In this document: positions 1 to 64,000 of the stretch, piece after piece
Layout of the letters: each line of letters starts with the position of its first letter
How positions within the stretch are numbered: the stretch's first letter is position 1
Assembly: GCA_009746045.1 (NCBI GenBank)
Contig: RPFO01000022.1
Location: 2,553,937 to 2,617,936 of the forward strand
Length of the DNA stretch: 64,000 nucleotides
Direction of reading: 5' to 3'
From: Mesostigma viride
Taxonomy: Eukaryota > Streptophyta > Mesostigmatophyceae > Mesostigmatales > Mesostigmataceae
The notes under the pieces: model-generated
Seen by the model: the letters and a program-made list of their open reading frames with translations, nothing else
Database searches by the model: none
What the model was told of the DNA's origin: nothing
Program-made: the position numbers and the translations under genes

Positions 1-1117
1 CTCCCTCACCTTTTTACCACTGTCACCTCCACCTCCACCCTCCTAGCCTCCACCTCCACCTCCACTGCCACCTCCACCTCCACCGCCCGCCGCCCTCAAA
101 GCCCAGCTCCTCAACATCGACCAGCGCCTCAAGGACACCGCCATCAGTCGCCATCGAGTGCCTGCAAAACACCGCAGGCCTCACCGCCCAGCTAGGCGGT
201 GAAGGACATTGCCGCCAAGCCAGCCCCAGCTGGCCCAGCCGGCGATGCCCCTCCCACCCAGACCTGGGCGGACCTGCTCAAGCACCACACCACCTCCACC
301 ACCTCGATCCACCATCGCGGCACAGCTCAAGCAACAAGCCCTCGACCTCCGCGAGGAGGCCGACCGCACCCAGCGCAGCCACAACGTCATCGTCATGCAA
401 GCACTTCGACCAGCCGGCAGATGAGACCTCGGAGACTGGCTTCTCATGGCGTTGAAGCGTGACATTCTTGCCCCCATGCAACTCACTGGTGAGCTGCGGA
501 TGTCGGCTGTCCGCCTTCCCCGCGCGCGGGGTAAGGCTGGCCCGGCTCCCCTGCTCCTCACCTCTAAGTACATGGCGGATAAGCTGTCGTTTCTTAAATG
601 CCGCAAGAAACTCTCCAGGACTTCCTACACGCTGGACGACGACTTGACCCTAGGTGGCCCAGCAACTGAGGCGACGGGAGCTATGGCCGACCTACCCCCA
701 GCTCCGGCAGAGCACAGGGGGGAAACCGGTATACTGGAGGGGGGACGTCATCCATGTCGACCACAAGCCCTGGCAGGCCATCCCTGCCACCCCAGCAACC
801 CCAGTCTAGGGAATATAGTAGCATTAATTAATTAATAGACACGTGACTGCGTCACGTGAGCATAGTAGCATTAGTTTAGATTATGTAGTAAGGCTAAGCC
901 TAGCATGTGGCCCACGTGCATGTGCGCCAATAATAATGGCCCCCATGGATGATGCCGGCTTAAGAATTCAGTAGCCACGCTATGCCTATAATTGGGGACT
1001 CCCCATGGATGCTGCAGTAATAAGAATTTAGCCAAGCTCTGCCAAGGCAGAGCCGGAGTCACTCTCTACTGAGAAGCCATGCCCTAGCTTTTGTAGTTTT
1101 GTATAGCCGTGATGATC
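1..1117 (+). pseudogene. ORF1-only retroposon, 5' end outside window, ORF1 broken
   Basis: The first 800 bases are a degraded copy of the L1-type ORF1 seen better at 32225-33550 and 36600-37435. A proline/threonine-rich linker (1-110) is followed by a segment that reads like the AVKDIAAKPAPAG stretch of the other copies (about 200-240), then the RRM-like C-terminal part (446-800), which ends in a TLDDDLTL-type motif. Frames change several times and stops interrupt it, so it is not translatable as one protein. From about 800 to 1117 it continues as the same 3' UTR found at 34800-35060. The 3' tail is missing because another retroposon begins at about 1118. No reverse transcriptase is attached. 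Confidence 0.65.
827..861 (-). mobile_element. 35-bp LINE 3'-end insertion with 12-bp target duplication
   Basis: Only the last bases of a LINE are present, in reverse orientation: TTAA-type repeats followed by the hairpin CACGTGACTGCGTCACGTG. The same 3' end follows the LINE ORF2 fragment at 28130-28175. The insertion is flanked by ATAGTAGCATTA at 815-826 and 862-873, a 12-bp target-site duplication. This is an extreme 5' truncation inside the UTR of the retroposon at 1-1117. Confidence 0.7.
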
Positions 1118-1897
1118 TTAATTCCACCCCATGCCAGGCCCCAGTTCACGGCTCTACACACCGCGGAGCAGGCTTCGGAAAAGCATGCTACACTTGTCTC
1201 TCGCCTTAACCAGGTGGAGGGAAAGTGTGGCGTGCTCCTGAAGAAGCTTGAGGCCATCACCGCCCACACCGAGGCCCTGGCCACACAGGTCCCCAAGATA
1301 GCGGAGCAGACGGCCACCATTGCATCCCAGCCACCCCGGCAGGATGCTGGCGACCTCCCGCCGCTCTCCTACGCGGACCTGCTGCGGTCAGCGACCGCCT
1401 CCACCACCGACGCCATCGCCACAAAGCTCCAGGAGCTGGAGAACCACCGCCAGGCCCAGCAACGGGAGGTCACCGACCGCGCTCGCCGCGAGTGCCGAGT
1501 GGTGCTACGTCGCTTCCCCCAGAAGCCAGGTGAGACGTCAACCTCTCTTGCTGACGAGCTCAAGAACCAGCTTCTTACCCTCATGGGCCTGGTAGGTGAG
1601 GTAGCACTGAGCGGGTGCCACCGCCTTCCCCACTCACGGGACAAGGCGGCTCCCCCACCAGTCCTCCTCACCTTCCCCTCCCCTGAGGATAAGCAGCGGT
1701 TCCTCTCTCGTCGCAAGCGGTTGCACGACCTCACCTGGACGCTGGATGACGACCTCACCCCCGCTCAGCAACAGCAGCGACGCGACCTGTGGCCGGAATA
1801 CCTCCGCCATAAGCAGGACCCCCAGAAGCCCAAGGTGTACTGGAGGGGCGGGGACCTGATGATCAACCACAAGATGTGGACGCCCCCAGCGGGCTAG
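1109..1897 (+). CDS. LINE ORF1-type protein, C-terminal two thirds
   Basis: This 262-codon open frame reads through heptad-rich coiled coil (roughly residues 10-75, with LVSRLNQVEGK and LLKKLEAI), then a second helical stretch around ATKLQELENHRQAQQ. A conserved C-terminal module follows (about residues 125-260) starting at RRECRVVLRRFPQKPG and ending TLDDDLTPAQQQQRRDLWP and KVYWRGGDLMI. That layout (coiled coil, RRM-like fold, basic C-terminal domain) is typical of L1 ORF1 RNA-binding chaperones. The N-terminus is missing compared with the copy at 15089, so the first ATG here is unlikely to be the native start. The reading frame is intact, unlike the sibling at 15089-16483. Domain assignment is by pattern, not by search. 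Confidence 0.6.
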   Translation: MMILIPPHARPQFTALHTAEQASEKHATLVSRLNQVEGKCGVLLKKLEAITAHTEALATQVPKIAEQTATIASQPPRQDAGDLPPLSYADLLRSATASTTDAIATKLQELENHRQAQQREVTDRARRECRVVLRRFPQKPGETSTSLADELKNQLLTLMGLVGEVALSGCHRLPHSRDKAAPPPVLLTFPSPEDKQRFLSRRKRLHDLTWTLDDDLTPAQQQQRRDLWPEYLRHKQDPQKPKVYWRGGDLMINHKMWTPPAG

Positions 1898-2404
1898 AAT
1901 AGCAATAGCCCTAGATTGTAACCCTTGGCGTCACTGCCGCTAAGGCAGCCATGCCTAGACTATTTGCCTAGCTGTGCCAACACACCTAGTCACGTGCCGC
2001 CAACGCACGGTCCACCACCAGCCATAGCCTAGTACAGCCATGCTACGCCCTGGCTATGTTTAGCCAAGCCATGCCTATAATGGGACCCCCCCATGGATGT
2101 TGCATTAAGAATTTAGCCATGCTATGCCATGCAGAGAGATGCTCTCTGTCGAGCAGCCATGTCCTAGCTCTTGTATAGCCATGCTGATCTTCCTCCCTCA
2201 CAGGCATGCTCCCCCCCTTACCCGGGCATAGCGTGATAGACCATGAGGGTGCAGGTGCCCTGGTGCACCTAGAGCAAGGGTAGCTTACATTCCCACCCTT
2301 GCATGAAGTAGCCTAGGATGTATTAAAAGCCATATGCCCCTTCTCAGGGATATGCGCTACATTGACTCCCAACGGAGCGATGTTGATAATTAATTAATTA
2401 ATTA
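1118..2404 (+). mobile_element. ORF1-only retroposon, 5'-truncated, with hairpin and TTAA tail
   Basis: Structure in order: the C-terminal two thirds of ORF1 (to 1897), about 300 bases of 3' UTR shared with 16484-16800 and 29100-29275, then a conserved tail of about 170 bases. The tail ends in CTCCCAACGGAG and TTAA repeats (2384-2404). No reverse transcriptase ORF lies between ORF1 and the tail. I infer a non-autonomous element that depends on a LINE in trans. Confidence 0.7.
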
Positions 2405-2607
2405 ATGCCAGGCCCCCTTGGGCTCTGAGAGATCATGGTGGTGCAGGTGCCCTTGCCTGGTGCACCTAGAGCAGGAGTAGTTTATACATCCCTACCCTTG
2501 CAGGAAGTAGCCACCAGAATGTACTAAAAGCCATATGCCCCTTCTCAGGGATATGTGCTACATGTACTCCCAACGGAGTTATGTTCCTAACTAACTAACT
2601 AACTAAC
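2405..2607 (+). repeat. Retroposon 3' tail copy ending in (CTAA)n
   Basis: This is another copy of the conserved tail: a GTGGTGCAGGTGCCC-type start, CCCTTGCAGGAAGTAGC, CATATGCCCCTTCTCAGGG, then CTCCCAACGGAG. It ends in CTAA repeats instead of TTAA repeats. It is heavily 5'-truncated and directly abuts the TTAA tail of the previous element. Confidence 0.65.
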
Positions 2608-3870
2608 CATAGTCCGGGAATGGGTTTTTCGCATTTTTAGACCCCTGAAAATGGAAAAAATCATAACTCATAGGCCACAACTCCAAATACCCCCAACCAA
2701 GGTGCTAGGAGTATCTACACTTCAAGGGCTTTTAGAAATTAATGTGCAATAATATCCCGAGTCCATTCAATGCTTTGCAAGATATTTACTGCCAAAGTTG
2801 GACAAAAGACGATCATTTTCAGGCAAGGGAAATCCCCTTAGTAGTTTACCCCTGCAGGGAGGGTTCTAAAAAATTATTCTGGGGTTGGACAATGTCAATA
2901 GATAGTGCCACCATGCTTTCCTTGGGTCAGACCGCACGGATAGCCCATCTGACCTATATAATCGCTCACTTACGTGTGTGGGTTACGCGCGCGTAAGCAG
3001 CCATCCATGAAATGCCACACACTTATGCACTGTATACAGCCACATAGGACTGTAAAAAGTGCTGGGAAACAAAGAAGTGCTAAACCAGCACTAACGGAAT
3101 GGCATCCTCCAAAGAAACACCACAAACTGAGCAGATTTGGGGCTAATAGCACTCATACAGCAGACATGGAGACCTGCTGCAAGAGGCACTGATACACTCG
3201 TGTAAAATGGATGTATAAACGACAGATTCCCGTGCAAACGACATGCAAACACGTTGCCGTACCTGGCTTGATCACGACCTTTCCGGGTTCTGCTGGCCGG
3301 GACCCTCATATCTCACACTGGCTAATGCTTTCCAGGCATAGGCCGCCATAGCCGCATAATGCATGCATCCGACATGATTACCAGGTTGATGTTCTGTGCA
3401 AAGATGACCTATAAACGCATCCGAATTCACAGGGACGCTGCTGCGGATGTCCCGTACCAAAACTGGGTGCTCGGGCTGGCGCAGACTGCCGGGCCATAAG
3501 AAGAAAATCGAAATATGGCATGCCATTACTCATCTGGTACTGACGACCAAGAAAGCAGTAATGTCCTACCTGTATTTTACCAATGCTATACATCTGGCCA
3601 CCCCTGACCTACGAAAATCACGCATCATCATTCTGAGCAACATTCTGAACAATTACAAGCCGCGAGACGCAAAATTTCCTTGATAACGGCACGCTAGCAG
3701 CCATATCTCGTTACGCGCGCGCGCGAGCGAAAATTTCCCGCCAAAGTCACGTGATACTGTCTCAATACACGTTGTATTTACCAGGCTATGGCGAATATTA
3801 CCCCCAAACCTATGCATCACCTTCGTCCCTAAGTGTTCCCAGACCCACCGGACCACTGACATCCGTCACG
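2608..3870. other. Gene-less stretch
   Basis: Short open frames only, none with a recognisable motif, codon pattern or splice structure. An alternating CG tract (GCGCGCGCGCGAGCG) lies near 3715-3729. Nothing else stands out. Confidence 0.5.
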
Positions 3871-3938
3871 GGTGGCGCGGCGCTCCTGGAATTAAGCGCC
3901 GCGCCACCGGGGGTCAAACGGGGCGATATATCGCCCCG
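3871..3938. repeat. Two adjacent GC-rich hairpins
   Basis: Arms GGTGGCGCGGCGCT (3871-3884) and AGCGCCGCGCCACC (3895-3908) form a perfect 14-bp stem with a 10-base loop. It is followed by the perfect 20-bp palindrome CGGGGCGATATATCGCCCCG (3919-3938). A TTAA repeat begins 25 bases downstream (3963), so this may be the 3' end of another retroposon family. Confidence 0.55.
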
Positions 3939-3962
3939 TTTCCGGACTGTGGTTAGTCCTAT

Positions 3963-6300
3963 AGATTAATTAATTAGTTAATTAGTTAATTAAATTAATT
4001 AATCAATAGGACAAGGCGGGGGCGCCTCCGCTGCTGCTCAACTTTGAGAACCCGGCGGACAAGATTTCGTTCCTCAGACGCCGCAAGCGGCTCGAGAGGA
4101 CTCACTACACCTTGGATGACGACTTGACCCTAGCGCAGCAACAACGGCGACGAGAGCTATGGCCGACCTACCTCCAGCTCTGGCAGACCGCGGCGGGGAA
4201 GCTGGTGTACTGGATCGAAGGGGGCGGCCATCTACGTTGGCCACAAGCCCTGGCAAGCGACCCCCACTGGGCCAGCACCTCCAGCCATCCAAGCTCAGGG
4301 GACTATATAATGTAGTATATAGCAGTAGTATTGTAGAATTAATGTTAGCGCTCCCACGGTCCTAAATTTAGGACTTTGTCCTAAATCGTCCTAGTGGTCA
4401 CTATAACCGAGGTACCGGGGGGGGGGGTCACTATATGGACCGTACCCCATGTGGACCGTACCCGGCATGATGTACCCGACCCGTGGTACCGGCACATGGT
4501 ACCCGGATTCCGTACCCGGGTACCGGGTATAATGGCGGGAAAGTAGGTACCTCGACCAAAAATATAACCGATTTTGGAGCGAAAAAGTGGGTGCGGGAAT
4601 GAAGTGAGGTGGATATGGCGACCTGACAATCGTGGCCGGCGTTTTCACGTGCGTTTATCATTTCGGGCGCCCAGTAGCAAAAACGAAAGGTTGTTAGTTA
4701 TGCTTAGTTATGCTGTGAATATTTTCTGCGCAAGTTTTTATGTGTAGCGCTGTAGCACAGCGGCACAACACAAATGGGTCGCAGATCGCCTGCTCGCGGA
4801 GGGTCGATTTTGGCACAAACATGTTAGTGTATTAGCAATGGTGGTGCGAATCAAGCCAGGAAATTTTTGTGGACGATTTTTATTATAGTCTGGAGTTTAG
4901 AAACGGAGTATTTGACATGGGAGCGCCTGGGCCGTGATATTCTTGCCCGATTTCCATTGTCGACCATGTTTTAGGGCCGTTCAGGCTGGGCAGCGAGCGC
5001 ACCTTATAGGTCTTCACTTTCGGTATTTCTTGGACCTAGAACGCAGCACAAGCGTGGTTTATATCATTTTCGAACCATTTGGCCAGCTTTGGTGCGCTCA
5101 GCTCTCGGAAAGCTGACCTCGCTGCGGATTTCAGCGACTTTTTTGCAACCATCTGGAATGCGGCGACGTAAGTAGCAGGTACGTGCCGGGGTGTCCTAGA
5201 TCATGAGTGTAACTGGCAACGCTGTCGTGGTGTTTTGAGTCAGCCAGCTATGCCTAAAAAGAGGGGACGCTCTCTGTGCACATAAGTGTCACACATAGTT
5301 GGTTTACGTCATACAATTTTTTACGTCTCTATCTTCGTCGTCCGCTGCAGCTAAAACACACATGCGTAAGAGCAGTTTTACTCATGTGTTAGTTATAAAC
5401 CATGGTCCTATGGCCTGCAGTCGTTCAGGGTGTTCTCAGACAGTATATACAGTATGGTTTACGTGTTACATGCACCCTGAATTCGCTCACAAAGCGTTGC
5501 ATGTTAGCACAACGTTGTTTTGTAACTTGATTTGGCTGCATTCATGTGTTAGTTGCAATGCAAATGCATTGTTTTTTCATCGCTGGGTGGTGGCCAGCAT
5601 GTCCGTGATGTCAAAGAAGGTTTGGCATATGCTTAGAGAAAGTTTACCGCAAGGGGTGGGCCATGTTCAAGCCGGGCAACCTCAGCAACCATGCAACCGT
5701 ATATTGCATTATCTGCACCATCTGTGACACCGTATAGCACGCGTATATATAGAGGCAGCCACAGCAGGGTATGGCCTTGTTATACGCTGCCCCGCCATCC
5801 CAAGGCCTCGTAGGGTCGCCTACTAGCGCTTGTAAGATGCTCAAGGGACCGTGTGGATAGCATGGTAATGCGTTGACACTAATTGGTCCTAATGGTCCTA
5901 AAACCCACATTTTGGCCAAATTCGCGCTTTGAGGTCTAGCAGGTGGCAGGGCCCATTCATGCACTAAATGTAATTATTTGACCCCAGGTTTTTGATAGGA
6001 ACTAAAAAAGTGTGTTATCTGACATGGGCACGAATGCCAGGGTCAAATTTTAATGTTTGCATATATATATTTTAATTCCACGTGGTCCTAAATTTAGGAC
6101 TTTTACTGGGAAAATGGACATTAATAGTAAAGCCTAGCAGGTGCCCTGGTGCCCCCCGAGCAAGTGTCGTTTGTTTACATTCCCACCCTTGCAGGAAGTA
6201 GCTTAGAATGTATTATAGTAGGCCATATGCCCCTTCTCAAGGGCTATGTGCTACATATACTCCCAACGGAGTTATGTACCTAATGTATAGAGCTAGCACA
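3963..6300 (+). mobile_element. ORF1-only retroposon interrupted by DNA element A
   Basis: After a TTAA/TTAG repeat (3963-4006), bases 4007-4300 read as the last part of ORF1 (DKISFLRRRKRLE and TLDDDLTLAQQQRRRELWP patterns). The 3' UTR is cut at 4342 by the 1.78 kb element A and resumes at 6121 with the standard tail (CCCTTGCAGGAAGTAGC, CATATGCCCCTTCTC, CTCCCAACGGAG, to about 6290). The host is therefore older than element A. Confidence 0.6.
4343..6120 (+). mobile_element. Non-autonomous DNA transposon, copy A
   Basis: The element is 1778 bp. It starts TGTTAGCGC and ends GGGAAAATGGACA, flanked by TTAA at 4339-4342 and 6121-6124. A 16-bp palindrome GTCCTAAATTTAGGAC lies close to each end, so those internal repeats are inverted copies of each other. 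The left subterminal 150 bp is packed with GGTACC/GTACCCG motifs. Copy B (30386-32220) is nearly identical and copy C (9702-11478) is a diverged relative in reverse. No open frame in it is conserved as a protein across the three copies, so I infer it is non-autonomous. A 4-bp duplication is compatible with Chapaev- or Sola-type elements, but the family is unassigned. Confidence 0.75.
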
Positions 6301-6345
6301 CATTAATTAATTATAATTATATATAATTATAATTATAATTAATAG

Positions 6346-6856
6346 AGCTAGCACACATATTGTAATAAATTTGATGTTTTGTGGTGATGCATGCAAAGCA
6401 AGGCAAGGCCAGAAATGGGTTTGGTGAGCTATGCTCATTTTATCTATGACTAACCTGCTGAGCGGAGAATGCAACGCCGTATAGCACAAAAAGAAAAAAT
6501 AATTTTAGAAAAAATATTTTTTGTGCTGGCACCTGTACCCCAGCCACCAAGGTAGGGGTTGGCTGGACAGGTGGTTGCTATAAAAGGTGGTGGGCTTCCA
6601 TTCTAGGGATCGAAGCAGGTTGTTTCTTTTGCCTCCCACCCACCCACCCTGGCAAAAGGGGTAGAGCAGGGGCACAGCTGCTGTGGGCTGGCCCTGCACA
6701 TTCACATAGTGTGCTCACCCTAGCATACAGATGGCCGTGTTGCCATCTGGTAGACATGTCTGTGTTATTCCACCGGCGTATAAAGCTAGCACACATATTG
6801 TAATAAATTTGATGTTTTGTGGTGATGCATGCAAAGCAAGGCAAGGCCAGAAATGG
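6346..6856. repeat. 73-bp direct repeats bracketing about 365 bp
   Basis: Bases 6346-6418 and 6784-6856 are the same 73-bp sequence (starting AGCTAGCACACATATTG) in direct orientation. The interval is 365 bp and holds an A-rich tract and no gene. An AT-rich palindromic tract (TAATTATA repeats) precedes the first copy. This could be a tiny terminal-repeat element or a simple segmental duplication. Confidence 0.6.
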
Positions 6857-7893
6857 ATTTAGCACTAATCAAGATTTTAGCACTATGCTATTGGATGATA
6901 GAACTATGTATGTTCATTTGGCATATTCTTCGCTTAGGGAAGGTTATCAACGTGTCTACCATTTATTATGGGTATCAGCCTGAGGGTTTGGTTGGTTCAG
7001 GCTAAGCCCCTACCTACTACAACCTACCCTATCTATGCCCCAACCTTGGTTTCTTCCACGCTTTGTGTCAGTAGAAGAAAGTGGTCCTATGGCTATATAG
7101 CTACGATCCCTCGCACCTTCCCGCGAGCTTAACCATCCCTACCTGTATTCGTTATATACCCAAGCCAGATTATAAGGCTACCCCTTAAGTTTGTGCGTAC
7201 TCACCTTAATCTTTGTGTGGCTATTTTTACTCACTAACCTTCATAACTTTATCCTTTCTCCTACCTCAGAAGCAGTTGAATCTCTGTGTTGTACATCTTG
7301 CCGTCCTTGATTTTTCTCCCACCATCCTGTTTGACACTGACTCTTATGTCACGTGATTCTCCTCATGTGGTTTTTCCTCCCCACTCTTATATAAGGATTT
7401 TCCTTGTTGATGTGAGGGGGGAGGGGGCACAATAGATAGTTACCTGAATGCAAATTTGTGCTTGTGGTTCAATCAAACCGATATTGGCATCCATACCCGT
7501 CTTGCTGGCCCTCCTCTTGTACGTCCTATTGCTCAATTAAGGATACTTCTTCTACTTCTGTACGTCCTATTGAGGATACATCTTCACTCCTACCTTTGTG
7601 ACTCCTCTACCTTCTCCTATCCGTGAAACTGCTTCTTCTTCATCTTCTAATGTTTCCCCCATAACATTAGAGTTTGGTTCCTTGTCCATTACGGTTACAA
7701 AGAAAGAATAAATTATTATTTCCTACTCAGTGGAGTGGTTGCATGTAAACTTTTCTGCTTCTTTAATTCTTACCCATTTTGGTGGTTGAGTGTTTTCTTT
7801 TGTGTCTACCTTTGTTGTTTTCTTTTACTTACTTTTTAAGGCATCTTCCTACTTTCATGTACCTTGTTCATAACTTTACCTTATTTTTCCATA
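6857..7893. other. Pyrimidine-rich region, possible LTR retroelement leader
   Basis: No coding frame is supported. The strand is T/C-rich. A TATA-like TATATAAGG lies at about 7389 and a possible start codon context at 7894 (ATAATGGC). The layout resembles the promoter and leader of an LTR retroelement upstream of a gag-like frame, but I find no matching second LTR. Confidence 0.25.
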
Positions 7894-8677
7894 ATGGCTT
7901 CTAATCATTCTCTGGGTGGTGGTATGTCACCTATTTCCTTACGTATGTCAGGTAATACATATGGTGGAGATGTCCACTATCACGGACTTACCTTATACTA
8001 CTAATAATGTTAATACTAGACGGGACTCATTGGATACTGTGCACCATCTTACCCCTCAAGGTGATTCCCTACGTACTAGAATATCGCCTCCTGCTACCCC
8101 TTCCTTCTACTTGCGTCGCACCCCTTCTGGAGCCGGCCCGCTAACTTATGAGGAGCGGGTACATGTTACTACCTGGCTCGGCAAAGGGAAGCATCCCTTC
8201 CCCCTACCTCTACCCCAGCCCCAGTGGCTACAGCAGCCCCTACTGATAATAATGCAGCTCCTACTACTGCAGTTCGGGTTGCCCCTACTGCTCGTTCTGT
8301 TACTACTACCTCATATGTGCCTCCTCATGGTTTGGGTCGCAGTCAGGCTCCTATGGGCCCTAGCTAGTGGTCGTCCCAGCGCTGTGCCCACCCGTCCCCC
8401 TGTCGCCTGGTCCTTATACCCTGATACCGCTTATGAGGCTGCACAAGCTCCATCGCGTGTGGCTGATTTAGAAATAAATAGTGATTTTAGTGCCATGCCC
8501 TTACATGATAAGAATTTTGACCACTACGCCTACTCGTCTATTAGGGAAGAATATACTGTTCCAATTGACATGTATGGTCATGCTCCTGAGGCTGTGGCCC
8601 CTTCCAAACCTCTGGTTAAAACCTATCTCAGCCCCACGTTCCTACATTTAGCGACCACGGCCAGGCAGCTGCTGTGA
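7894..8677 (+). pseudogene. Degenerate gag-like frame, unrecognised
   Basis: The ATG at 7894 opens a frame starting MASNHSLGGGMSPISL that stops at a double stop near 8000. A second, overlapping frame (7916-8677, 253 codons) continues to 8677. The end of that frame (HDKNFDHYAYSSIREEYTV) looks protein-like, but the middle is low-complexity leucine translated from a C/T-rich tract. No domain is recognised. A frameshifted gag of an LTR element is one possibility. A chance frame is another. Confidence 0.25.
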
Positions 8678-9697
8678 GCTCCTGGTCCTTGTCGCGACTG
8701 TTAGGACCTAGGTCGCGTAGCTTGCAACCTCTGCTCCTCGCCCCAGGTAACGCTCTCGCTGGCTTGCTTGCTCACTCCAAGTGACAACCACGATGCGTCG
8801 GCAAAGAACTGCCTTGACCTGCCTTAGGCCATAGCTTTATGTAACCTCATTTCCATCGTGCCCTAAGGCATCGCCCATCGGCCTCGCACAGTGCACCTCT
8901 ACCAGTTGCCAGAGCTCTGCTTACCGCTACCTTGCATCCTTGCTGCAGGCATGCAGCGTTAAGGATCTCTGACATTCCGCGACTAGGTATCTAGTGAGTG
9001 ACCATCACCTCAGCAGCTCACAAGGGTCGCCACCAGGCCCTACAATCTAAGAACGCAACAACATTACGTAGACAGGAAAACCTAGCTGTCAGCACAAGGG
9101 AGTAACCTACGTGACAACCCGCCCGTGTACCGGGCCCCGGCAGCACGTAAGCCACTCACGCGGAGTCCCTCGCAAGCCAGCCTGCATGTACGGTTATGGC
9201 CTGCGTGAATCAACGCTCGAGCGAGGCCGGTGTACCCAGGGCCAGCGCTCACAGCTGCACAAACATGAAAACCACAAGAAAACAGGGCTGGGAGCACATA
9301 ACACCGCTCTACGTGTCCAGAGAAAGGAGGGACGGATCGAGCGGGCAATAAGGCTGCTGCGTGCCCTACAGTACAACCACCATGGGCTGTGTGCCCACCT
9401 ATTTGCTGCGAATGCGATATTATCTGCGTTTCTTGCCGTCAGAGCCCGACTCCTAGGTCGTTGCCAGCCGATGGGTAGGTCCTACTTTCTAGCTGTACTG
9501 AACTGGCGCGTCACAGCTCGAGGACGTCGTCGATTAAGGTCGCCTATACTGCATGATGGCGTCCTACGACTGCGCTCTCCCGGCAGCGGGTCGTCTTGGT
9601 ACGTGCAGATCACCGATTCACCTCAGGTGATGTATCCCACGAGGCCCTGCCAACGCTCTGTATACGAGCTATGGTGGCCCTAGACGAAACCTCCGAA
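8678..9697. other. Gene-less stretch
   Basis: Only short, unrelated open frames occur on both strands. No conserved motif, repeat or splice structure is visible. Confidence 0.45.
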
Positions 9698-9701
9698 CCG
9701 G

Positions 9702-11478
9702 TAATCAGCCAAAGCCTGCAAAAAGTCCTAAATTTAGGACGCTGGGGAATGCGTATTTAATCATGTAAACAGTAACATTTGACCCTGCCATTTGTGCCAC
9801 TGAGAAATAATATAGTTTTTTAATTTCTATCAAAGACCTAGGTTCAAATAACGACGTTTAGTACCAAAACTGGCCCTGCCCCATGGCAGACCTCAAACGA
9901 AAAAAATGGCCCAAAATTGAAACTAGGACTTTTTAGGACCACCATGTATATCACCCATCACCACGCCACCCACACAGCCCCATGAGCTTCTTACCAATCC
10001 TCAGGGCCCCACGGGACCCTACGCGGCCTTGGGGAGGTGGGGCAGCGTATAACAAGGCCGTACCGTGCTGTGGCTGCACGTATATATACGCGTGCCTAAC
10101 GGTGTCACAGATGGGGCAGATCATGCAATATAAGGTTGTTTGGTTGCTGAGGTTGCCTGGCTTGAACATGACCCACCCCTTACGGCAAACTCTCTCCAAG
10201 CATATACCATAGCTTGTTTAATGTCACGGGCATGCTGGCCACCACCCAGGAAGGAGAGGACACCACATTTGTATGGCAACTTACACAGGATAGCAGCCAG
10301 ATGAAGTTGTTAAAGGGCACTGTCCAACATGCCACACTTTGCATGCATTCTAGGGGGGGGGGGAGCTGTAAAAGCATCACATATAGGCAGCATAAGAACA
10401 GCTAGAACAACTGCAAGCAATGGGCCCATGGCTGATAATGAACGCAACCGTAACATAGCTGGGAAGCATGCGTAACTTAGCAGCAGCGAACAAGGAAGCT
10501 TGCGACGATAGAAGGTACATGCCGTAAACCAACTACGTAAGCCATGTACATGCACAGAAACTGTCCTGTCTTTCAGGCATAGCCGGCTGACACTTACTGC
10601 TACGACTACGCTACCCCTTACACCTAACCACAGAGAGAACCCGGCACAAACCTGCTTGTTACGTCGCCACGTCCAGGTGGATGCATTAAGAATCGCGGAT
10701 ATCCGCAGCCAGCCAGCTTTCCGGCACAAGAACGCAGCCAAACTTACAAAATGGTTCGAAAGTAACGTAAGACACGCCGGATCATTGTTCTCGGCCCAAG
10801 AGAGATCAAAAGACAAGTCCTGTCACGTGCGCTCGCTACCCAGCCTTGACGTTCTGTAAAATGGTCGACAGTAAACTTCGGGCAAGAACACCCAGGCCCG
10901 GGCGCTCCCTTGTCAGATATACAGTTTCCAAACTCTATGCTGCGATTAAAATCAAGCGCAAAAACTGCCTGGCCTGGTGCGGGCAACGTTTCCTCACGCA
11001 CTGACATGTTTGTGCTCAAAATCGACCGTCCGGGCGCAGGCGATCTGTGACCTACTCATGTTGAGCAGCCGTGCTACACATGCAAACGCAAATAATTTCG
11101 TAACCAAATCCAGAACCTTTAAGCAGAAGTACCAAGCTTTCGTTCTTGCTACTGGGCGCCCAAAACGATAAGCTCACGTGAAAATGCCGCCCATATTTGT
11201 CAGGTCGCCATATCCGCCGCACATCATTCCCGCACCCACTTTTTTGGCCCAAAATCTCTGTATTTTTGGTCGAGGTACGTACATTCCCGCGCATCTACCC
11301 GGTACCCGGTACGGAATCCGGGTACGATGTACCGGTATCACGGGTAGAGTACATCTTGGAGGTCACGGTCCACTAGGGGTATGGACCATATAGTGACCCC
11401 CCCTGCCCGGTACCTCAGTTATAGTGACCTTAGGACTTTTTAGGACGAAGTCCTAAATTTAGGACGGCCGGCTGATTA
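9702..11478 (-). mobile_element. Non-autonomous DNA transposon, copy C (reverse, diverged)
   Basis: The element is 1777 bp, with ends TAATCAGCC and GGCTGATTA, flanked by CCGG at 9698-9701 and 11479-11482. If CCGG is counted in the inverted repeat the ends read ACCGGTAATCAGCC. It has the same internal order as A and B in reverse, including GTCCTAAATTTAGGAC near both ends (9725 and 11450), the GGTACC-rich zone and the stretch around the blocks shared with 5400-5750. It differs from A/B in the outermost 10-20 bp and by many substitutions, so it is an older or separate subfamily. Confidence 0.7.
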
Positions 11479-11482
11479 CCGG

Positions 11483-12965
11483 TGTTACGAGCCGCACCAG
11501 CGACTCCGAAAGATCCTAGTCTAGCGGGGTTACGCCTGAATGGATCCGGAATCTGCTATCCGCGAGGACTACGGGAATGTAGCCGAATTCTAGCTAGTAC
11601 GCGGAATTACTAGCTAGGCCCTGAAGTATGCCGACAACTAGATAAATTATGCATGTACATGGAATGCACGTAGGGCGTTAGTGCAGCCCAGATGTGACCC
11701 CTGGTTAATTGGCAGACGAGTTTTACTCAAGTCGATTTCATTCCAAACCAAAGATGCGGAAGCCATTGCCACCTACAACATTTGTCCTAGGCTGTGCGAC
11801 GCCACCGGGCCAGCTGTGGGCCGGACCTCTAGCGTCGCAACCCCTTCGCAATATTAGCCGTAGAGTCACGCATGGTATCCGCCAGTCTGGCACCCCGGTA
11901 CCTGGTAGTCCCGGGTGCAGACCAGTAAATGACACCACACCGAAGGCAAAGCCACGGGTACCTGGGCCGACTGATGGAATAACTCGGCAAAGTCCCCGAA
12001 TCTAACATAAGAACTATCGAAAGTCTCAAACAATATCAAAATGGCTTTCGACTGACAATTAACTAATTTATTTTAGGAGTTGGTACACCCAAACACGGGT
12101 TATTTAGGGCCGTGACACACAGCTGAAAGGATCGATCGACTCGGAACATGTGTATTCTCGGTGGGGGGCCTGCCAATTGTCATACTTGACACCTCTTTCC
12201 TGTAACGAAAAGATTTCCCTTCTTCATGTTCCAGATGAGTCACCGTGCTCCTGCCTTTGTGTTTTTTGGCTTTTGTAAAGAGATATTGGAGGGTAAACAA
12301 AAGCAAAGGCTGATATTGCCGTGTGGGCGGGGGCCTATCCTTGGTTAGTCTCTCAAGTGCCCACAGAAAAACACGATTACACGAGAGTAGCACACACAGC
12401 GCGCAGCTAGCCCAGCCTAGCTCCCTCATGCAGTAAAAGAAAAAGAAAAATGACAAGAATGTCAGCAAAACAAACAAGAACAAGAATAAGAACAAAAACA
12501 AAACACAGACACGGAGTGCAATGTGAGCGGAATGATGGAGGAAGGTGAGAGCTAGGGGGACATCGTATTGAATGTGTAGGCATTAACTGGGTTAAGGCAG
12601 CCGAAGCGTCCCATCCCCGGGTACATTCGTGGCTTTCAAAAAAGCCACAACCTGCGTGGAAGAGGAAAATGCAGGAACGATGAGTATGATCCTGAAAACG
12701 AGGTTGAGGAAATGCGGGGATGAAGTGCTGGCGGCTGAAACGATTCCGATGGAACGGTCAGGTTTCGCCGACATGAGGACAGGTGCAGCTCAGACTATCT
12801 CTATGTGGTGTCGTGTGTGACCGGGAGTGCCGGTTCACGTGCCCACTCGCCGGACTAGCCCGACGACATGTGTGCTTCAAGGTTGCCCACGCGGCTGAAA
12901 TCCTCTCAGTGCCCGTCATGCAAAGGCCACGTCTCCTAGCCGAAAACGAACTATATATAATAAAA
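11483..12965. other. Gene-less stretch
   Basis: I see no supported gene. An A-rich tract (about 12433-12510, repeated AAGAAAAAG/AACAAG) and scattered short frames are present, with no motif I recognise. Confidence 0.4.
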
Positions 12966-13687
12966 GTTTGGGGCCATGGGGCCCCTGACCTCCGCCTTCT
13001 TCAAGGAGTGTTGCCGGCTCCGGGAGGATCGGCTGGACCTGGAGGGCCAGCGGGCCCCATGGTCGGCGCGGACCTGGACGTCATATTGGCGTCAGCGCTT
13101 GTCGGTGGCGCTGACTCGGGCCATGGCTGACATCATGCTCCGCCGTACGCGGGCTGATTTTGCGGTGCAGCAGGGCTATTAGGTTCCTCCCGTTAGGCGT
13201 TTCCATTGGTCTTATCGTAGTATAGAGCTTTGACATGGCTCTGTATATAGGTTTATAGCTGGGCGTTTGCTTTGGTTTGAGTGATTTCACTCTGCTGTAA
13301 GTAATTATATTTTTAATATATAATAAAACTATATATTATAAAAATATAATTACTTACAGCAGAGTGAAATCACTCAAACCAAAGCAAAGGCCCAGCTAGA
13401 AACCTATATACAGAGCCATGTCAAAGCTCTATACTACGATAAGACCAATGGAAACGCCTAACGGGAGGAACCTAATAGCCCTGCTGCACCGCAAAATCAG
13501 CCCGCGTACGGCGGAGCATGATGTCAGCCATGGCCCGAGTCAGCGCCACCGACAAGCGCTGACGCCAATATGACGTCCAGGTCCGCGCCGACCATGGGGC
13601 CCGCTGGCCCTCCAGGTCCAGCCGGTCCTCCCGGAGCCGGCAACACTCCTTGAAGAAGGCGGAGGTCAGGGGCCCCATGGCCCCAAA
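12966..13687. repeat. Large inverted repeat of LINE 3' ends, tail to tail
   Basis: Bases 12966-13323 and 13328-13687 are near-perfect inverted copies (arms about 358 bp) meeting at an AT-rich centre (TTTTTAATATATAATAAAAC). Each arm is a retroelement C-terminal coding end plus 3' UTR containing the hairpin GAGTGATTTCACTC. The right arm continues further upstream of its gene (to 13801), so the left arm is the shorter, 5'-truncated insertion. Confidence 0.75.
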
Positions 13688-13801
13688 CTCCTCCAGGACA
13701 AAGGGCACCACACGATGGTGCCCGACGTCGCCGTAGGCCAGGAGCTTGGCCCGCTCCGCCCGGTCCGCCGTGTAACCTGCCGTGAGGGAGGCCCCAGCCA
13801 C
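13472..13801 (-). pseudogene. C-terminal end of a LINE-like retroelement protein
   Basis: The frame reads LLAYGDVGHHRVVPFVLEEF, then FGAMGPLTSAFFKECCRL and a basic end (RAMADIMLRRTRADFAVQQGY) with a stop at 13472. This pattern (RAKLL.YGD...VPFVLEEFGAMGP) resembles C-terminal tails of non-LTR reverse transcriptase proteins in protist genomes, which I recall only generally. The upstream RT domain is absent. The plus-strand sibling at about 12975-13182 encodes the last 68 residues of the same protein. Confidence 0.4.
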
Positions 13802-14150
13802 GTGGCTATAAGAGCAAAGGGCGAACTATATATACTTTTACAAGGACGCGAACTATATATACTTTTACAAGGACTTTTACAAGGACGAACTATATATATA
13901 TTTAAAAATATAATTACTTACAGCAGAGTGAAATCACTCAAACCAAAGCAAACGCCCAGCTATAAACCTATGTACAGAGCCATGTCAAAGCTCTATACTA
14001 CGAACTATATATATTCAATTGGTCTAAAGTTTCCATTGGTCTTATCGTAGTATAGAGCTTTGACATGGCTCTGTATATAGGTTTATAGCTGGGCGTTTGC
14101 TTTGGTTTTGAGTGATTTCACTCTGCTGTAAGTAATTATATTTTCAATAT
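13801..14150. repeat. Two more inverted copies of the same LINE 3' UTR
   Basis: Bases 13898-13999 (minus orientation) and 14028-14148 (plus orientation) repeat the 3' UTR around the GAGTGATTTCACTC hairpin. They are separated by a short AT-rich spacer. In front of them are tandem copies of GAACTATATATAC-TTTTACAAGGAC (13826-13900). With 12966-13687 this makes four copies in alternating orientation. Confidence 0.7.
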
Positions 14151-15019
14151 ATATATTCAACCAATCTAATATCAAGGAGACAACCAGCGCAGGCCAGAAA
14201 TCGGGAGAATCCGGACCATGGTAGCTCAAGCCTGCATGCCGTTATATTGTCCGTGTTTTCGAGTCGTTCAGGATGATGAATATGAATGGAGATGGAAATG
14301 TGTAGCCTTGTGCATAGAAATCATGGCTGGCTTACGTGTAGAGCGACTAGATGACCTAGACGGTGGGGCCGGAAGCAGCTTGCTTGATATTCAGGGCGTA
14401 TGTTTCGAGCCTAACTGGCCGGGAGTGTCTAGTGGTGAGCACCATTGCTGCGATCGCTCTCCCACCATCTACGAGGAAATACCCACAAATGGAAAACCAC
14501 TGAAGAGGTCTAGCTAGTCAGTCATTACATTAGCCATGGGCCATGCATGATTCCAAACGTCCAAGAACTGCACACCCGGTGCATGCAAAGGCAAAGATCC
14601 GGAGGACAGCACTTTCAAATGTGCGGCGGGAACCAAAAGCCCGGGTATGCCAGAAAACATCGTGTTGCTGCAGCGACGCGACGATGTGGACAACAAATCC
14701 AGTGCAGTCCTTACTTAATCTTTTAGCCCCTTCTTGTATGTTACGTGTATGCGTTCCCTTTTAATTTCCTTCTTAGTTTTGGTTGTTTGTGTTGGTCGTG
14801 GTTGTGTGTGTGTGTGTATGTGTGTTTTCCCTATCAACCTTTCTCAGTGTTACCCTCTGTCTCCCTCCATGCAGGTCTGGCCTAGCTACAGATAGCCACG
14901 CGGCTCCCGCGGCCTTCGCGTCTTTCCTCTCAGACAACTACCCAAGTCCTTCCACGGCGTTGGATCGCCATGCGTCCAGGCATAGTTGTCTCACTTCATA
15001 TCTCCCTCTCTAGTTGTCT
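14151..15019. other. Gene-less stretch
   Basis: No supported gene. A short GT/TG microsatellite lies at about 14803-14825. Confidence 0.4.
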
Positions 15020-16995
15020 CACTTAATATGGTCGGGGCATGATGCTGAAACGCAGTAATTTGCCGAAGTTATCACGTGACAGGCAGCTATGACGACCCCT
15101 AAAGCAAAACGGGGTTTGGAAAAGGAGCTTACCGGCTCCCAGCCCAACCCGCTCGCCATCGTTCTTGCCCAGCCGCCTGGGCTCGCCAACCCACCGCCAG
15201 CAGCCCCATCGCCCAGCGCCTCGCCTGAGCCCAAGAAACCCTGCCACACTCGCAAATGGAGCCAGTTCCTCCCCGGCGACCGACGATTCGCCTTCACCGT
15301 GTGGCAAGAATTGTCGCCGCAGGAATGCATTGAGGTTCTCCGGTTCCTCGAACAGGAGCGGAAGCTCTTCGTGCCCAAGGGGGGGGCGGCTATCGACTAC
15401 AATGGAGACATGTCCTGGCTCTATGCTTTGGACGAAGTACAACAACGCCTGATTATCTTGACCAGCCAATTCCAGATCCACCTCGCCGACATCACCCGCA
15501 CGCTCCGCACCCCAGCCCCTGCACAGCCGGCAGCCCCATCGGCTTCCTCCCTCTGCAAGGATGACCTCCGCGCAGTGCTGCAGAGGAGCACGTGACCTGG
15601 CCGCTGGCCGAGCAGCTGACATCGCTGAACACCACGCTCAACAAGGTCGAGGCCCGGGTCTCCAACGTGGAAACCAAGGTCGTCCACAAGCTACAACCCC
15701 AGTTCACGGCGCTACACACCGCGGCGCAGCTGGCTTTGGAAACGCATGCTGCACTTGTCTCTCGCCTTAACCAGGTGGAGGGCAAGTGTGGCGTGCTCCT
15801 GAAGAAGCTTGAGGCCATCACCGCCCACACCGAGGCCCTGGCCACACAGGTCCCCAAGATAGCGGAGCAGACGGCCACCATTGCATCCCAGCCACCCCGG
15901 CAGGATGCTGGCGACCTCCCGCCGCTCTCCTACGCGGACCTGCTGCGGTCAGCGACCGCCTCCACCATGCACCGACGCCATCGCCACAAAGCTCCAGGAG
16001 CTGGAGAACCACCGCCAGGCCCAGCAACGGCCGCGCTCGCCGCGAGGTCACCGACCGCGCTCGCCGCGAGTGCCGAGTGGTGCTACGTCGCTTCCCCCAG
16101 AAGCCAGGTGAGACGTACGTCAACCTCTCTTGCTGACGAGCTCAAGAACCACTGAGCTTCTTACCCTCATGGGCCTGGTAGGTGAGGTAGAACTGCGCGG
16201 GTGCCACCGCCTTCCCCACTCACGGGACAAGGCGGCTCCCCCACCAGTCCTACTCACCTTCCCCTCCCCTGAGGATAAGCAGCGGTTCCTCTCTCGTCGC
16301 AAGCGGTTGCACGACCTCACCTGGACGCTGGATGACGACCTCACCCCCGCTCAGCAACAGCAGCGACGCGACCTGTGGCCGGAATACCTCCGCCATAAGT
16401 AGGACCCCCAGAAGCCCAAGGTGTACTGGAGGGGCGGGGACCTGATGATCAACCACAAGATGTGGACGCCCCCAGCGGGCTAGAATAGCAATAGCCCTAG
16501 CTTGTAACCATTGCCGCGTCACTGCCGCTAAGGCAGCCATGCCTAGAATGTTTGCCTAGCTGTGCCAACACACCTAGTCATGTGCCGCCAACGCACGGTA
16601 CACAACCAGCCATAGCCTTAGCCTAGTCCTAGTACAGCCATGCTACGCCCTGGCTATGTTTAGCCAAGCCATGCCTATAATGGGACCCCCATGGATGTTG
16701 CATTAAGAATTTAGCCATGCTATGTATGCCATGCAGAGAGATGCTCTCTGTCGAGAAGCCATGTCCTAGCTCTTGTATAGCCATGATGATCTTCCTCCCC
16801 CGTGCCAGGATCCCCCCCTTAGGCGGGTTGAACCTGAGACAGCATGGTGGTGCGGGTGCCCTGGTGCACCTAGAGCACGGGTAGCTTACATTCCCACCCT
16901 TGCATGAAGTAGCCTAGGATGTATTAAAAGCCATATGCCCCTTCTCAGGGATATGTGCTACATGGACTCCCAACGGAGCGATGTTGATAATTGAT
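15020..16995 (+). mobile_element. ORF1-only retroposon, longest 5' end of its family
   Basis: The order is a start codon at 15089, ORF1 to 16483, a 3' UTR nearly identical to 1900-2200, and the standard tail (about 16830-16985) ending CTCCCAACGGAGCGATGTTGATAATTG. No reverse transcriptase lies between ORF1 and tail. It has the same architecture as the element at 1118-2404 but reaches further 5'. Confidence 0.7.
15089..16483 (+). pseudogene. LINE ORF1-type protein with frameshifts and a nonsense codon
   Basis: The N-terminal part (15089-15595) begins MTTPKAKRGLEKEL, runs through a proline-rich linker (PPGLANPPPAAP) and a segment KWSQFLPGDRRFAFTVWQEL. The frame then shifts near 15590 into ETKVVHKLQPQFTALHTAAQ and the coiled coil, and shifts again near 16100-16150 into the RRM-like C-terminal module (LMGLVGEVELRGCHRLPHSR). 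At 16400-16402 a TAG replaces the CAG that follows CATAAG in the copy at 1109-1897. Compared with that copy, extra bases near 15967 and 16030-16070 look like small local duplications. It is clearly inactive, but it shows what the intact N-terminus of this family looks like. Confidence 0.65.
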
Positions 16996-19900
16996 GCTGA
17001 CGATATTTGAAAATGATGCTGACGATATTTGTAACTTTCGTGTTTACAAAATTTTATAATTTTTTAAATGTCAGAGATTAGCCTACATAGTACTCCGTGG
17101 CATGCCCATGGTTGTCTCTTTGATAGTACTCCGTGTCATGCCCATGCGCATGACACGCAAACAAAGTTGTTAAAAACATAAAATACTACCGCATATATTG
17201 ACGTACTCCCATGCGTCCAGGAATAGTTTTATCACTGTGATATACGTGCAACTACTATAAATTAACCGCATCCGTGCTAGCTATAAACTGAATACTAAAA
17301 ACTGAGCTGAAGTATATATACCCTAACCAAAACAGGATTGCCAGATTAGAATATCTCATGTGAGGGGGGACGGCCGGGGGCGGCTAGCGCATGCATGCAT
17401 GCACCGGTTGTTCTTAATTCAAAAGTGTTGACATTGTTGTCGTGATTGACATTAACATTGCAGTGGTGCATGGGTGGCATTAATTTGGCAAAGTCCCTGG
17501 ACCTACGTCACCGCCGGCTTCTCGGCTGATTACACATGTGTGTCAGTGACGCACTGGGGCCAAAGCTAGCTAGCGGCGCTGTTGCTGATGGCCGGCTGGC
17601 ATCTGCCTATCGTCAGTATACACATGGGTATCCTAGGCATACAATGGAACGACATGCATGTACGCTAACTAGTGACATCGAAGTCACCTGGAGATGTCAT
17701 GAGTTCAAGTGTGAGCTTAACACAAGTGATCAGGCGCAAATTAGCATGGGATCACAGGGCTAAAGGCTGCACACTGGGCCATGGTCAGCTGGCTAGTCCA
17801 CTGAGTTGCGAAGAAAAGCTGGGATCCCGCGCATTTGCCTTCGGTATCCATGATGTTGAGACAACCAGCACTGTTAGGCGAGGGTTCTCGTAGCTTCGGC
17901 ACTATAAGCGTAGTCATTCCGTGACCAAATCATGAGCCGTAAAATGACACGTGCTCGCTGCCCCAAACACTGTATAATACTCTGCCGATATTTATTACAG
18001 CCAGAAATACGGCAGGCGGGGGCGATCAATAGGGACGCAACCCTAATACCTGCGTTTACAATAGATGGCCTACATGAAATATATCAACGGCAGGCAGTTG
18101 GGCACACAGGGTGAAATTCACCTCTGACAACTTCGCATGAGGCCCAGATTCTCTTCACGGAAGTTTAATACGTTTAATTTAGGGATACCGGCCGTCAAGC
18201 CCGCCGTTCTGTACCGGCCAGCCGCATTAGCGGCGACTAGTTCAAGTCGATGTAAAGATTCCAGATGGAGTTGCAGGGAAGGGGTGGCATATAAACCGCG
18301 TCAATGCCAAGGAGGCATTGCCGTTTTGATGTTGCCTGAGCAATCACAACATGCAATATTGACATGTCTAGATTGTTTAGTGTACATAGCTGATATCCCG
18401 TGCGATGTACAGAAACGACTTACCTGTATCAAGATTCGTGCATACGCGCCAGCCACAGGAAATCATTAGTCGTCGGTCAGCGCGGCGTAAATGGATCCTT
18501 ACATTTAACTTTGATAGACGGAAGCCGAACGGGCAAGCAGCATTAGGTTAAGGAAATTCGCACACCCGCGGATAGTGGTGTTGCAAGTTGAACAGTTTCC
18601 CTGACTAATCCGGGGACAGTGCCGGCTTCTTCCAGCAGTCCCGCTCACGGCTCACGCAGGACAGCAGCCACAGCAGTCACGATGAGTAGAAAGCCTTGCC
18701 TGCCCTGCAGAAACGAGTCATGATGAAAGCCATTAAGTGAGAACGGGCCAATTTATGACTCGTGATGGTCCATATTTCCAAACCGGAAAAACGCCGGTTT
18801 TCCGGGTTGGAAATACCAACGGCGATCGAGATGATGACCAAAGGCGATCGAGTGGAACAGCAAAACGTTTTTTACGAGTATTAATTGCCGACATGTCTGA
18901 TCCCTAATCGCGTCGTCAGATCGCATCGACTGCTACTGGCAGGCGCCGGGGGAAATCGCGTTTTAAAAATTGACGAAAAATTCCCCGTAACAGTTTACCC
19001 CCCGTGTGAAAACACCGTTATTATGATGGTGACTGGTGAGCTCATCCATGCATGGCTCATCAGTCATCAGTCATAATAATGAGTGTGTGGACAAGCCTGT
19101 GTGCCAGACTGCCGTCTGCCAGCTTCTGCCAGGCGGGCCAGCGTGCGTGCTGCACAGTGCAGCGGGCCGTGTGAGTCACGACGTGCCGGCGCGGCGCGAC
19201 GTGACATGCGGACTCAGCGACCAGCGTTCCTATCTCGTTGCTCGAAAGATCGGTTATTCCGTGGACCGTCACCCTGATTGCCATTTGCCTGCTTCTTACT
19301 GGGTGTCGCGCCATCATCCGTTTCCAGGGTGTCCGACTCAACCGGTAATGATTTGGCAGTAGTTAGACAGTTGACCAGCAATTGTAACAGAGATGTAACC
19401 CCCCGAACACCCGAAGACCCGAACCCCATTGCGCAGCTGATCGAGATATGAAGCCAGGATACCAGACACAACGCGAGAGCACTTGGCAAGGCGTGCAAAA
19501 AGAGGGTAGACTTTCGAGATCAATACCAGAGAAAGTCGGTTGCCTCGTCAAGTTGTAGGCTATACATTTGCTGCTGGTTGTAATATATTGGCAATCATGG
19601 GTGACGAGATTTTGAAAGTTACCCGGCCTAAGCCTAAGGTAGGATTTGGTTCCATCCAGTTTGGTTACCAGGTACGCACACGTGGGGTCGCAATGAAGTC
19701 TTTGTGCCGTATGCTAAATTGCTCTTGTTGCCATCTTGTCGGGACGGCATTCTCGCAGAGTACCGTGGGAGGGTCACTTGAGCATCAAATGATGATGAGG
19801 AAGTACGGCGACCTAAAACCGAAGAAGCCTCTACGGGTCAGTACGAGTATGGCGATTCGGCATGATTTTGACTCGCCATTGCGTGCAATGCTGGCTTTGA

Positions 19901-20640
19901 CACTTTTTTGGCGATGAACTGATCGGCCGTACTGGGGCACTCAAATGATTTAATAGTTAGAGCCCCGTGTAACCCATATTGCCAAAATGAGTCTGGACGT
20001 TTCCGGATCCATGTTGAGGAAGACTGGTGTTGCTTGCTTGATGGGTGCCCCAGGCGCACCGCCTCGAGTTTCGTGTGCGACGGGCATAGCCTTGCCCTGG
20101 CGCTCCGTGGATCTTTTTCTGTGAACGCTTGACGTGGTCGTTCTGTCTGTGCGCATCTCCCGTGCCCACGCACCAGGATCTTGACCGGAAACATTTCGAC
20201 TCCGCCGACTGGCAAATGGCAAAGGTATCATACTGCCAGTAGACCGTATGCTATAGCTTGGGCCGGGCCGTACCCGGGGTGCCTGCCATGTGGGTGTTGT
20301 CCCGTAGCCAGGGACCAATCCTTGTCTCATCCATTACGGCTGCACGGGATAAGCGAATGGATGCGACAGCATATGCAGGCCGGCAGTGATACAGAGTATA
20401 TAATACGGGCCAACGGGGCTGTGCAGCCAGAGGAGGATCTGCATATAGTTTCACTTGTTGGTTGTCTCAGTAAATACATGCGGTCTGGGTATAACCACCG
20501 GCCCGCTTCTTGCGGATGCAAGAGGTTGGTATTGCCTACCGGGCTTCGTCAACGCCATTTCTATCAGTATCACCAGGTACTGAGTGGGAACCTGGTCTGT
20601 CAGGAAGGTCCTGTGAGGTCGTACAGCTTGCACGGTGGAG
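16996..20640. other. Long gene-less stretch
   Basis: No open frame here exceeds 180 codons and none has a recognisable motif. A duplicated ATGCTGACGATATTTG (about 16993-17030) and repeated GATAGTACTCCGTG-like words near 17120 are present. I cannot support any gene, though unspliced exons of a host gene could be hidden. Confidence 0.4.
18773..18815. repeat. 18-bp-arm inverted repeat
   Basis: TATTTCCAAACCGGAAAA (18773-18790) pairs with TTTTCCGGGTTGGAAATA (18798-18815) with one mismatch and a 7-base loop. Two GGCGATCGAG words follow. Confidence 0.6.
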
Positions 20641-20642
20641 GG

Positions 20643-20674
<32 letters not shown>

Positions 20675-20678
20675 CGTG
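20643..20678. repeat. (GT)n/(GC)n alternating tract
   Basis: GTGTGTGTGT runs into GCGCGCGCGC, an alternating purine-pyrimidine tract with Z-DNA-forming potential, 60 bp upstream of the 18-bp minisatellite. Confidence 0.7.
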
Positions 20679-20731
20679 CATTCCTTGGCGATATGGATGG
20701 CAGCCAGGCTGTAGCTGTGTTTCAAGGGGGT

Positions 20732-22833
20732 ACAGCTATCCCCCGCTCCACAGCTATCCCCCGCTCCACAGCTATCCCCCGCTCCACAGCTATCCCCCGC
20801 TCCACAGCTATCCCCCGCTCCACAGCTATCCCCCGCTCCACAGCTATCCCCCGCTCCACAGCCATCCCCCGCTCCACAGCTATCCCCCGCTCCACAGCTA
20901 TCCCCCGCTCCACAGCCATCCCCCGCTCCACAGCTATCCCCCGCTCCACAGCTATCCCCCGCTCCACAGCTATCCCCCGCTCCACAGCTATCCCCCGCTC
21001 CACAGCTATCCCCCGCTCCACAGCTATCCCCCGCTCCACAGCCATCCCCCGCTCCACAGCTATCCCCCGCTCCACAGCTATCCCCCGCTCCACAGCCATC
21101 CCCCGCTCCACAGCTATCCCCCGCTCCACAGCTATCCCCCGCTCCACAGCTATCCCCCGCTCCACAGCTATCCCCCGCTCCACAGCTATCCCCCGCTCCA
21201 CAGCTATCCCCCGCTCCACAGCTATCCCCCGCTCCACAGCTATCCCCCGCTCCACAGCTATCCCCCGCTCCACAGCTATCCCCCGCTCCACAGCTATCCC
21301 CCGCTCCACAGCTATCCCCCGCTCCACAGCTATCCCCCGCTCTACAGCTATCCCCCGCTCCACAGCCATCCCCCGCTCCACAGCTATCCCCCGCTCCACA
21401 GCTATCCCCCGCTCCACAGCTATCCCCCGCTCCACAGCTATCCCCCGCTCCACAGCTATCCCCCGCTCCACAGCTATCCCCCGCTCCACAGCTATCCCCC
21501 GCTCCACAGCTATCCCCCGCTCCACAGCTATCCCCCGCTCCACAGCTATCCCCCGCTCCACAGCTATCCCCCGCTCCACAGCTATCCCCCGCTCCACAGC
21601 TATCCCCCGCTCCACAGCTATCCCCCGCTCCACAGCTATCCCCCGCTCCACAGCTATCCCCCGCTCCACAGCTATCCCCCGCTCCACAGCTATCCCCCGC
21701 TCCACAGCTATCCCCCGCTCCACAGCTATCCCCCGCTCCACAGCCATCCCCCGCTCCACAGCTATCCCCCGCTCCACAGCTATCCCCCGCTCCACAGCTA
21801 TCCCCCGCTCCACAGCTATCCCCGCTCCACAGCTATCCCCCGCTCCACAGCTATCCCCCGCTCCACAGCTATCCCCCGCTCCACAGCTATCCCCCGCTCC
21901 ACAGCTATCCCCCGCTCCACAGCTATCCCCCGCTCCACAGCTATCCCCCGCTCCACAGCTATCCCCCGCTCCACAGCTATCCCCCGCTCCACAGCTATCC
22001 CCCGCTCCACAGCTATCCCCCGCTCCACAGCTATCCCCCGCTCCACAGCTATCCCCCGCTCCACAGCTATCCCCCGCTCCACAGCTATCCCCCGCTCCAC
22101 AGCTATCCCCCGCTCCACAGCTATCCCCCGCTCCACAGCTATCCCCCGCTCCACAGCTATCCCCCGCTCCACAGCTATCCCCCGCTCCACAGCTATCCCC
22201 CGCTCCACAGCTATCCCCCGCTCCACAGCTATCCCCCGCTCCACAGCTATCCCCCGCTCCACAGCTATCCCCCGCTCCACAGCTATCCCCCGCTCCACAG
22301 CTATCCCCCGCTCCACAGCTATCCCCCGCTCCACAGCTATCCCCCGCTCCACAGCTATCCCCCGCTCCACAGCTATCCCCCGCTCCACAGCTATCCCCCG
22401 CTCCACAGCTATCCCCCGCTCCACAGCTATCCCCCGCTCCACAGCTATCCCCCGCTCCACAGCTATCCCCCGCTCCACAGCTATCCCCCGCTCCACAGCT
22501 ATCCCCCGCTCCACAGCTATCCCCCGCTCCACAGCTATCCCCCGCTCCACAGCTATCCCCCGCTCCACAGCTATCCCCCGCTCCACAGCTATCCCCCGCT
22601 CCACAGCTATCCCCCGCTCCACAGCTATCCCCCGCTCCACAGCCATCCCCCGCTCCACAGCTATCCCCCGCTCCACAGCTATCCCCCGCTCCACAGCTAT
22701 CCCCCGCTCCACAGCTATCCCCCGCTCCACAGCTATCCCCCGCTCCACAGCTATCCCCCGCTCCACAGCCATCCCCCGCTCCACAGCTATCCCCCGCTCC
22801 ACAGCTATCCCCCGCTCCACAGCTATCCCCCGC
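20732..22833. repeat. 18-bp minisatellite, about 117 copies
   Basis: The unit is ACAGCTATCCCCCGCTCC, repeated head to tail over 2.1 kb. The main variant changes CTATC to CCATC (about a dozen units). One unit near 21819 has lost a C (17 bp). Because 18 is a multiple of three, several frames on both strands stay open (STAIPR, SYPPLH and VERGIA hexapeptides), and the one-base loss swaps frames midway. I treat the long open frames as a by-product of the repeat. Confidence 0.95.
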
Positions 22834-23407
22834 TTCGTTGGTCTAAACGTCTCTGCATGCTTGCTACTCCCTTTCTTGCTGGAAGACTTCTTTCTTGTTT
22901 CTTCCCCCTTGATGGAAGGCTGGATGGCTGTCACGGTGTGTCAGCCATCGATGGCCTTGGCTCAGGGGATATGCGCGGTTGTGTGCGCACACTATGCGCA
23001 GTATGCCCAGTGACTGCTAGGAATAAGGAAAGGTCAGGAATAAGCATAGTCTGCACACTTAAGGGTGTGTGAATGGGTCGAGTCATGAGCTACCCCAGTC
23101 TAGTTGAGCAGGGCTGTCGGTGATCTCTTCAATTTGGTGGTGGTGGTTTGTGGGGGTGTGGGGTGGGGGGTGGGGGGTGGGGGTGGGGTGGGGTGGGGGG
23201 GGGTCCTTCTCGGTATGCCTCCTTGGGTGTTTATGTATGTGGGTGGGCCTTGCAAAGCTATAGCCCCTTTTTTGCTGCCATGGTAGATCTGGGTGCCCAT
23301 GATGCTTGTAGCGTGCCACCACGCTGATATGCGCTGGCACACGTTGACGCGTGCTGTGATTCGAATGCCCGCCACGACGTTGATCACATGTGTGTGTGTA
23401 TCTTCAG
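22834..23407. other. Gene-less stretch with a G-run cluster
   Basis: Bases 23144-23210 consist of G-runs of 3-9 separated by single T or TG (for example GGGGTGGGGTGGGG), able to form several G-quadruplexes. A CATCGATGG palindrome-like word lies at 22947. Nothing coding is supported before the putative exon at 23408. Confidence 0.5.
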
Positions 23408-23464
23408 GAGAAGGGCGATGAGGCTGTGAAGGTGGAGGAGGAGCACCTGGCGCCCAAGCTGCAG
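23408..23464 (+). CDS. Putative internal exon, 57 nt
   Basis: The sequence is flanked by a pyrimidine-containing acceptor ATCTTCAG and donor GTATTT. The 57 bases are an open, phase-0 block encoding EKGDEAVKVEEEHLAPKLQ, which is acidic and helix-prone. The GT/AG borders and exact multiple of three suggest a real exon of a host gene or a captured one. I cannot find convincing neighbouring exons or name the protein. Confidence 0.3.
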
Positions 23465-23944
23465 GTATTTGGGGTGCACGCGCTGTATTCATCAAAGTTG
23501 GGTGCCTTTGTACCCTAGATCTACGGCTGCTGGTATGGTATGTGCAGATTGTATACAACAGGAAGTGTGTGCTGTAAGGTATAGTCATGGATCTATTCTG
23601 TGAATCCGTGACAGAGCTACGTGGGTGCTCTTAACTCCAATCATCGTTTTGTAACGTCTGGGAAAGTCTGGATAAACATAGGCATGTGGCTGTACGTGTG
23701 CAGTGTACCGAAGGCCTTTACAACTAGGAAGCTCACAGCTGTGGGCGAGCCTCCTTACTTGACTGCGCCTTGCCAAATAATGTGGCATGCCGTACCGACA
23801 AGCATGGAAGTTCTACCCATTTTTGTGTGTGGGGTGGTTCCTTTGCGGGAGCTGGGAGTTGTGGCAGAATGCCATCCATGCCTGGCGCACAAGGTTCGAA
23901 GGCTTTGAGCAGATTATGTCCTTTTTACATGTGCTAGCACCTGC

Positions 23945-24230
23945 CCCACAGCCGACCCACATCAGACCCACTTCTGACCCACATCTGACCCACATCTGAC
24001 CCACATCTGACCCACATCTGACCCACTTCTGACCCACATCTGACCCACATCTGACCCACATCTGACCCACATCTGACCCACATCTGACCCACATCTGGCC
24101 CACATCTGACCCACATCTGACCATCTGACCTGCATCTGACCTGCATCTGACCGGCGTCTGACCCGCATCTGACCCCCATCTGACCCGCATCTGACCCGCA
24201 TCTAACCCATATCTGACCCACATTCTACCC
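23945..24230. repeat. 11-bp minisatellite, about 26 copies
   Basis: The unit is CTGACCCACAT with CCCGCAT and CCTGCAT variants toward the right end. The 11-bp period rotates the reading frame, so the MWVRCGSDVGQ-type frames seen on the minus strand are repeat artefacts. Confidence 0.9.
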
Positions 24231-24643
24231 CTATTACTACTTCCATGTACCCTGTGTCAGACTCACCGAGCCATCCACCCACCCTTCTTGCTGTGCTGCC
24301 TGTGCATTGACCACAGCTCCATGGAGAGGGCTGGCTTGGAGTTGGATTAGCGGGCAGAAGAGAGAGGCATAGAAGGCGCCGATTCTGTTTTAGGCAAAGG
24401 GATTGTTCTCCGAATGCCTTTATTAACGTATCACCTTACTAGGCAGGCTTTCTACCGTGCCCGGGTCGACATCCCCGTCATCCTGCCTGCGCTCGCGTGC
24501 CATTGGATGATTGCGTGGGCGCTTCCATGGAATGTATGTAGTCCCCACTGGAATCGCGCACATTAGTTCAGTAGGAATGCCGGCAGCTGTATTCATGTTA
24601 TTCTTTTTTAAATCGGTTCTGTGGCTTCCCGTGTGGTCATCCC

Positions 24644-25434
24644 ATGCGCATGTCCGATCGCCGCCGTCTATCACGCGTGCAGCCGTCGCCACCAAAGCGC
24701 GTGGGCAGGAGACCCTCATTTGCGGAGCAGGCGGAAGAACTAGGTGAGCGTCTTGCTGCCTCGGCGCACGACAGCGCGACAGGTGGCACTGCCTTCGCTT
24801 TTCTGATGCTTTGCGTCGCTCCCCCCCCCCTCCAACTCCCCCCCCCTCGGAATTTGCTTTAGCTGAGTCGTGCACGGGACTGCAAAGCTGTGGCAAGCTG
24901 CGCAGCCTGTGCACGTGCTTGTTTATTGCCAATGTGCTTGATCTGTGATGGCCGAGTATCACTCTCTGTTTAAAGTGTTTGGAAGCAGGATTGGCGAGAG
25001 TCTTTCTTCTTGTTACCATTTGTCAGGGATGTAGCTGCAGGGACTTCGCATTTTCCTAGTTGCTGGTTGACAATCATGTGACATTTATTATTATTGTTAT
25101 TACTGTTTTTATTATTTTTGCTGTATTCTTTCTCTTTCTACCTTCTTTAGCATTCTGCACGCCTGTCACTGCGAGATAATGTCTAACGTAGATGCGTCTG
25201 TCTTGTCGAATCATCTTGGGTGCGTAAGCCTTGAGCTCCTGTCTTGGGTACGTAAGCCTTGAGCTCCAGTCTTAGTTGCATGTGCTCATTGTCCCCTGAC
25301 GTGTATTCTGTGTTGTGGCTTGTTGTGCCTGTCTTCCTTTATGCATTTGCCTTCTTATAACAGAGGGGACGGATGCTAAACCGGCCGTGCTGGAAGGAAA
25401 GGTCCTGCCTCATAATGCAGAGCATGCAGAGTAG
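24644..25434 (+). CDS. Putative small two-exon gene
   Basis: Exon 1 runs 24644-24743 (in-frame ATGs at 24644 and 24650) and ends at a good donor, G|GTGAGCG. Exon 2 starts at 25364 after the acceptor CTTCTTATAACAG and reaches a stop at 25432-25434. Joined, the two give a 56-codon frame (100 + 68 nt) with no stop, crossing the junction in phase 1. The product is basic at the N-terminus (SDRRRLSRVQPSPPKR) and acidic at the C-terminus. No family is recognised. Chance splicing-compatible sequence cannot be excluded, and further exons may exist. Confidence 0.3.
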
Positions 25435-26045
25435 TGCGGCCTAGAATGGGATAAATCGCCGAATGCCCAGGAAATGCGGTGCACAGTTTTTGAAGCTGTT
25501 GACCTGTGACATTGGGTTGATGCCCATTGAGCGTGCGGCCATCACAAGTGGGCACCTAGCCCTTGGTGTAAATACTGTACGTGTGTGGCACACAGGTATG
25601 GATTGTCTTGACGTATGCACAAGAAATGTCTTGCCCTAGAAATGAAAGCATCGTGGCATCCCCACGATCCCTGGACAGTCAATGTCAGGGATGCATGTGG
25701 AGATTTACTTTCTTTTGGGGTTGTTTGCGGGTTTTATATTCTGATGGGAGCGCCAGTTATTGAGATGTTGCCGCCTACCTAATAGGTTTGGCTTATGTTC
25801 TTGTGGGAAGTAGAGTAATCCTTGGGTGTTCCTGCAGGGGCACCATGCGGTTAGGTAATTCAGTTTGGTACAGTAAACTAACACGATATAAAGAAGCTTA
25901 TAAATGGCTTTGTCCTATTTGAAATTGGCATGCAAGCATGGCATATCAAGTGAGGACGCACATTGCCAGATCGATCCAACCGTACTTCCTGCAAATTCTT
26001 TCGCTTTTATTATTACTCATCACGTGGCCGGCAACTATTAAAAAA
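25435..26045. other. Gene-less stretch
   Basis: Short open frames only. No repeat, motif or splice pair supports a gene. Confidence 0.4.
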
Positions 26046-27362
26046 TTAAATTACCCCGTGTTTTTTTCCAACGCGATACATCGCGCTGTAGGGTTAGAAC
26101 GCGATGTATCGCGTTGTAATCTGACACGTGGCAAACCTATTAAACATGCGATTTTTGGTCTGAAACTTTCAACATAGGTCAGAGACATCTCATAGAATTC
26201 AAGAAAAATCCTGGTATTTTTGGTATTTTTTTTGTGACAGCTGCAAACAAATATGTACCACTGAAATCAGGCATTTTCAGGGACGAAGGTGAAGACGACG
26301 GCGATGGCGGCAGGTAGATCTCGCAAGTTTTCGCGCGAATTTCAGTGGCTGTTGGGTGGCACGACCATGATGATGCGTTCAAAGGTTGATAATTAGGTTT
26401 CTACGAGTTTGTTGAGGTACTGGGGCAAAGGAAACGTAGTTTTTTCCAGTTTCTCACCCAACTTTCATGCGGAAACCCTGGAAACCGGCATACATATTAT
26501 TACGTCAAGACTCGGGTCTGCTGCGGCACCATGCTTGGTATTTCCATGGTGTTTCGACTTGGTTATTCATTCCGAACGCCCGGACTCTCGGCTAAACCGA
26601 GATTTGTGCAGACTTTTATTGGGTAGCTCCGGGCATGATGGTGCCTGCAAATAGCGTAAGGCGTGACCGTGGCTATTGCTACGGTATGCTGTATTTTCCT
26701 GGAAATGGCCTCTGCCACAGGCTCAATAGTGCTTGCAGGCGTAAGTATATCGTGTTTCTACCTAGTTTCTGCCAGTTTTCCACTTATTTCTACCGACCTC
26801 TGCCCAGCCTCTCTAAGACCGCCATCCTACTCGACGTTGCTTGCATGTCAGCCATAGCAGGTTGCAGTTGTGCAGTATTTAGGTGCTGTATACGTCGTCA
26901 AGCCGTGCATATATCGTGAGGATTGGATGTTGATGGTTTATACTGCGTTGATTGTGCAAGAAGATCAGCTAGGTGCCCATAATCATGGTGTATAATCATG
27001 TGTTGTTAGCATCTTGCCACCGTTTGCTAGCATGCATTCCAGCGTCATCTTTGCCAGCATGTACGCTCATGGATCACTCAACCTATCCAAGCCTTGCATT
27101 ACACGTGCCTCTTTCTTTCAGTATTGCACGCGTTATGGAATGAAAACCCAGCACCTCCGTTCCCACGAGGCATGTGCTCAACACGTTGTGAGAGTGGATG
27201 ATGCTTTGGATATGGCTGCCTGATTCAGTCATATTAGGTCATCCAGTCATGATGTTTGATGCATGTTTGATGCTGTATAACTTATACAACACCTATTTTC
27301 AACGTTTTGACCCTCCAAGCTCACTATGGCCCCGTTTATGGCCTTAGCAAGGCCCTCCTTCA

Positions 27363-28076
27363 GGCCGCTTCAAGCTGCTCGGCAGTTGGCTTCCCGACTG
27401 CGAGGACGACATGACGACACGGATCGGCATGGCGTGGGCGCACCTCCATGACCACCGCCGCTGGTGGAGCAACCCCGCCCTACCCCGGATCGTCAAGCGT
27501 GACCTCTTCAAGGTCGTCATTCTGACGATCCTGACCTACGGCGCCGAGACGTGGACACTGATGCAGGAGCTGGAGCAACGACTCGACGGCGCCGTCACCA
27601 AGATGCTGCGCAAGGCCCTTAACATCCCCTTTGGTTTGCACATTAGTAATGAGGATTTGTACGCTGATTTGCCCTATGTTTCCCACATTATTAGGCACAG
27701 GCGCCTGGGCCTAGCCGGGCACCTGGCCCGCACAGATCAGGTAGATACATCAGATAGACTAGCTGGCACCAAGCCCGCCCAGCCTGGGCGATATGTCCTC
27801 ACCTGGCGTGCCCCCGGCCGCGCGCGGCAGGGCCGCCACCCGTGGACTTTTCGTGATAGACTCGGCATGGACATGTGCTACACTAGACGTGACGGGCTCA
27901 CCCCCGGGCAGCCTCCTGGTTTGTCTGTAATATGGAGGCAGATGGTGCGCAAGGATAGATGGCAAGTAGTGATGAAGGAGACCACCCCCAAGCCTGTGGG
28001 GGCTCCGCGTGTGACTAAGTATGGCATTCATAGCGATTCGGGCCGCGGTGCCCACACCCCTGTAACTAGGACCTAG
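27363..28076 (+). pseudogene. LINE reverse transcriptase, C-terminal fragment
   Basis: The frame opens with GRFKLLGSWLPDCEDDMTTR, matching the FKYLGS-type strand that follows the RT fingers/palm in non-LTR elements. It continues with WWSNPALPRIVKRDLFKVVI and YGAETWTL, then RRLGLAGHLAR and a basic C-terminus, stopping at 28074-28076. The YGAETW motif and the H..R..W tail are characteristic of the end of LINE ORF2. The RT catalytic motifs (A-C, FADD-type) and any endonuclease are missing, so this is a 5'-truncated copy. The remaining frame is open, so it may be relatively young. Confidence 0.75.
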
Positions 28077-28285
28077 ATAGCTTATACCATCCATTCCATC
28101 CCATGTTCCCCTCCCACTGAGGACTTATGCTCACGTGACGCAGTCACGTGTCTATTAATTAATTAATTAATGGGGCTCGTGCTCCATTTATGGGGCTGGT
28201 GCTCCATCCCATGTTCCCCTCCCACTGAGGACTTATGCTCACGTGACGCAGTCACGTGTCTATTAATTAATTAATTAATGGGGCT
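28077..28285 (+). repeat. LINE 3' end, duplicated in tandem
   Basis: The 3' UTR ends in CACTGAGGACTTATGCTCACG, the hairpin CACGTGACGCAGTCACGTG and TTAA repeats (to about 28180). The last roughly 75 bases of the UTR plus hairpin and TTAA tail are then repeated (28205-28280). The same end makes up the 35-bp insertion at 827-861. Confidence 0.75.
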
Positions 28286-28730
28286 CGTGTCGTTGCGTCA
28301 TGTTGTGAAGGGCTCTCATTTTTCCCACTGCGTTGTACTGCGTTGTAATTGTGATGCTAATGAAAAATAGCTCCAGTGGCCCAATGGGCCTGAGTTTTGT
28401 TTCACAGAGCCTGCATATGTTGCCCATAGCTCGTGCAAGAAGCCAGATTTTTTTCATGAACCATTTGTGAATAAGCACATGACTTGTGACCTAGGGTCAA
28501 GAAATCGCGGTCATGGTCAGACCCCCCTGTATTCAAACCAGTGCATCTCTCTAATGAATTAGCATTTTGTAAGTCTGAGTAGCTCAAAAAATCCTTTGAT
28601 GTATGGGCTTTCAGGAAAGTATACCCATGACTATGAAAAAAAAATCCCCTAGATGTTATGACGAGTTCTATAAATAGCTTACAACGCAGTATATCGCGTT
28701 CTAAAAAAAACACGGGTTAAATTATAACAT
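28286..28730. other. Interior right part of the TIR element
   Basis: AT-rich sequence between the LINE tail and the right terminal repeat. No gene is supported. Confidence 0.4.
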
Positions 28731-28845
28731 GCCTCCGTGGGGAGATCATGTAGCACATATTCCTTGATGGATGCATGGCCGGCAACTATGTGGGCAACTA
28801 CATTGATGTTGTAGATATATTAGACCGGTAGGCCTGTTTGCATCC

Positions 28846-29093
28846 ATCCATCCATCCATCCATCCATCCGTCCGTCCGTCCGTCCGTCCGTCCGTCCGTC
28901 CGTCCGTCCGTCCGTCCGTCCGTCCGTCCGTCCGTCCGTCCGTCCGTCCGTCCGTCCGTCCGTCCATCCGTCCGTCCGTCCGTCCGTCCGTCCGTCCGTC
29001 CGTCCGTCCGTCCGTCCGTCCGTCCGTCCGTCCGTCCGTCCGTCCGTCCGTCCGTCCGTCCGTCCATCCATCCATCCATCCATCCATCCATCA
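28846..29093. repeat. (TCCG)n tetranucleotide array with (TCCA)n borders
   Basis: About 50 TCCG units are flanked on both sides by five to seven TCCA units, with one TCCA in the middle (near 28965). The symmetrical borders suggest that TCCG spread from the centre of an original TCCA tract, as would follow a single A-to-G change and later expansion. Confidence 0.95.
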
Positions 29094-29525
29094 GGAATAG
29101 CAATAGCCCTAGCTTGTAACCATTGGCGTCACTGCCGCTATGGCAGCCATGCCTAGAATGTTTGCCTAGCTGTGCCAACACACCTAGTCACGTGCCGCCA
29201 ACGCACGGTACACAACCAGCCATAGCCTTAGCCTAGTCCTAGTACAGCCATGCTACGCCCTGGCTATGTTCAGATTACTTGCCCACGCTCCTGGCTATGA
29301 TATGCTCACATGGGTCTTATTGCACCCACAGACTGCCGGATCGTTAGCGTGTCCGTTTAGCTAGCGCGCCCGAATGCAGCTGTGGCATGCCTCTGGCATG
29401 AAGGAGACTGGGGGTCTCTGCCCTTTCTCCCGGTAGTGCACACACAGGGATTAAAAGCACTTCGGTGCTCCGTGACTCCCCAACGGGAGCACGAGTTTAA
29501 TTAATTAATTAATTAATTAATCCAT
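29094..29525 (+). mobile_element. Retroposon 3' UTR fragment plus third-type 3' tail
   Basis: Bases 29094-29275 match the 3' UTR after ORF1 at 16484-16660. From 29330 the sequence changes to a different tail: AAGGAGACTGGGGGTCTCTG, GGGATTAAAAGCACTTCGG, then the hairpin GTGCTCC...GGGAGCAC around CTCCCCAACGGGAG and TTAA repeats (29501-29521). A second, shorter copy of the hairpin and TTAA tail follows at 29534-29588. Confidence 0.6.
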
Positions 29526-29631
29526 CCATCGGGGTTAACGCTCCGTGACTCCCCAACGGGAGCACGAGTCTAATTAATTAATTAATTATGTGGGCCCCTC
29601 GCTAGCCTTACTTAATTAATTAGTTAAGAAC

Positions 29632-29880
29632 ATACCTCCGTGGGGAGGGTATGTAACACAGATCCCTGAGAAGGGGCATATGGTTTTTAATACATTCTAG
29701 GCGACAACCTGCAGTGACTCCAGCCGCCCCAGCTTAGGGCCGGAATACAGCAGTAGTAGTGTAGAATAGTTAGACCGTGGCCATGTACATGCACGCCTAC
29801 TACAGGCACTATACCAGCTGATTCATGAGTATTAATTAGTCATGTACATGTGTGCCCATGACGCACCACACACCAGATGA
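29632..29880. repeat. Retroposon fragments in both orientations
   Basis: Bases 29632-29700 are a reverse-oriented tail (CCTCCGTGGGGAGG, GAGAAGGGGCATATGG). Bases 29708-29880 are plus-oriented ORF1 end plus UTR (CAGCTTAGGGCCGGAATACAGC). They are remnants of two elements nested at the tail. Confidence 0.55.
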
Positions 29881-30385
29881 TTGAATTGAATTGAATTGTA
29901 ACATAACTCCGTTGGGAGTATATGTAGCACATAGCCCCTGAGAGGGGGGCATATGGCCTATCATACATCCTAAGCTACTTCCTGCAAGGGTGGGGATGTA
30001 AAGGACCCTTGCTCTAGGTGCACCAGGGCACTTGCATCCCCATGATCTTCAAGCTATGCCCAGCGAAGGGGGAGCCTGTCATGGGGGGGAAGATCAGCAT
30101 AGCTATACAAAAAGCTAGGGCATGGCGTCTCAGCAGAGAGTTACTCCCTGCATGGGCACTGCATAATTAAATAAAGCTAGGCATCATCTGGAGGGTGGCT
30201 CATCATAGGCACACATGTACATGACTAAAAAGGCTAGGCCTAAGCTGGTATAGTGCCTGTAGTAGGCGGGCATGTACAAGGCCACCGTCTAACTATTCTA
30301 CACTACTGCTGCTGTATTCCCCTAAGCTGGGGCTGGAGGTGCTGGGGCCGCGGTGGTCGAGGGGGTCGCTTGCCAGGGCTTGTGG

Positions 30386-32220
30386 TGTTAATCCACTCAC
30401 GGTCCTAAATTTAGGACTTTGTCCTAAATTGTCCTAGAGGTCACTATAACCGAGGTACCGGGGGGGGGGGTTCACTATATGGACCGTACCCCATGTGGAC
30501 CGTACCCGGCATGATGTACCCGACCCGTGGTACCGGCACATGGTACCCGGATTCCGTACCCGGGTACCGGATATAATGGCGGGAAAGTAGGTACCTCGAC
30601 CAAAAATATAAACGATTTTGGAGCGAAAAAGTGGGTGCGGGAATGATCTGAGGTGGATATGGCGACCTGACAATCGTGGCCGGCGTTTTCACGTGCGTTT
30701 ATCATTTCGGGCGCCCAGTAGCAAAAACGAAAGGTCGTTAGTTATGCTTAAAGGCTGTGAAATTTTCTGCGCAAGTTTTTATGTGTAGCGCTGTAGCACA
30801 GCGGCACAACACAAATGGGTCGCAGATCGCCTGCTCGCGGAGGGTCGATTTTGGCACAAACATGTTAGTGTATTAGCAATGGTGGTGCGAATCAAGCCAG
30901 GAAATTTTTGTGGACGATTTTGATTATAGTCTGGAGTTTATAAACGGAGTATTTGACATGGGAGCGCCTGGGCCGTGATATTCTCGCCCAATTTCCATTG
31001 TCGACCATGTTTTAGGGACGTTCAGGCTGGGCAGCGAGCGCACCTTATAGGTCTTCACTTTCGGTATTTCTTGGACCTAGAACGCAGCACAAGCGTGGTT
31101 TATATCATTTTCGAACCGGTTGGCCAGCTTTGGTGCGCTCAGCTCTCGGAAAGCTGACCTCGCTGCGGATTTCAGCGACTTTTTTGCAACCATCTGGAAT
31201 GAGGCGACGTAAGTAGCAGGTACGTGCCGGGGTGCCCTAGATCATGAGTGTAACTGGCAACGCTGTCGTGGTGTTTTGAGTCAGTAAGCTATGCCTAAAA
31301 AGAGGGGACGCTCTCTGTGCACATAACTGTCACACATAGTTGGTTTACGTCATACAATTTTTTACGTCTCTATCTTCGTCGTCCGCTGCAGCTAAAACAC
31401 ACATGCGTAAGAGCAGTTTTACTCATGTGTTAGTTATAAACCATGGTCCTATGGCCTGCAGTCGTTCAGGGTGTTCTCAGACAGTATATACAGTATGGTT
31501 TACGTGTTACATAACAACGTTGTGCTAACATGCAACGCTTTGTGAGCGAATTCAGGGTGCATGTTGTCACCCTGAATTCGCTCACAAAGCGTTGCATGTT
31601 AGCACAACGTTGTTCTGTCACTTGATTTGGCTGCATTCATGTGTTAGTTGCAATGCAAATGCAATGTTTTTTCATCGCTGGGTGGTGGCCAGCATGTCCG
31701 TGATGTCAAAGAAGGTTTGGCATATGCTTAGAGAAAGTTTACCGCAAGGGGTGGGCCATGTTCAAGCCGGGCAACCTCAGCAACCATGCAAGGTCGTATA
31801 TTGCATTACCTGCACCATCTGTGACACCGTTAAGCACGCGTATATATAGAGGCAGCCACAGCAGGGTATGGCCTTGTTATACGCTGCCCGGCCCGCCATC
31901 CCAAGGCCTCGTAGGGTCCCCTAGCGCTTGTAAGATGCTCAAGGGACCGTGTGGATAGCATGGTCATGTGTTGACACTAATTGGTCCTATTGGTCCTACT
32001 AAATTCTCATTTTGACCAAATTCGCGGTTTGAGGCCTGCCATGGGCCAGGGTCCATTCAGGCACTAAATGTAATTATTTGAACCCAGGTTTTTGATAGAA
32101 ACTAAAAAAGTGTGTTATCTGTCATGGGCACGAATGCCAGGGTCAAATTTTAATGTTTGCATGTATATATTTTAATTCCAAGTGGTCCTAAATTTAGGAC
32201 TTTTTCTGGGAAAACTAACA
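30386..32220 (+). mobile_element. Non-autonomous DNA transposon, copy B
   Basis: The element is 1835 bp, begins TGTTAATCC and ends AAAACTAACA, flanked by GTGG at 30382-30385 and 32221-32224. It is nearly identical to copy A along its length. The extra length comes mainly from a local inverted duplication at 31514-31567. GTCCTAAATTTAGGAC palindromes lie near both ends. It is inserted in the last codons of the ORF1 of the reverse retroposon. Confidence 0.8.
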
Positions 32221-32224
32221 GTGG

Positions 32225-33550
32225 CCGACGTAGATGGTCGCCCCCTTCCAGTACACCGGCTGGCCCGCCTTGGTCTGCCGGAGCTGGAGGTAGGTCGGCC
32301 ATAGCTCCCGTCGCCGTTGTTGCTGTGCCAGGGTCAAGTCGTCGTCCACGGTGAAGTGAGTCTTCTCGAGCCGCTTGCGGCGTCTGAGAAACGAAATCTT
32401 GTCCGCTGGGCTATCAAAGATGAGAAGAAGCGGAGGCGCCCCTGCCTTACCCCGCGCGCGGGGGAGGCGGTGGGCAGTCAGCTTGATCTCACCAAGAAGG
32501 CCCATGCGTGCAAGGATTTTGCTCTCAAACGCACGTGCAAGCTTCTCGGAATTCTCACCTTCTTCCATGTCGAAGTTCTTGAGTATGGCGTTGAGGCTGC
32601 GCTTGGCGAGCTCGGCCTCCTCGCGGAGGTCAAGCGTCTGCCGCTGGAGCTGGGCTGCGACGGCGGAGGTGGTGGAGGTGGTATGTTGCTTAACTGCATG
32701 TCCGCCCAGGTCGTGATGGGAGGAGCATCGCCGGCCAGGCCAGCCGGGGCTGGCTTGGCGGCAATGTCCTTCACTGCCTGGGCGGTGAGGCCTGCTGTGT
32801 TCTGCAAGACCTCGATAGCGATTGCATTATCCTTGAGGCGCTGGTCGATGTCGCGGAGCTGGGCGGTGATGGAGTCGGTGGAGGCGGAGGGGGGGGGCCG
32901 GGGGTGGAGGCGAGGAGGGTGGCGGTGGCGGTGGGGATGGTGGGAAGCTCAGCAGCCAGCGTGCCGCCAATTGCCGCCACATCTGCGGCAAGAGGGGTCA
33001 CGTGCTGCTCGAAAGCTTCCTTGAGGAGGGTGCGGATGGTGGCTTCGGTGGGGAAGGTGGGGGGGGGCGGTGGGGAAGCCCAGATCGCGGCTTCGGAGCG
33101 TCCAACAAGGGAGCAGAGGGCGAAGCGTTGGAGCTTGGGGCGACTCATGCGGTGAATGATTGGGAGAGCCTCGGCGGGGTCGACAAGCTGGCCATCACCA
33201 GGCCAGCGGCCACGGTTGTGGGACGTGAGGTACACGCACAGGGCTAGAAGCGAGGCGTGATTGCCGTAAAACAAGTCTTCCATGAACCAACCGGCGCTGC
33301 GTTGCCAGAAGCCGGGGCGGTTGATGTCAAAGGAGGTCTCTTCCCAGGGCGGCTCAGCAGAGCGACTGCGCTTAGGTTCAGGCGATGCTGATGGCGAGGC
33401 GAGCCCGGGAGGCTGGGCGAGCACCAGTGCACTACTAGTGTCACCGTTGCCATCTGGGCCGGTGGGCGAAGCTGCAGCCGAAGCTGCAGGCGTATTTTCA
33501 TTGCCGAGCGCAGCCGCCAGGCTGCGTTGCGTCGAGAGGCGTTTGCTCAT
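32225..33550 (-). pseudogene. LINE ORF1-type protein, second family, frameshifted
   Basis: The start at 33550 gives MSKRLSTQRSLAAAL, then a serine/proline-rich linker, a conserved block with PGFWQRSAGWFMEDLFYG and HASLLALCVYLTSHNRGRWP, and a polyproline stretch (PPPPPPPTPSPP). The frame shifts near 32770-32810 into AVKDIAAKPAPAGLAGDAPP and again near 32560 into MEEGENSEKLARAFESKILA and the RRM-like C-terminus (DKISFLRRRKRLEKT, TVDDDLTLAQQQRRRELWP, PVYWKGATIYVGH). Element B interrupts it just before the end. With two frame changes it is not functional, but it is the most complete copy of this second ORF1 family in the window. Confidence 0.65.
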
Positions 33551-33876
33551 CGTATATTGCGTAATAGCTTTGGAAAATTATATCAGCATGTGCGTCGTAG
33601 AAAGACGCATCGATTGTGATATTCACGGCCAAATTCGGTGCTCAAACGTGAAAGTTATGAGCTCCGACGTCCGGCCATGGCTATCTCGTGGCTCGGAACA
33701 CTTTCCTTTCACCAAATGGCAGGAACTGACCAGATGATGCCTAGCTTAATTATTAAGTTATGCTGCGACTACGCAGAGAGCCACTCTCTGCTGAGAAGCC
33801 ATGCCTTAGCTTTTGTCTAGCCATGTTGATCTTCCCTCCCCATGACAGGCTCCCCCTTCACTGGGCATAGCTTGAT

Positions 33877-34156
33877 CCCCCTACACACAGATCTCGAATG
33901 ATTTATCTATAGTACCAAATCCGAAAGGCTTGCATCACTCCCCGGAAAGGAGAACTTTTGCGGATGACTGTAGGTGTCAGTTGGCGATGCCCTAGCTAGG
34001 ATCCGGAGACGTCCGTCCTATAGTCAGCAAAATTGGTGCGAGAGGTCCCCAGTTCGATTCCGGCCTGGATTCATTTGCAGATCGCGTTTTTCCGCGTTTT
34101 CCGCGGACCGGCACTGAACGCAAATGGTTTTCACCTTTGCGGCGTGCCAAATCAGA
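33877..34156 (+). mobile_element. 280-bp insertion with tRNA-like internal segment (SINE candidate)
   Basis: It is flanked by ATAGCTTGAT at 33867-33876 and 34157-34166. Inside, GGTGCGAGAGGTCCCCAGTT followed by CGATTCCGG resembles the anticodon-side and T-arm of a tRNA-Pro, including a near-consensus pol III B box (AGTTCGATTCC). The T-stem has two mismatches and no matching 5' half is visible, so it is not a functional tRNA gene. No A-tail or terminal inverted repeat is visible. Confidence 0.4.
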
Positions 34157-34313
34157 ATAGCTTGATAGATCATGGGGGTGCAGGTGCCCTTGTGCACCCC
34201 GAGCAAGTGTCGTTTACATTCCCACCCTTGCAGGGAGTAGCTTAGAATGTATTAAAAGCCATAAGCCCCTTCTCTGGGATATGTGCTACATTTACTCGGA
34301 CCAACGGAGTTAT

Positions 34314-34464
34314 TGTGCACCCAGAGCAGGTGACAGTTGTACATACATCCTCCACCTGCAGGTTGTAGCCCTGATTGTATTACAACCCATGCATAGATGC
34401 CCCTTTCTCAGGGCTATGTGTTACATATGCTCCCAACGGAGCTATGATTTTAATTAATTAATTA
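34314..34464 (+). mobile_element. 151-bp 5'-truncated retroposon tail
   Basis: A variant of the standard tail (GCACCCAGAGCAGGTG, CTGCAGGTTGTAGCC, CTCCCAACGGAGCTATG, TTAA repeats) inserted into the tail of another copy. Target duplication ACGGAGTTAT at 34304-34313 and 34465-34474. Confidence 0.65.
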
Positions 34465-34599
34465 ACGGAGTTATGTTTCTAATTAATTAATTAATTAACC
34501 TGCAGGTGGTGACTGTAAACTGCCACCTACTCGGGGTGCACAGCTGAGGTGCACCTGCACCACCATGTATTCCAGCATCTATGCAATTAAGTTGCGGAC

Positions 34600-35264
34600 A
34601 TGGGGTGGAAGATGATCATGGCTAAGCATGGCTAGGGCTTGACCCTGGCCCAGCAACAGCGGCGACGCGAGCTATGGCCGACCTACCTTCAGCTCGACCG
34701 GCAGAGCGCAGGGGGAAAGCCGGTATACTGGAGGGGGGCGGTCATCCACGTTGACCATAAGCCCTGGCAGGCACCTCCTGCTGACCCCAGCAACCTCAGT
34801 CTAGGGAATATATACCAGTAGTGTAGATTAGTCAGGCTTAGCCTAGCACGTGGCCTACGCGCATGTGCGCCTATAACGGCCCCCATGGATGATGCGGCTT
34901 CAGAATTTAATAGCCAAGCCATGCCTATAATGGGACCCCCCCATGGATGTTGCATTAAGAATCTAGCCCTGCTATGCCTATATGCAGAGAGTCGCTCTCT
35001 GCTGAGAAGCCATGCCCTAGCTTTTGTATAGCTATGTTGATCTTCCCCCCGGCCCATGACAGGCTCCCCCTTAGCTGGGCATAGCTTGATAGATCATGGG
35101 GGTGCAGGTGCCCCTGGTGCACCCAGAGCAAGTGTTGTTTACATTCTCACCCTTGCAGGAAGTAGCTTAGAATGTATAAGCCATATGCCCCCTCTCTGGG
35201 ACTGATATGTGCTACAGATACTCCCAACGGAGTTATGTTTCTAATGAATTAATTAATTAATGGC
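34600..35264 (+). mobile_element. ORF1-only retroposon, strongly 5'-truncated
   Basis: Starts inside ORF1: 34639-34821 encodes TLAQQQRRRELWPTYLQL and the C-terminal PVYWRGAVIHVDHKPW with a stop at 34819. A UTR nearly identical to 800-1117 follows, then the complete tail with CTCCCAACGGAG and TTAA repeats (35247-35263). Confidence 0.7.
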
Positions 35265-35536
35265 TAGGGCATGATGGCGTCTCAGCAGAGAGTGGCTCTC
35301 TGCATGTGCAAAGCATGGCTGACTCATAGCGGATGCAGCCCCATGGTCCAGTCATCGTAAGGCTGCCGGCCATGGTCCAGTCATCGTCAAGGACTGCTTC
35401 GACCTGGTGGAAGGTGAGAATTCCGTGACGCTTGCACAGGCGTTTGAGAGAGAAATCCTTGGTCGCATGGGCCTTCGATCTTGGTGAGATCAAGCTGGTC
35501 GCCCATGCACCGCCTTCCCCGCTCGCGGGCCGGGTA

Positions 35537-35777
35537 ATTAATTAATTAATTAAACTCGTGCTCCCGTTGAGGAGTACCACGGAGCACCGAAGTGCTTTTA
35601 ATCCCTGTGTGTGCACAACAGGAAGAAAGAGCAGAGACCCCCTTTCTCCTTCATGCCAGAGGCATGCCACAGCTGCAATGGGACCCGATAAACGGCCCGG
35701 CAAGATCTGTGGGTGCAATAAGACCCATTTGAGCATATCATAACAAGGAGCCGGTGGGCAAGTAATCTGAGCATCGC
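35537..35777 (-). mobile_element. Third-type retroposon tail, reverse
   Basis: Begins with TTAA repeats, CTCGTGCTCCCGTTGAGGAG, the GAAGTGCTTTTAATCCC block and GAGCAGAGACCCCC, and continues to GGCAAGTAATCTGAGC. A related sequence is at 29280-29521. It splits the ORF1 segment CGCGGGG|TAAGGCAGGGG; a short CGCGGG-like duplication flanks it. Confidence 0.55.
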
Positions 35778-36170
35778 GGGGTAAGGCAGGGGCGCCCCCG
35801 CTTCTTCTCACCTTTAATAAGAACCCGGCGGACAAGATTTCTTTCCTCAGACGCCGCAAGCGGCTCGAGTTCAGACTCACTTCACCCTTGACGACGACTT
35901 GACCCTGGCGCAGCAACAACGGCGACGAGAGCTATGGCCGACCTACCTCCAGCTCCGGCAGACCACGGCGGGGAAGCCGGTGTACTGGAAGGGGGCGGCC
36001 ATCTACGTCGGCCACAGGCCCTGGCACGCGCGACCCCCGCGGCCCCAGCGACTCCAGACGCCCCATGCTTAGGGGAATACAGCAGTATAGTAGTGTAGAA
36101 TACTCAGGCCTAGCCACCGTGGACTTGTACATGTACGCCTGCTACAGGCACTATAATACCAGCTGATGCA

Positions 36171-36482
36171 CTAATTAGGAACATAACTCCGTTGGGAGTG
36201 TATGTAGCACATATCCCAGAGAAAGGGCATATGGCTTTTAATACATTCTAAGCTACTTCCTGCAAGGGTGGGAATGTAAACAACACTTGCTCTAGGTGCC
36301 CCAAGGGCACCTGCACCCCCCAGAGTTTCAAGCAACACCCAGCTAAGGGGAGCCTGTCATGCCGGGGGGGGAAGATCATCATGGCTATGCAAGAGCTAGG
36401 GCATGGCTTCTCAGCAGAGAGTGACTCTCTGTCTAGGCAGGGCTGAGCTAATTCTTAATGCATCATCCATGGGGGTCCCATT
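36171..36482 (-). mobile_element. 312-bp retroposon 3' end, reverse
   Basis: Minus-strand UTR plus standard tail (reverse CTCCCAACGGAG at about 36188, GGGCATATGGC, CTTGCTCTAGGTG). Flanked by a 10-bp duplication AGCTGATGCA at 36161-36170 and 36483-36492. Confidence 0.7.
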
Positions 36483-36599
36483 AGCTGATGCATGAGCCTT
36501 ATTTAGTCATGTACATGTGTGCCTATGATGTGCCGCCCACCAGATGATGCCTAGCTTTATTTAGTCATGCTAGCTGCGCCCATGCAGGGAGCGCACGCT

Positions 36600-37435
36600 G
36601 GCTGCTGAGCTCCCCACCATCCCCACCGCCACCGCCACCCTCCTCGCCTCCATCCCCCCCCCCCTCCGCCTCGACCGCCTCCACCTACTCCATCTCCGCC
36701 CAGCTCCGCGACATCGACCAGCGTCTTAACCAATGCCATCGCTATCGAGGTCCTGCAGAACACCGCAGGCCTCACCGCCCAGGCGGTGAAGGACATTGCC
36801 GCCAAGCTAGCCCCTGCTGGCCTGGCCGGCGATGCTCCTCCCATCACGACCTGGGCGGACATGCTTAAGCAATTACACACCACCTCCACCACCTAGCACC
36901 GCCGTCGCAGCCCAGCTCCAGCGGCAAACGCTTGACCTCCGCGAGGAGGCCGAGCTCGCCAAGCGCAGCCTCAACGTCATCGTCAAGAACGTCGACATAT
37001 ATGCATGGAGGAAGGTGAGAATTCTGAGAAGCTTGCACGTGCGTTTGAGAGAGAAATTCTTGGTCGCATGGGCCTTATACTGGTGAGATCGAGCTGGTAC
37101 GTCGCCCACCGCCTTCCCCGCGCGCGGGGTATAAGGCAGGGGCGCCCCTGCTGCTTCTCACCCTTAAGAACCCGGCGGACAAGATTTCCTTTCTCAGACG
37201 CCGCAAGCGGCTCGAGAAGACTCACTTCACCCTTGACGACGACTTGACCCTGGCGCAGCAACAACGGCGACGGGAGCTATGGCCGATCGACCTACCGGCT
37301 CCAGCTCCGGCAGACCAAGGCGGGGCAGCCGGCCGGCCGGTGCCGGTGTACTGGAAGGGGGCGGCCATCTACGTCGGCCACAGGCCCTGGCACGCGACCC
37401 CCGCGGCCCCAGCGACTCCAGACACCCCAGCTTAA
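36600..37435 (+). pseudogene. LINE ORF1-type protein, second family, frameshifted
   Basis: Segments in order: TVAELPTIPTATATLL-like linker, polyproline, AVKDIAAKLAPAGLAGDAPP (36780-36840), a helix LDLREEAELAKRSLNVIVKN (about 36930-36990), EEGENSEKLARAFEREILGR (37005-37065), the DKISFLRRRKRLEKT block, TLDDDLTLAQQQRRRELWP and VYWKGAAIYVGHRPWHATP. Frames change at about 36850, 36995 and 37085, and a small insertion (PVPVYW) lies near 37335. It matches the reverse copy at 32225-33550 closely, so the two together could rebuild a consensus by alignment. Confidence 0.6.
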
Positions 37436-37896
37436 TAGAATACAGCAGTAGTAGTGTAGAATAGACCATGGCCATGTACGTGTAAGCCTCCTACAGGCTC
37501 TATACCAGCTGATTCACGAGTATTATTTAGCCATGTACATGTGTGCCTATGATGTGCCACACTCCAGATGATGCCTAGCTTTATCTAGTCATGCATCTGT
37601 GCCCATGCAGAGATCTAGAGCTGCTCTCTGCTGCATGAGATGCCACGCTCTAGCCCTTGTATAGCTATGCTGATCTTCCCCCCCTATGACGGGCTCCCCT
37701 TATTAGCTGGGTGTTGCCCGAGACTCTGGGGGGTGCAGGTGCCCTGGTGCACCTAGAGCAAGTGTTGTTTACATTTCCACCCTTGCAGGAAGTAGCTTAG
37801 AATGTACTCTAGGCCATATGCCCCTTCTCAAGGGCTATGTGCTACATATACCGGCTCCCAACGGAGTTATGTTCATAATTAATTAATTAATTAATG
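36600..37896 (+). mobile_element. ORF1-only retroposon with complete tail
   Basis: ORF1 sequence from the polyproline/threonine linker (36600) to a stop at about 37433, UTR 37434-37700, tail 37720-37878 with CTCCCAACGGAG, and TTAA repeats to 37895. The 5' end is truncated relative to 33550. Confidence 0.7.
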
Positions 37897-38151
37897 CAGG
37901 GAGTTACTCTCTGCTGAGAAGCCATGCCTTAGCTCGCCTTGTATAGCCATGCTGATCTTCCCCCCCTATGCCAGCGCCTTCAATTCAGTAGGTGCTAGGA
38001 TAGTCATAGTGGTGTGCAGGTGCACTTTGTGCACCCAGAGCAGGTGTAGTTTATGACCCTACCCTTGCAGGAAGTAGCCCAGAGTGTGCCCCTTCTCAGG
38101 GAAGCCATATGTGCCCCTTCTCAGGGATATGTGCTACATATACTCCCAACC
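37897..38151 (+). repeat. Retroposon UTR end and tail
   Basis: GAGAAGCCATGCCTTAGC UTR sequence followed by a divergent tail with a duplicated GCCCCTTCTCAGGG block (38093 and 38114). It breaks at CTCCCAACC, where LINE coding sequence starts, so the TTAA end is missing. Confidence 0.6.
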
Positions 38152-39290
38152 GACCAGTGGTATTCCTCCCAGTCCCGGCTGCTCGGCGCCCCCCCGCCGC
38201 CTCCGCCGCTTGGCCCTCTGGCGGCCGCACGCCTGGCAGTAGCACCGGCGGACGTCCCTGCGCCGCCCACGCCGCCCGCCGCTGAGCAGGACTACACGTA
38301 CCCAGCCCTGACGGAACGTCCCCTGGCCGACCCCAACGAGCTCGATCCCGCCGTTCACCGAGCTCGAGCTGAGCACCGCCGCCAAGCAACTCCGCTTCTA
38401 TGCCGCCGTTGGACCTGACCAGCTCCCAGCCCCGCGGTGATTAAGCTGACGGCGCTCACGGGGTTCCTGCTTGACGTCTGCAGCCGGATCCTGCTTGCCG
38501 ACGCGCCGCCGATTCCTGAGTGGCAGCACAGCTACCGTATTAATTAATTAATTAATTAATTAATTAAACTCGTGCCCCCGTTGGGGAGTCACGGAGCACC
38601 GAAGTGCTTTTAATCCCTGTGTGTGCACTACAGGAGAAAGGGCAGAGACCCCCAGTCTCCTTCATGCCAAGGAGACTGGGGGTCTCTGCCCTTTCTCCTG
38701 TAGCTACCGTATTATGCTGTACAAAAACAAAGGTTCCCCTGACGACCCCGCCAACTACAGAGGCCGGAGTCTGCATCCAGAGCGCCGCACTTAAGTTGTT
38801 CATGCGCATGATCCTCAACCGCCTTCGTTCTGCTCTCGACTGTCACCTTGGGGAAAGTCAAATGGGCTTCCGTCCTGGGCGCAACACCGTCATGGCCATC
38901 TTCGTCGCGCGTCGCCTCTTTGAGGAAATCGCTCTCCTGCAACCTGGTGAGTTTCCCGCCATCCTGATCTTCGTCGACTTCATCAAGGCTTTTGATTCTG
39001 TCCTCTGGGACGCTCTATGGGCTGTACTTGCTCGCACTCGCGTCCCCACTCCCCTGATTACCGTCATCCGCACGCTGTATGAGGGGTCGACCACTTCGGT
39101 GCTCTCTCAACACGGCATTAAACCCCGCCATGCCCACTGCAGACCGGCGTCTGGCAGGGTTGCGTCCTGTCGCCGTACCTGTTTATTATTATAGTGGATT
39201 ATGTTATGCGCCAGGCACGTGCTCGCTTTGCTAGCATTGCAGGCCGTGCCCCTGGCCTAGCGATCACGAACGAGCTTGGGGAAGGGGAGT
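38152..39290 (+). pseudogene. LINE ORF2 reverse transcriptase fragment
   Basis: Upstream of a nested insertion the frame reads LTGFLLDVCSRILL and IPEWQHSYRIMLYKNKGSPD. Downstream come LKLFMRMILNRLRSALDCHL, SQMGFRPGRNTVMAIFVARR (fingers), FVDFIKAFDSVLWDALWAVL (motif A, FxDxxKAFD) and, after a frameshift near 39140, LQTGVWQGCVLSPYLFIIIV (motif B region, GVxQGxxLSPxLF). This is the classic non-LTR RT order. The FADD motif C is lost where the LTR element begins at 39291. At least two frameshifts plus the insertion at 38543-38701 mark it as dead. Confidence 0.8.
38543..38701 (-). mobile_element. 159-bp retroposon tail with a fold-back 5' end
   Basis: Third-type tail in reverse: TTAA repeats, CTCGTGCCCCCGTTGGGGAG, GAAGTGCTTTTAATCCC. 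Its distal part is a perfect inverted repeat of 35-bp arms (38628-38662 and 38669-38703, loop CATGCC). Target duplication AGCTACCGTATTA at 38530-38542 and 38702-38714. It splits the LINE RT coding sequence. Confidence 0.75.
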
Positions 39291-40853
39291 TGTGAGGGTA
39301 AGAATGCCACGAATTCCGCCATGGTTCTTGCAGGAAGTTGCCTTTATTAATAATCAGGAAACACAGACGTAAGTCACGTCACTTCCAAGACTGCACGCAG
39401 CACAGGCGACAGGGTCACAGTGCCAAGAGAACGTGCACGCAAGAACTAGCGTCCCGGTGTGACCAAGTCACTCATATAGCTTGCTAGGGACGCGTCCAAG
39501 TATTCAGCTGCACTGTCACAGCTGAACTGTCAATCAATTGATTACACAGACTCTGGCACGCCTTTGGCGCGCAGATCTATCAATTGTCCATACGGCTAGT
39601 CCTGTGGACCTATCCGTACACTAGTCAGCATCAATTGTCTCATAGGTCCTGGCGCGCTACAGCACGCCTACCTATCAATTGACCATCAAGTCCTGTACAA
39701 GTCCTGTCAACGTCCTGCGGACTATCAAAGTGACACTTGTACATCCTGTGTCCGTACGCGCCCACAGTGGCGCGCCGGGTACTGTCGGCACAGCCTAGGA
39801 AACGTCATAACTTTTACGTTCCTTAACCAAATGAGGCGTTCAAGGTGCCGTTGGAAAGAGCGTAACAATCTCTATCCATCTAACGTAAATCCTTTACGTT
39901 AACTCCAATCCCTTCTTTTCTTTAGGGATCACATCCCCTGCCAGGGACCCTTGAAGTAGCTTGAAATGTCCTTCACTCCAGCTTGAAGCTTGAACAGATG
40001 TCTTTAATGGCCATTGCCATTCCCCCAGCCCTTTCTTTTAAGGAACTGGAAAAGAAACAGATCTGCCACAGGGAAAACCATTTCATGAGAAATGGAGAAA
40101 ACCTATGGAAGTGGCATTACAGAGTACCACCAGATATTAGAAGCACACAAAATTAAATACATACAGGTTAATTCTATGAGGTCTTCTCCAGGAATTAATC
40201 CCATCACCTCGGTAGAGCCTCCAGTACAATGACCTTCTGGCGGTGAGTTACATTAATCCCAGATACTAATCCCATAAAACCCAGTACATATTCAATATAA
40301 GTACAACAAATCCATGACAATTAAAATACCACTTGACAAAGTAAGGCGTATTACAATAGTTTGCCTGTCATTCTCTCAACAGGGGTCTATTGGCGCCCGT
40401 CTTACGGCGCCCGTCTACTTGCCAGATGGTAAACTGCCACAGCAAACAAATGACAAAATGAAACACATAGGCAACAATTAAATCCTGCCCTGGGGAACTA
40501 GGGAAGTCTGAACAGGCAAACACCTGAACAGGCCAGCTTGTAGAAACATAATACCAGGGAATCGAACCCCGCCCTATAAACCCCAGAATAAAGGTTCCCA
40601 GACCATTGTGAGAAGTATGTACAAATATACATTTCTTTTAAAATAGAATACATGGTCTGTAATGGACCTGTCAACCTTGTGTAGTCAACAGCATGAACCC
40701 CAGCCAAAACCTGGCTGTTTCCTGATTAAAATCAGAGTGAGTGTACCATGGTCCATGAGCCTTAGTACAGACTAAAATACAGGTATTATGCCAGTCACAA
40801 TGCTGACACTACCACACAATCTGCTCTCCAATGCCCTATAACCATGCACCAGC
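39291..40853 (-). repeat. 3' untranslated region and 3' LTR of the Copia-like element
   Basis: Non-coding between the RNase H stop (40854) and the LINE junction (39291). On the minus strand it ends CCTCACA, and AATAAA (39343-39348) lies about 55 bp before that end, as expected for a polyadenylation signal in R/U5. ATCAATTG recurs four times between 39530 and 39690. The LTR 5' border cannot be fixed without the other LTR. Confidence 0.5.
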
Positions 40854-41754
40854 TTAGACAGCTTGCTGAGATGGGTCCATCAGAGACTGAAGAACCTTGT
40901 ATTGCACTGCTGCCTTCTGCACTAGCTTGGTCAAAGCATCAGCAGGATTGTCAACCCCAGGGATATGCTCAATATTGGCCAAGGAGGACAACTCCTTAAG
41001 AAGGAGATAATCCAAGTCCCTACTTCTGGCCATCTGCCTGTGCACAAACTGCACCATCCCCATGGAGTCTGTTTTTAGAAGAGTGGTAACCTGAAGTGGC
41101 CAAGGAGTGTTAGAAGTCATCTGATGAAGCAACTCCTTCAGATAAAGGCTTGTGTGAATGCCTTCACAAATAGCCCTGCATTCTGCCACATCACTGCTGA
41201 CAGCCACCCGTTTGTGCAGGCGACTAAACCAGCTCACCAAACTCCCCAGGCCTTCCTGTCTGAGCACAAAGAGCCCTGCAGCCCTGCCCCTGACCTTGGA
41301 GACCTGCCTGCTGTCCATTGAGCTATCCACATACAGCTCCATGCAAATGGGTTGTGATAAATCCACTGCAGACAGCAGAATGCCAGATGAAGCCCTGACC
41401 TGATCAGCCACCTTGGCAGACCCTAGCTCCACCAGCATGTCATCAGGCAACCTGGCTATGACCATAAGGTCTGGCCTGGAAATGCCTGCCACCCAAGCAA
41501 CCATGCCCCTGACCATAGGACACAGTGCCTGTGTGATGGTTGGAGGAAGCTTGCTAATGAGGGTCTCTTGATAATCATTGCCCCCCACCAGCAGCATACG
41601 CCACTCCCCCCCTTCTTCACCAGTGTGGCCTCCATGCCCACAAACAGCAGAGGCTCATTCTCCACCTGCCATTGCTCCCTACCCAGAGGAAACTTGGACT
41701 TAATGATGGAGATCAGCTCCTTAAGCCACGACGTGGGAGCTATCAGATGTAGGT
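40854..41754 (-). pseudogene. Copia-like pol, 3' part: end of RT plus RNase H
   Basis: Directly after the insertion the minus strand resumes at the residues after HGDD and continues LHLIAPTSWLKELISIIKSK and ENEPLLFVGMEATL. A run of seven G (plus-strand C-run at about 41606-41612) then shifts the frame by one base. The following 247-codon frame carries the Copia connection (ALCPMVRGMVAWVAGISRPD) and RNase H with its acidic residues in YVDSS, AECRAI, KTDSMG and VDNPADALTK. An eighth G would restore the frame, so this is either a recent mutation or a sequencing error. Confidence 0.8.
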
Positions 41755-41783
41755 GGGTGGTTTTACCGGATTAGGATACATTT
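41755..41783 (+). repeat. Left terminal inverted repeat, outer copy
   Basis: 29 bp, begins GGGTGGTTTTACCGG and ends GATACATTT. The exact reverse complement is at 60157-60185. A second TAGGATACATTTGATGCA follows at 41791. Confidence 0.95.
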
Positions 41784-42313
41784 TTTTGTCTAGGATACAT
41801 TTGATGCAGTGTGCAGTTTTCAGATGTGTTTGTGGGGGTTGATTGCGCCTAGCATGCATTTTATTGAAGCAATGAGTTTCCCAAGATATACATTATATAA
41901 ACTAAGACAATTGACCCATTAACGCAATGAGACAACATCAATGAGACAACATATGCCAATTGAAGGCTGCCCGCAACTTTATTCCAAGCTCATTATTATA
42001 TGATTCCAAGACCATAACTCTTCCAAGACCGTACATCTTCAAGATATAGCACTACAGACACCCACGCGGCTTCCTCGGTCATCACGCTCCTCCTCCAAGA
42101 CAACTCAACCTTACAGGACGCTGGGCCATCATACGTCCGGAATAATTGTGTCACTTATTACATAACCAAACTTTTTGAGGGATCGCCACGGTTGCATGGT
42201 TTCAACACATGCGCCCTGCACTCATGTGCATCAAAGGTGTTGCGTAGTGCCAACTCAGTGTCAAAGAACTGATTCAATAATATTTCCCGTATGGCCATGA
42301 AGGCCCACATGAG
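41784..42313. other. Left subterminal region, outer transposon
   Basis: Non-coding, with the second TAGGATACATTT word, direct CAATGAGACAACAT repeats (41924 and 41940) and ATTATATGATTCCAAGACC-like words. The same sequence is at 48963-49492 in the inner copy. No gene is supported. Confidence 0.55.
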
Positions 42314-42393
42314 TTAAACATGGCCGAGAGTGATTGCATCATCCTTCTTGGCGACATCGGTCTTGACGACGTCGATGGGGAAGACGGCAGCAC
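42314..42393 (-). CDS. Putative last exon of a minus-strand transposon gene, outer copy
   Basis: On the minus strand, the acceptor ACATGCAG precedes a block encoding AAVFPIDVVKTDVAKKDDAI then TLGHV and a stop at 42314. The composition is protein-like, unlike the repeat-derived frame upstream. The protein is not recognised. The large CAGCCACG array upstream would sit in an intron. Confidence 0.35.
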
Positions 42394-42591
42394 CTGCATG
42401 TGAACAAAAGAATCCATGAACTGTGGCATCCAAAGGCAACAACATATTAGCATCCCATTGAACACGCAGCCACGCTGACCCGGCCATCCAGCCGCCCACG
42501 CAGCCACAGAGCCAGCCAGCCACGCAGTGACGCACCCACCCAGCCACACATCCACGCATCCACGCACCCGGCACCCCACCCCCCCCCAGCC

Positions 42592-43890
42592 AGCCACGCA
42601 GCCACGCAGCCACGCAGCCACGCAGCAGCGCAGCCACGCAGCCACACAGCCACGCACCCTCCTTTCCAGCCACGCAGCCACGCAGCCACGCAGCCACGCA
42701 GCCACGCAGCCACGCAGCCACGCAGCCACGCAGCCACGCAGCCACGCAGCCACGCAGCCACGCAGCCACGCAGCCACGCAGCCACGCAGCCACGCAGCCA
42801 CGCAGCCACGCAGCCACGCAGCAGCGCAGCTACGCAGCCACACAGCCACGCACCCTCCTTTCCAGCCAAGCAGCCACGCAGCCACGCAGCCACGCAGCAG
42901 CGCAGCCACGCAGCCACACAGCCACGCACCCTCCTTTCCAGCCACGCAGCCACGCAGCCACGCAGCAGCGCAGCCACGCAGCCACACAGCCACGCACCCT
43001 CCTTTCCAGCCAAGCAGCCACGCAGCCACGCAGCCACACAGCCACGCAGCCACGCAGCCACGCAGCAGCGCAGCCACGCAGCCACACAGCCACGCAGCAG
43101 CGCAGCCACGCAGCCACGCAGCCACGCAGCCACGCAGCAGCGCAGCCACGCAGCAGCGCAGCCACGCAGCCACACAGCCACGCACCCTCCTTTCCAGCCA
43201 CGCAGCCACGCAGCCACGCAGCCACGCAGCCACGCAGCCACGCAGCCACGCAGCCACGCAGCAGCGCAGCCACGCAGCCACACAGCCACGCACCCTCCTT
43301 TCCAGCCAAGCAGCCACGCAGCCACGCAGCCACGCAGCCACGCAGCCACGCAGCAGCGCAGCCACGCAGCCACACAGCCACGCAGCCACGCAGCCACGCA
43401 GCCACGCAGCCACGCAGCCACGCAGCCACGCAGCCACGCAGCCATGCAGCCACGCAGCCACGCAGCAGCGCAGCCACGCAGCCACACAGCCACGCACCCT
43501 CCTTTCCAGCCACGCAGCCACGCAGCCACGCAGCCACGCAGCCACGCAGCAGCGCAGCCACGCAGCCACACAGCCACGCACCCTCCTTTCCAGCCAAGCA
43601 GCCACGCAGCCACGCAGCCACGCAGCAGCGCAGCCACGCAGCCACACAGCCACGCACCCTCCTTTCCAGCCAAGCAGCCACGCAGCCACGCAGCCACGCA
43701 GCCACGCAGCCACGCAGCCACGCAGCCACGCAGCCACGCAGCCACGCAGCCACGCAGCAGCGCAGCCACGCAGCCACACAGCCACGCACCCTCCTTTCCA
43801 GCCAAGCAGCCACGCAGCCACGCAGCAGCGCAGCCACGCAGCCACACAGCCACGCACCCTCCTTTCCAGCCAAGCAGCCACGCAGTCACA
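42592..43890. repeat. CAGCCACG-type array, outer copy, 1.3 kb
   Basis: Basic unit is 8 bp (GCAGCCAC) with GCAGCAGC variants, interrupted by a recurring CACCCTCCTTTCCAGCCA spacer that defines a higher-order unit of variable length. Open frames such as QPRSHAAT (plus) and AWLRGCVA (minus) exist because 24 bp is a multiple of both 8 and 3. I regard them as artefacts. Confidence 0.9.
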
Positions 43891-43961
43891 CAGTCAAATC
43901 CCCCCTACACCCCCCCCCCACACACACCCCCACCCCACCCACTCAACACTACACGAATGAC

Positions 43962-44097
43962 TCACAAAGAACTGCTGCACCACCGATGATCCCTGCGGGA
44001 ACTGCTCTGCTGCCGACGGTCCCTGCGAAAACTGCTGCAGTGCCGACAATGCCTGTGGAAACTGCGACATTGCCGACGCTGCCTGCGGGAACTGAAG

Positions 44098-44169
<72 letters not shown>

Positions 44170-44206
44170 AGTTGTTGCTGCAGTTGCTGCTGCAGTTGCT
44201 GCTGCA

Positions 44207-44245
<39 letters not shown>

Positions 44246-44593
44246 GCTGGACCACTTGTTTCTGCACCTCTTGACGCAGCTGCAAACCAAGCTCTTCAAC
44301 CTTCTTGCTTTGGTTCTCCATAGCTCGTTGCATCTCTCTCATCGTCTGTTCCACGCCCACCAGTACGGGGGTCGGCGGCGGCAGCGGCTGGGTACGCTCT
44401 GGCTGGGTGCGCTCTGGCTGCCGTGCAGGACCTTGCCACATCGGCCGGCGCATTGGTGGTTTGCACCGGCCAAAAAATCTACTTTCATGGCACCAGATTT
44501 CTTTCCTAGCACCCATTTCCTACAATCGTCCCCGGCATAACACAAATCAATCAATTCGTCCATGTCATCGCTTCGGCTATCAGCATCGGGCAT
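43962..44593 (-). CDS. Glutamine-rich coiled-coil protein gene, outer copy
   Basis: Two overlapping minus-strand frames. The upstream frame (start 44593) begins MPDADSRSDDMDELIDLCYA. The downstream frame (start 44516) begins MGARKEIWCHESRFFGRCKP, then a TQPLPPPTP linker, a helix VGVEQTMREMQRAMENQSKK-VEELGLQLRQEV and a glutamine run encoded by (CTG)n on the plus strand, ending near 43962. A frame change or small intron is needed to join them, in both transposon copies. A DNA-binding or scaffolding role is possible, but no domain is recognised. Confidence 0.45.
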
Positions 44594-44759
44594 AGTTCCC
44601 GTGGCTAGTGCCCATCATTCTTTCCACCTTGAGCGGGGCGAAGTCACGAATTCAAGCGCGAAGTGCATTTGAATCAAGCGGGAACTGGGTGACACTCCTT
44701 GAAGACGTGCAGCTCCAAGGCATGCAAATGATGCAATGTATGAAAGATACGATACGCAA

Positions 44760-45700
44760 AGTTCAGGTGTTCAGGTGAAGCCGTGAAGACGTGGTGAAGA
44801 CAGGTGAAGACGCGGTGAAGACGTGAAGACGTGAAGACGTGAAGACGTGAAGACGTGAAGACACGATACGGCAAGTTCAGGTGAAGTTCAGGTGTTCAGG
44901 TGAAGCCGTGAAGACGTGAAGACGTGAAGCCGTGAAGACGTGGTGAAGACAGGTGAAGACGCGGTGAAGACGTGAAGACGTGAAGACGTGAAGACGTGAA
45001 GACGTGAAGACACGATACGGCAAGTTCAGGTGAAGTTCAGGTGTTCAGGTGAAGCCGTGAAGACGTGAAGACGCGAAGACGTGAAGACGTGGTGAAGACA
45101 GGTGAAGACGCGGTGAAGACGTGAAGACGTGAAGACGTGAAGACGTGAAGACGTGAAGACACGATACGGCAAGTTCAGGTGAAGTTCAGGTGTTCAGGTG
45201 AAGCCGTGAAGCCGTGAAGACGTGAAGCCGTGAAGACGTGGTGAAGACAGGTGAAGACGCGGTGAAGACGTGAAGACGTGAAGACGTGAAGACGTGAAGA
45301 CGTGAAGACACGATACGGCAAGTTCAGGTGAAGTTCAGGTGTTCAGGTGAAGCCGTGAAGCCGTGAAGCCGTGAAGCCGTGAAGACGTGGTGAAGACAGG
45401 TGAAGACGCGGTGAAGACGTGAAGACGTGAAGACGTGAAGACGTGAAGACGTGAAGACACGATACGGCAAGTTCAGGTGAAGTTCAGGTGTTCAGGTGAA
45501 GCCGTGAAGACGTGAAGACGTGAAGCCGTGAAGACGTGGTGAAGACAGGTGAAGACGCGGTGAAGACGTGAAGACGTGAAGACGTGCATGCAAGGTATCA
45601 AAGATACGATACGCCGCAAGTTCAGGTGAAGTCGTGAAGACGTGAAGACGTGAAGACGTGAAGACGTGAAGACGTGAAGACGTGAAGACGTGAAGACCAG
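44760..45700. repeat. 149-bp higher-order array of GAAGACGT units, outer copy
   Basis: Five higher-order units, each ending CACGATACGGCAAG (ends at 44875, 45024, 45173, 45322, 45471), exactly 149 bp apart. Inside each, GTGAAGAC 8-mers vary (GTGAAGCC, GGTGAAGACAG, GCGGTGAAGAC). The TTCAGGTGAAGTTCAGGTGTT block marks the start of each unit. Confidence 0.92.
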
Positions 45701-45769
45701 GACTGTCACGTGAAGACTGGGACGTGAAGGCAAGTTGCAGCACTCGGCCGCTGCAGTCGCACGCAGGTA

Positions 45770-46100
45770 GAAACGAGTATTGCTGCTTGAATCTGTCAAG
45801 ACCCCATCGAATGTAAAACATGTTTTTCGTAAAGAAATCCGACTCGTGGGCGGGCTTTACATATTGCTTCTGTCCAAGCACTACCGGATGTAAAACAGTA
45901 TACTTCTTGAAGAAATAAGTTGGGGCTTTGTTGGGCGTCACATTTGACCGGTGGGCGGAGTTTCCTGCTTCTGTGAAGGCGCCATGGAATGTAGATCAGT
46001 AGATTTTCTAAAGAAATCTGAGTTGTGGGCGGGGCCTTTATTGCTTGTGTCCATCCACCACCGGATGTAGAACAGTAGACTTATTGAAGGTGAATCACGA
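45770..46100. repeat. Diverged short tandem repeats, possible promoter region, outer copy
   Basis: Four imperfect blocks beginning with GAATGTAAAACA / GGATGTAAAACAGTA / GAATGTAGATCAGTA / GGATGTAGAACAGTA, each (but the last) followed by AAAGAAAT-like and GTGGGCGG(G)GC words, spaced about 80-105 bp. They lie between the divergent minus- and plus-strand genes, so I infer a shared regulatory region with GC-box-like motifs. Confidence 0.45.
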
Positions 46101-46230
46101 TACAACAGCTGTAGTTGACAACATCATGACCGGCACATCTTTCCCCCACCGCTGCTCAACCCGGTCCCCCCCAAACTCCTCCACACTTGCCCACCTTTCC
46201 ACCCTCCTCCACGGCCCGTTGTGTTTGCAG

Positions 46231-46275
46231 GCGTTGGCACAAAGGGAGGAGGCCGTGCGAGCCGGGAAACTCACG
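46231..46275 (+). CDS. Captured exon of a CFAP299-like gene, outer copy
   Basis: 45-nt phase-0 exon flanked by acceptor TTGTGTTTGCAG and donor GTATGG, encoding ALAQREEAVRAGKLT. With the next exon it reads as a continuous piece of the conserved core of CFAP299 (cilia- and flagella-associated protein 299), whose family has an ALA-REE-SGKL-IFIRDRN-GQE pattern as I recall it. The rest of that protein is not in the transposon, so this is a captured gene fragment with its introns. Confidence 0.6.
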
Positions 46276-46964
46276 GTATGGTTTGATTTCTAGTTTTGTA
46301 TTAGGACCCTAGGGTAGCTATGTTATATAGGCATGTCTGACAGCATAGCTCACCATTTCATTACCATGGGATGCTGAGCATACCATTTCCAGAGAGGTAA
46401 GTCAGTCACTCTTCGCAGTTGACAAGTCAGAGAAAGCAATCAAGTGCAGCGTTCACAACTCTTGCCGCTCGTAACCTTTTGTCTGCCCGGTTTGGCAGCT
46501 CCCTGTCTTTGCTTTCTCTCGTATTTCTTTCTTTTGTCTCTTTTCTACATCTTTCTTTGCTAATTCTTGAATATATGATGCTATTGTAGCATCCTTCTAG
46601 CGCGGATCGCTCTTAATATCCTTCTCGCGCACGTTTCCTCGCTTTTTCTCATGTAAGAGCGTCTTCCCTGCCCATGCAGCGTGTACCTGGTGTGTGTGGC
46701 TCTGCCTTGCCAATCACAACTGACCGACATGCTGGTCAGGCACTGCAGGTCGTTGCCCTTGCGTGTGTGAACCTGCTGTTTTGGCTGTTCCCATGGCCGC
46801 TGCGTGTGTCCGTGAATGATACCATGGGAGGGAGACTTCTCCCATGGGTCCCCTTCGCTGACACTCGTGATGTAGGTTCGCGTCGACTTGTTTCTCTCAC
46901 TGTGCCCATATTGGCCTCGCACGGCTTTGTCTCTCATTCCTTGTTTGCATGCGGCGGCGTGTAG

Positions 46965-47006
46965 ACCATCATCTTCATCCGAGACCGCAACAGCAAGGGC
47001 CAGGAG
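46965..47006 (+). CDS. Captured second exon of a CFAP299-like gene, outer copy
   Basis: 42-nt phase-0 exon, acceptor GCGGCGTGTAG and strong donor GTGAGT, encoding TIIFIRDRNSKGQE. In CFAP299 the next residues would be around SGYIDYAHR; I do not find that exon downstream. The intron between the two exons (46276-46964) is retained, pointing to DNA-level capture and not to retrocopying. Confidence 0.65.
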
Positions 47007-47159
47007 GTGAGTAATTGCTGAGGGCATGGCTCCTATCCCCTGATGAGTCTAGCGCCATGTACCACCCTCTATGCCTGCATATAGGTGACGCATTGAAAAT
47101 GCAAGCATCTTACTAGAAGTAGCACGGGCCTCCGAGGTGAGATTTTGCGCAGGCCTCAT

Positions 47160-48175
47160 GATCCCAATGGACCTGCGAAGCGCATGGCGCGCATGGGCGG
47201 CCGGCCGGCGCAGCTGGCATGCGGCGGGGCGGGGCTGTCGACGGGCGGCGGGGCAGGGCCGTCGGCGCACGGGGGCCAGCGGCGCTGCCGGTGCGCGCGG
47301 GCGGCGGGCCGGCGCACCTGGCATGCGGCGGGGCAGGGCTGTCGACGGGCGGCGGGGCGGGGCAGTCGACGGGCGGCGGGGCAGGGCCAGCGGCGCTGCC
47401 GGCGCGCGTGGGCGGCGGGCCGGCGCAGCTGGCATGCGGCGGGGCGGGGCTGTCGACGGGCGGCGGGGCAGGGCTGTCGACGGGCGGCGGGGCAGGGCCG
47501 TCGGCGCGCGGGGGGCCAGCGGCGCTGCCGGCGCGCGCGGGCGGCGGGCCGGCGCACCTGGCATGCGGTGGGTCGGGGCTGTCGACGGGCGGCGGGGCGG
47601 GGCAGTCGACGGGCGGCGGGGCAGGGCCGTCAGCGCGCGGGGGGCCAGCGGCGCTGCCGGCGCGCGTGGGCGGCGGGCCGGCGCAGCTGGCATGCGGCGG
47701 GGCGGGGCAGTCGACGGGCGGCGGGGCGGGGCAGCCGGTGCGCGGCGGGGCGGCGCCGTCGGCGGGCGGCGAGGTGGCGCAGCCAGCGCGCAGCGAGGTG
47801 GCAGCGGCGGCGCAGCCTGCATGCGGCGGGGCAGGGCTGTCGACGGGCGGCGGGGCGGGGCAGTCGACGGGCGGCGGGGCAGGGCCGTCGGCGCGCGGGG
47901 GCCAGCGGCGCTGCCGGCGCGCATGGGCGGCGGGCCGGCGCAGCTGGCATGCGGCGGGGCGGGGCTGTCAACGGGCGGCGGGGCAGGGCCGTCGGCACGC
48001 GGGGGGCCAACGGCGCTGCCGGCGCGCGTGGGCGGCGGGCCGGCGCAGCTGGCATGCGGCGGGGCGGGGCAGCCTGTCGACGGGCTACGGGGCGGGGCAG
48101 CCGGCGCGCGGCGGGCCGGCGGCGCAGCCGGCGGGCAGCGGAGCGGCGGAGCGGCACAGCCGGTGCCTGAAAAAC
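47160..48175. repeat. GC-rich minisatellite, outer copy
   Basis: Eight higher-order units marked by CTGGCATGCGGCGGGG or GCATGCGG, spaced about 105-130 bp, built from CGACGGGCGGCGGGGC subunits. It is open in several frames on both strands (GGGAGPSARGG, RRAAGRGSRR). It lies between the captured exons and the plus-strand gene and could be intronic or encode a low-complexity leader. Confidence 0.9.
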
Positions 48176-48186
48176 GCGGTCGCTCA

Positions 48187-48933
48187 ATGAAGGTGCACCA
48201 CGCCGTCTTCTTCCAGGTACAGGGCAACACAGAGACCTGGTTGTCCTACCGGACCACGGAGTCCCAAAAGACGCCGTGGCAGCCCGCGGGGACTCGACAG
48301 GAAGGCGCGCCACGGTGCGGGAAGGCGATGACACAGCCATACAGGTTTGATGCGGAGGGGCGGCCGCTGTTTGGCGTCCGACTTGTGGATCCAGACCGCA
48401 TTCCGATGTTGCAGGACACCCCAGCCTTCGCACCATTGAACATGGAGTTTCTGGGGAAGGAGCTGGAGTCGATCAAAACAAGGGTCGAGAAGTTGCCCCA
48501 TGGCATCTGGCAGTGGTACTTTCCGCCCGACACCATCAAGCCAAACAAGGCCTTTTTTCGCAAGTCAAGTCCCACATGCCCCTGAGGAGGTGCCTGAGGA
48601 GTGGCGCCCTTTGCCGTGGCCATCTCGCGCGGACATCTCCGCCCTGCGTGAGCACGATGCAGCGCCTGAACCACCACCGACGCAAGAAGAGCACTTCATG
48701 GCGTTGGTCGACGCAGAGGCGGTGCGCGTCACCCCGCTGGTAGACCGAGTTCGTCATGATGGCCACACACAGCAGGAATGGGCGGCAGAAGACAGGGCCA
48801 TGGCAGCCAAGGTCGCTTACTTGAAGCGCATGCAAGGCGTTGAGAAAGGCTCCGCTGTTCTATACTGGCACCCTTCAGCTGGTATTCTCTGCAACTCGAA
48901 GCTCACGTGGACTCCAGTCCTCGTTGGCATCAT
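48187..48933 (+). pseudogene. Plus-strand transposon gene, outer copy, 5' part before the self-insertion
   Basis: Same two frames as 55264-56005 in the inner copy (frame change at the same place). The coding sequence is cut after LTWTPVLVGI by the left end of the inner transposon. Confidence 0.8.
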
Positions 48934-48962
48934 GGGTGGTTTTACCGGATTAGGATACATTT
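48934..48962 (+). repeat. Left terminal inverted repeat, inner copy
   Basis: Same 29 bp as the outer copy, directly after the target triplet CAT. Confidence 0.95.
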
Positions 48963-49492
48963 TTTTGTCTAGGATACATTTGATGCACTGTGCAGTTTTC
49001 AGATGTGTTTGTGGGGGTTGATTGCGCCTAGCATGCATTTTATTGAAGCAATGAGTTTCCCAAGATATACATTATATAAACTAAGACAATTGACCCATTA
49101 ACGCAATGAGACAACATCAATGAGACAACATATGCCAATTGAAGGCTGCCCGCAACTTTATTCCAAGTTCATTATTATATGATTCCAAGACCATAACTCT
49201 TCCAAGACCGTACATCTTCAAGATATAGCACTACAGACACCCACGCGGCTTCCGCGGTCATCACGCTCCTCCTCCAAGACAACTCAACCTTACAGGACGT
49301 TGGGCCATCATACGTCCGGAATAATTGTGTCACTTATTACATAACCAAACTTTTTGAGGGATCGCCATGGTTGCATGGTTTCAACACATGCGCCCTGCAC
49401 TCATGTGCATCAAAGGTGTTGCGTAGTGCCAACTCAGTGTCAAAGAACTGATTCAATAATATTTCCCGTATGGCCATGAAGGCCCACATGAG

Positions 49493-49572
49493 TTAAACAT
49501 GGCCGAGAGTGATTGCATCATCCTTCTTGGCGACATCGGTCTTGACGACGTCGATGGGGAAGACGGCAGCAC
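49493..49572 (-). CDS. Putative last exon of a minus-strand transposon gene, inner copy
   Basis: Same block as in the outer copy at 42314-42393, with the same ACATGCAG acceptor and stop. It may belong to the same transcript as the glutamine-rich gene at 50729-51378, about 1.2 kb upstream. Confidence 0.35.
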
Positions 49573-49769
49573 CTGCATGTGAACAAAAGAATCCATGAAC
49601 TGTGGCATCCAAAGGCAACAACATATTAGCATCCCATTGAACACGAAGCCACGCTGACCCGGCCATCCAGCCGCCCACGCAGCCACAGAGCCAGCCAGCC
49701 ACGCAGTGACGCACCCACCCAGCCACACATCCACGCATCCACGCACCCGGCACCCCCCCCCCCCCCAGC

Positions 49770-50665
49770 CAGCCACGCAGCCACGCAGCCACGCAGCCAC
49801 GCAGCAGCGCAGCCACGCAGCCACACAGCCACGCACCCTCCTTTCCAGCCACGCAGCCACGCAGCCACGCAGCCACGCAGCCACGCAGCCACGCAGCCAC
49901 GCAGCAGCGCAGCTACACGCAGCCACACAGCCACGCACCCTCCTTTCCAGCCAAGCAGCCACGCAGCCACGCAGCCACGCAGCCACGCAGCAGCGCAGCC
50001 ACGCAGCCACACAGCCACGCACCCTCCTTTCCAGCCACGCAGCCACGCAGCCACGCAGCAGCGCAGCCACGCAGCCACACAGCCACGCACCCTCCTTTCC
50101 AGCCAAGCAGCCACGCAGCCACGCAGCCACGCAGCCACGCAGCAGCGCAGCCACGCAGCCACACAGCCACGCAGCCACGCAGCCACGCAGCAGCGCAGCC
50201 ACGCAGCCACGCAGCCACGCAGCAGCGCAGCCACGCAGCCACACAGCCACGCACCCTCCTTTCCAGCCACGCAGCCACGCAGCCACGCAGCCACGCAGCC
50301 ACGCAGCCACGCAGCCACGCAGCCACGCAGCCACGCAGCCACGCAGCAGCGCAGCCACGCAGCCACACAGCCACGCACCCTCCTTTCCAGCCAAGCAGCC
50401 ACGCAGCCACGCAGCAGCGCAGCCACGCAGCCACACAGCCACGCACCCTCCTTTCCAGCCACGCAGCCACGCAGCAGCGCAGCCACGCAGCCACGCAGCA
50501 GCGCAGCCACGCAGCCACACAGCCACGCAGCCACGCAGCCACGCAGCAGCGCAGCCACGCAGCCACGCAGCCACGCAGCCACGCAGCCACGCAGCAGCGC
50601 AGCCACGCAGCCACACAGCCACGCACCCTCCTTTCCAGCCAAGCAGCCACGCAGTCACACAGTCA
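49770..50665. repeat. CAGCCACG-type array, inner copy, 0.9 kb
   Basis: Same unit and spacer as in the outer copy but about 400 bp shorter, and with a small CA insertion (CAGCTACACGCAGCC, 49910). Array length is the main difference between the sibling transposons here. Confidence 0.9.
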
Positions 50666-50728
50666 AACCCCCCTACACCCCCCCCCCACACACACCCCAC
50701 CCCACCCACTCAACACTACACGAATGAC

Positions 50729-50864
50729 TCACAAAGAACTGCTGCACCACCGATGATCCCTGCGGGAACTGCTCTGCTGCCGACGGTCCCTGCGAAAACT
50801 GCTGCAGTGCCGACAATGCCTGTGGAAACTGCGACATTGCCGACGCTGCCTGCGGGAACTGAAG

Positions 50865-50942
<78 letters not shown>

Positions 50943-50991
50943 AGTTGTTGCTGCAGTTGCTGCTGCAGTTGCTGCTGCAGTTGCTGCTGCA

Positions 50992-51030
<39 letters not shown>

Positions 51031-51378
51031 GCTGGACCACTTGTTTCTGCACCTCTTGACGCAGCTGCAAACCAAGCTCTTCAACCTTCTTGCTTTGGTT
51101 CTCCATAGCTCGTTGCATCTCTCTCATCGTCTGTTCCACGCCCACCAGTACGGGGGTCGGCGGCGGCAGCGGCTGGGTACGCTCTGGCTGGGTGCGCTCT
51201 GGCTGCCGTGCAGGACCTTGCCACATCGGCCGGCGCATTGGTGGTTTGCACCGGCCAAAAAATCTACTTTCATGGCACCAGATTTCTTTCCTAGCACCCA
51301 TTTTCTACAATCGTCCCCGGCATAACACAAATCAATCAATTCGTCCATGTCATCGCTTCGGCTATCAGCATCGGGCAT
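50729..51378 (-). CDS. Glutamine-rich coiled-coil protein gene, inner copy
   Basis: Same two frames as the outer copy (starts 51378 and 51301). The glutamine tract is a few codons longer (plus-strand CTG run 50866-51025). One base differs just before the frame change (TTTTCTAC here, TTTCCTAC in the outer copy) and does not change the reading frame. It lies 60-110 bp from the 149-bp array and is transcribed away from the plus-strand gene. Confidence 0.45.
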
Positions 51379-51539
51379 AGTTCCCGTGGCTAGTGCCCAT
51401 CATTCTTTCCACCTTGAGCGGGGCGAAGTCACGAATTCAAGCGCGAAGTGCATTTGAATCAAGCGGGAACTGGGTGACACTGCTTGAAGACGTGCAGCTC
51501 CAAGGCATGCAAATGATGCAATGTATGAAAGATACGATA

Positions 51540-52770
51540 CGCAAAGTTCAGGTGTTCAGGTGAAGCCGTGAAGACGTGGTGAAGACAGGTGAAGACGCGG
51601 TGAAGACGTGAAGACGTGAAGACGTGAAGACGTGAAGACGTGAAGACACGATACGGCAAGTTCAGGTGAAGTTCAGGTGTTCAGGTGAAGCCGTGAAGAC
51701 GTGAAGCCGTGAAGCCGTGAAGACGTGGTGAAGACAGGTGAAGACGCGGTGAAGACGTGAAGACGTGAAGACGTGAAGACGTGAAGACGTGAAGACACGA
51801 TACGGCAAGTTCAGGTGAAGTTCAGGTGTTCAGGTGAAGCCGTGAAGACGTGAAGCCGTGAGGCCGTGAAGACGTGGTGAAGACAGGTGAAGACGCGGTG
51901 AAGACGTGAAGACGTGAAGACGTGAAGACGTGAAGACGTGAAGACACGATACGGCAAGTTCAGGTGAAGTTCAGGTGTTCAGGTGAAGCCGTGAAGACGT
52001 GAAGCCGTGAAGCCGTGAAGACGTGGTGAAGACAGGTGAAGACGCGGTGAAGACGTGAAGACGTGAAGACGTGAAGACGTGAAGACGTGAAGACACGATA
52101 CGGCAAGTTCAGGTGAAGTTCAGGTGTTCAGGTGAAGCCGTGAAGACGTGAAGCCGTGAAGCCGTGAAGACGTGGTGAAGACAGGTGAAGACGCGGTGAA
52201 GACGTGAAGACGTGAAGACGTGAAGACGTGAAGACACGATACGGCAAGTTCAGGTGAAGTTCAGGTGTTCAGGTGAAGCCGTGAAGACGTGAAGACGCGA
52301 AGACGTGAAGACGTGGTGAAGACAGGTGAAGACGCGGTGAAGACGTGAAGACGTGAAGACGTGAAGACGTGAAGACGTGAAGACACGATACGGCAAGTTC
52401 AGGTGAAGTTCAGGTGTTCAGGTGAAGCCGTGAAGACGTGAAGCCGTGAAGCCGTGAAGACGTGGTGAAGACAGGTGAAGACGCGGTGAAGACGTGAAGA
52501 CGTGAAGACGTGAAGACGTGAAGACACGATACGGCAAGTTCAGGTGAAGTTCAGGTGTTCAGGTGAAGCCGTGAAGACGTGAAGACGCGAAGACGTGAAG
52601 ACGTGGTGAAGACAGGTGAAGACGCGGTGAAGACGTGAAGACGTGAAGACGTGCATGCAAGGTATCAAAGATACGATACGCCGCAAGTTCAGGTGAAGTC
52701 GTGAAGACGTGAAGACGTGAAGACGTGAAGACGTGAAGACGTGAAGACGTGAAGACGTGAAGACCAGGAC
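51540..52770. repeat. 149/141-bp higher-order array, inner copy
   Basis: Seven unit ends of CACGATACGGCAAG at 51660, 51809, 51958, 52107, 52248, 52397 and 52538. Spacing is 149 except two units of 141, which lack one 8-bp subunit. The sibling has five units. Confidence 0.92.
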
Positions 52771-52836
52771 TGACACGTGAAGACTGGGACGTGAAGGCAA
52801 GTTGCAGCACTCGGCCGCTGCAGTCGCACGCAGGTA

Positions 52837-53167
52837 GAAACGAGTATTGCTGCTTGAATCTGTCAAGACCCCATCGAATGTAAAACAGGTTTTTCGTAAA
52901 GAAATCCGATTTGTGGGCGGGCTTTACATATTGCTTCTGTCCAAGCACTACCGGATGTAAAACAGTATACTTCTTGAAGAAATAAGTTGGGGCTTTGTTG
53001 GGCGTCACATTTGACCGGTGGGCGGAGTTTCCTGCTTCTGTGAAGGCGCCATCGAATGTAGATCAGTAGATTTTCTAAAGAAATCTGAGTTGTGGGCGGG
53101 GCCTTTATTGCTTGTGTCCATCCACCACCGGATGTAGAACAGTAGACTTATTGAAGGTGAATCACGA
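52837..53167. repeat. Diverged short tandem repeats, possible promoter region, inner copy
   Basis: Same four blocks as in the outer copy with a few substitutions (for example AAACATG to AAACAGG). They lie between the 149-bp array and the captured exons. Confidence 0.45.
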
Positions 53168-53297
53168 TACAACAGCTGTAGTTGACAACATCATGACCGG
53201 CACATCTTTCCCCCACCGCTGCTCAACCCGGTCCCCCCCAAACTCCTCCACACTTGCCCACCTTTCCACCCTCCTCCACGGCCCGTTGTGTTTGCAG

Positions 53298-53342
53298 GCG
53301 TCGGCACAAAGGGAGGAGGCCGTGCGAGCCGGGAAACTCACG
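53298..53342 (+). CDS. Captured exon of a CFAP299-like gene, inner copy
   Basis: Same exon as 46231-46275 with TTG changed to TCG (Leu to Ser in the second codon). Splice sites are unchanged. Confidence 0.6.
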
Positions 53343-54031
53343 GTATGGTTTGATTTCTAGTTTTGTATTAGGACCCTAGGGTAGCTATGTTATATAGGCA
53401 TGTCTGACAGCATAGCTCACCATTTCATTACCATGGGATGCTGAGCATACCATTTCCAGAGAGGTAAGTCAGTCACTCTTCGCAGTTGACAAGTCAGAGA
53501 AAGCAATCAAGTGCAGCGTTCACAACTCTTGCCGCTCGTAACCTTTTGTCTGCCCTGTTTGGCAGCTCCCTGTCTTTGCTTTCTCTCGTATTTCTTTCTT
53601 TTGTCTCTTTTCTACATCTTTCTTTGCTAATTCTTGAATATATGATGCTATTGTAGCATCCTTCTAGCGCGGATCGCTCTTAATATCCTTCTCGCGCACG
53701 TTTCCTCGCTTTTTCTCATGTAAGAGCGTCTTCCCTGCCCATGCAGCGTGTACCTGGTGTGTGTGGCTCTGCCTTGCCAATCACAACTGACCGACATGCT
53801 GGTCAGGCACTGCAGGTCGTTGCCCTTGCGTGTGTGAACCTGCTGTTTTGGCTGTTCCCATGGCCGCTGCGTGTGTCCGTGAATGATACCATGGGAGGGA
53901 GACTTCTCCCATGGGTCCCCTTCGCTGACACTCGTGATGTAGGTTCGCGTCGACTTGTTTCTCTCACTGTGCCCATATTGGCCTCGCACGGCTTTGTCTC
54001 TCATTCCTTGTTTGCATGCGGCGGCGTGTAG

Positions 54032-54073
54032 ACCATCATCTTCATCCGAGACCGCAACAGCAAGGGCCAGGAG
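54032..54073 (+). CDS. Captured second exon of a CFAP299-like gene, inner copy
   Basis: Identical to 46965-47006, with the same GT/AG borders. The intron separating it from the first exon is also kept. Confidence 0.65.
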
Positions 54074-54239
54074 GTGAGTAATTGCTGAGGGCATGGCTCC
54101 TATCCCTTGATGAGTCTAGCGCCATGTACCACCCTCTATGCCTGCATATAGGTGACGCATTGAAAATGCAAGCATCTTACTAGAAGTAGCACGGGCCTCC
54201 GAGGTGAGATTCTGCGCAGGCCTCATGATCCCAATGGAC

Positions 54240-55255
54240 CTGCGAAGCGCATGGCGCGCATGGGCGGCCGGCCGGCGCAGCTGGCATGCGGCGGGGCGGG
54301 GCTGTCGACGGGCGGCGGGGCAGGGCCGTCGGCGCGCGGGGGGCCAGCGGCGCTGCCGGTGCGCGCGGGCGGCGGGCCGGCGCACCTGGCATGCGGCGGG
54401 GCAGGGCTGTCGACGGGCGGCGGGGCGGGGCAGTCGACGGGCGGCGGGGCAGGGCCAGCGGCGCTGCCGGCGCGCGTGGGCAGCGGGCCGGCGCAGCTGG
54501 CATGCGGCGGGGCGGGGCTGTCGACGGGCGTCGGGGCAGGGCTGTTGACGGGCGGCGGGGCAGGGCCGTCGGCGCGCGGGGGGCCAGCGGCGCTGCCGGC
54601 GCGCGCGGGCGGCGGGCCGGCGCACCTGGCATGCGGTGGGTCGGGGCTGTCGACGGGCGGCGGGGCGGGGCAGTCGACGGGCGGCGGGGCAGGGCCGTCA
54701 GCGCGCGGGGGGCCAGCGGCGCTGCCGGCGCGCGTGGGCGGCGGGCCGGCGCAGCTGGCATGCGGCGGGGCGGGGCAGTCGACAGGCGGCGGGGCGGGGC
54801 AGCCGGTGCGCGGCGGGGCGGCGCCGTCGGCGGGCGGCGAGGTGGCGCAGCCAGCGCGCAGCGAGGTGGCAGCGGCGGCGCAGCCTGCATGCGGCGGGGC
54901 AGGGCTGTCGACGGGCGGCGGGGCGGGGCAGTCGACGGGCGGCGGGGCAGGGCCGTCGGCGCGCGGGGGGCCAGCGGCGCTGCCGGCGCGCATGGGCGGC
55001 GGGCCGGCGCAGCTGGCATGCGGCGGGGCGGGGCTGTCAACGGGCGGCGGGGCAGGGCCGTCGGCGCGCGGGGGGCCAACGGCGCTGCCGGCGCGCGTGG
55101 GCGGCGGGCCGGCGCAGCTGGCATGCGGCGGGGCGGGGCAGCCTGTCGACGGGCTACGGGGCGGGGCAGCCGGCGCGCGGCGGGCCGGCGGCGCAGCCGG
55201 CGGGCGGCGGAGCGGCGGAGCGGCGGAGCGGCACAGCCGGTGCCTGAAAAACGCG
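54240..55255. repeat. GC-rich minisatellite, inner copy
   Basis: Same array as in the outer copy with scattered substitutions (for example a GGGCGTCGGGG variant at 54526) and an added GAGCGGCG near 55215. Length is nearly conserved, unlike the 149-bp and CAGCCACG arrays. Confidence 0.9.
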
Positions 55256-55263
55256 GTCGCTCA

Positions 55264-55662
55264 ATGAAGGTGCACCACGCCGTCTTCTTCCAGGTACAGG
55301 GCAACACAGAGACCTGGTTGTCCTACCGGACCACGGAGTCCCAAAAGACGCCGTGGCAGCCCGCGGGGACTCGACAGGAAGGCGCGCCACGGTGCGGGAA
55401 GGCGATGACACAGCCATACAGGTTTGATGCGGAGGGGCGGCCGCTGTTTGGCGTCCGACTTGTGGATCCAGACCGCATTCCGATGTTGCAGGACACCCCA
55501 GCCTTCGCACCATTGAACATGGAGTTTCTGGGGAAGGAGCTGGAGTCGATCAAAACAAGGGTCGAGAAGTTGCCCCATGGCATCTGGCAGTGGTACTTTC
55601 CGCCCGACACCATCAAGCCAAACAAGGCCTTTTTTCGCAAGTCAAGTCCCACATGCCCCTGA
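55264..55662 (+). CDS. Plus-strand transposon gene, first frame, inner copy
   Basis: The frame from ATG 55264 reads MKVHHAVFFQVQGNTETWLS, RFDAEGRPLFGVRLVDPDRI, MLQDTPAFAPLNMEFLGKEL and WQWYFPPDTIKPNKAFFRK, then stops at 55660. Its composition and codon use look like real protein. A splice acceptor alternative exists (CTTCTTCCAG before GTACAGGGC at 55293). The protein is unrecognised. The following gene part (55577-56794) is in the +1 frame, and the overlap includes a run of six T at 55628-55633. Confidence 0.55.
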   Translation: MKVHHAVFFQVQGNTETWLSYRTTESQKTPWQPAGTRQEGAPRCGKAMTQPYRFDAEGRPLFGVRLVDPDRIPMLQDTPAFAPLNMEFLGKELESIKTRVEKLPHGIWQWYFPPDTIKPNKAFFRKSSPTCP

Positions 55663-56794
55663 GGAGGTGCCTGAGGAGTGGCGCCCTTTGCCGTGGCCAT
55701 CTCGCGCGGACATCTCCGCCCTGCGTGAGCACGATGCAGCGCCTGAACCACCACCGACGCAAGAAGAGCACTTCATGGCGTTGGTCGACGCAGAGGCGGT
55801 GCGCGTCACCCCGCTGGTAGACCGAGTTCGTCATGATGGCCACACACAGCAGGAATGGGCGGCAGAAGACAGGGCCATGGCAGCCAAGGTCGCTTACTTG
55901 AAGCGCATGCAAGGCGTTGAGAAAGGCTCCGCTGTTCTATACTGGCACCCTTCAGCTGGTATTCTCTGCAACTCGAAGCTCACGTGGACTCCAGTCCTCG
56001 TTGGCATCATCAAGGAGGTGGTTGCGAAGGAGGATGGCGGCCAACCTTCTATTGAGCTCTTTGTATACCGCGCTAAGCATTTGCATGACACGTGGCACCC
56101 GTGGAATACAGACATTGCGCAATGGCCCCATCCGCCAACCACTGCGGCGCACACGGTGATCATCACCGCCTCAGACCTCGTCTTGACACAAGTGGTGGGC
56201 AAGCGAGGTCAGCCGCCCCATGGAGTCTCCTTGGGTGCGAACGAAAAGCTCACCAAGGAGTGCCTAAAGGCGCTGAAGGAGGTGCCCTATGACGCGGAAC
56301 ACCCGGTCGTGAAGTGGCAAGATGCTGAATGCTCGAAGGGCATCGTCGGCATGGCGAAGGCATGCTGGGAAGGCGTAACGCTGCAGGTCAAGAGTGGCAG
56401 CCGCAACCTCGTAGGGCAAGTCGTGTGTCATTGGGCGTCGGAGCGTGTGACATCCGCGGACGGTCGCACCGAAAGCCGGGACGGCAGGTACCATGGTCGT
56501 GTCGCTGTTGTCGACACGCAAAACGACATGGTAGCCATGTACTGGGGTGCCCGTTGGGAGGAGGACGCGGTTTCTTGCGTGCCTCTCCACGAGCTGGAGG
56601 CACAGATCTGCGGGTGCCCCGGTGTGGTCGTCCCTGCGTTGCAAGCGCCGGATATCACCCTGGCCGAGGCTCGATTGCGCGAGATGGTTCCACCCAGCGA
56701 CGTTGTGGCGGAGAACAACAACGCAGGCGCCTCCCGGCGTCGGAAGCGAGCGCTCATCCTTGCCGATGACGATGACGACGACGACGACTGCTGA
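55577..56794 (+). CDS. Plus-strand transposon gene, main frame, unrecognised acidic-tailed protein
   Basis: A 405-codon frame. The convincing part begins around SQVPHAPEEVPEEWRPLPWP (after about residue 20), so the first ATG may not be the real start. Later blocks include LYWHPSAGILCNSKLTWTPV, IELFVYRAKHLHDTWHPW, GQVVCHWASERVTS, RYHGRVAVVDTQNDMVAMYW and GARWEEDAVSCVPLHELEAQ. It ends with a basic cluster SRRRKRAL (likely nuclear localisation) and a run of eight aspartates. The RYHGRV...VAMYW...W...VPLHELE pattern looks like a small beta-barrel (Tudor/BAH-like), which is a guess. No DDE transposase signature is seen. Together with 55264-55662 it probably forms one protein via an intron, +1 frameshift or an ancestral indel. 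Confidence 0.6.
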   Translation: MASGSGTFRPTPSSQTRPFFASQVPHAPEEVPEEWRPLPWPSRADISALREHDAAPEPPPTQEEHFMALVDAEAVRVTPLVDRVRHDGHTQQEWAAEDRAMAAKVAYLKRMQGVEKGSAVLYWHPSAGILCNSKLTWTPVLVGIIKEVVAKEDGGQPSIELFVYRAKHLHDTWHPWNTDIAQWPHPPTTAAHTVIITASDLVLTQVVGKRGQPPHGVSLGANEKLTKECLKALKEVPYDAEHPVVKWQDAECSKGIVGMAKACWEGVTLQVKSGSRNLVGQVVCHWASERVTSADGRTESRDGRYHGRVAVVDTQNDMVAMYWGARWEEDAVSCVPLHELEAQICGCPGVVVPALQAPDITLAEARLREMVPPSDVVAENNNAGASRRRKRALILADDDDDDDDC

Positions 56795-58067
56795 AGCGCA
56801 AGCAGCGTTGTTGTCATTGAGCTGCTCATGTGCTGCTGCTGCTGCTGTGCTGCCATGCTATTGCTGCTGCATTGCTGCCGTACTGCTGCTGTGCTATTGT
56901 GCTGATGTGTTGCTGCATTGCTGCCGTGCCGCTGATGTATTGCTGTCGTGCTGCTGTGTTGATGCACTGCTGCATTGCTGCCGTGCTGCTGAGCTAGTAC
57001 TGCCTATTAGTGAATTTCCTATCAATGGACTATAGTCCACTGATAGGAAATTCAGGAATCGGCATACTAAGTTGCTGCTGCGCTGACTTGTGCTCCTGCT
57101 ATGCGGCCGTGTTGATGTGCTACAGTTGTGCTGCTGCTGTGCTACGGTCATGCTGCTGCTGTGTTGCTGGGCTGATGTGTTGTTGCATTGATGTAGTGGC
57201 TATTGTTCCGCTACTACAATTTGCTACTGATGCCGCTGCTGGTGCTTTTTTGCATGTCAGTGCCCGCTATGTTCACACCACTGTTGCCGCGGTTGGTATC
57301 GCGTGATTTCCACCGGTTGTGCGTTGACATGTGTTACTCATGCATTTGCCCCTATATTTGGTAGCACGCGGTTTCGCGTTAGTTAGGTGCAGACAGCTGC
57401 ATGTAGACAAACATCTTGTTTAAGTCGGTCAATTAACTGTTCTTGACGCATCATGGTCCAAGTCGACCGACCTGTAGGGACCAGTAGAGCAATTGTCTAG
57501 GAGAAAGAGCGTGATCGCTGCAGAAGCCGCGTGGCAGCCGTGGCTGTACCTGTAGTACGACCTGCATATATATGGATACTGTATTTGGATACTGGGTTGT
57601 TTATCAATTCTGGTTTTAATTTATTTAGTGTACCTGGTGTTGGCATGCCAACTCAGTGCTAAACTACTTTATGCACAATGATGCAACTTGATGCTATAGT
57701 GACGTGCCACGATGTAACTTTATTAACTTCACCATTAGTCATGGGGTCAATAGGATTGCTCATTATGCCATGTTAACATGAACCATGGGTTACGTAATAG
57801 TGAAAACAGTAATCATGATGCTCCACTTGAAGTCTCCAACATGGTCATGTTTGGAATTTTATTGATCATATTCACAATATATGAAAAGAGACAACAAACG
57901 TGGAAGCATGGCACGCCGAGGCCGATAATATATGTGTGAAATATGAAAAGAGACAACATCTTTGGCAAGCATGATCATATTATGCTTGCCAAACATATTA
58001 ATGATATCGACCATGTCCAGAAACCATGTTTGCCAATGGTGCATTTAGGATACATTTGAAGCCGTGC
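56795..58067. other. Right non-coding part, inner transposon
   Basis: CTG/TGC-rich irregular repeats (56820-57000) are followed by a 42-bp near-perfect palindrome (57012-57053, centre GGACTATAGTCC), further CTG-rich sequence to 57170, and AT-rich sequence to the right end. No gene is supported. The same block is at 58886-60156 in the outer copy, palindrome at 59101-59142. Confidence 0.6.
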
Positions 58068-58096
58068 AAATGTATCCTAATCCGGTAAAACCACCC
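58068..58096 (-). repeat. Right terminal inverted repeat, inner copy
   Basis: Perfect reverse complement of 48934-48962, followed by the repeated target triplet CAT. Confidence 0.95.
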
Positions 58097-58099
58097 CAT

Positions 58100-58885
58100 C
58101 AAGGAGGTGGTTGCGAAGGAGGATGGCGGCCAACCTTCTATTGAGCTCTTTGTATACCGCGCTAAGCATTTGCATGACACGTGGCACCCGTGGAATACAG
58201 ACATTGCGCAATGGCCCCATCCGCCAACCACTGCGGCGCACACGGTGATCATCACCGCCTCAGACCTCGTCTTGACACAAGTGGTGGGCAAGCGAGGTCA
58301 GCCGCCCCATGGAGTCTCCTTGGGTGCGAACAAAAAGCTCACCAAGGAGTGCCTAAAGGCGCTGAAGGAGGTGCCCTATGACGCGGAACACCCGGTCGTG
58401 AAGTGGCAAGATGCTGAATGCTCAAAGGGCATCGTCGGCATGGCGAAGGCATGCTGGGAAGGCGTAACGCTGCAGGTCAAGAGTGGCAGCCGCAACCTCG
58501 TAGGGCAAGTCGTGTGTCATTGGGCGTCGGAGCGTGTGACATCCGCGGACGGTCGCACCGAAAGCCGGGACGGCAGGTACCATGGTCGTGTCGCTGTTGT
58601 CGACACGCAAAACGACATGGTAGCCATGTACTGGGGTGCCCGTTGGGAGGAGGACGCGGTTTCTTGCGTGCCTCTCCACGAGCTGGAGGCACAGATCTGC
58701 GGGTGCCCCGGTGTGGTCGTCCCTGCGTTGCAAGCGCCGGATATCACCCTGGCCGAGGCTCGATTGCGCGAGATGGTTCCACCCAGCGACGTTGTGGCGG
58801 AGAACAACAACGCAGGCGCCTCCCGGCGTCGGAAGCGAGCGCTCATCCTTGCCGATGACGATGACGACGACGACGACTGCTGAAG
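58100..58885 (+). pseudogene. Plus-strand transposon gene, outer copy, 3' part after the self-insertion
   Basis: Resumes right after the second CAT with codons for KEVVAKEDGGQPSIELFVYR and continues to the acidic tail and stop at 58881-58883. It differs from the inner copy by single changes such as GCGAACAAAAAG for GCGAACGAAAAG (58330). No start of its own is plausible. Confidence 0.8.
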
Positions 58886-60156
58886 CGCAAGCAGCGTTGT
58901 TGTCATTGAGCTGCTCATGTGCTGCTGCTGCTGCTGTGCTGCCATGCTACTGCTGCTGCATTGCTGCCGTGCTGCTGCTGTGCTATTGTGCTGATGTGTT
59001 GCTGCATTGCTGCCGTGCCGCTGATGTATTGCTGTCGTGCTGCTGTGTTGATGCACTGCTGCATTGCTGCCGTGCTGCTGAGCTAGTACTGCCTATTAGT
59101 GAATTTCCTATCAATGGACTATAGTCCACTGATAGGAAATTCAGGAATCGGCATACTAAGTTGCTGCTGCGCTGACTTGTGCTCCTGCTATGCGGCCGTG
59201 TTGATGTGCTACAGTTGTGCTGCTGCTGTGCTACGGTCATGCTGCTGCTGTGTTGCTGGGCTGATGTGTTGTTGCATTGATGTAGTGGCTATTGTTCCGC
59301 TACTACAATTTGCTACTGATGCCGCTGCTGGTGCTTTTTTGCATGTCAGTGCCCGCTATGTTCACACCACTGTTGCCGCGGTTGGTATCGCGTGATTTCC
59401 ACCGGTTGTGCGTTGACATGTGTTACTCATGCATTTCCCCCTATATTTGGTAGCACGCGGTTTCGCGTTAGTTAGGTGCAGACAGCTGCATGTAGACAAA
59501 CATCTTGTTTAAGTCGGTCAATTAACTGTTCTTGACGCATCATGGTCCAAGTCGACCGACCTGTAGGGACCAGTAGAGCAATTGTCTAGGAGAAAGAGCG
59601 TGATCGCTGCAGAAGCCGCGTGGCAGCCGTGGCTGCACCTGTAGTACGACCTGCATATATATGGATACTGTATTTGGATACTGGGTTGTTTATCAATTCT
59701 GGTTTTAATTTATTTAGTGTACCTGGTGTTGGCATGCCAACTCAGTGCTAAACTACTTTATGCACAATGATGCAACTTGATGCTATAGTGACGTGCCACG
59801 ATGTAACTTTATTAACTTCACCATTAGTCATGGGGTCAATAGGATTGCTCATTATGCCATGTTAACATGAACCATGGGTTACGTAATAGTGAAAACAGTA
59901 ATCATGATGCTCCACTTGAAGTCTCCAACATGGTCATGTTTGGAATTTTATTGATCATACTTACAATATATGAAAAGAGACAACAAACGTGGAAGCATGG
60001 CACGCCGAGGCCGATAATATATGTGTGAAATATGAAAAGAGACAACATCTTTGGCAAGCATGATCATATCATGCTTGCCAAACATATTAATGATATCGAC
60101 CATGTCCAGAAACCATGTTTGCCAATGGTGCATTTAGGATACATTTGAAGCCGTGC

Positions 60157-60185
60157 AAATGTATCCTAATCCGGTAAAACCACCC
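60157..60185 (-). repeat. Right terminal inverted repeat, outer copy
   Basis: Perfect reverse complement of 41755-41783. Just inside it, TTTAGGATACATTTG (60132-60146) and its inverted counterpart form a stem-loop around GAAGCCGTG. Confidence 0.95.
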
Positions 60186-60188
60186 GGT

Positions 60189-62913
60189 CATCCCCGTGCA
60201 GCGAAGCATACACTGGCAGTCCTTCCCATTGCCCCAGAAACAGACAGGGGTCTACAGGAGAGACCTTCAAGTTGCAATGCTCCTTCAGGAAACGGTTGAG
60301 AGTCTCCCTCCAGATTATTGGACTTGACCTCAGGCCCTCCAGGCCCTTGAGGATTTTAAGGAACTCCGTGTGGATGTCCCTTTTCCATACAGCAGGCACC
60401 CTAACATAGAAAGGCGTCTTGCCCTCCCACTTTTCCTGTGCCACATCTGCATCCCCCTCCAGAAATGCCCTCTTGAAGTCTATCACCACTGAGCCATAGT
60501 CCAAGCCCTTGTTGAGAAGGCCTAGAAAGACACACAGCAGCAGCCTCCAAGTATCATGCAGCATGCCAGGGGTATACAACTCCTCAGCAGTGCACTCACC
60601 AGTACCCTTGAACTCATTCAGCACTGGCCTGACATGTGGTACCTTGACCCCGTCCACCTCCTTCATCTTGATGACAAACTTGAGCTTGAGTAGACGTCGT
60701 GCAGGAGGCAGGTCATTGACAGGTTCCACGCATTTCTTGGAGATCCAGTCCTCCCCAGATTTAATCAGACCCAGTGTTACCTGGGGACACATAATGGGAG
60801 AGGACATGAGCTTCACCAGGCCTTGGTAGTTGATAGGGCTGTGTCCAGCAAGTGAGTGAGGACCAATGCCCAAACTGCTTGGATGACTAGCAGCTGGCAG
60901 TATGAGGTCATCAACCAAGGGCTCCTGCCCCTGGCACACTTGCACACGCTTAACCGACCTGGTTACTGCACGTGATAGGTGAGTGGTCCTGAAATTAATC
61001 AGTGGGACCTGACCAGCCCCTTCCTTAGTCAGGAGAGAGGACGTGATCACTACCCCATCCTGGCATAGGAAATTCTGCCCCAGAAGAGCAGGTCCTTGAT
61101 AGCCCTCCAAGACACAAAAAGCAGTGTCCTGTCCAAGGATAGGAATGAATACCTCACCCAGTACCTTCACGTGTACCCCGCCACTGAAGTCAGACACAAA
61201 CTGATAGCTGGGTTCAGACATGCTGTACCCTGCTGCAGCCCTGGTCCCAATGATGGAAACCTGAGAATTAGTGTCTACCTCTAAGGCAGTGTCCAGCCCC
61301 AGATTGCCATGCCACCTGAGCTTGGCTACCTTGGGCTGCTTCTTGGCCCTTTGTAGAGCCCCAATCAATCCAGCCAAACTTGTCCCCCTGGGCTTGGTTA
61401 GTGCCTTGGGCTTGACAGTTGACTCCCCAGCTGTTGACCTTGCAGCCTGTTCAACAAGTACCTCTGCAACCTGGCCAGGGCTGACAGATTCCCCTGCAAC
61501 AGATGTGGTCGTTGCGTCAGTGATGTCACCTGGGACCTGAAAATCCTGCAGATCCTGTGAGCCTTGTGCCTGACTGCCCTCATTCATCAGGTTAGGCTTG
61601 ACATATGACCAACTCAGCCGGTGTACATGCTTTGGTTCGTCCTCCATGCTGACCAAGCATGCGTGGCTAGCTTCATCAACCTGGGTAACCACCCCAGGAC
61701 TCCAGCTACCACGTTTGCCATAAAGGCTAGGTTCCTTCCAAGCTAGGACCTTCTGACCCACTTGTGGCTCCAGCATCTTCCAACCCCGGTCCTTCTCCCT
61801 CAGCTTGGCAAAGGTGACATGTGCAGCATGTTTCCAGCCCTCCAGCACATGTGGTGGGCACAGGCCATGATATAGACCCATTGGGCTGACAGCAACTCCA
61901 TCATAGTAGAAGTTAACCCTGCTGTTCAGCTGCTGCTCCACGTTCCTCAGCCATGCACTCCTGACAAGTGCAGGTGCAGACAAGGGTACCCAGTCTTCAG
62001 AGATGATCAATTTCTTGACCTCCTGGATTGCCCTCTCGATAGCACCCTGCTGCCCATGAGCCTCCCTAGGTGTAACCAGCAACTCAGGAAGGGTAGGATC
62101 ACCCTTGAGATGCTGAAACTGCATGTCCACCTGGATCCTTGTGGTAGGAAACTTGGCTCTTACATTCTGCAGGGCAGCCAGCAAGTACCTGTTCTTCATA
62201 GAAGGTAAATGCTCCAGCACCTTGTATTTCGTGTACCTGTCCACGCACACCAACAGTTGCATGCCCCTGATGTGTTGGATATCACACTGCAGATCACCAA
62301 TGCTCTGAGGTAGAGCTTTGGCATGTGATTTCCTGGGCTTGTTGGAGGACAACTGGCACTTACACCGTGAGGCAGCTTGCTGACACGCCTTAAGAAGGGG
62401 TGCCCTGCCCATACGGAAGGCAAAGTTGTTTGACAGAGAAGTGGCATGCCCAAACATGTTGTGGATTCGGGCACCCAACTCCTGGTACACAGAGGAAGCA
62501 GTCCCTGGCACAGTCAGGACTGTGCTGTCAGGTTGTCCAGCATCACCATGCTGACTTCCATCCTGTTCTGACTCAGAGCCTGAGTCACCCTGCTCATGCC
62601 CAACACCTGGACCGCCAGCAGGGACCACATGCATACCACCAGAGGCCTTCACACCCCTCTGTGGTTGTACATTGGTTTCTCTCAAAATGAGAGGTCCACC
62701 CTCGTGCCCAGCACGAGGATGCATAGGGTCAGACATTCTTACAGCTGCACCAGCTGTCAAGGACGTCTTCATAGGAACCTGTACCTCTCCAGGTGACCTG
62801 GGGCCACACTGAACCTGGAGATCACCCTCTTGTTGCCCAGATATAAAATCTGCATTGGAGCACCTGGCCTCCCCCTTGGGTGAATTAAGGTGTGTAGGGG
62901 TTGCCTCAGACAG
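60189..62913 (-). pseudogene. Copia-like pol, 5' part: integrase, protease and RT up to HGDD
   Basis: Open from the gag stop (62914) without interruption until the insertion. Counting from the ATG at 62772: an integrase zinc finger around residues 104-139 (H104, H109, C130, C137/C139), an integrase core with likely D164, D216 and E246, and a C-terminal domain WSPGVVTQVD...HRLSWSYVKP (350-392). A retropepsin-like domain (about 490-570, LEVDTNSQVSIIG with DTN in place of DTG, and PALLGQNFL) follows, then RT (690-862) with VVIDFKRAFLEGD and LEGLRSSPIIW, and ASLHGDD at the end. The HGDD motif is cut at its last codon by the transposon. Placing protease after integrase is unlike standard Copia (GAG-PR-IN-RT-RH). 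The translation beyond 60187 is from the transposon end and is spurious. Confidence 0.85.
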
Positions 62914-64000
62914 TCACTGCTCCTTGTTGTCTTCTTGCTGACTGCCCTTTGAAGGCTGGCCTGCCTGGGACTTGTTGTTGTTCTTCTTGTTGTTGTTGTT
63001 ATTCTTGTTGCTGCCCTGGCCCTGGGACTTCTTGAAGCTGGGACACTCCTTCTTGATGTGCCCCCACCCCTTGCACAGGTAGCATTGTATCTTGGACTTG
63101 CCCTGGCCACTGCCCCCATTGTCAGACGCGTTGCCCTGCTTGGGCTGACCACCCACCCGCCTGAACACCGACTTGGAGTGTGACCTCCTGTCAGAATCAG
63201 GTGAATGATCTCCCTTGCGCTTGTGATGGTTGCCCCTACGCCCTCCTTGGCTTCGGTCAGCCTCAGACGTCTTGGAGCCACCCTGGGTACGCCCGCCTGC
63301 CTGGGTAGCCTTCACTGCTGGCACTCCACCCTCAAACAGCTCCTCTGCCTCGAGAGCTTGTTTAATGATGACCTTGTAGGCCTTCAGGGTAGAGTGTGGG
63401 GCACACATGACTTTTAAGGAGCCACGTGTCGCCTTATCCAGCCCAGAAACCTTGAGCCAGTTGGTTAGGGCTATGTTATCAGCGACATTAAAGCCGTGAG
63501 CCCTGCCCTCCTCAACCATCTTACAATAGTTGAGAAAGTTCTGGATCAGGTCCCCCTTGACCTCCCACCCTTGGTACTTGTCCTGCCAATGGATGCCGAC
63601 CTTCTTTCGTTGGTCCTCCAGCAGCTCCTTCAGCTCAGCCACGTACAGTGCCCAGGCCTTATTGGCCTTTTTGCACTCCCTGGTTAGGTCCTTAATCTGG
63701 TCAGTACACTTGCCAAAAGTGCTACTGCCTATCCAGATTTGATAGTAATTTGTACCACCGTACAAGCTAGGGAACCCTTCCAATCCCTCCACAAACTCTT
63801 CAGCCTGCTTAGGCTTGGAGTCTGAGGTTACAGGCTGCAACTGATTGACAATTAAAAGACCCTGTGTGGTAAGATCAAAGCCATGAATAGCTTGTGCATT
63901 ATTATTATTGTGAGGAAGGTTGGTAATCTCTCCGGTAAGCCCCACGTCATCTACGTGAGCGGTTCCACTACCAGCACCCCCATTATTATTCCCACTGGCT
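62914..64000 (-). CDS. Copia-like gag, N-terminus outside window
   Basis: Open from the window edge to a TGA at 62914-62916. It holds a helical capsid-like region (KQAEEFVEGLEGFPSLYGG, LTRECKKANKAWALYVAELK, LTNWLKVSGLDKATRGSLKV), a basic linker (RRGNHHKRKGDHSPDSDRRS), one CCHC zinc knuckle (CYLCKGWGHIKKEC, CX2CX4HX4C) and an asparagine/lysine-rich tail. No ATG is needed inside the window because the frame extends upstream without a stop. Pol follows in the same frame immediately after the TGA. Confidence 0.85.
   Translation of the reverse strand, partial: ASGNNNGGAGSGTAHVDDVGLTGEITNLPHNNNNAQAIHGFDLTTQGLLIVNQLQPVTSDSKPKQAEEFVEGLEGFPSLYGGTNYYQIWIGSSTFGKCTDQIKDLTRECKKANKAWALYVAELKELLEDQRKKVGIHWQDKYQGWEVKGDLIQNFLNYCKMVEEGRAHGFNVADNIALTNWLKVSGLDKATRGSLKVMCAPHSTLKAYKVIIKQALEAEELFEGGVPAVKATQAGGRTQGGSKTSEADRSQGGRRGNHHKRKGDHSPDSDRRSHSKSVFRRVGGQPKQGNASDNGGSGQGKSKIQCYLCKGWGHIKKECPSFKKSQGQGSNKNNNNNKKNNNKSQAGQPSKGSQQEDNKEQ

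Follow-up and report, generated by a model that had tools for sequence, protein, structure and literature searches.

The window analysed here, 64,000 nucleotides of Mesostigma viride contig RPFO01000022.1, contains one copy of a terminal inverted repeat (TIR) transposon lying within another copy of the same family, and both are probably non-autonomous elements that were moved in trans by a DUF7869 transposase encoded by longer copies of the family (long-type copies). The inner element (48934-58096, 9,163 bp) sits within its sibling, the outer element, which spans 41755-60185 and is itself 9,265 bp long, the difference between the two lying in the length of their tandem arrays. The nested structure comprises the following features.

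41752-41754, unstranded: GGT target-site duplication, left of the outer element
41755-41783, plus strand: left 29-bp terminal inverted repeat of the outer element
41755-48933, plus strand: left part of the outer element, closing with the CAT target triplet
48931-48933, unstranded: CAT duplication, left of the inner element
48934-58096, plus strand: inner element, 9,163 bp
48934-48962, plus strand: left 29-bp terminal inverted repeat of the inner element
58068-58096, minus strand: right 29-bp terminal inverted repeat of the inner element
58097-58099, unstranded: CAT duplication, right of the inner element
58097-60185, plus strand: right part of the outer element, including the second CAT
60157-60185, minus strand: right 29-bp terminal inverted repeat of the outer element
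60186-60188, unstranded: GGT duplication, right of the outer element
60189-62772, minus strand: copia-like Pol with an RVT_2 match, interrupted by the outer element

A preliminary description of this DNA had proposed the insertion of a TIR transposon into its own family member, and the identical ends and clean 3-bp duplications on which it relied were borne out: GGGTGGTTTTACCGG is present in four copies, each at the position given there, the window contains four occurrences of the 29-bp repeat, all free of mismatches (mean of 0.00 in 100 shuffles), and the duplications GGT/GGT (outer) and CAT/CAT (inner) flank the two elements. The gene break reported between LVGI and IKEV was likewise recovered, the outer ORF reading up to LVGI and then entering the inner element, and the inner ORF running intact through LVGIIKEV. 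Both insertions have an empty site that lacks the element and holds a single target copy. For the inner insertion, the joined 200 bp match position 6978 of the inner copy exactly, so that the uninterrupted sequence is indeed present there, as had been claimed; for the outer insertion, the joined flanks (400 bp) keep one frame open from end to end. The latter frame is that of the copia-like Pol, which resumes on the minus strand at 41754 and below, across the outer element; its RVT_2 match (E 2.3e-5, under the curated cut-off) ends at profile position 153 of 244 and stops about 50 bp short of the outer-element border.

The genome search for element ends that the preliminary description had suggested returned 494 exact 15-bp ends, while the reversed control gave 0 and 1. 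From the first 100 listed ends we assembled 40 end pairs, including the two window copies and ten fetched copies picked mostly for long span, and left out 20 further rows with no partner at element distance. Exact 3-bp duplications flank 36 of the 40 pairs and comprise 23 different triplets (TTA or TAA in 7 of the 36), whereas mismatched ends matched in only 48 of 1,560 combinations; the remaining four pairs have no 3-bp duplication. Inverted ends with duplications of fixed length, as expected of a TIR transposon, are therefore found at many loci, and the borders of other copies are not different from those in the window, since 34 of the 38 other pairs show the same exact border and 3-bp duplication.

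Outside the arrays, the inner and outer elements differ at 26 of 5,719 positions (0.45%), and within them at 36 of 3,118. Copies were also compared by four pieces, of which one or two are absent from C1_559, C643, C557_300, C121 and C426, so that the figures for these copies rest on fewer bases; the pieces of C557_154 may stem from either repeat, because one segment is present twice. By this measure 28 of 4,251 positions separate inner from outer, the inner copy is closer to one other locus (19 of 4,217), and the outer copy shows 0.2 differences per 1,000 aligned bases (about 1 in 4,250) from each of two copies elsewhere in the genome; the outer copy and these two have the separate duplications GGT, TTT and TAA. 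Recent activity of the family, which had been suggested from the near identity of the two window copies, is thus well supported by sequence comparison. The inner element was also considered as a daughter of the outer one and rejected, given their 28 differences in 4,251 positions, whereas the outer element is about one difference away from two other loci.

These comparisons bear on two other readings of the nesting. That it is an assembly duplication or chimera with no real insertion is very improbable: a pair of similar 9-kb copies separated by 7 kb is difficult to assemble, and the PacBio subread N50 of 11.2 kb given in the Mesostigma paper is shorter than the 18.4-kb structure, but the borders are exact, as they are in 34 of the 38 other pairs, and the differences described above, with the inner copy closer to one other locus and the outer near-identical to two, speak against an assembly duplication. 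A preference of the family for inserting into itself would account for the self-nested case in the window, and a second family, (c), described below, has a nested-looking cluster at C2:4785849-4805511. Such self-targeting is nevertheless very improbable, as about 247 copies make up 0.52% of the genome and random insertion would yield about 1.3 self-nestings, and the window case stands alone, by eye, among the first 100 of the 494 listed ends. The nesting itself is ordinary, since a family with this many copies would produce about that number of self-nestings at random.

Within the two window copies the following parts were distinguished.

55577-56794, plus strand: 405-aa ORF of the inner element, corresponding to the C-terminal region of the candidate transposase
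48500-48933 and 58100-58883, plus strand: counterpart of the 405-aa ORF in the outer element, split after LVGI by the inner insertion
51205-51378, minus strand: truncated minus-strand accessory gene, 58 aa remaining, inner
44420-44593, minus strand: truncated minus-strand accessory gene, 58 aa remaining, outer
49675-50625 (inner) and 42496-43856 (outer), unstranded: 8-bp tandem array
51560-52751 (inner) and 44775-45684 (outer), unstranded: 149-bp tandem array
54253-55233 (inner) and 47186-48160 (outer), unstranded: G+C-rich 24/105/111/129-bp tandem array
58045-58080, unstranded: TAGGATACATTT motif, subterminal inverted pair at the right end of the inner element

At the left end of the inner element the TAGGATACATTT motif is present as two direct copies, at 48951 and 48970, and these motifs are candidate transposase-binding sites. 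The plus-strand gene of the outer element is disrupted, as had been described, but this gene is only the tail of the candidate transposase, whose core is absent from both window copies. A Pfam scan of the six frames of the inner copy, with E up to 1, found no transposase; it gave only Unc5 (0.73) and a TFIIA match (0.0046) that we read as a poly-Q artefact. A protein search with the 405-aa ORF gave two matches, both from Mesostigma, with none found among longer proteins, and a search with the minus-strand ORF found none. The fold model of the 405-aa ORF had a mean pLDDT of 32.8 and was not used.

The core is encoded in four of the ten fetched copies, together with an unbroken minus-strand accessory gene of 748-929 aa, which has a weak PHD-like match (E 0.056, under the cut-off) and a poly-Q stretch. 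The other six, like both window copies, have the ends of the longer copies, no core and an identical 58-aa stump of the minus-strand gene, as expected of deletion derivatives. The long-type core is a member of Pfam PF25273 (DUF7869; 61.2 bits against a cut-off of 26), with E values of 1e-15 to 1e-16 in the candidate transposases, and no other match in the long-type protein exceeds a Pfam cut-off. The long-type copy C121 has one uninterrupted 1,722-aa frame that leads into the counterpart of the window's 405-aa ORF, and there an array matching the G+C-rich array of the window serves in frame as a linker within the candidate transposase. At least ten loci including C121 have open frames of 1,729 or 1,730 aa, the full read-through being established for C121; the N- and C-terminal frames differ in three of the four long-type copies. 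All of the 30 best-scoring DUF7869 loci belong to the family seen in the window and are 98.5-100% identical, and the 620-aa N-terminal part is unbroken at 23 of them.

With DUF7869 matches listed for 150 of 275 candidates, 3-bp duplications flank five of the eight intervals with a listed match inside and 31 of the 32 others. Three of the four pairs lacking a duplication are thus DUF7869-containing intervals (C121, which has the single long frame, C347 and C799); copies that have recombined with one another, or contigs that are chimeric, could account for this.

A second family, (c), also contains DUF7869 (53.9 bits), its core being 35% identical to the long-type core over 414 aa and 28% over 322 aa, and its ends, which begin GAGGGGATTC, differ from those of the window family. 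Exact 3-bp duplications were present in 20 of 20 end pairs of family (c), compared with 4 of 380 mismatched ends; these were 20 of about 40 simple end pairs (counted by eye) within the first 100 listed rows, for the most part following the order of the list; C1389 and C1391 were included for their DUF7869 match, and the cluster at C2:4785849 was left out. Three of the 20 intervals have a DUF7869 match among the 150 of 275 candidates listed and 17 have none; in copy A the left end lies further out, with a matching CGG duplication. Both families conserve the stretches DKxD, LQLDGGSENRN and GHTHxDxDQKFG, which look like a metal-binding acidic core and which we take to resemble DDD/E triads; the candidate acidic residues, a triad read from the two families, are D380, D475 and D514/D516 of the L017 protein.

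DUF7869 is a probable transposase because it is linked to 3-bp duplications in two families with different ends. A literature search found no published function for it, and the Pfam entry, annotated as 'unknown function', gives none, whereas in Mesostigma the domain lies within two TIR families with 3-bp duplications. It could be a passenger, the cutting being done by the minus-strand gene or an unseen host protein; the minus-strand gene is unbroken in all four long-type copies, and the duplication is seen in only five of eight intervals with a listed DUF7869 match. We regard this as improbable, since a family with different ends and a core only 35% identical retains both the DUF7869 protein and the duplication, the conserved stretches resemble an acidic core, and the minus-strand gene offers only its PHD-like match and poly-Q. 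Searches for relatives found nothing credible in PDB sequences (a single match, a phosphate transporter, E 0.61 and 0.079). Viral contigs gave no relative of either the core or the 405-aa ORF, and prokaryote genomes and phages gave none of the core, the contig searches detecting close relatives only; the exact 21-bp end is absent from viral contigs and prokaryote genomes. Three viral-contig matches to the pattern GHTH-x-D-x-D-x-x-F were judged from their ORFs to be due to chance.

There is an appreciable, though well under even, chance that the family is a diverged member of a named superfamily with 3-bp duplications (EnSpm/CACTA, Harbinger, Zator or Academ), or is named in Repbase; the comparison made here covers Pfam profiles and published descriptions. 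Academ elements have an Academ-type transposase and 3-4 bp duplications, and EnSpm/CACTA elements have subterminal repeats, as does the Mesostigma family; Pfam scans of the long-type proteins gave no match to a CACTA-type transposase. Pfam also holds an IS5-like DDE transposase profile, which had no match in these proteins, and TTA/TAA account for only 7 of 36 duplications. Canonical Harbinger and EnSpm elements typically make 3-bp duplications (PMC12730594), as does Zator (PMC10045372), whose transposases resemble ISAzo13; no ISAzo13-like Pfam match was found in the long-type proteins, Pfam coverage of Zator being uncertain. EnSpm/CACTA elements are similarly large but, as documented in PMC4938662 and PMC12730594, have CACTA or CAC..GTG ends, whereas the two Mesostigma families begin GGGTGG and GAGGGG. 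The Medicago PIF/Harbinger element MtPH-A6-4, as described in PMC2213677, resembles the Mesostigma family in its 3-bp duplications, non-autonomous deletion derivatives, internal tandem arrays of varying copy number and nested insertions, but has TTA/TAA duplications and an IS5-like transposase instead of 23 triplets and a DUF7869 protein. The 3 bp duplicated in 36 of 40 pairs also differ from the 8 or 7 bp of KDZ elements (Zisupton, Kyakuja), and neither Mesostigma family has the TGT..ACA or CATCA..TGATG termini of Plavaka (both from PMC12730594).

Under the favoured reading, movement in trans by a long-type DUF7869 protein, a transposase with an N-terminal DUF7869 core, a repeat-coded linker and the C-terminal region still present in the window would mobilise internally deleted copies with identical ends. 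Its binding sites would be the 29-bp ends and subterminal TAGGATACATTT motifs, and it would excise the element and join it to target cuts staggered by 3 bp, producing 3-bp duplications with little sequence preference. Catalysis by DUF7869 would presumably follow RNase H-like DDD/E chemistry, and we infer a cut-and-paste rather than a copy-out mode.

More tentatively, and with somewhat less than an even chance, DUF7869 may be the catalytic domain of an unnamed eukaryotic cut-and-paste superfamily with unselective 3-bp duplications and a Tudor-like C-terminal reader, represented in Mesostigma by several families, at least one of them active very recently. A Pfam domain of unknown function gains a concrete candidate role, and if DUF7869 is a transposase wherever it is present, proteins whose present annotation is DUF7869 alone could be reassigned. 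The near-identical copies and unbroken genes point to a possible active system in a unicellular streptophyte.

The terminal 15-mer of the element was found at positions 41755, 48934, 58082 and 60171 of the window, in agreement with the borders proposed in the preliminary description for an outer copy (41755-60185; 9,265 bp without its insertion) and an inner copy nested within it (48934-58096; 9,163 bp). The 29-bp terminal inverted repeats reported there are indeed identical in both copies, the 3-bp duplications are exact for both insertions, and the inner empty site was recovered, the 200-bp joined flanks being matched without mismatch inside the inner copy. The target of the outer copy is a copia-like Pol gene. 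Its match to RVT_2 (E 2.3e-5) does not reach the curated cut-off and stops about 50 bp short of the outer border, at position 153 of the 244-position profile; when the outer flanks are joined (400 bp), one of the three frames is open throughout. As the outer copy lies within this gene and the inner one within the outer, the locus comprises three layers: copia, outer and inner. Both copies have strong palindromes in their right-hand part (window 56995-57070 and 57950-58005, hairpin z-scores -10.3 and -5.3).

The window also contains other repeats. Its first 38 kb are a mosaic of repeats, some of them more than 90% identical, and at 20722-22846 there is a short tandem repeat of approximately 2.1 kb with several frames open (AIPRST / YPPLHS / VERGIA). 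No Pfam match was obtained for the repeated ORF fragments where tested (1109-1894). The fragments are:
Window 38604-39194: reverse transcriptase fragment (RVT_1, E 3e-11)
Window 1109-1897: repeated ORF fragment
Window 15592-16155: repeated ORF fragment

A search for the ends in the 439.9-Mb genome, whose sequencing project comprised 48.6 Gb at 113-fold (PMC6947507), identified 241 exact 15-mers in forward and 253 in reverse orientation, as against 0 and 1 with the reversed sequence as control. Forty end pairs were formed from the first 100 listed of these 494 ends, and 36 of them carry exact 3-bp duplications, made up of 23 triplets in all; when unrelated ends were compared, 48 of 1,560 comparisons gave a match. 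The outer triplet positions have a mild T..A preference (0.44, a single figure because both strands are counted). The roughly 247 copies of this family, family (a), make up 0.52% of the genome. Insertion at random would then give about 1.3 self-nestings, so self-targeting need not be assumed.

The element behaves like a TIR transposon with 3-bp duplications. It does not share the terminal motifs of EnSpm/CACTA or Plavaka, does not follow the TTA/TAA duplication rule of Harbinger, and differs from KDZ in duplication length; Pfam scans gave no match to the transposases of these four groups. The family may be related to Zator, for whose transposase the scans also gave no match. Repeats are described only in general terms in the sections available of two Mesostigma genome papers (one being PMC6947507), the element is in no title or abstract start among the matches listed for Mesostigma transposons, and no paper was found for DUF7869 by name in a search with subscription journals outside its range. 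The family may already be named in Repbase or in such journals.

Inner and outer copies differ at 26 of 5,719 positions outside the tandem arrays and at 36 of 3,118 within them, in addition to array-length changes. Over four single-copy pieces, on which copy-to-copy divergence was measured, they differ at 28 of 4,251 positions, and the nearest to the inner among the compared copies is locus C446:3874951 (19 of 4,217). The outer copy shows only 0.2 differences per 1,000 aligned bases (about 1 in 4,250) from two other loci, which are 0.0 from each other and have duplications (TTT and TAA) unlike its own. Since the inner copy is nearer to C446:3874951 than to the outer, and the outer is nearly identical to two loci, these comparisons indicate that the inner copy derived from another source copy. 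They also indicate very recent movement of the outer lineage, supporting the recent activity previously suggested. A pure assembly duplicate would not give the inner-outer divergence observed together with an inner copy nearer to another locus. Elsewhere, a 29.5-kb interval between family (a) ends (C557:1539910-1569390) has one internal segment present twice, each time with about 98.9% identity to the window copy.

No transposase match was detected by Pfam scans in any frame of the inner copy. Among ten additional family (a) copies, chosen mostly for long span, six belong to the window type, of which several carry other insertions, and four (C643, C557:300486, C121 and C426) are long-type copies of 10.8-12.4 kb with two long genes each. 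The plus-strand gene begins MDEEWDVPDLVDS and holds DUF7869 (PF25273, E 1.3e-16); in C121 it is one 1,722-aa frame across a G+C-rich repeat into the region that forms the 405-aa ORF in the inner copy (55577..56794, plus strand), while in the other three its N- and C-terminal parts are in different frames. Ten listed loci, including C121, the only one read through, have open frames of 1,729 or 1,730 aa. The minus-strand gene (748-929 aa) weakly matches a PHD-like finger, contains a long poly-Q stretch, and is unbroken in all four:
L017:1010-3253, minus strand: second gene, also in the long-type copies L019, L021 and L023

Window-type copies lack the DUF7869 part and retain only a 58-aa start of the minus-strand gene; this type is thus a deletion derivative that has since multiplied. 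Near its start, the C-terminal ORF of the window copies departs in frame from the long-type copies, in which one frame covers the region. The 405-aa ORF is 99% identical to EukProt jgi/Mesvir1/21703 over 60% of its length; its fold model was not usable.

In the Mesostigma genome, 150 of 275 DUF7869 candidates were scored and all exceed the cut-off, with no match in 14 control genomes; the only sign of relatives beyond Mesostigma is that the Pfam family exists. The best 30 loci all belong to family (a) (98.5-100% identical), 23 of them unbroken over the 620-aa N-terminal part. The remaining matches suggest, by their scores and profile ranges, about four more groups. About three of these (b, d and e), recognized solely by members having the same score and profile range, have open frames of roughly 585 to 1,500 aa. 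Of the 40 intervals of family (a), eight hold a listed DUF7869 match (C121, C136, C196, C347, C426, C557:300486, C643 and C799). The duplication is exact in five of these and missing in C121, C347 and C799, whereas 31 of the remaining 32 intervals carry it. The missing duplications, which slightly lower our confidence in the main reading, may reflect recombination between copies or chimeric contigs.

In the mechanism that we propose, the long-type protein would bind the 29-bp ends as well as the TAGGATACATTT motifs, candidate sites of which the left end has two in direct orientation and the right end an inverted pair, and would cut both element ends; these would be joined to target strands 3 bp apart, and gap repair would generate the 3-bp duplication. 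Only the outcome is directly observed, in the ends, duplications and empty sites. We infer which sites are bound, what the chemistry is, and that the element moves by cut-and-paste instead of by copying.

One of the further DUF7869 groups, here family (c), was examined in sequence at two of its loci. Its protein lacks the repeat linker and is 35% identical to the long-type protein over 414 aa and 28% over 322 aa, and acidic stretches are common to both families (DKxD, LQLDGGSENRN and GHTHxDxDQKFG). A downstream ORF in another frame aligns with the end of the window ORF (29% over 130 aa); its Tudor-type match, at E 4.8e-4, does not reach the cut-off. The ends of family (c) start GAGGGGATTCATARG, with 276 exact 22-mers in the genome (reversed control 0), and exact 3-bp duplications flank all 20 end pairs tested, compared with 4 of 380 mismatched ends. 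Three of the 20 intervals hold a listed DUF7869 match (C1:13649417, C1389:31857 and C1391:4487242) and 17 have none among those listed, 150 of 275 candidates having been scored. A family (c) cluster (C2:4785849-4805511) looks nested, an opposite-strand element starting within the array of another. That two families whose ends differ both combine a DUF7869 protein with 3-bp duplications is our chief reason for regarding this protein, to judge from sequence, as the probable transposase.
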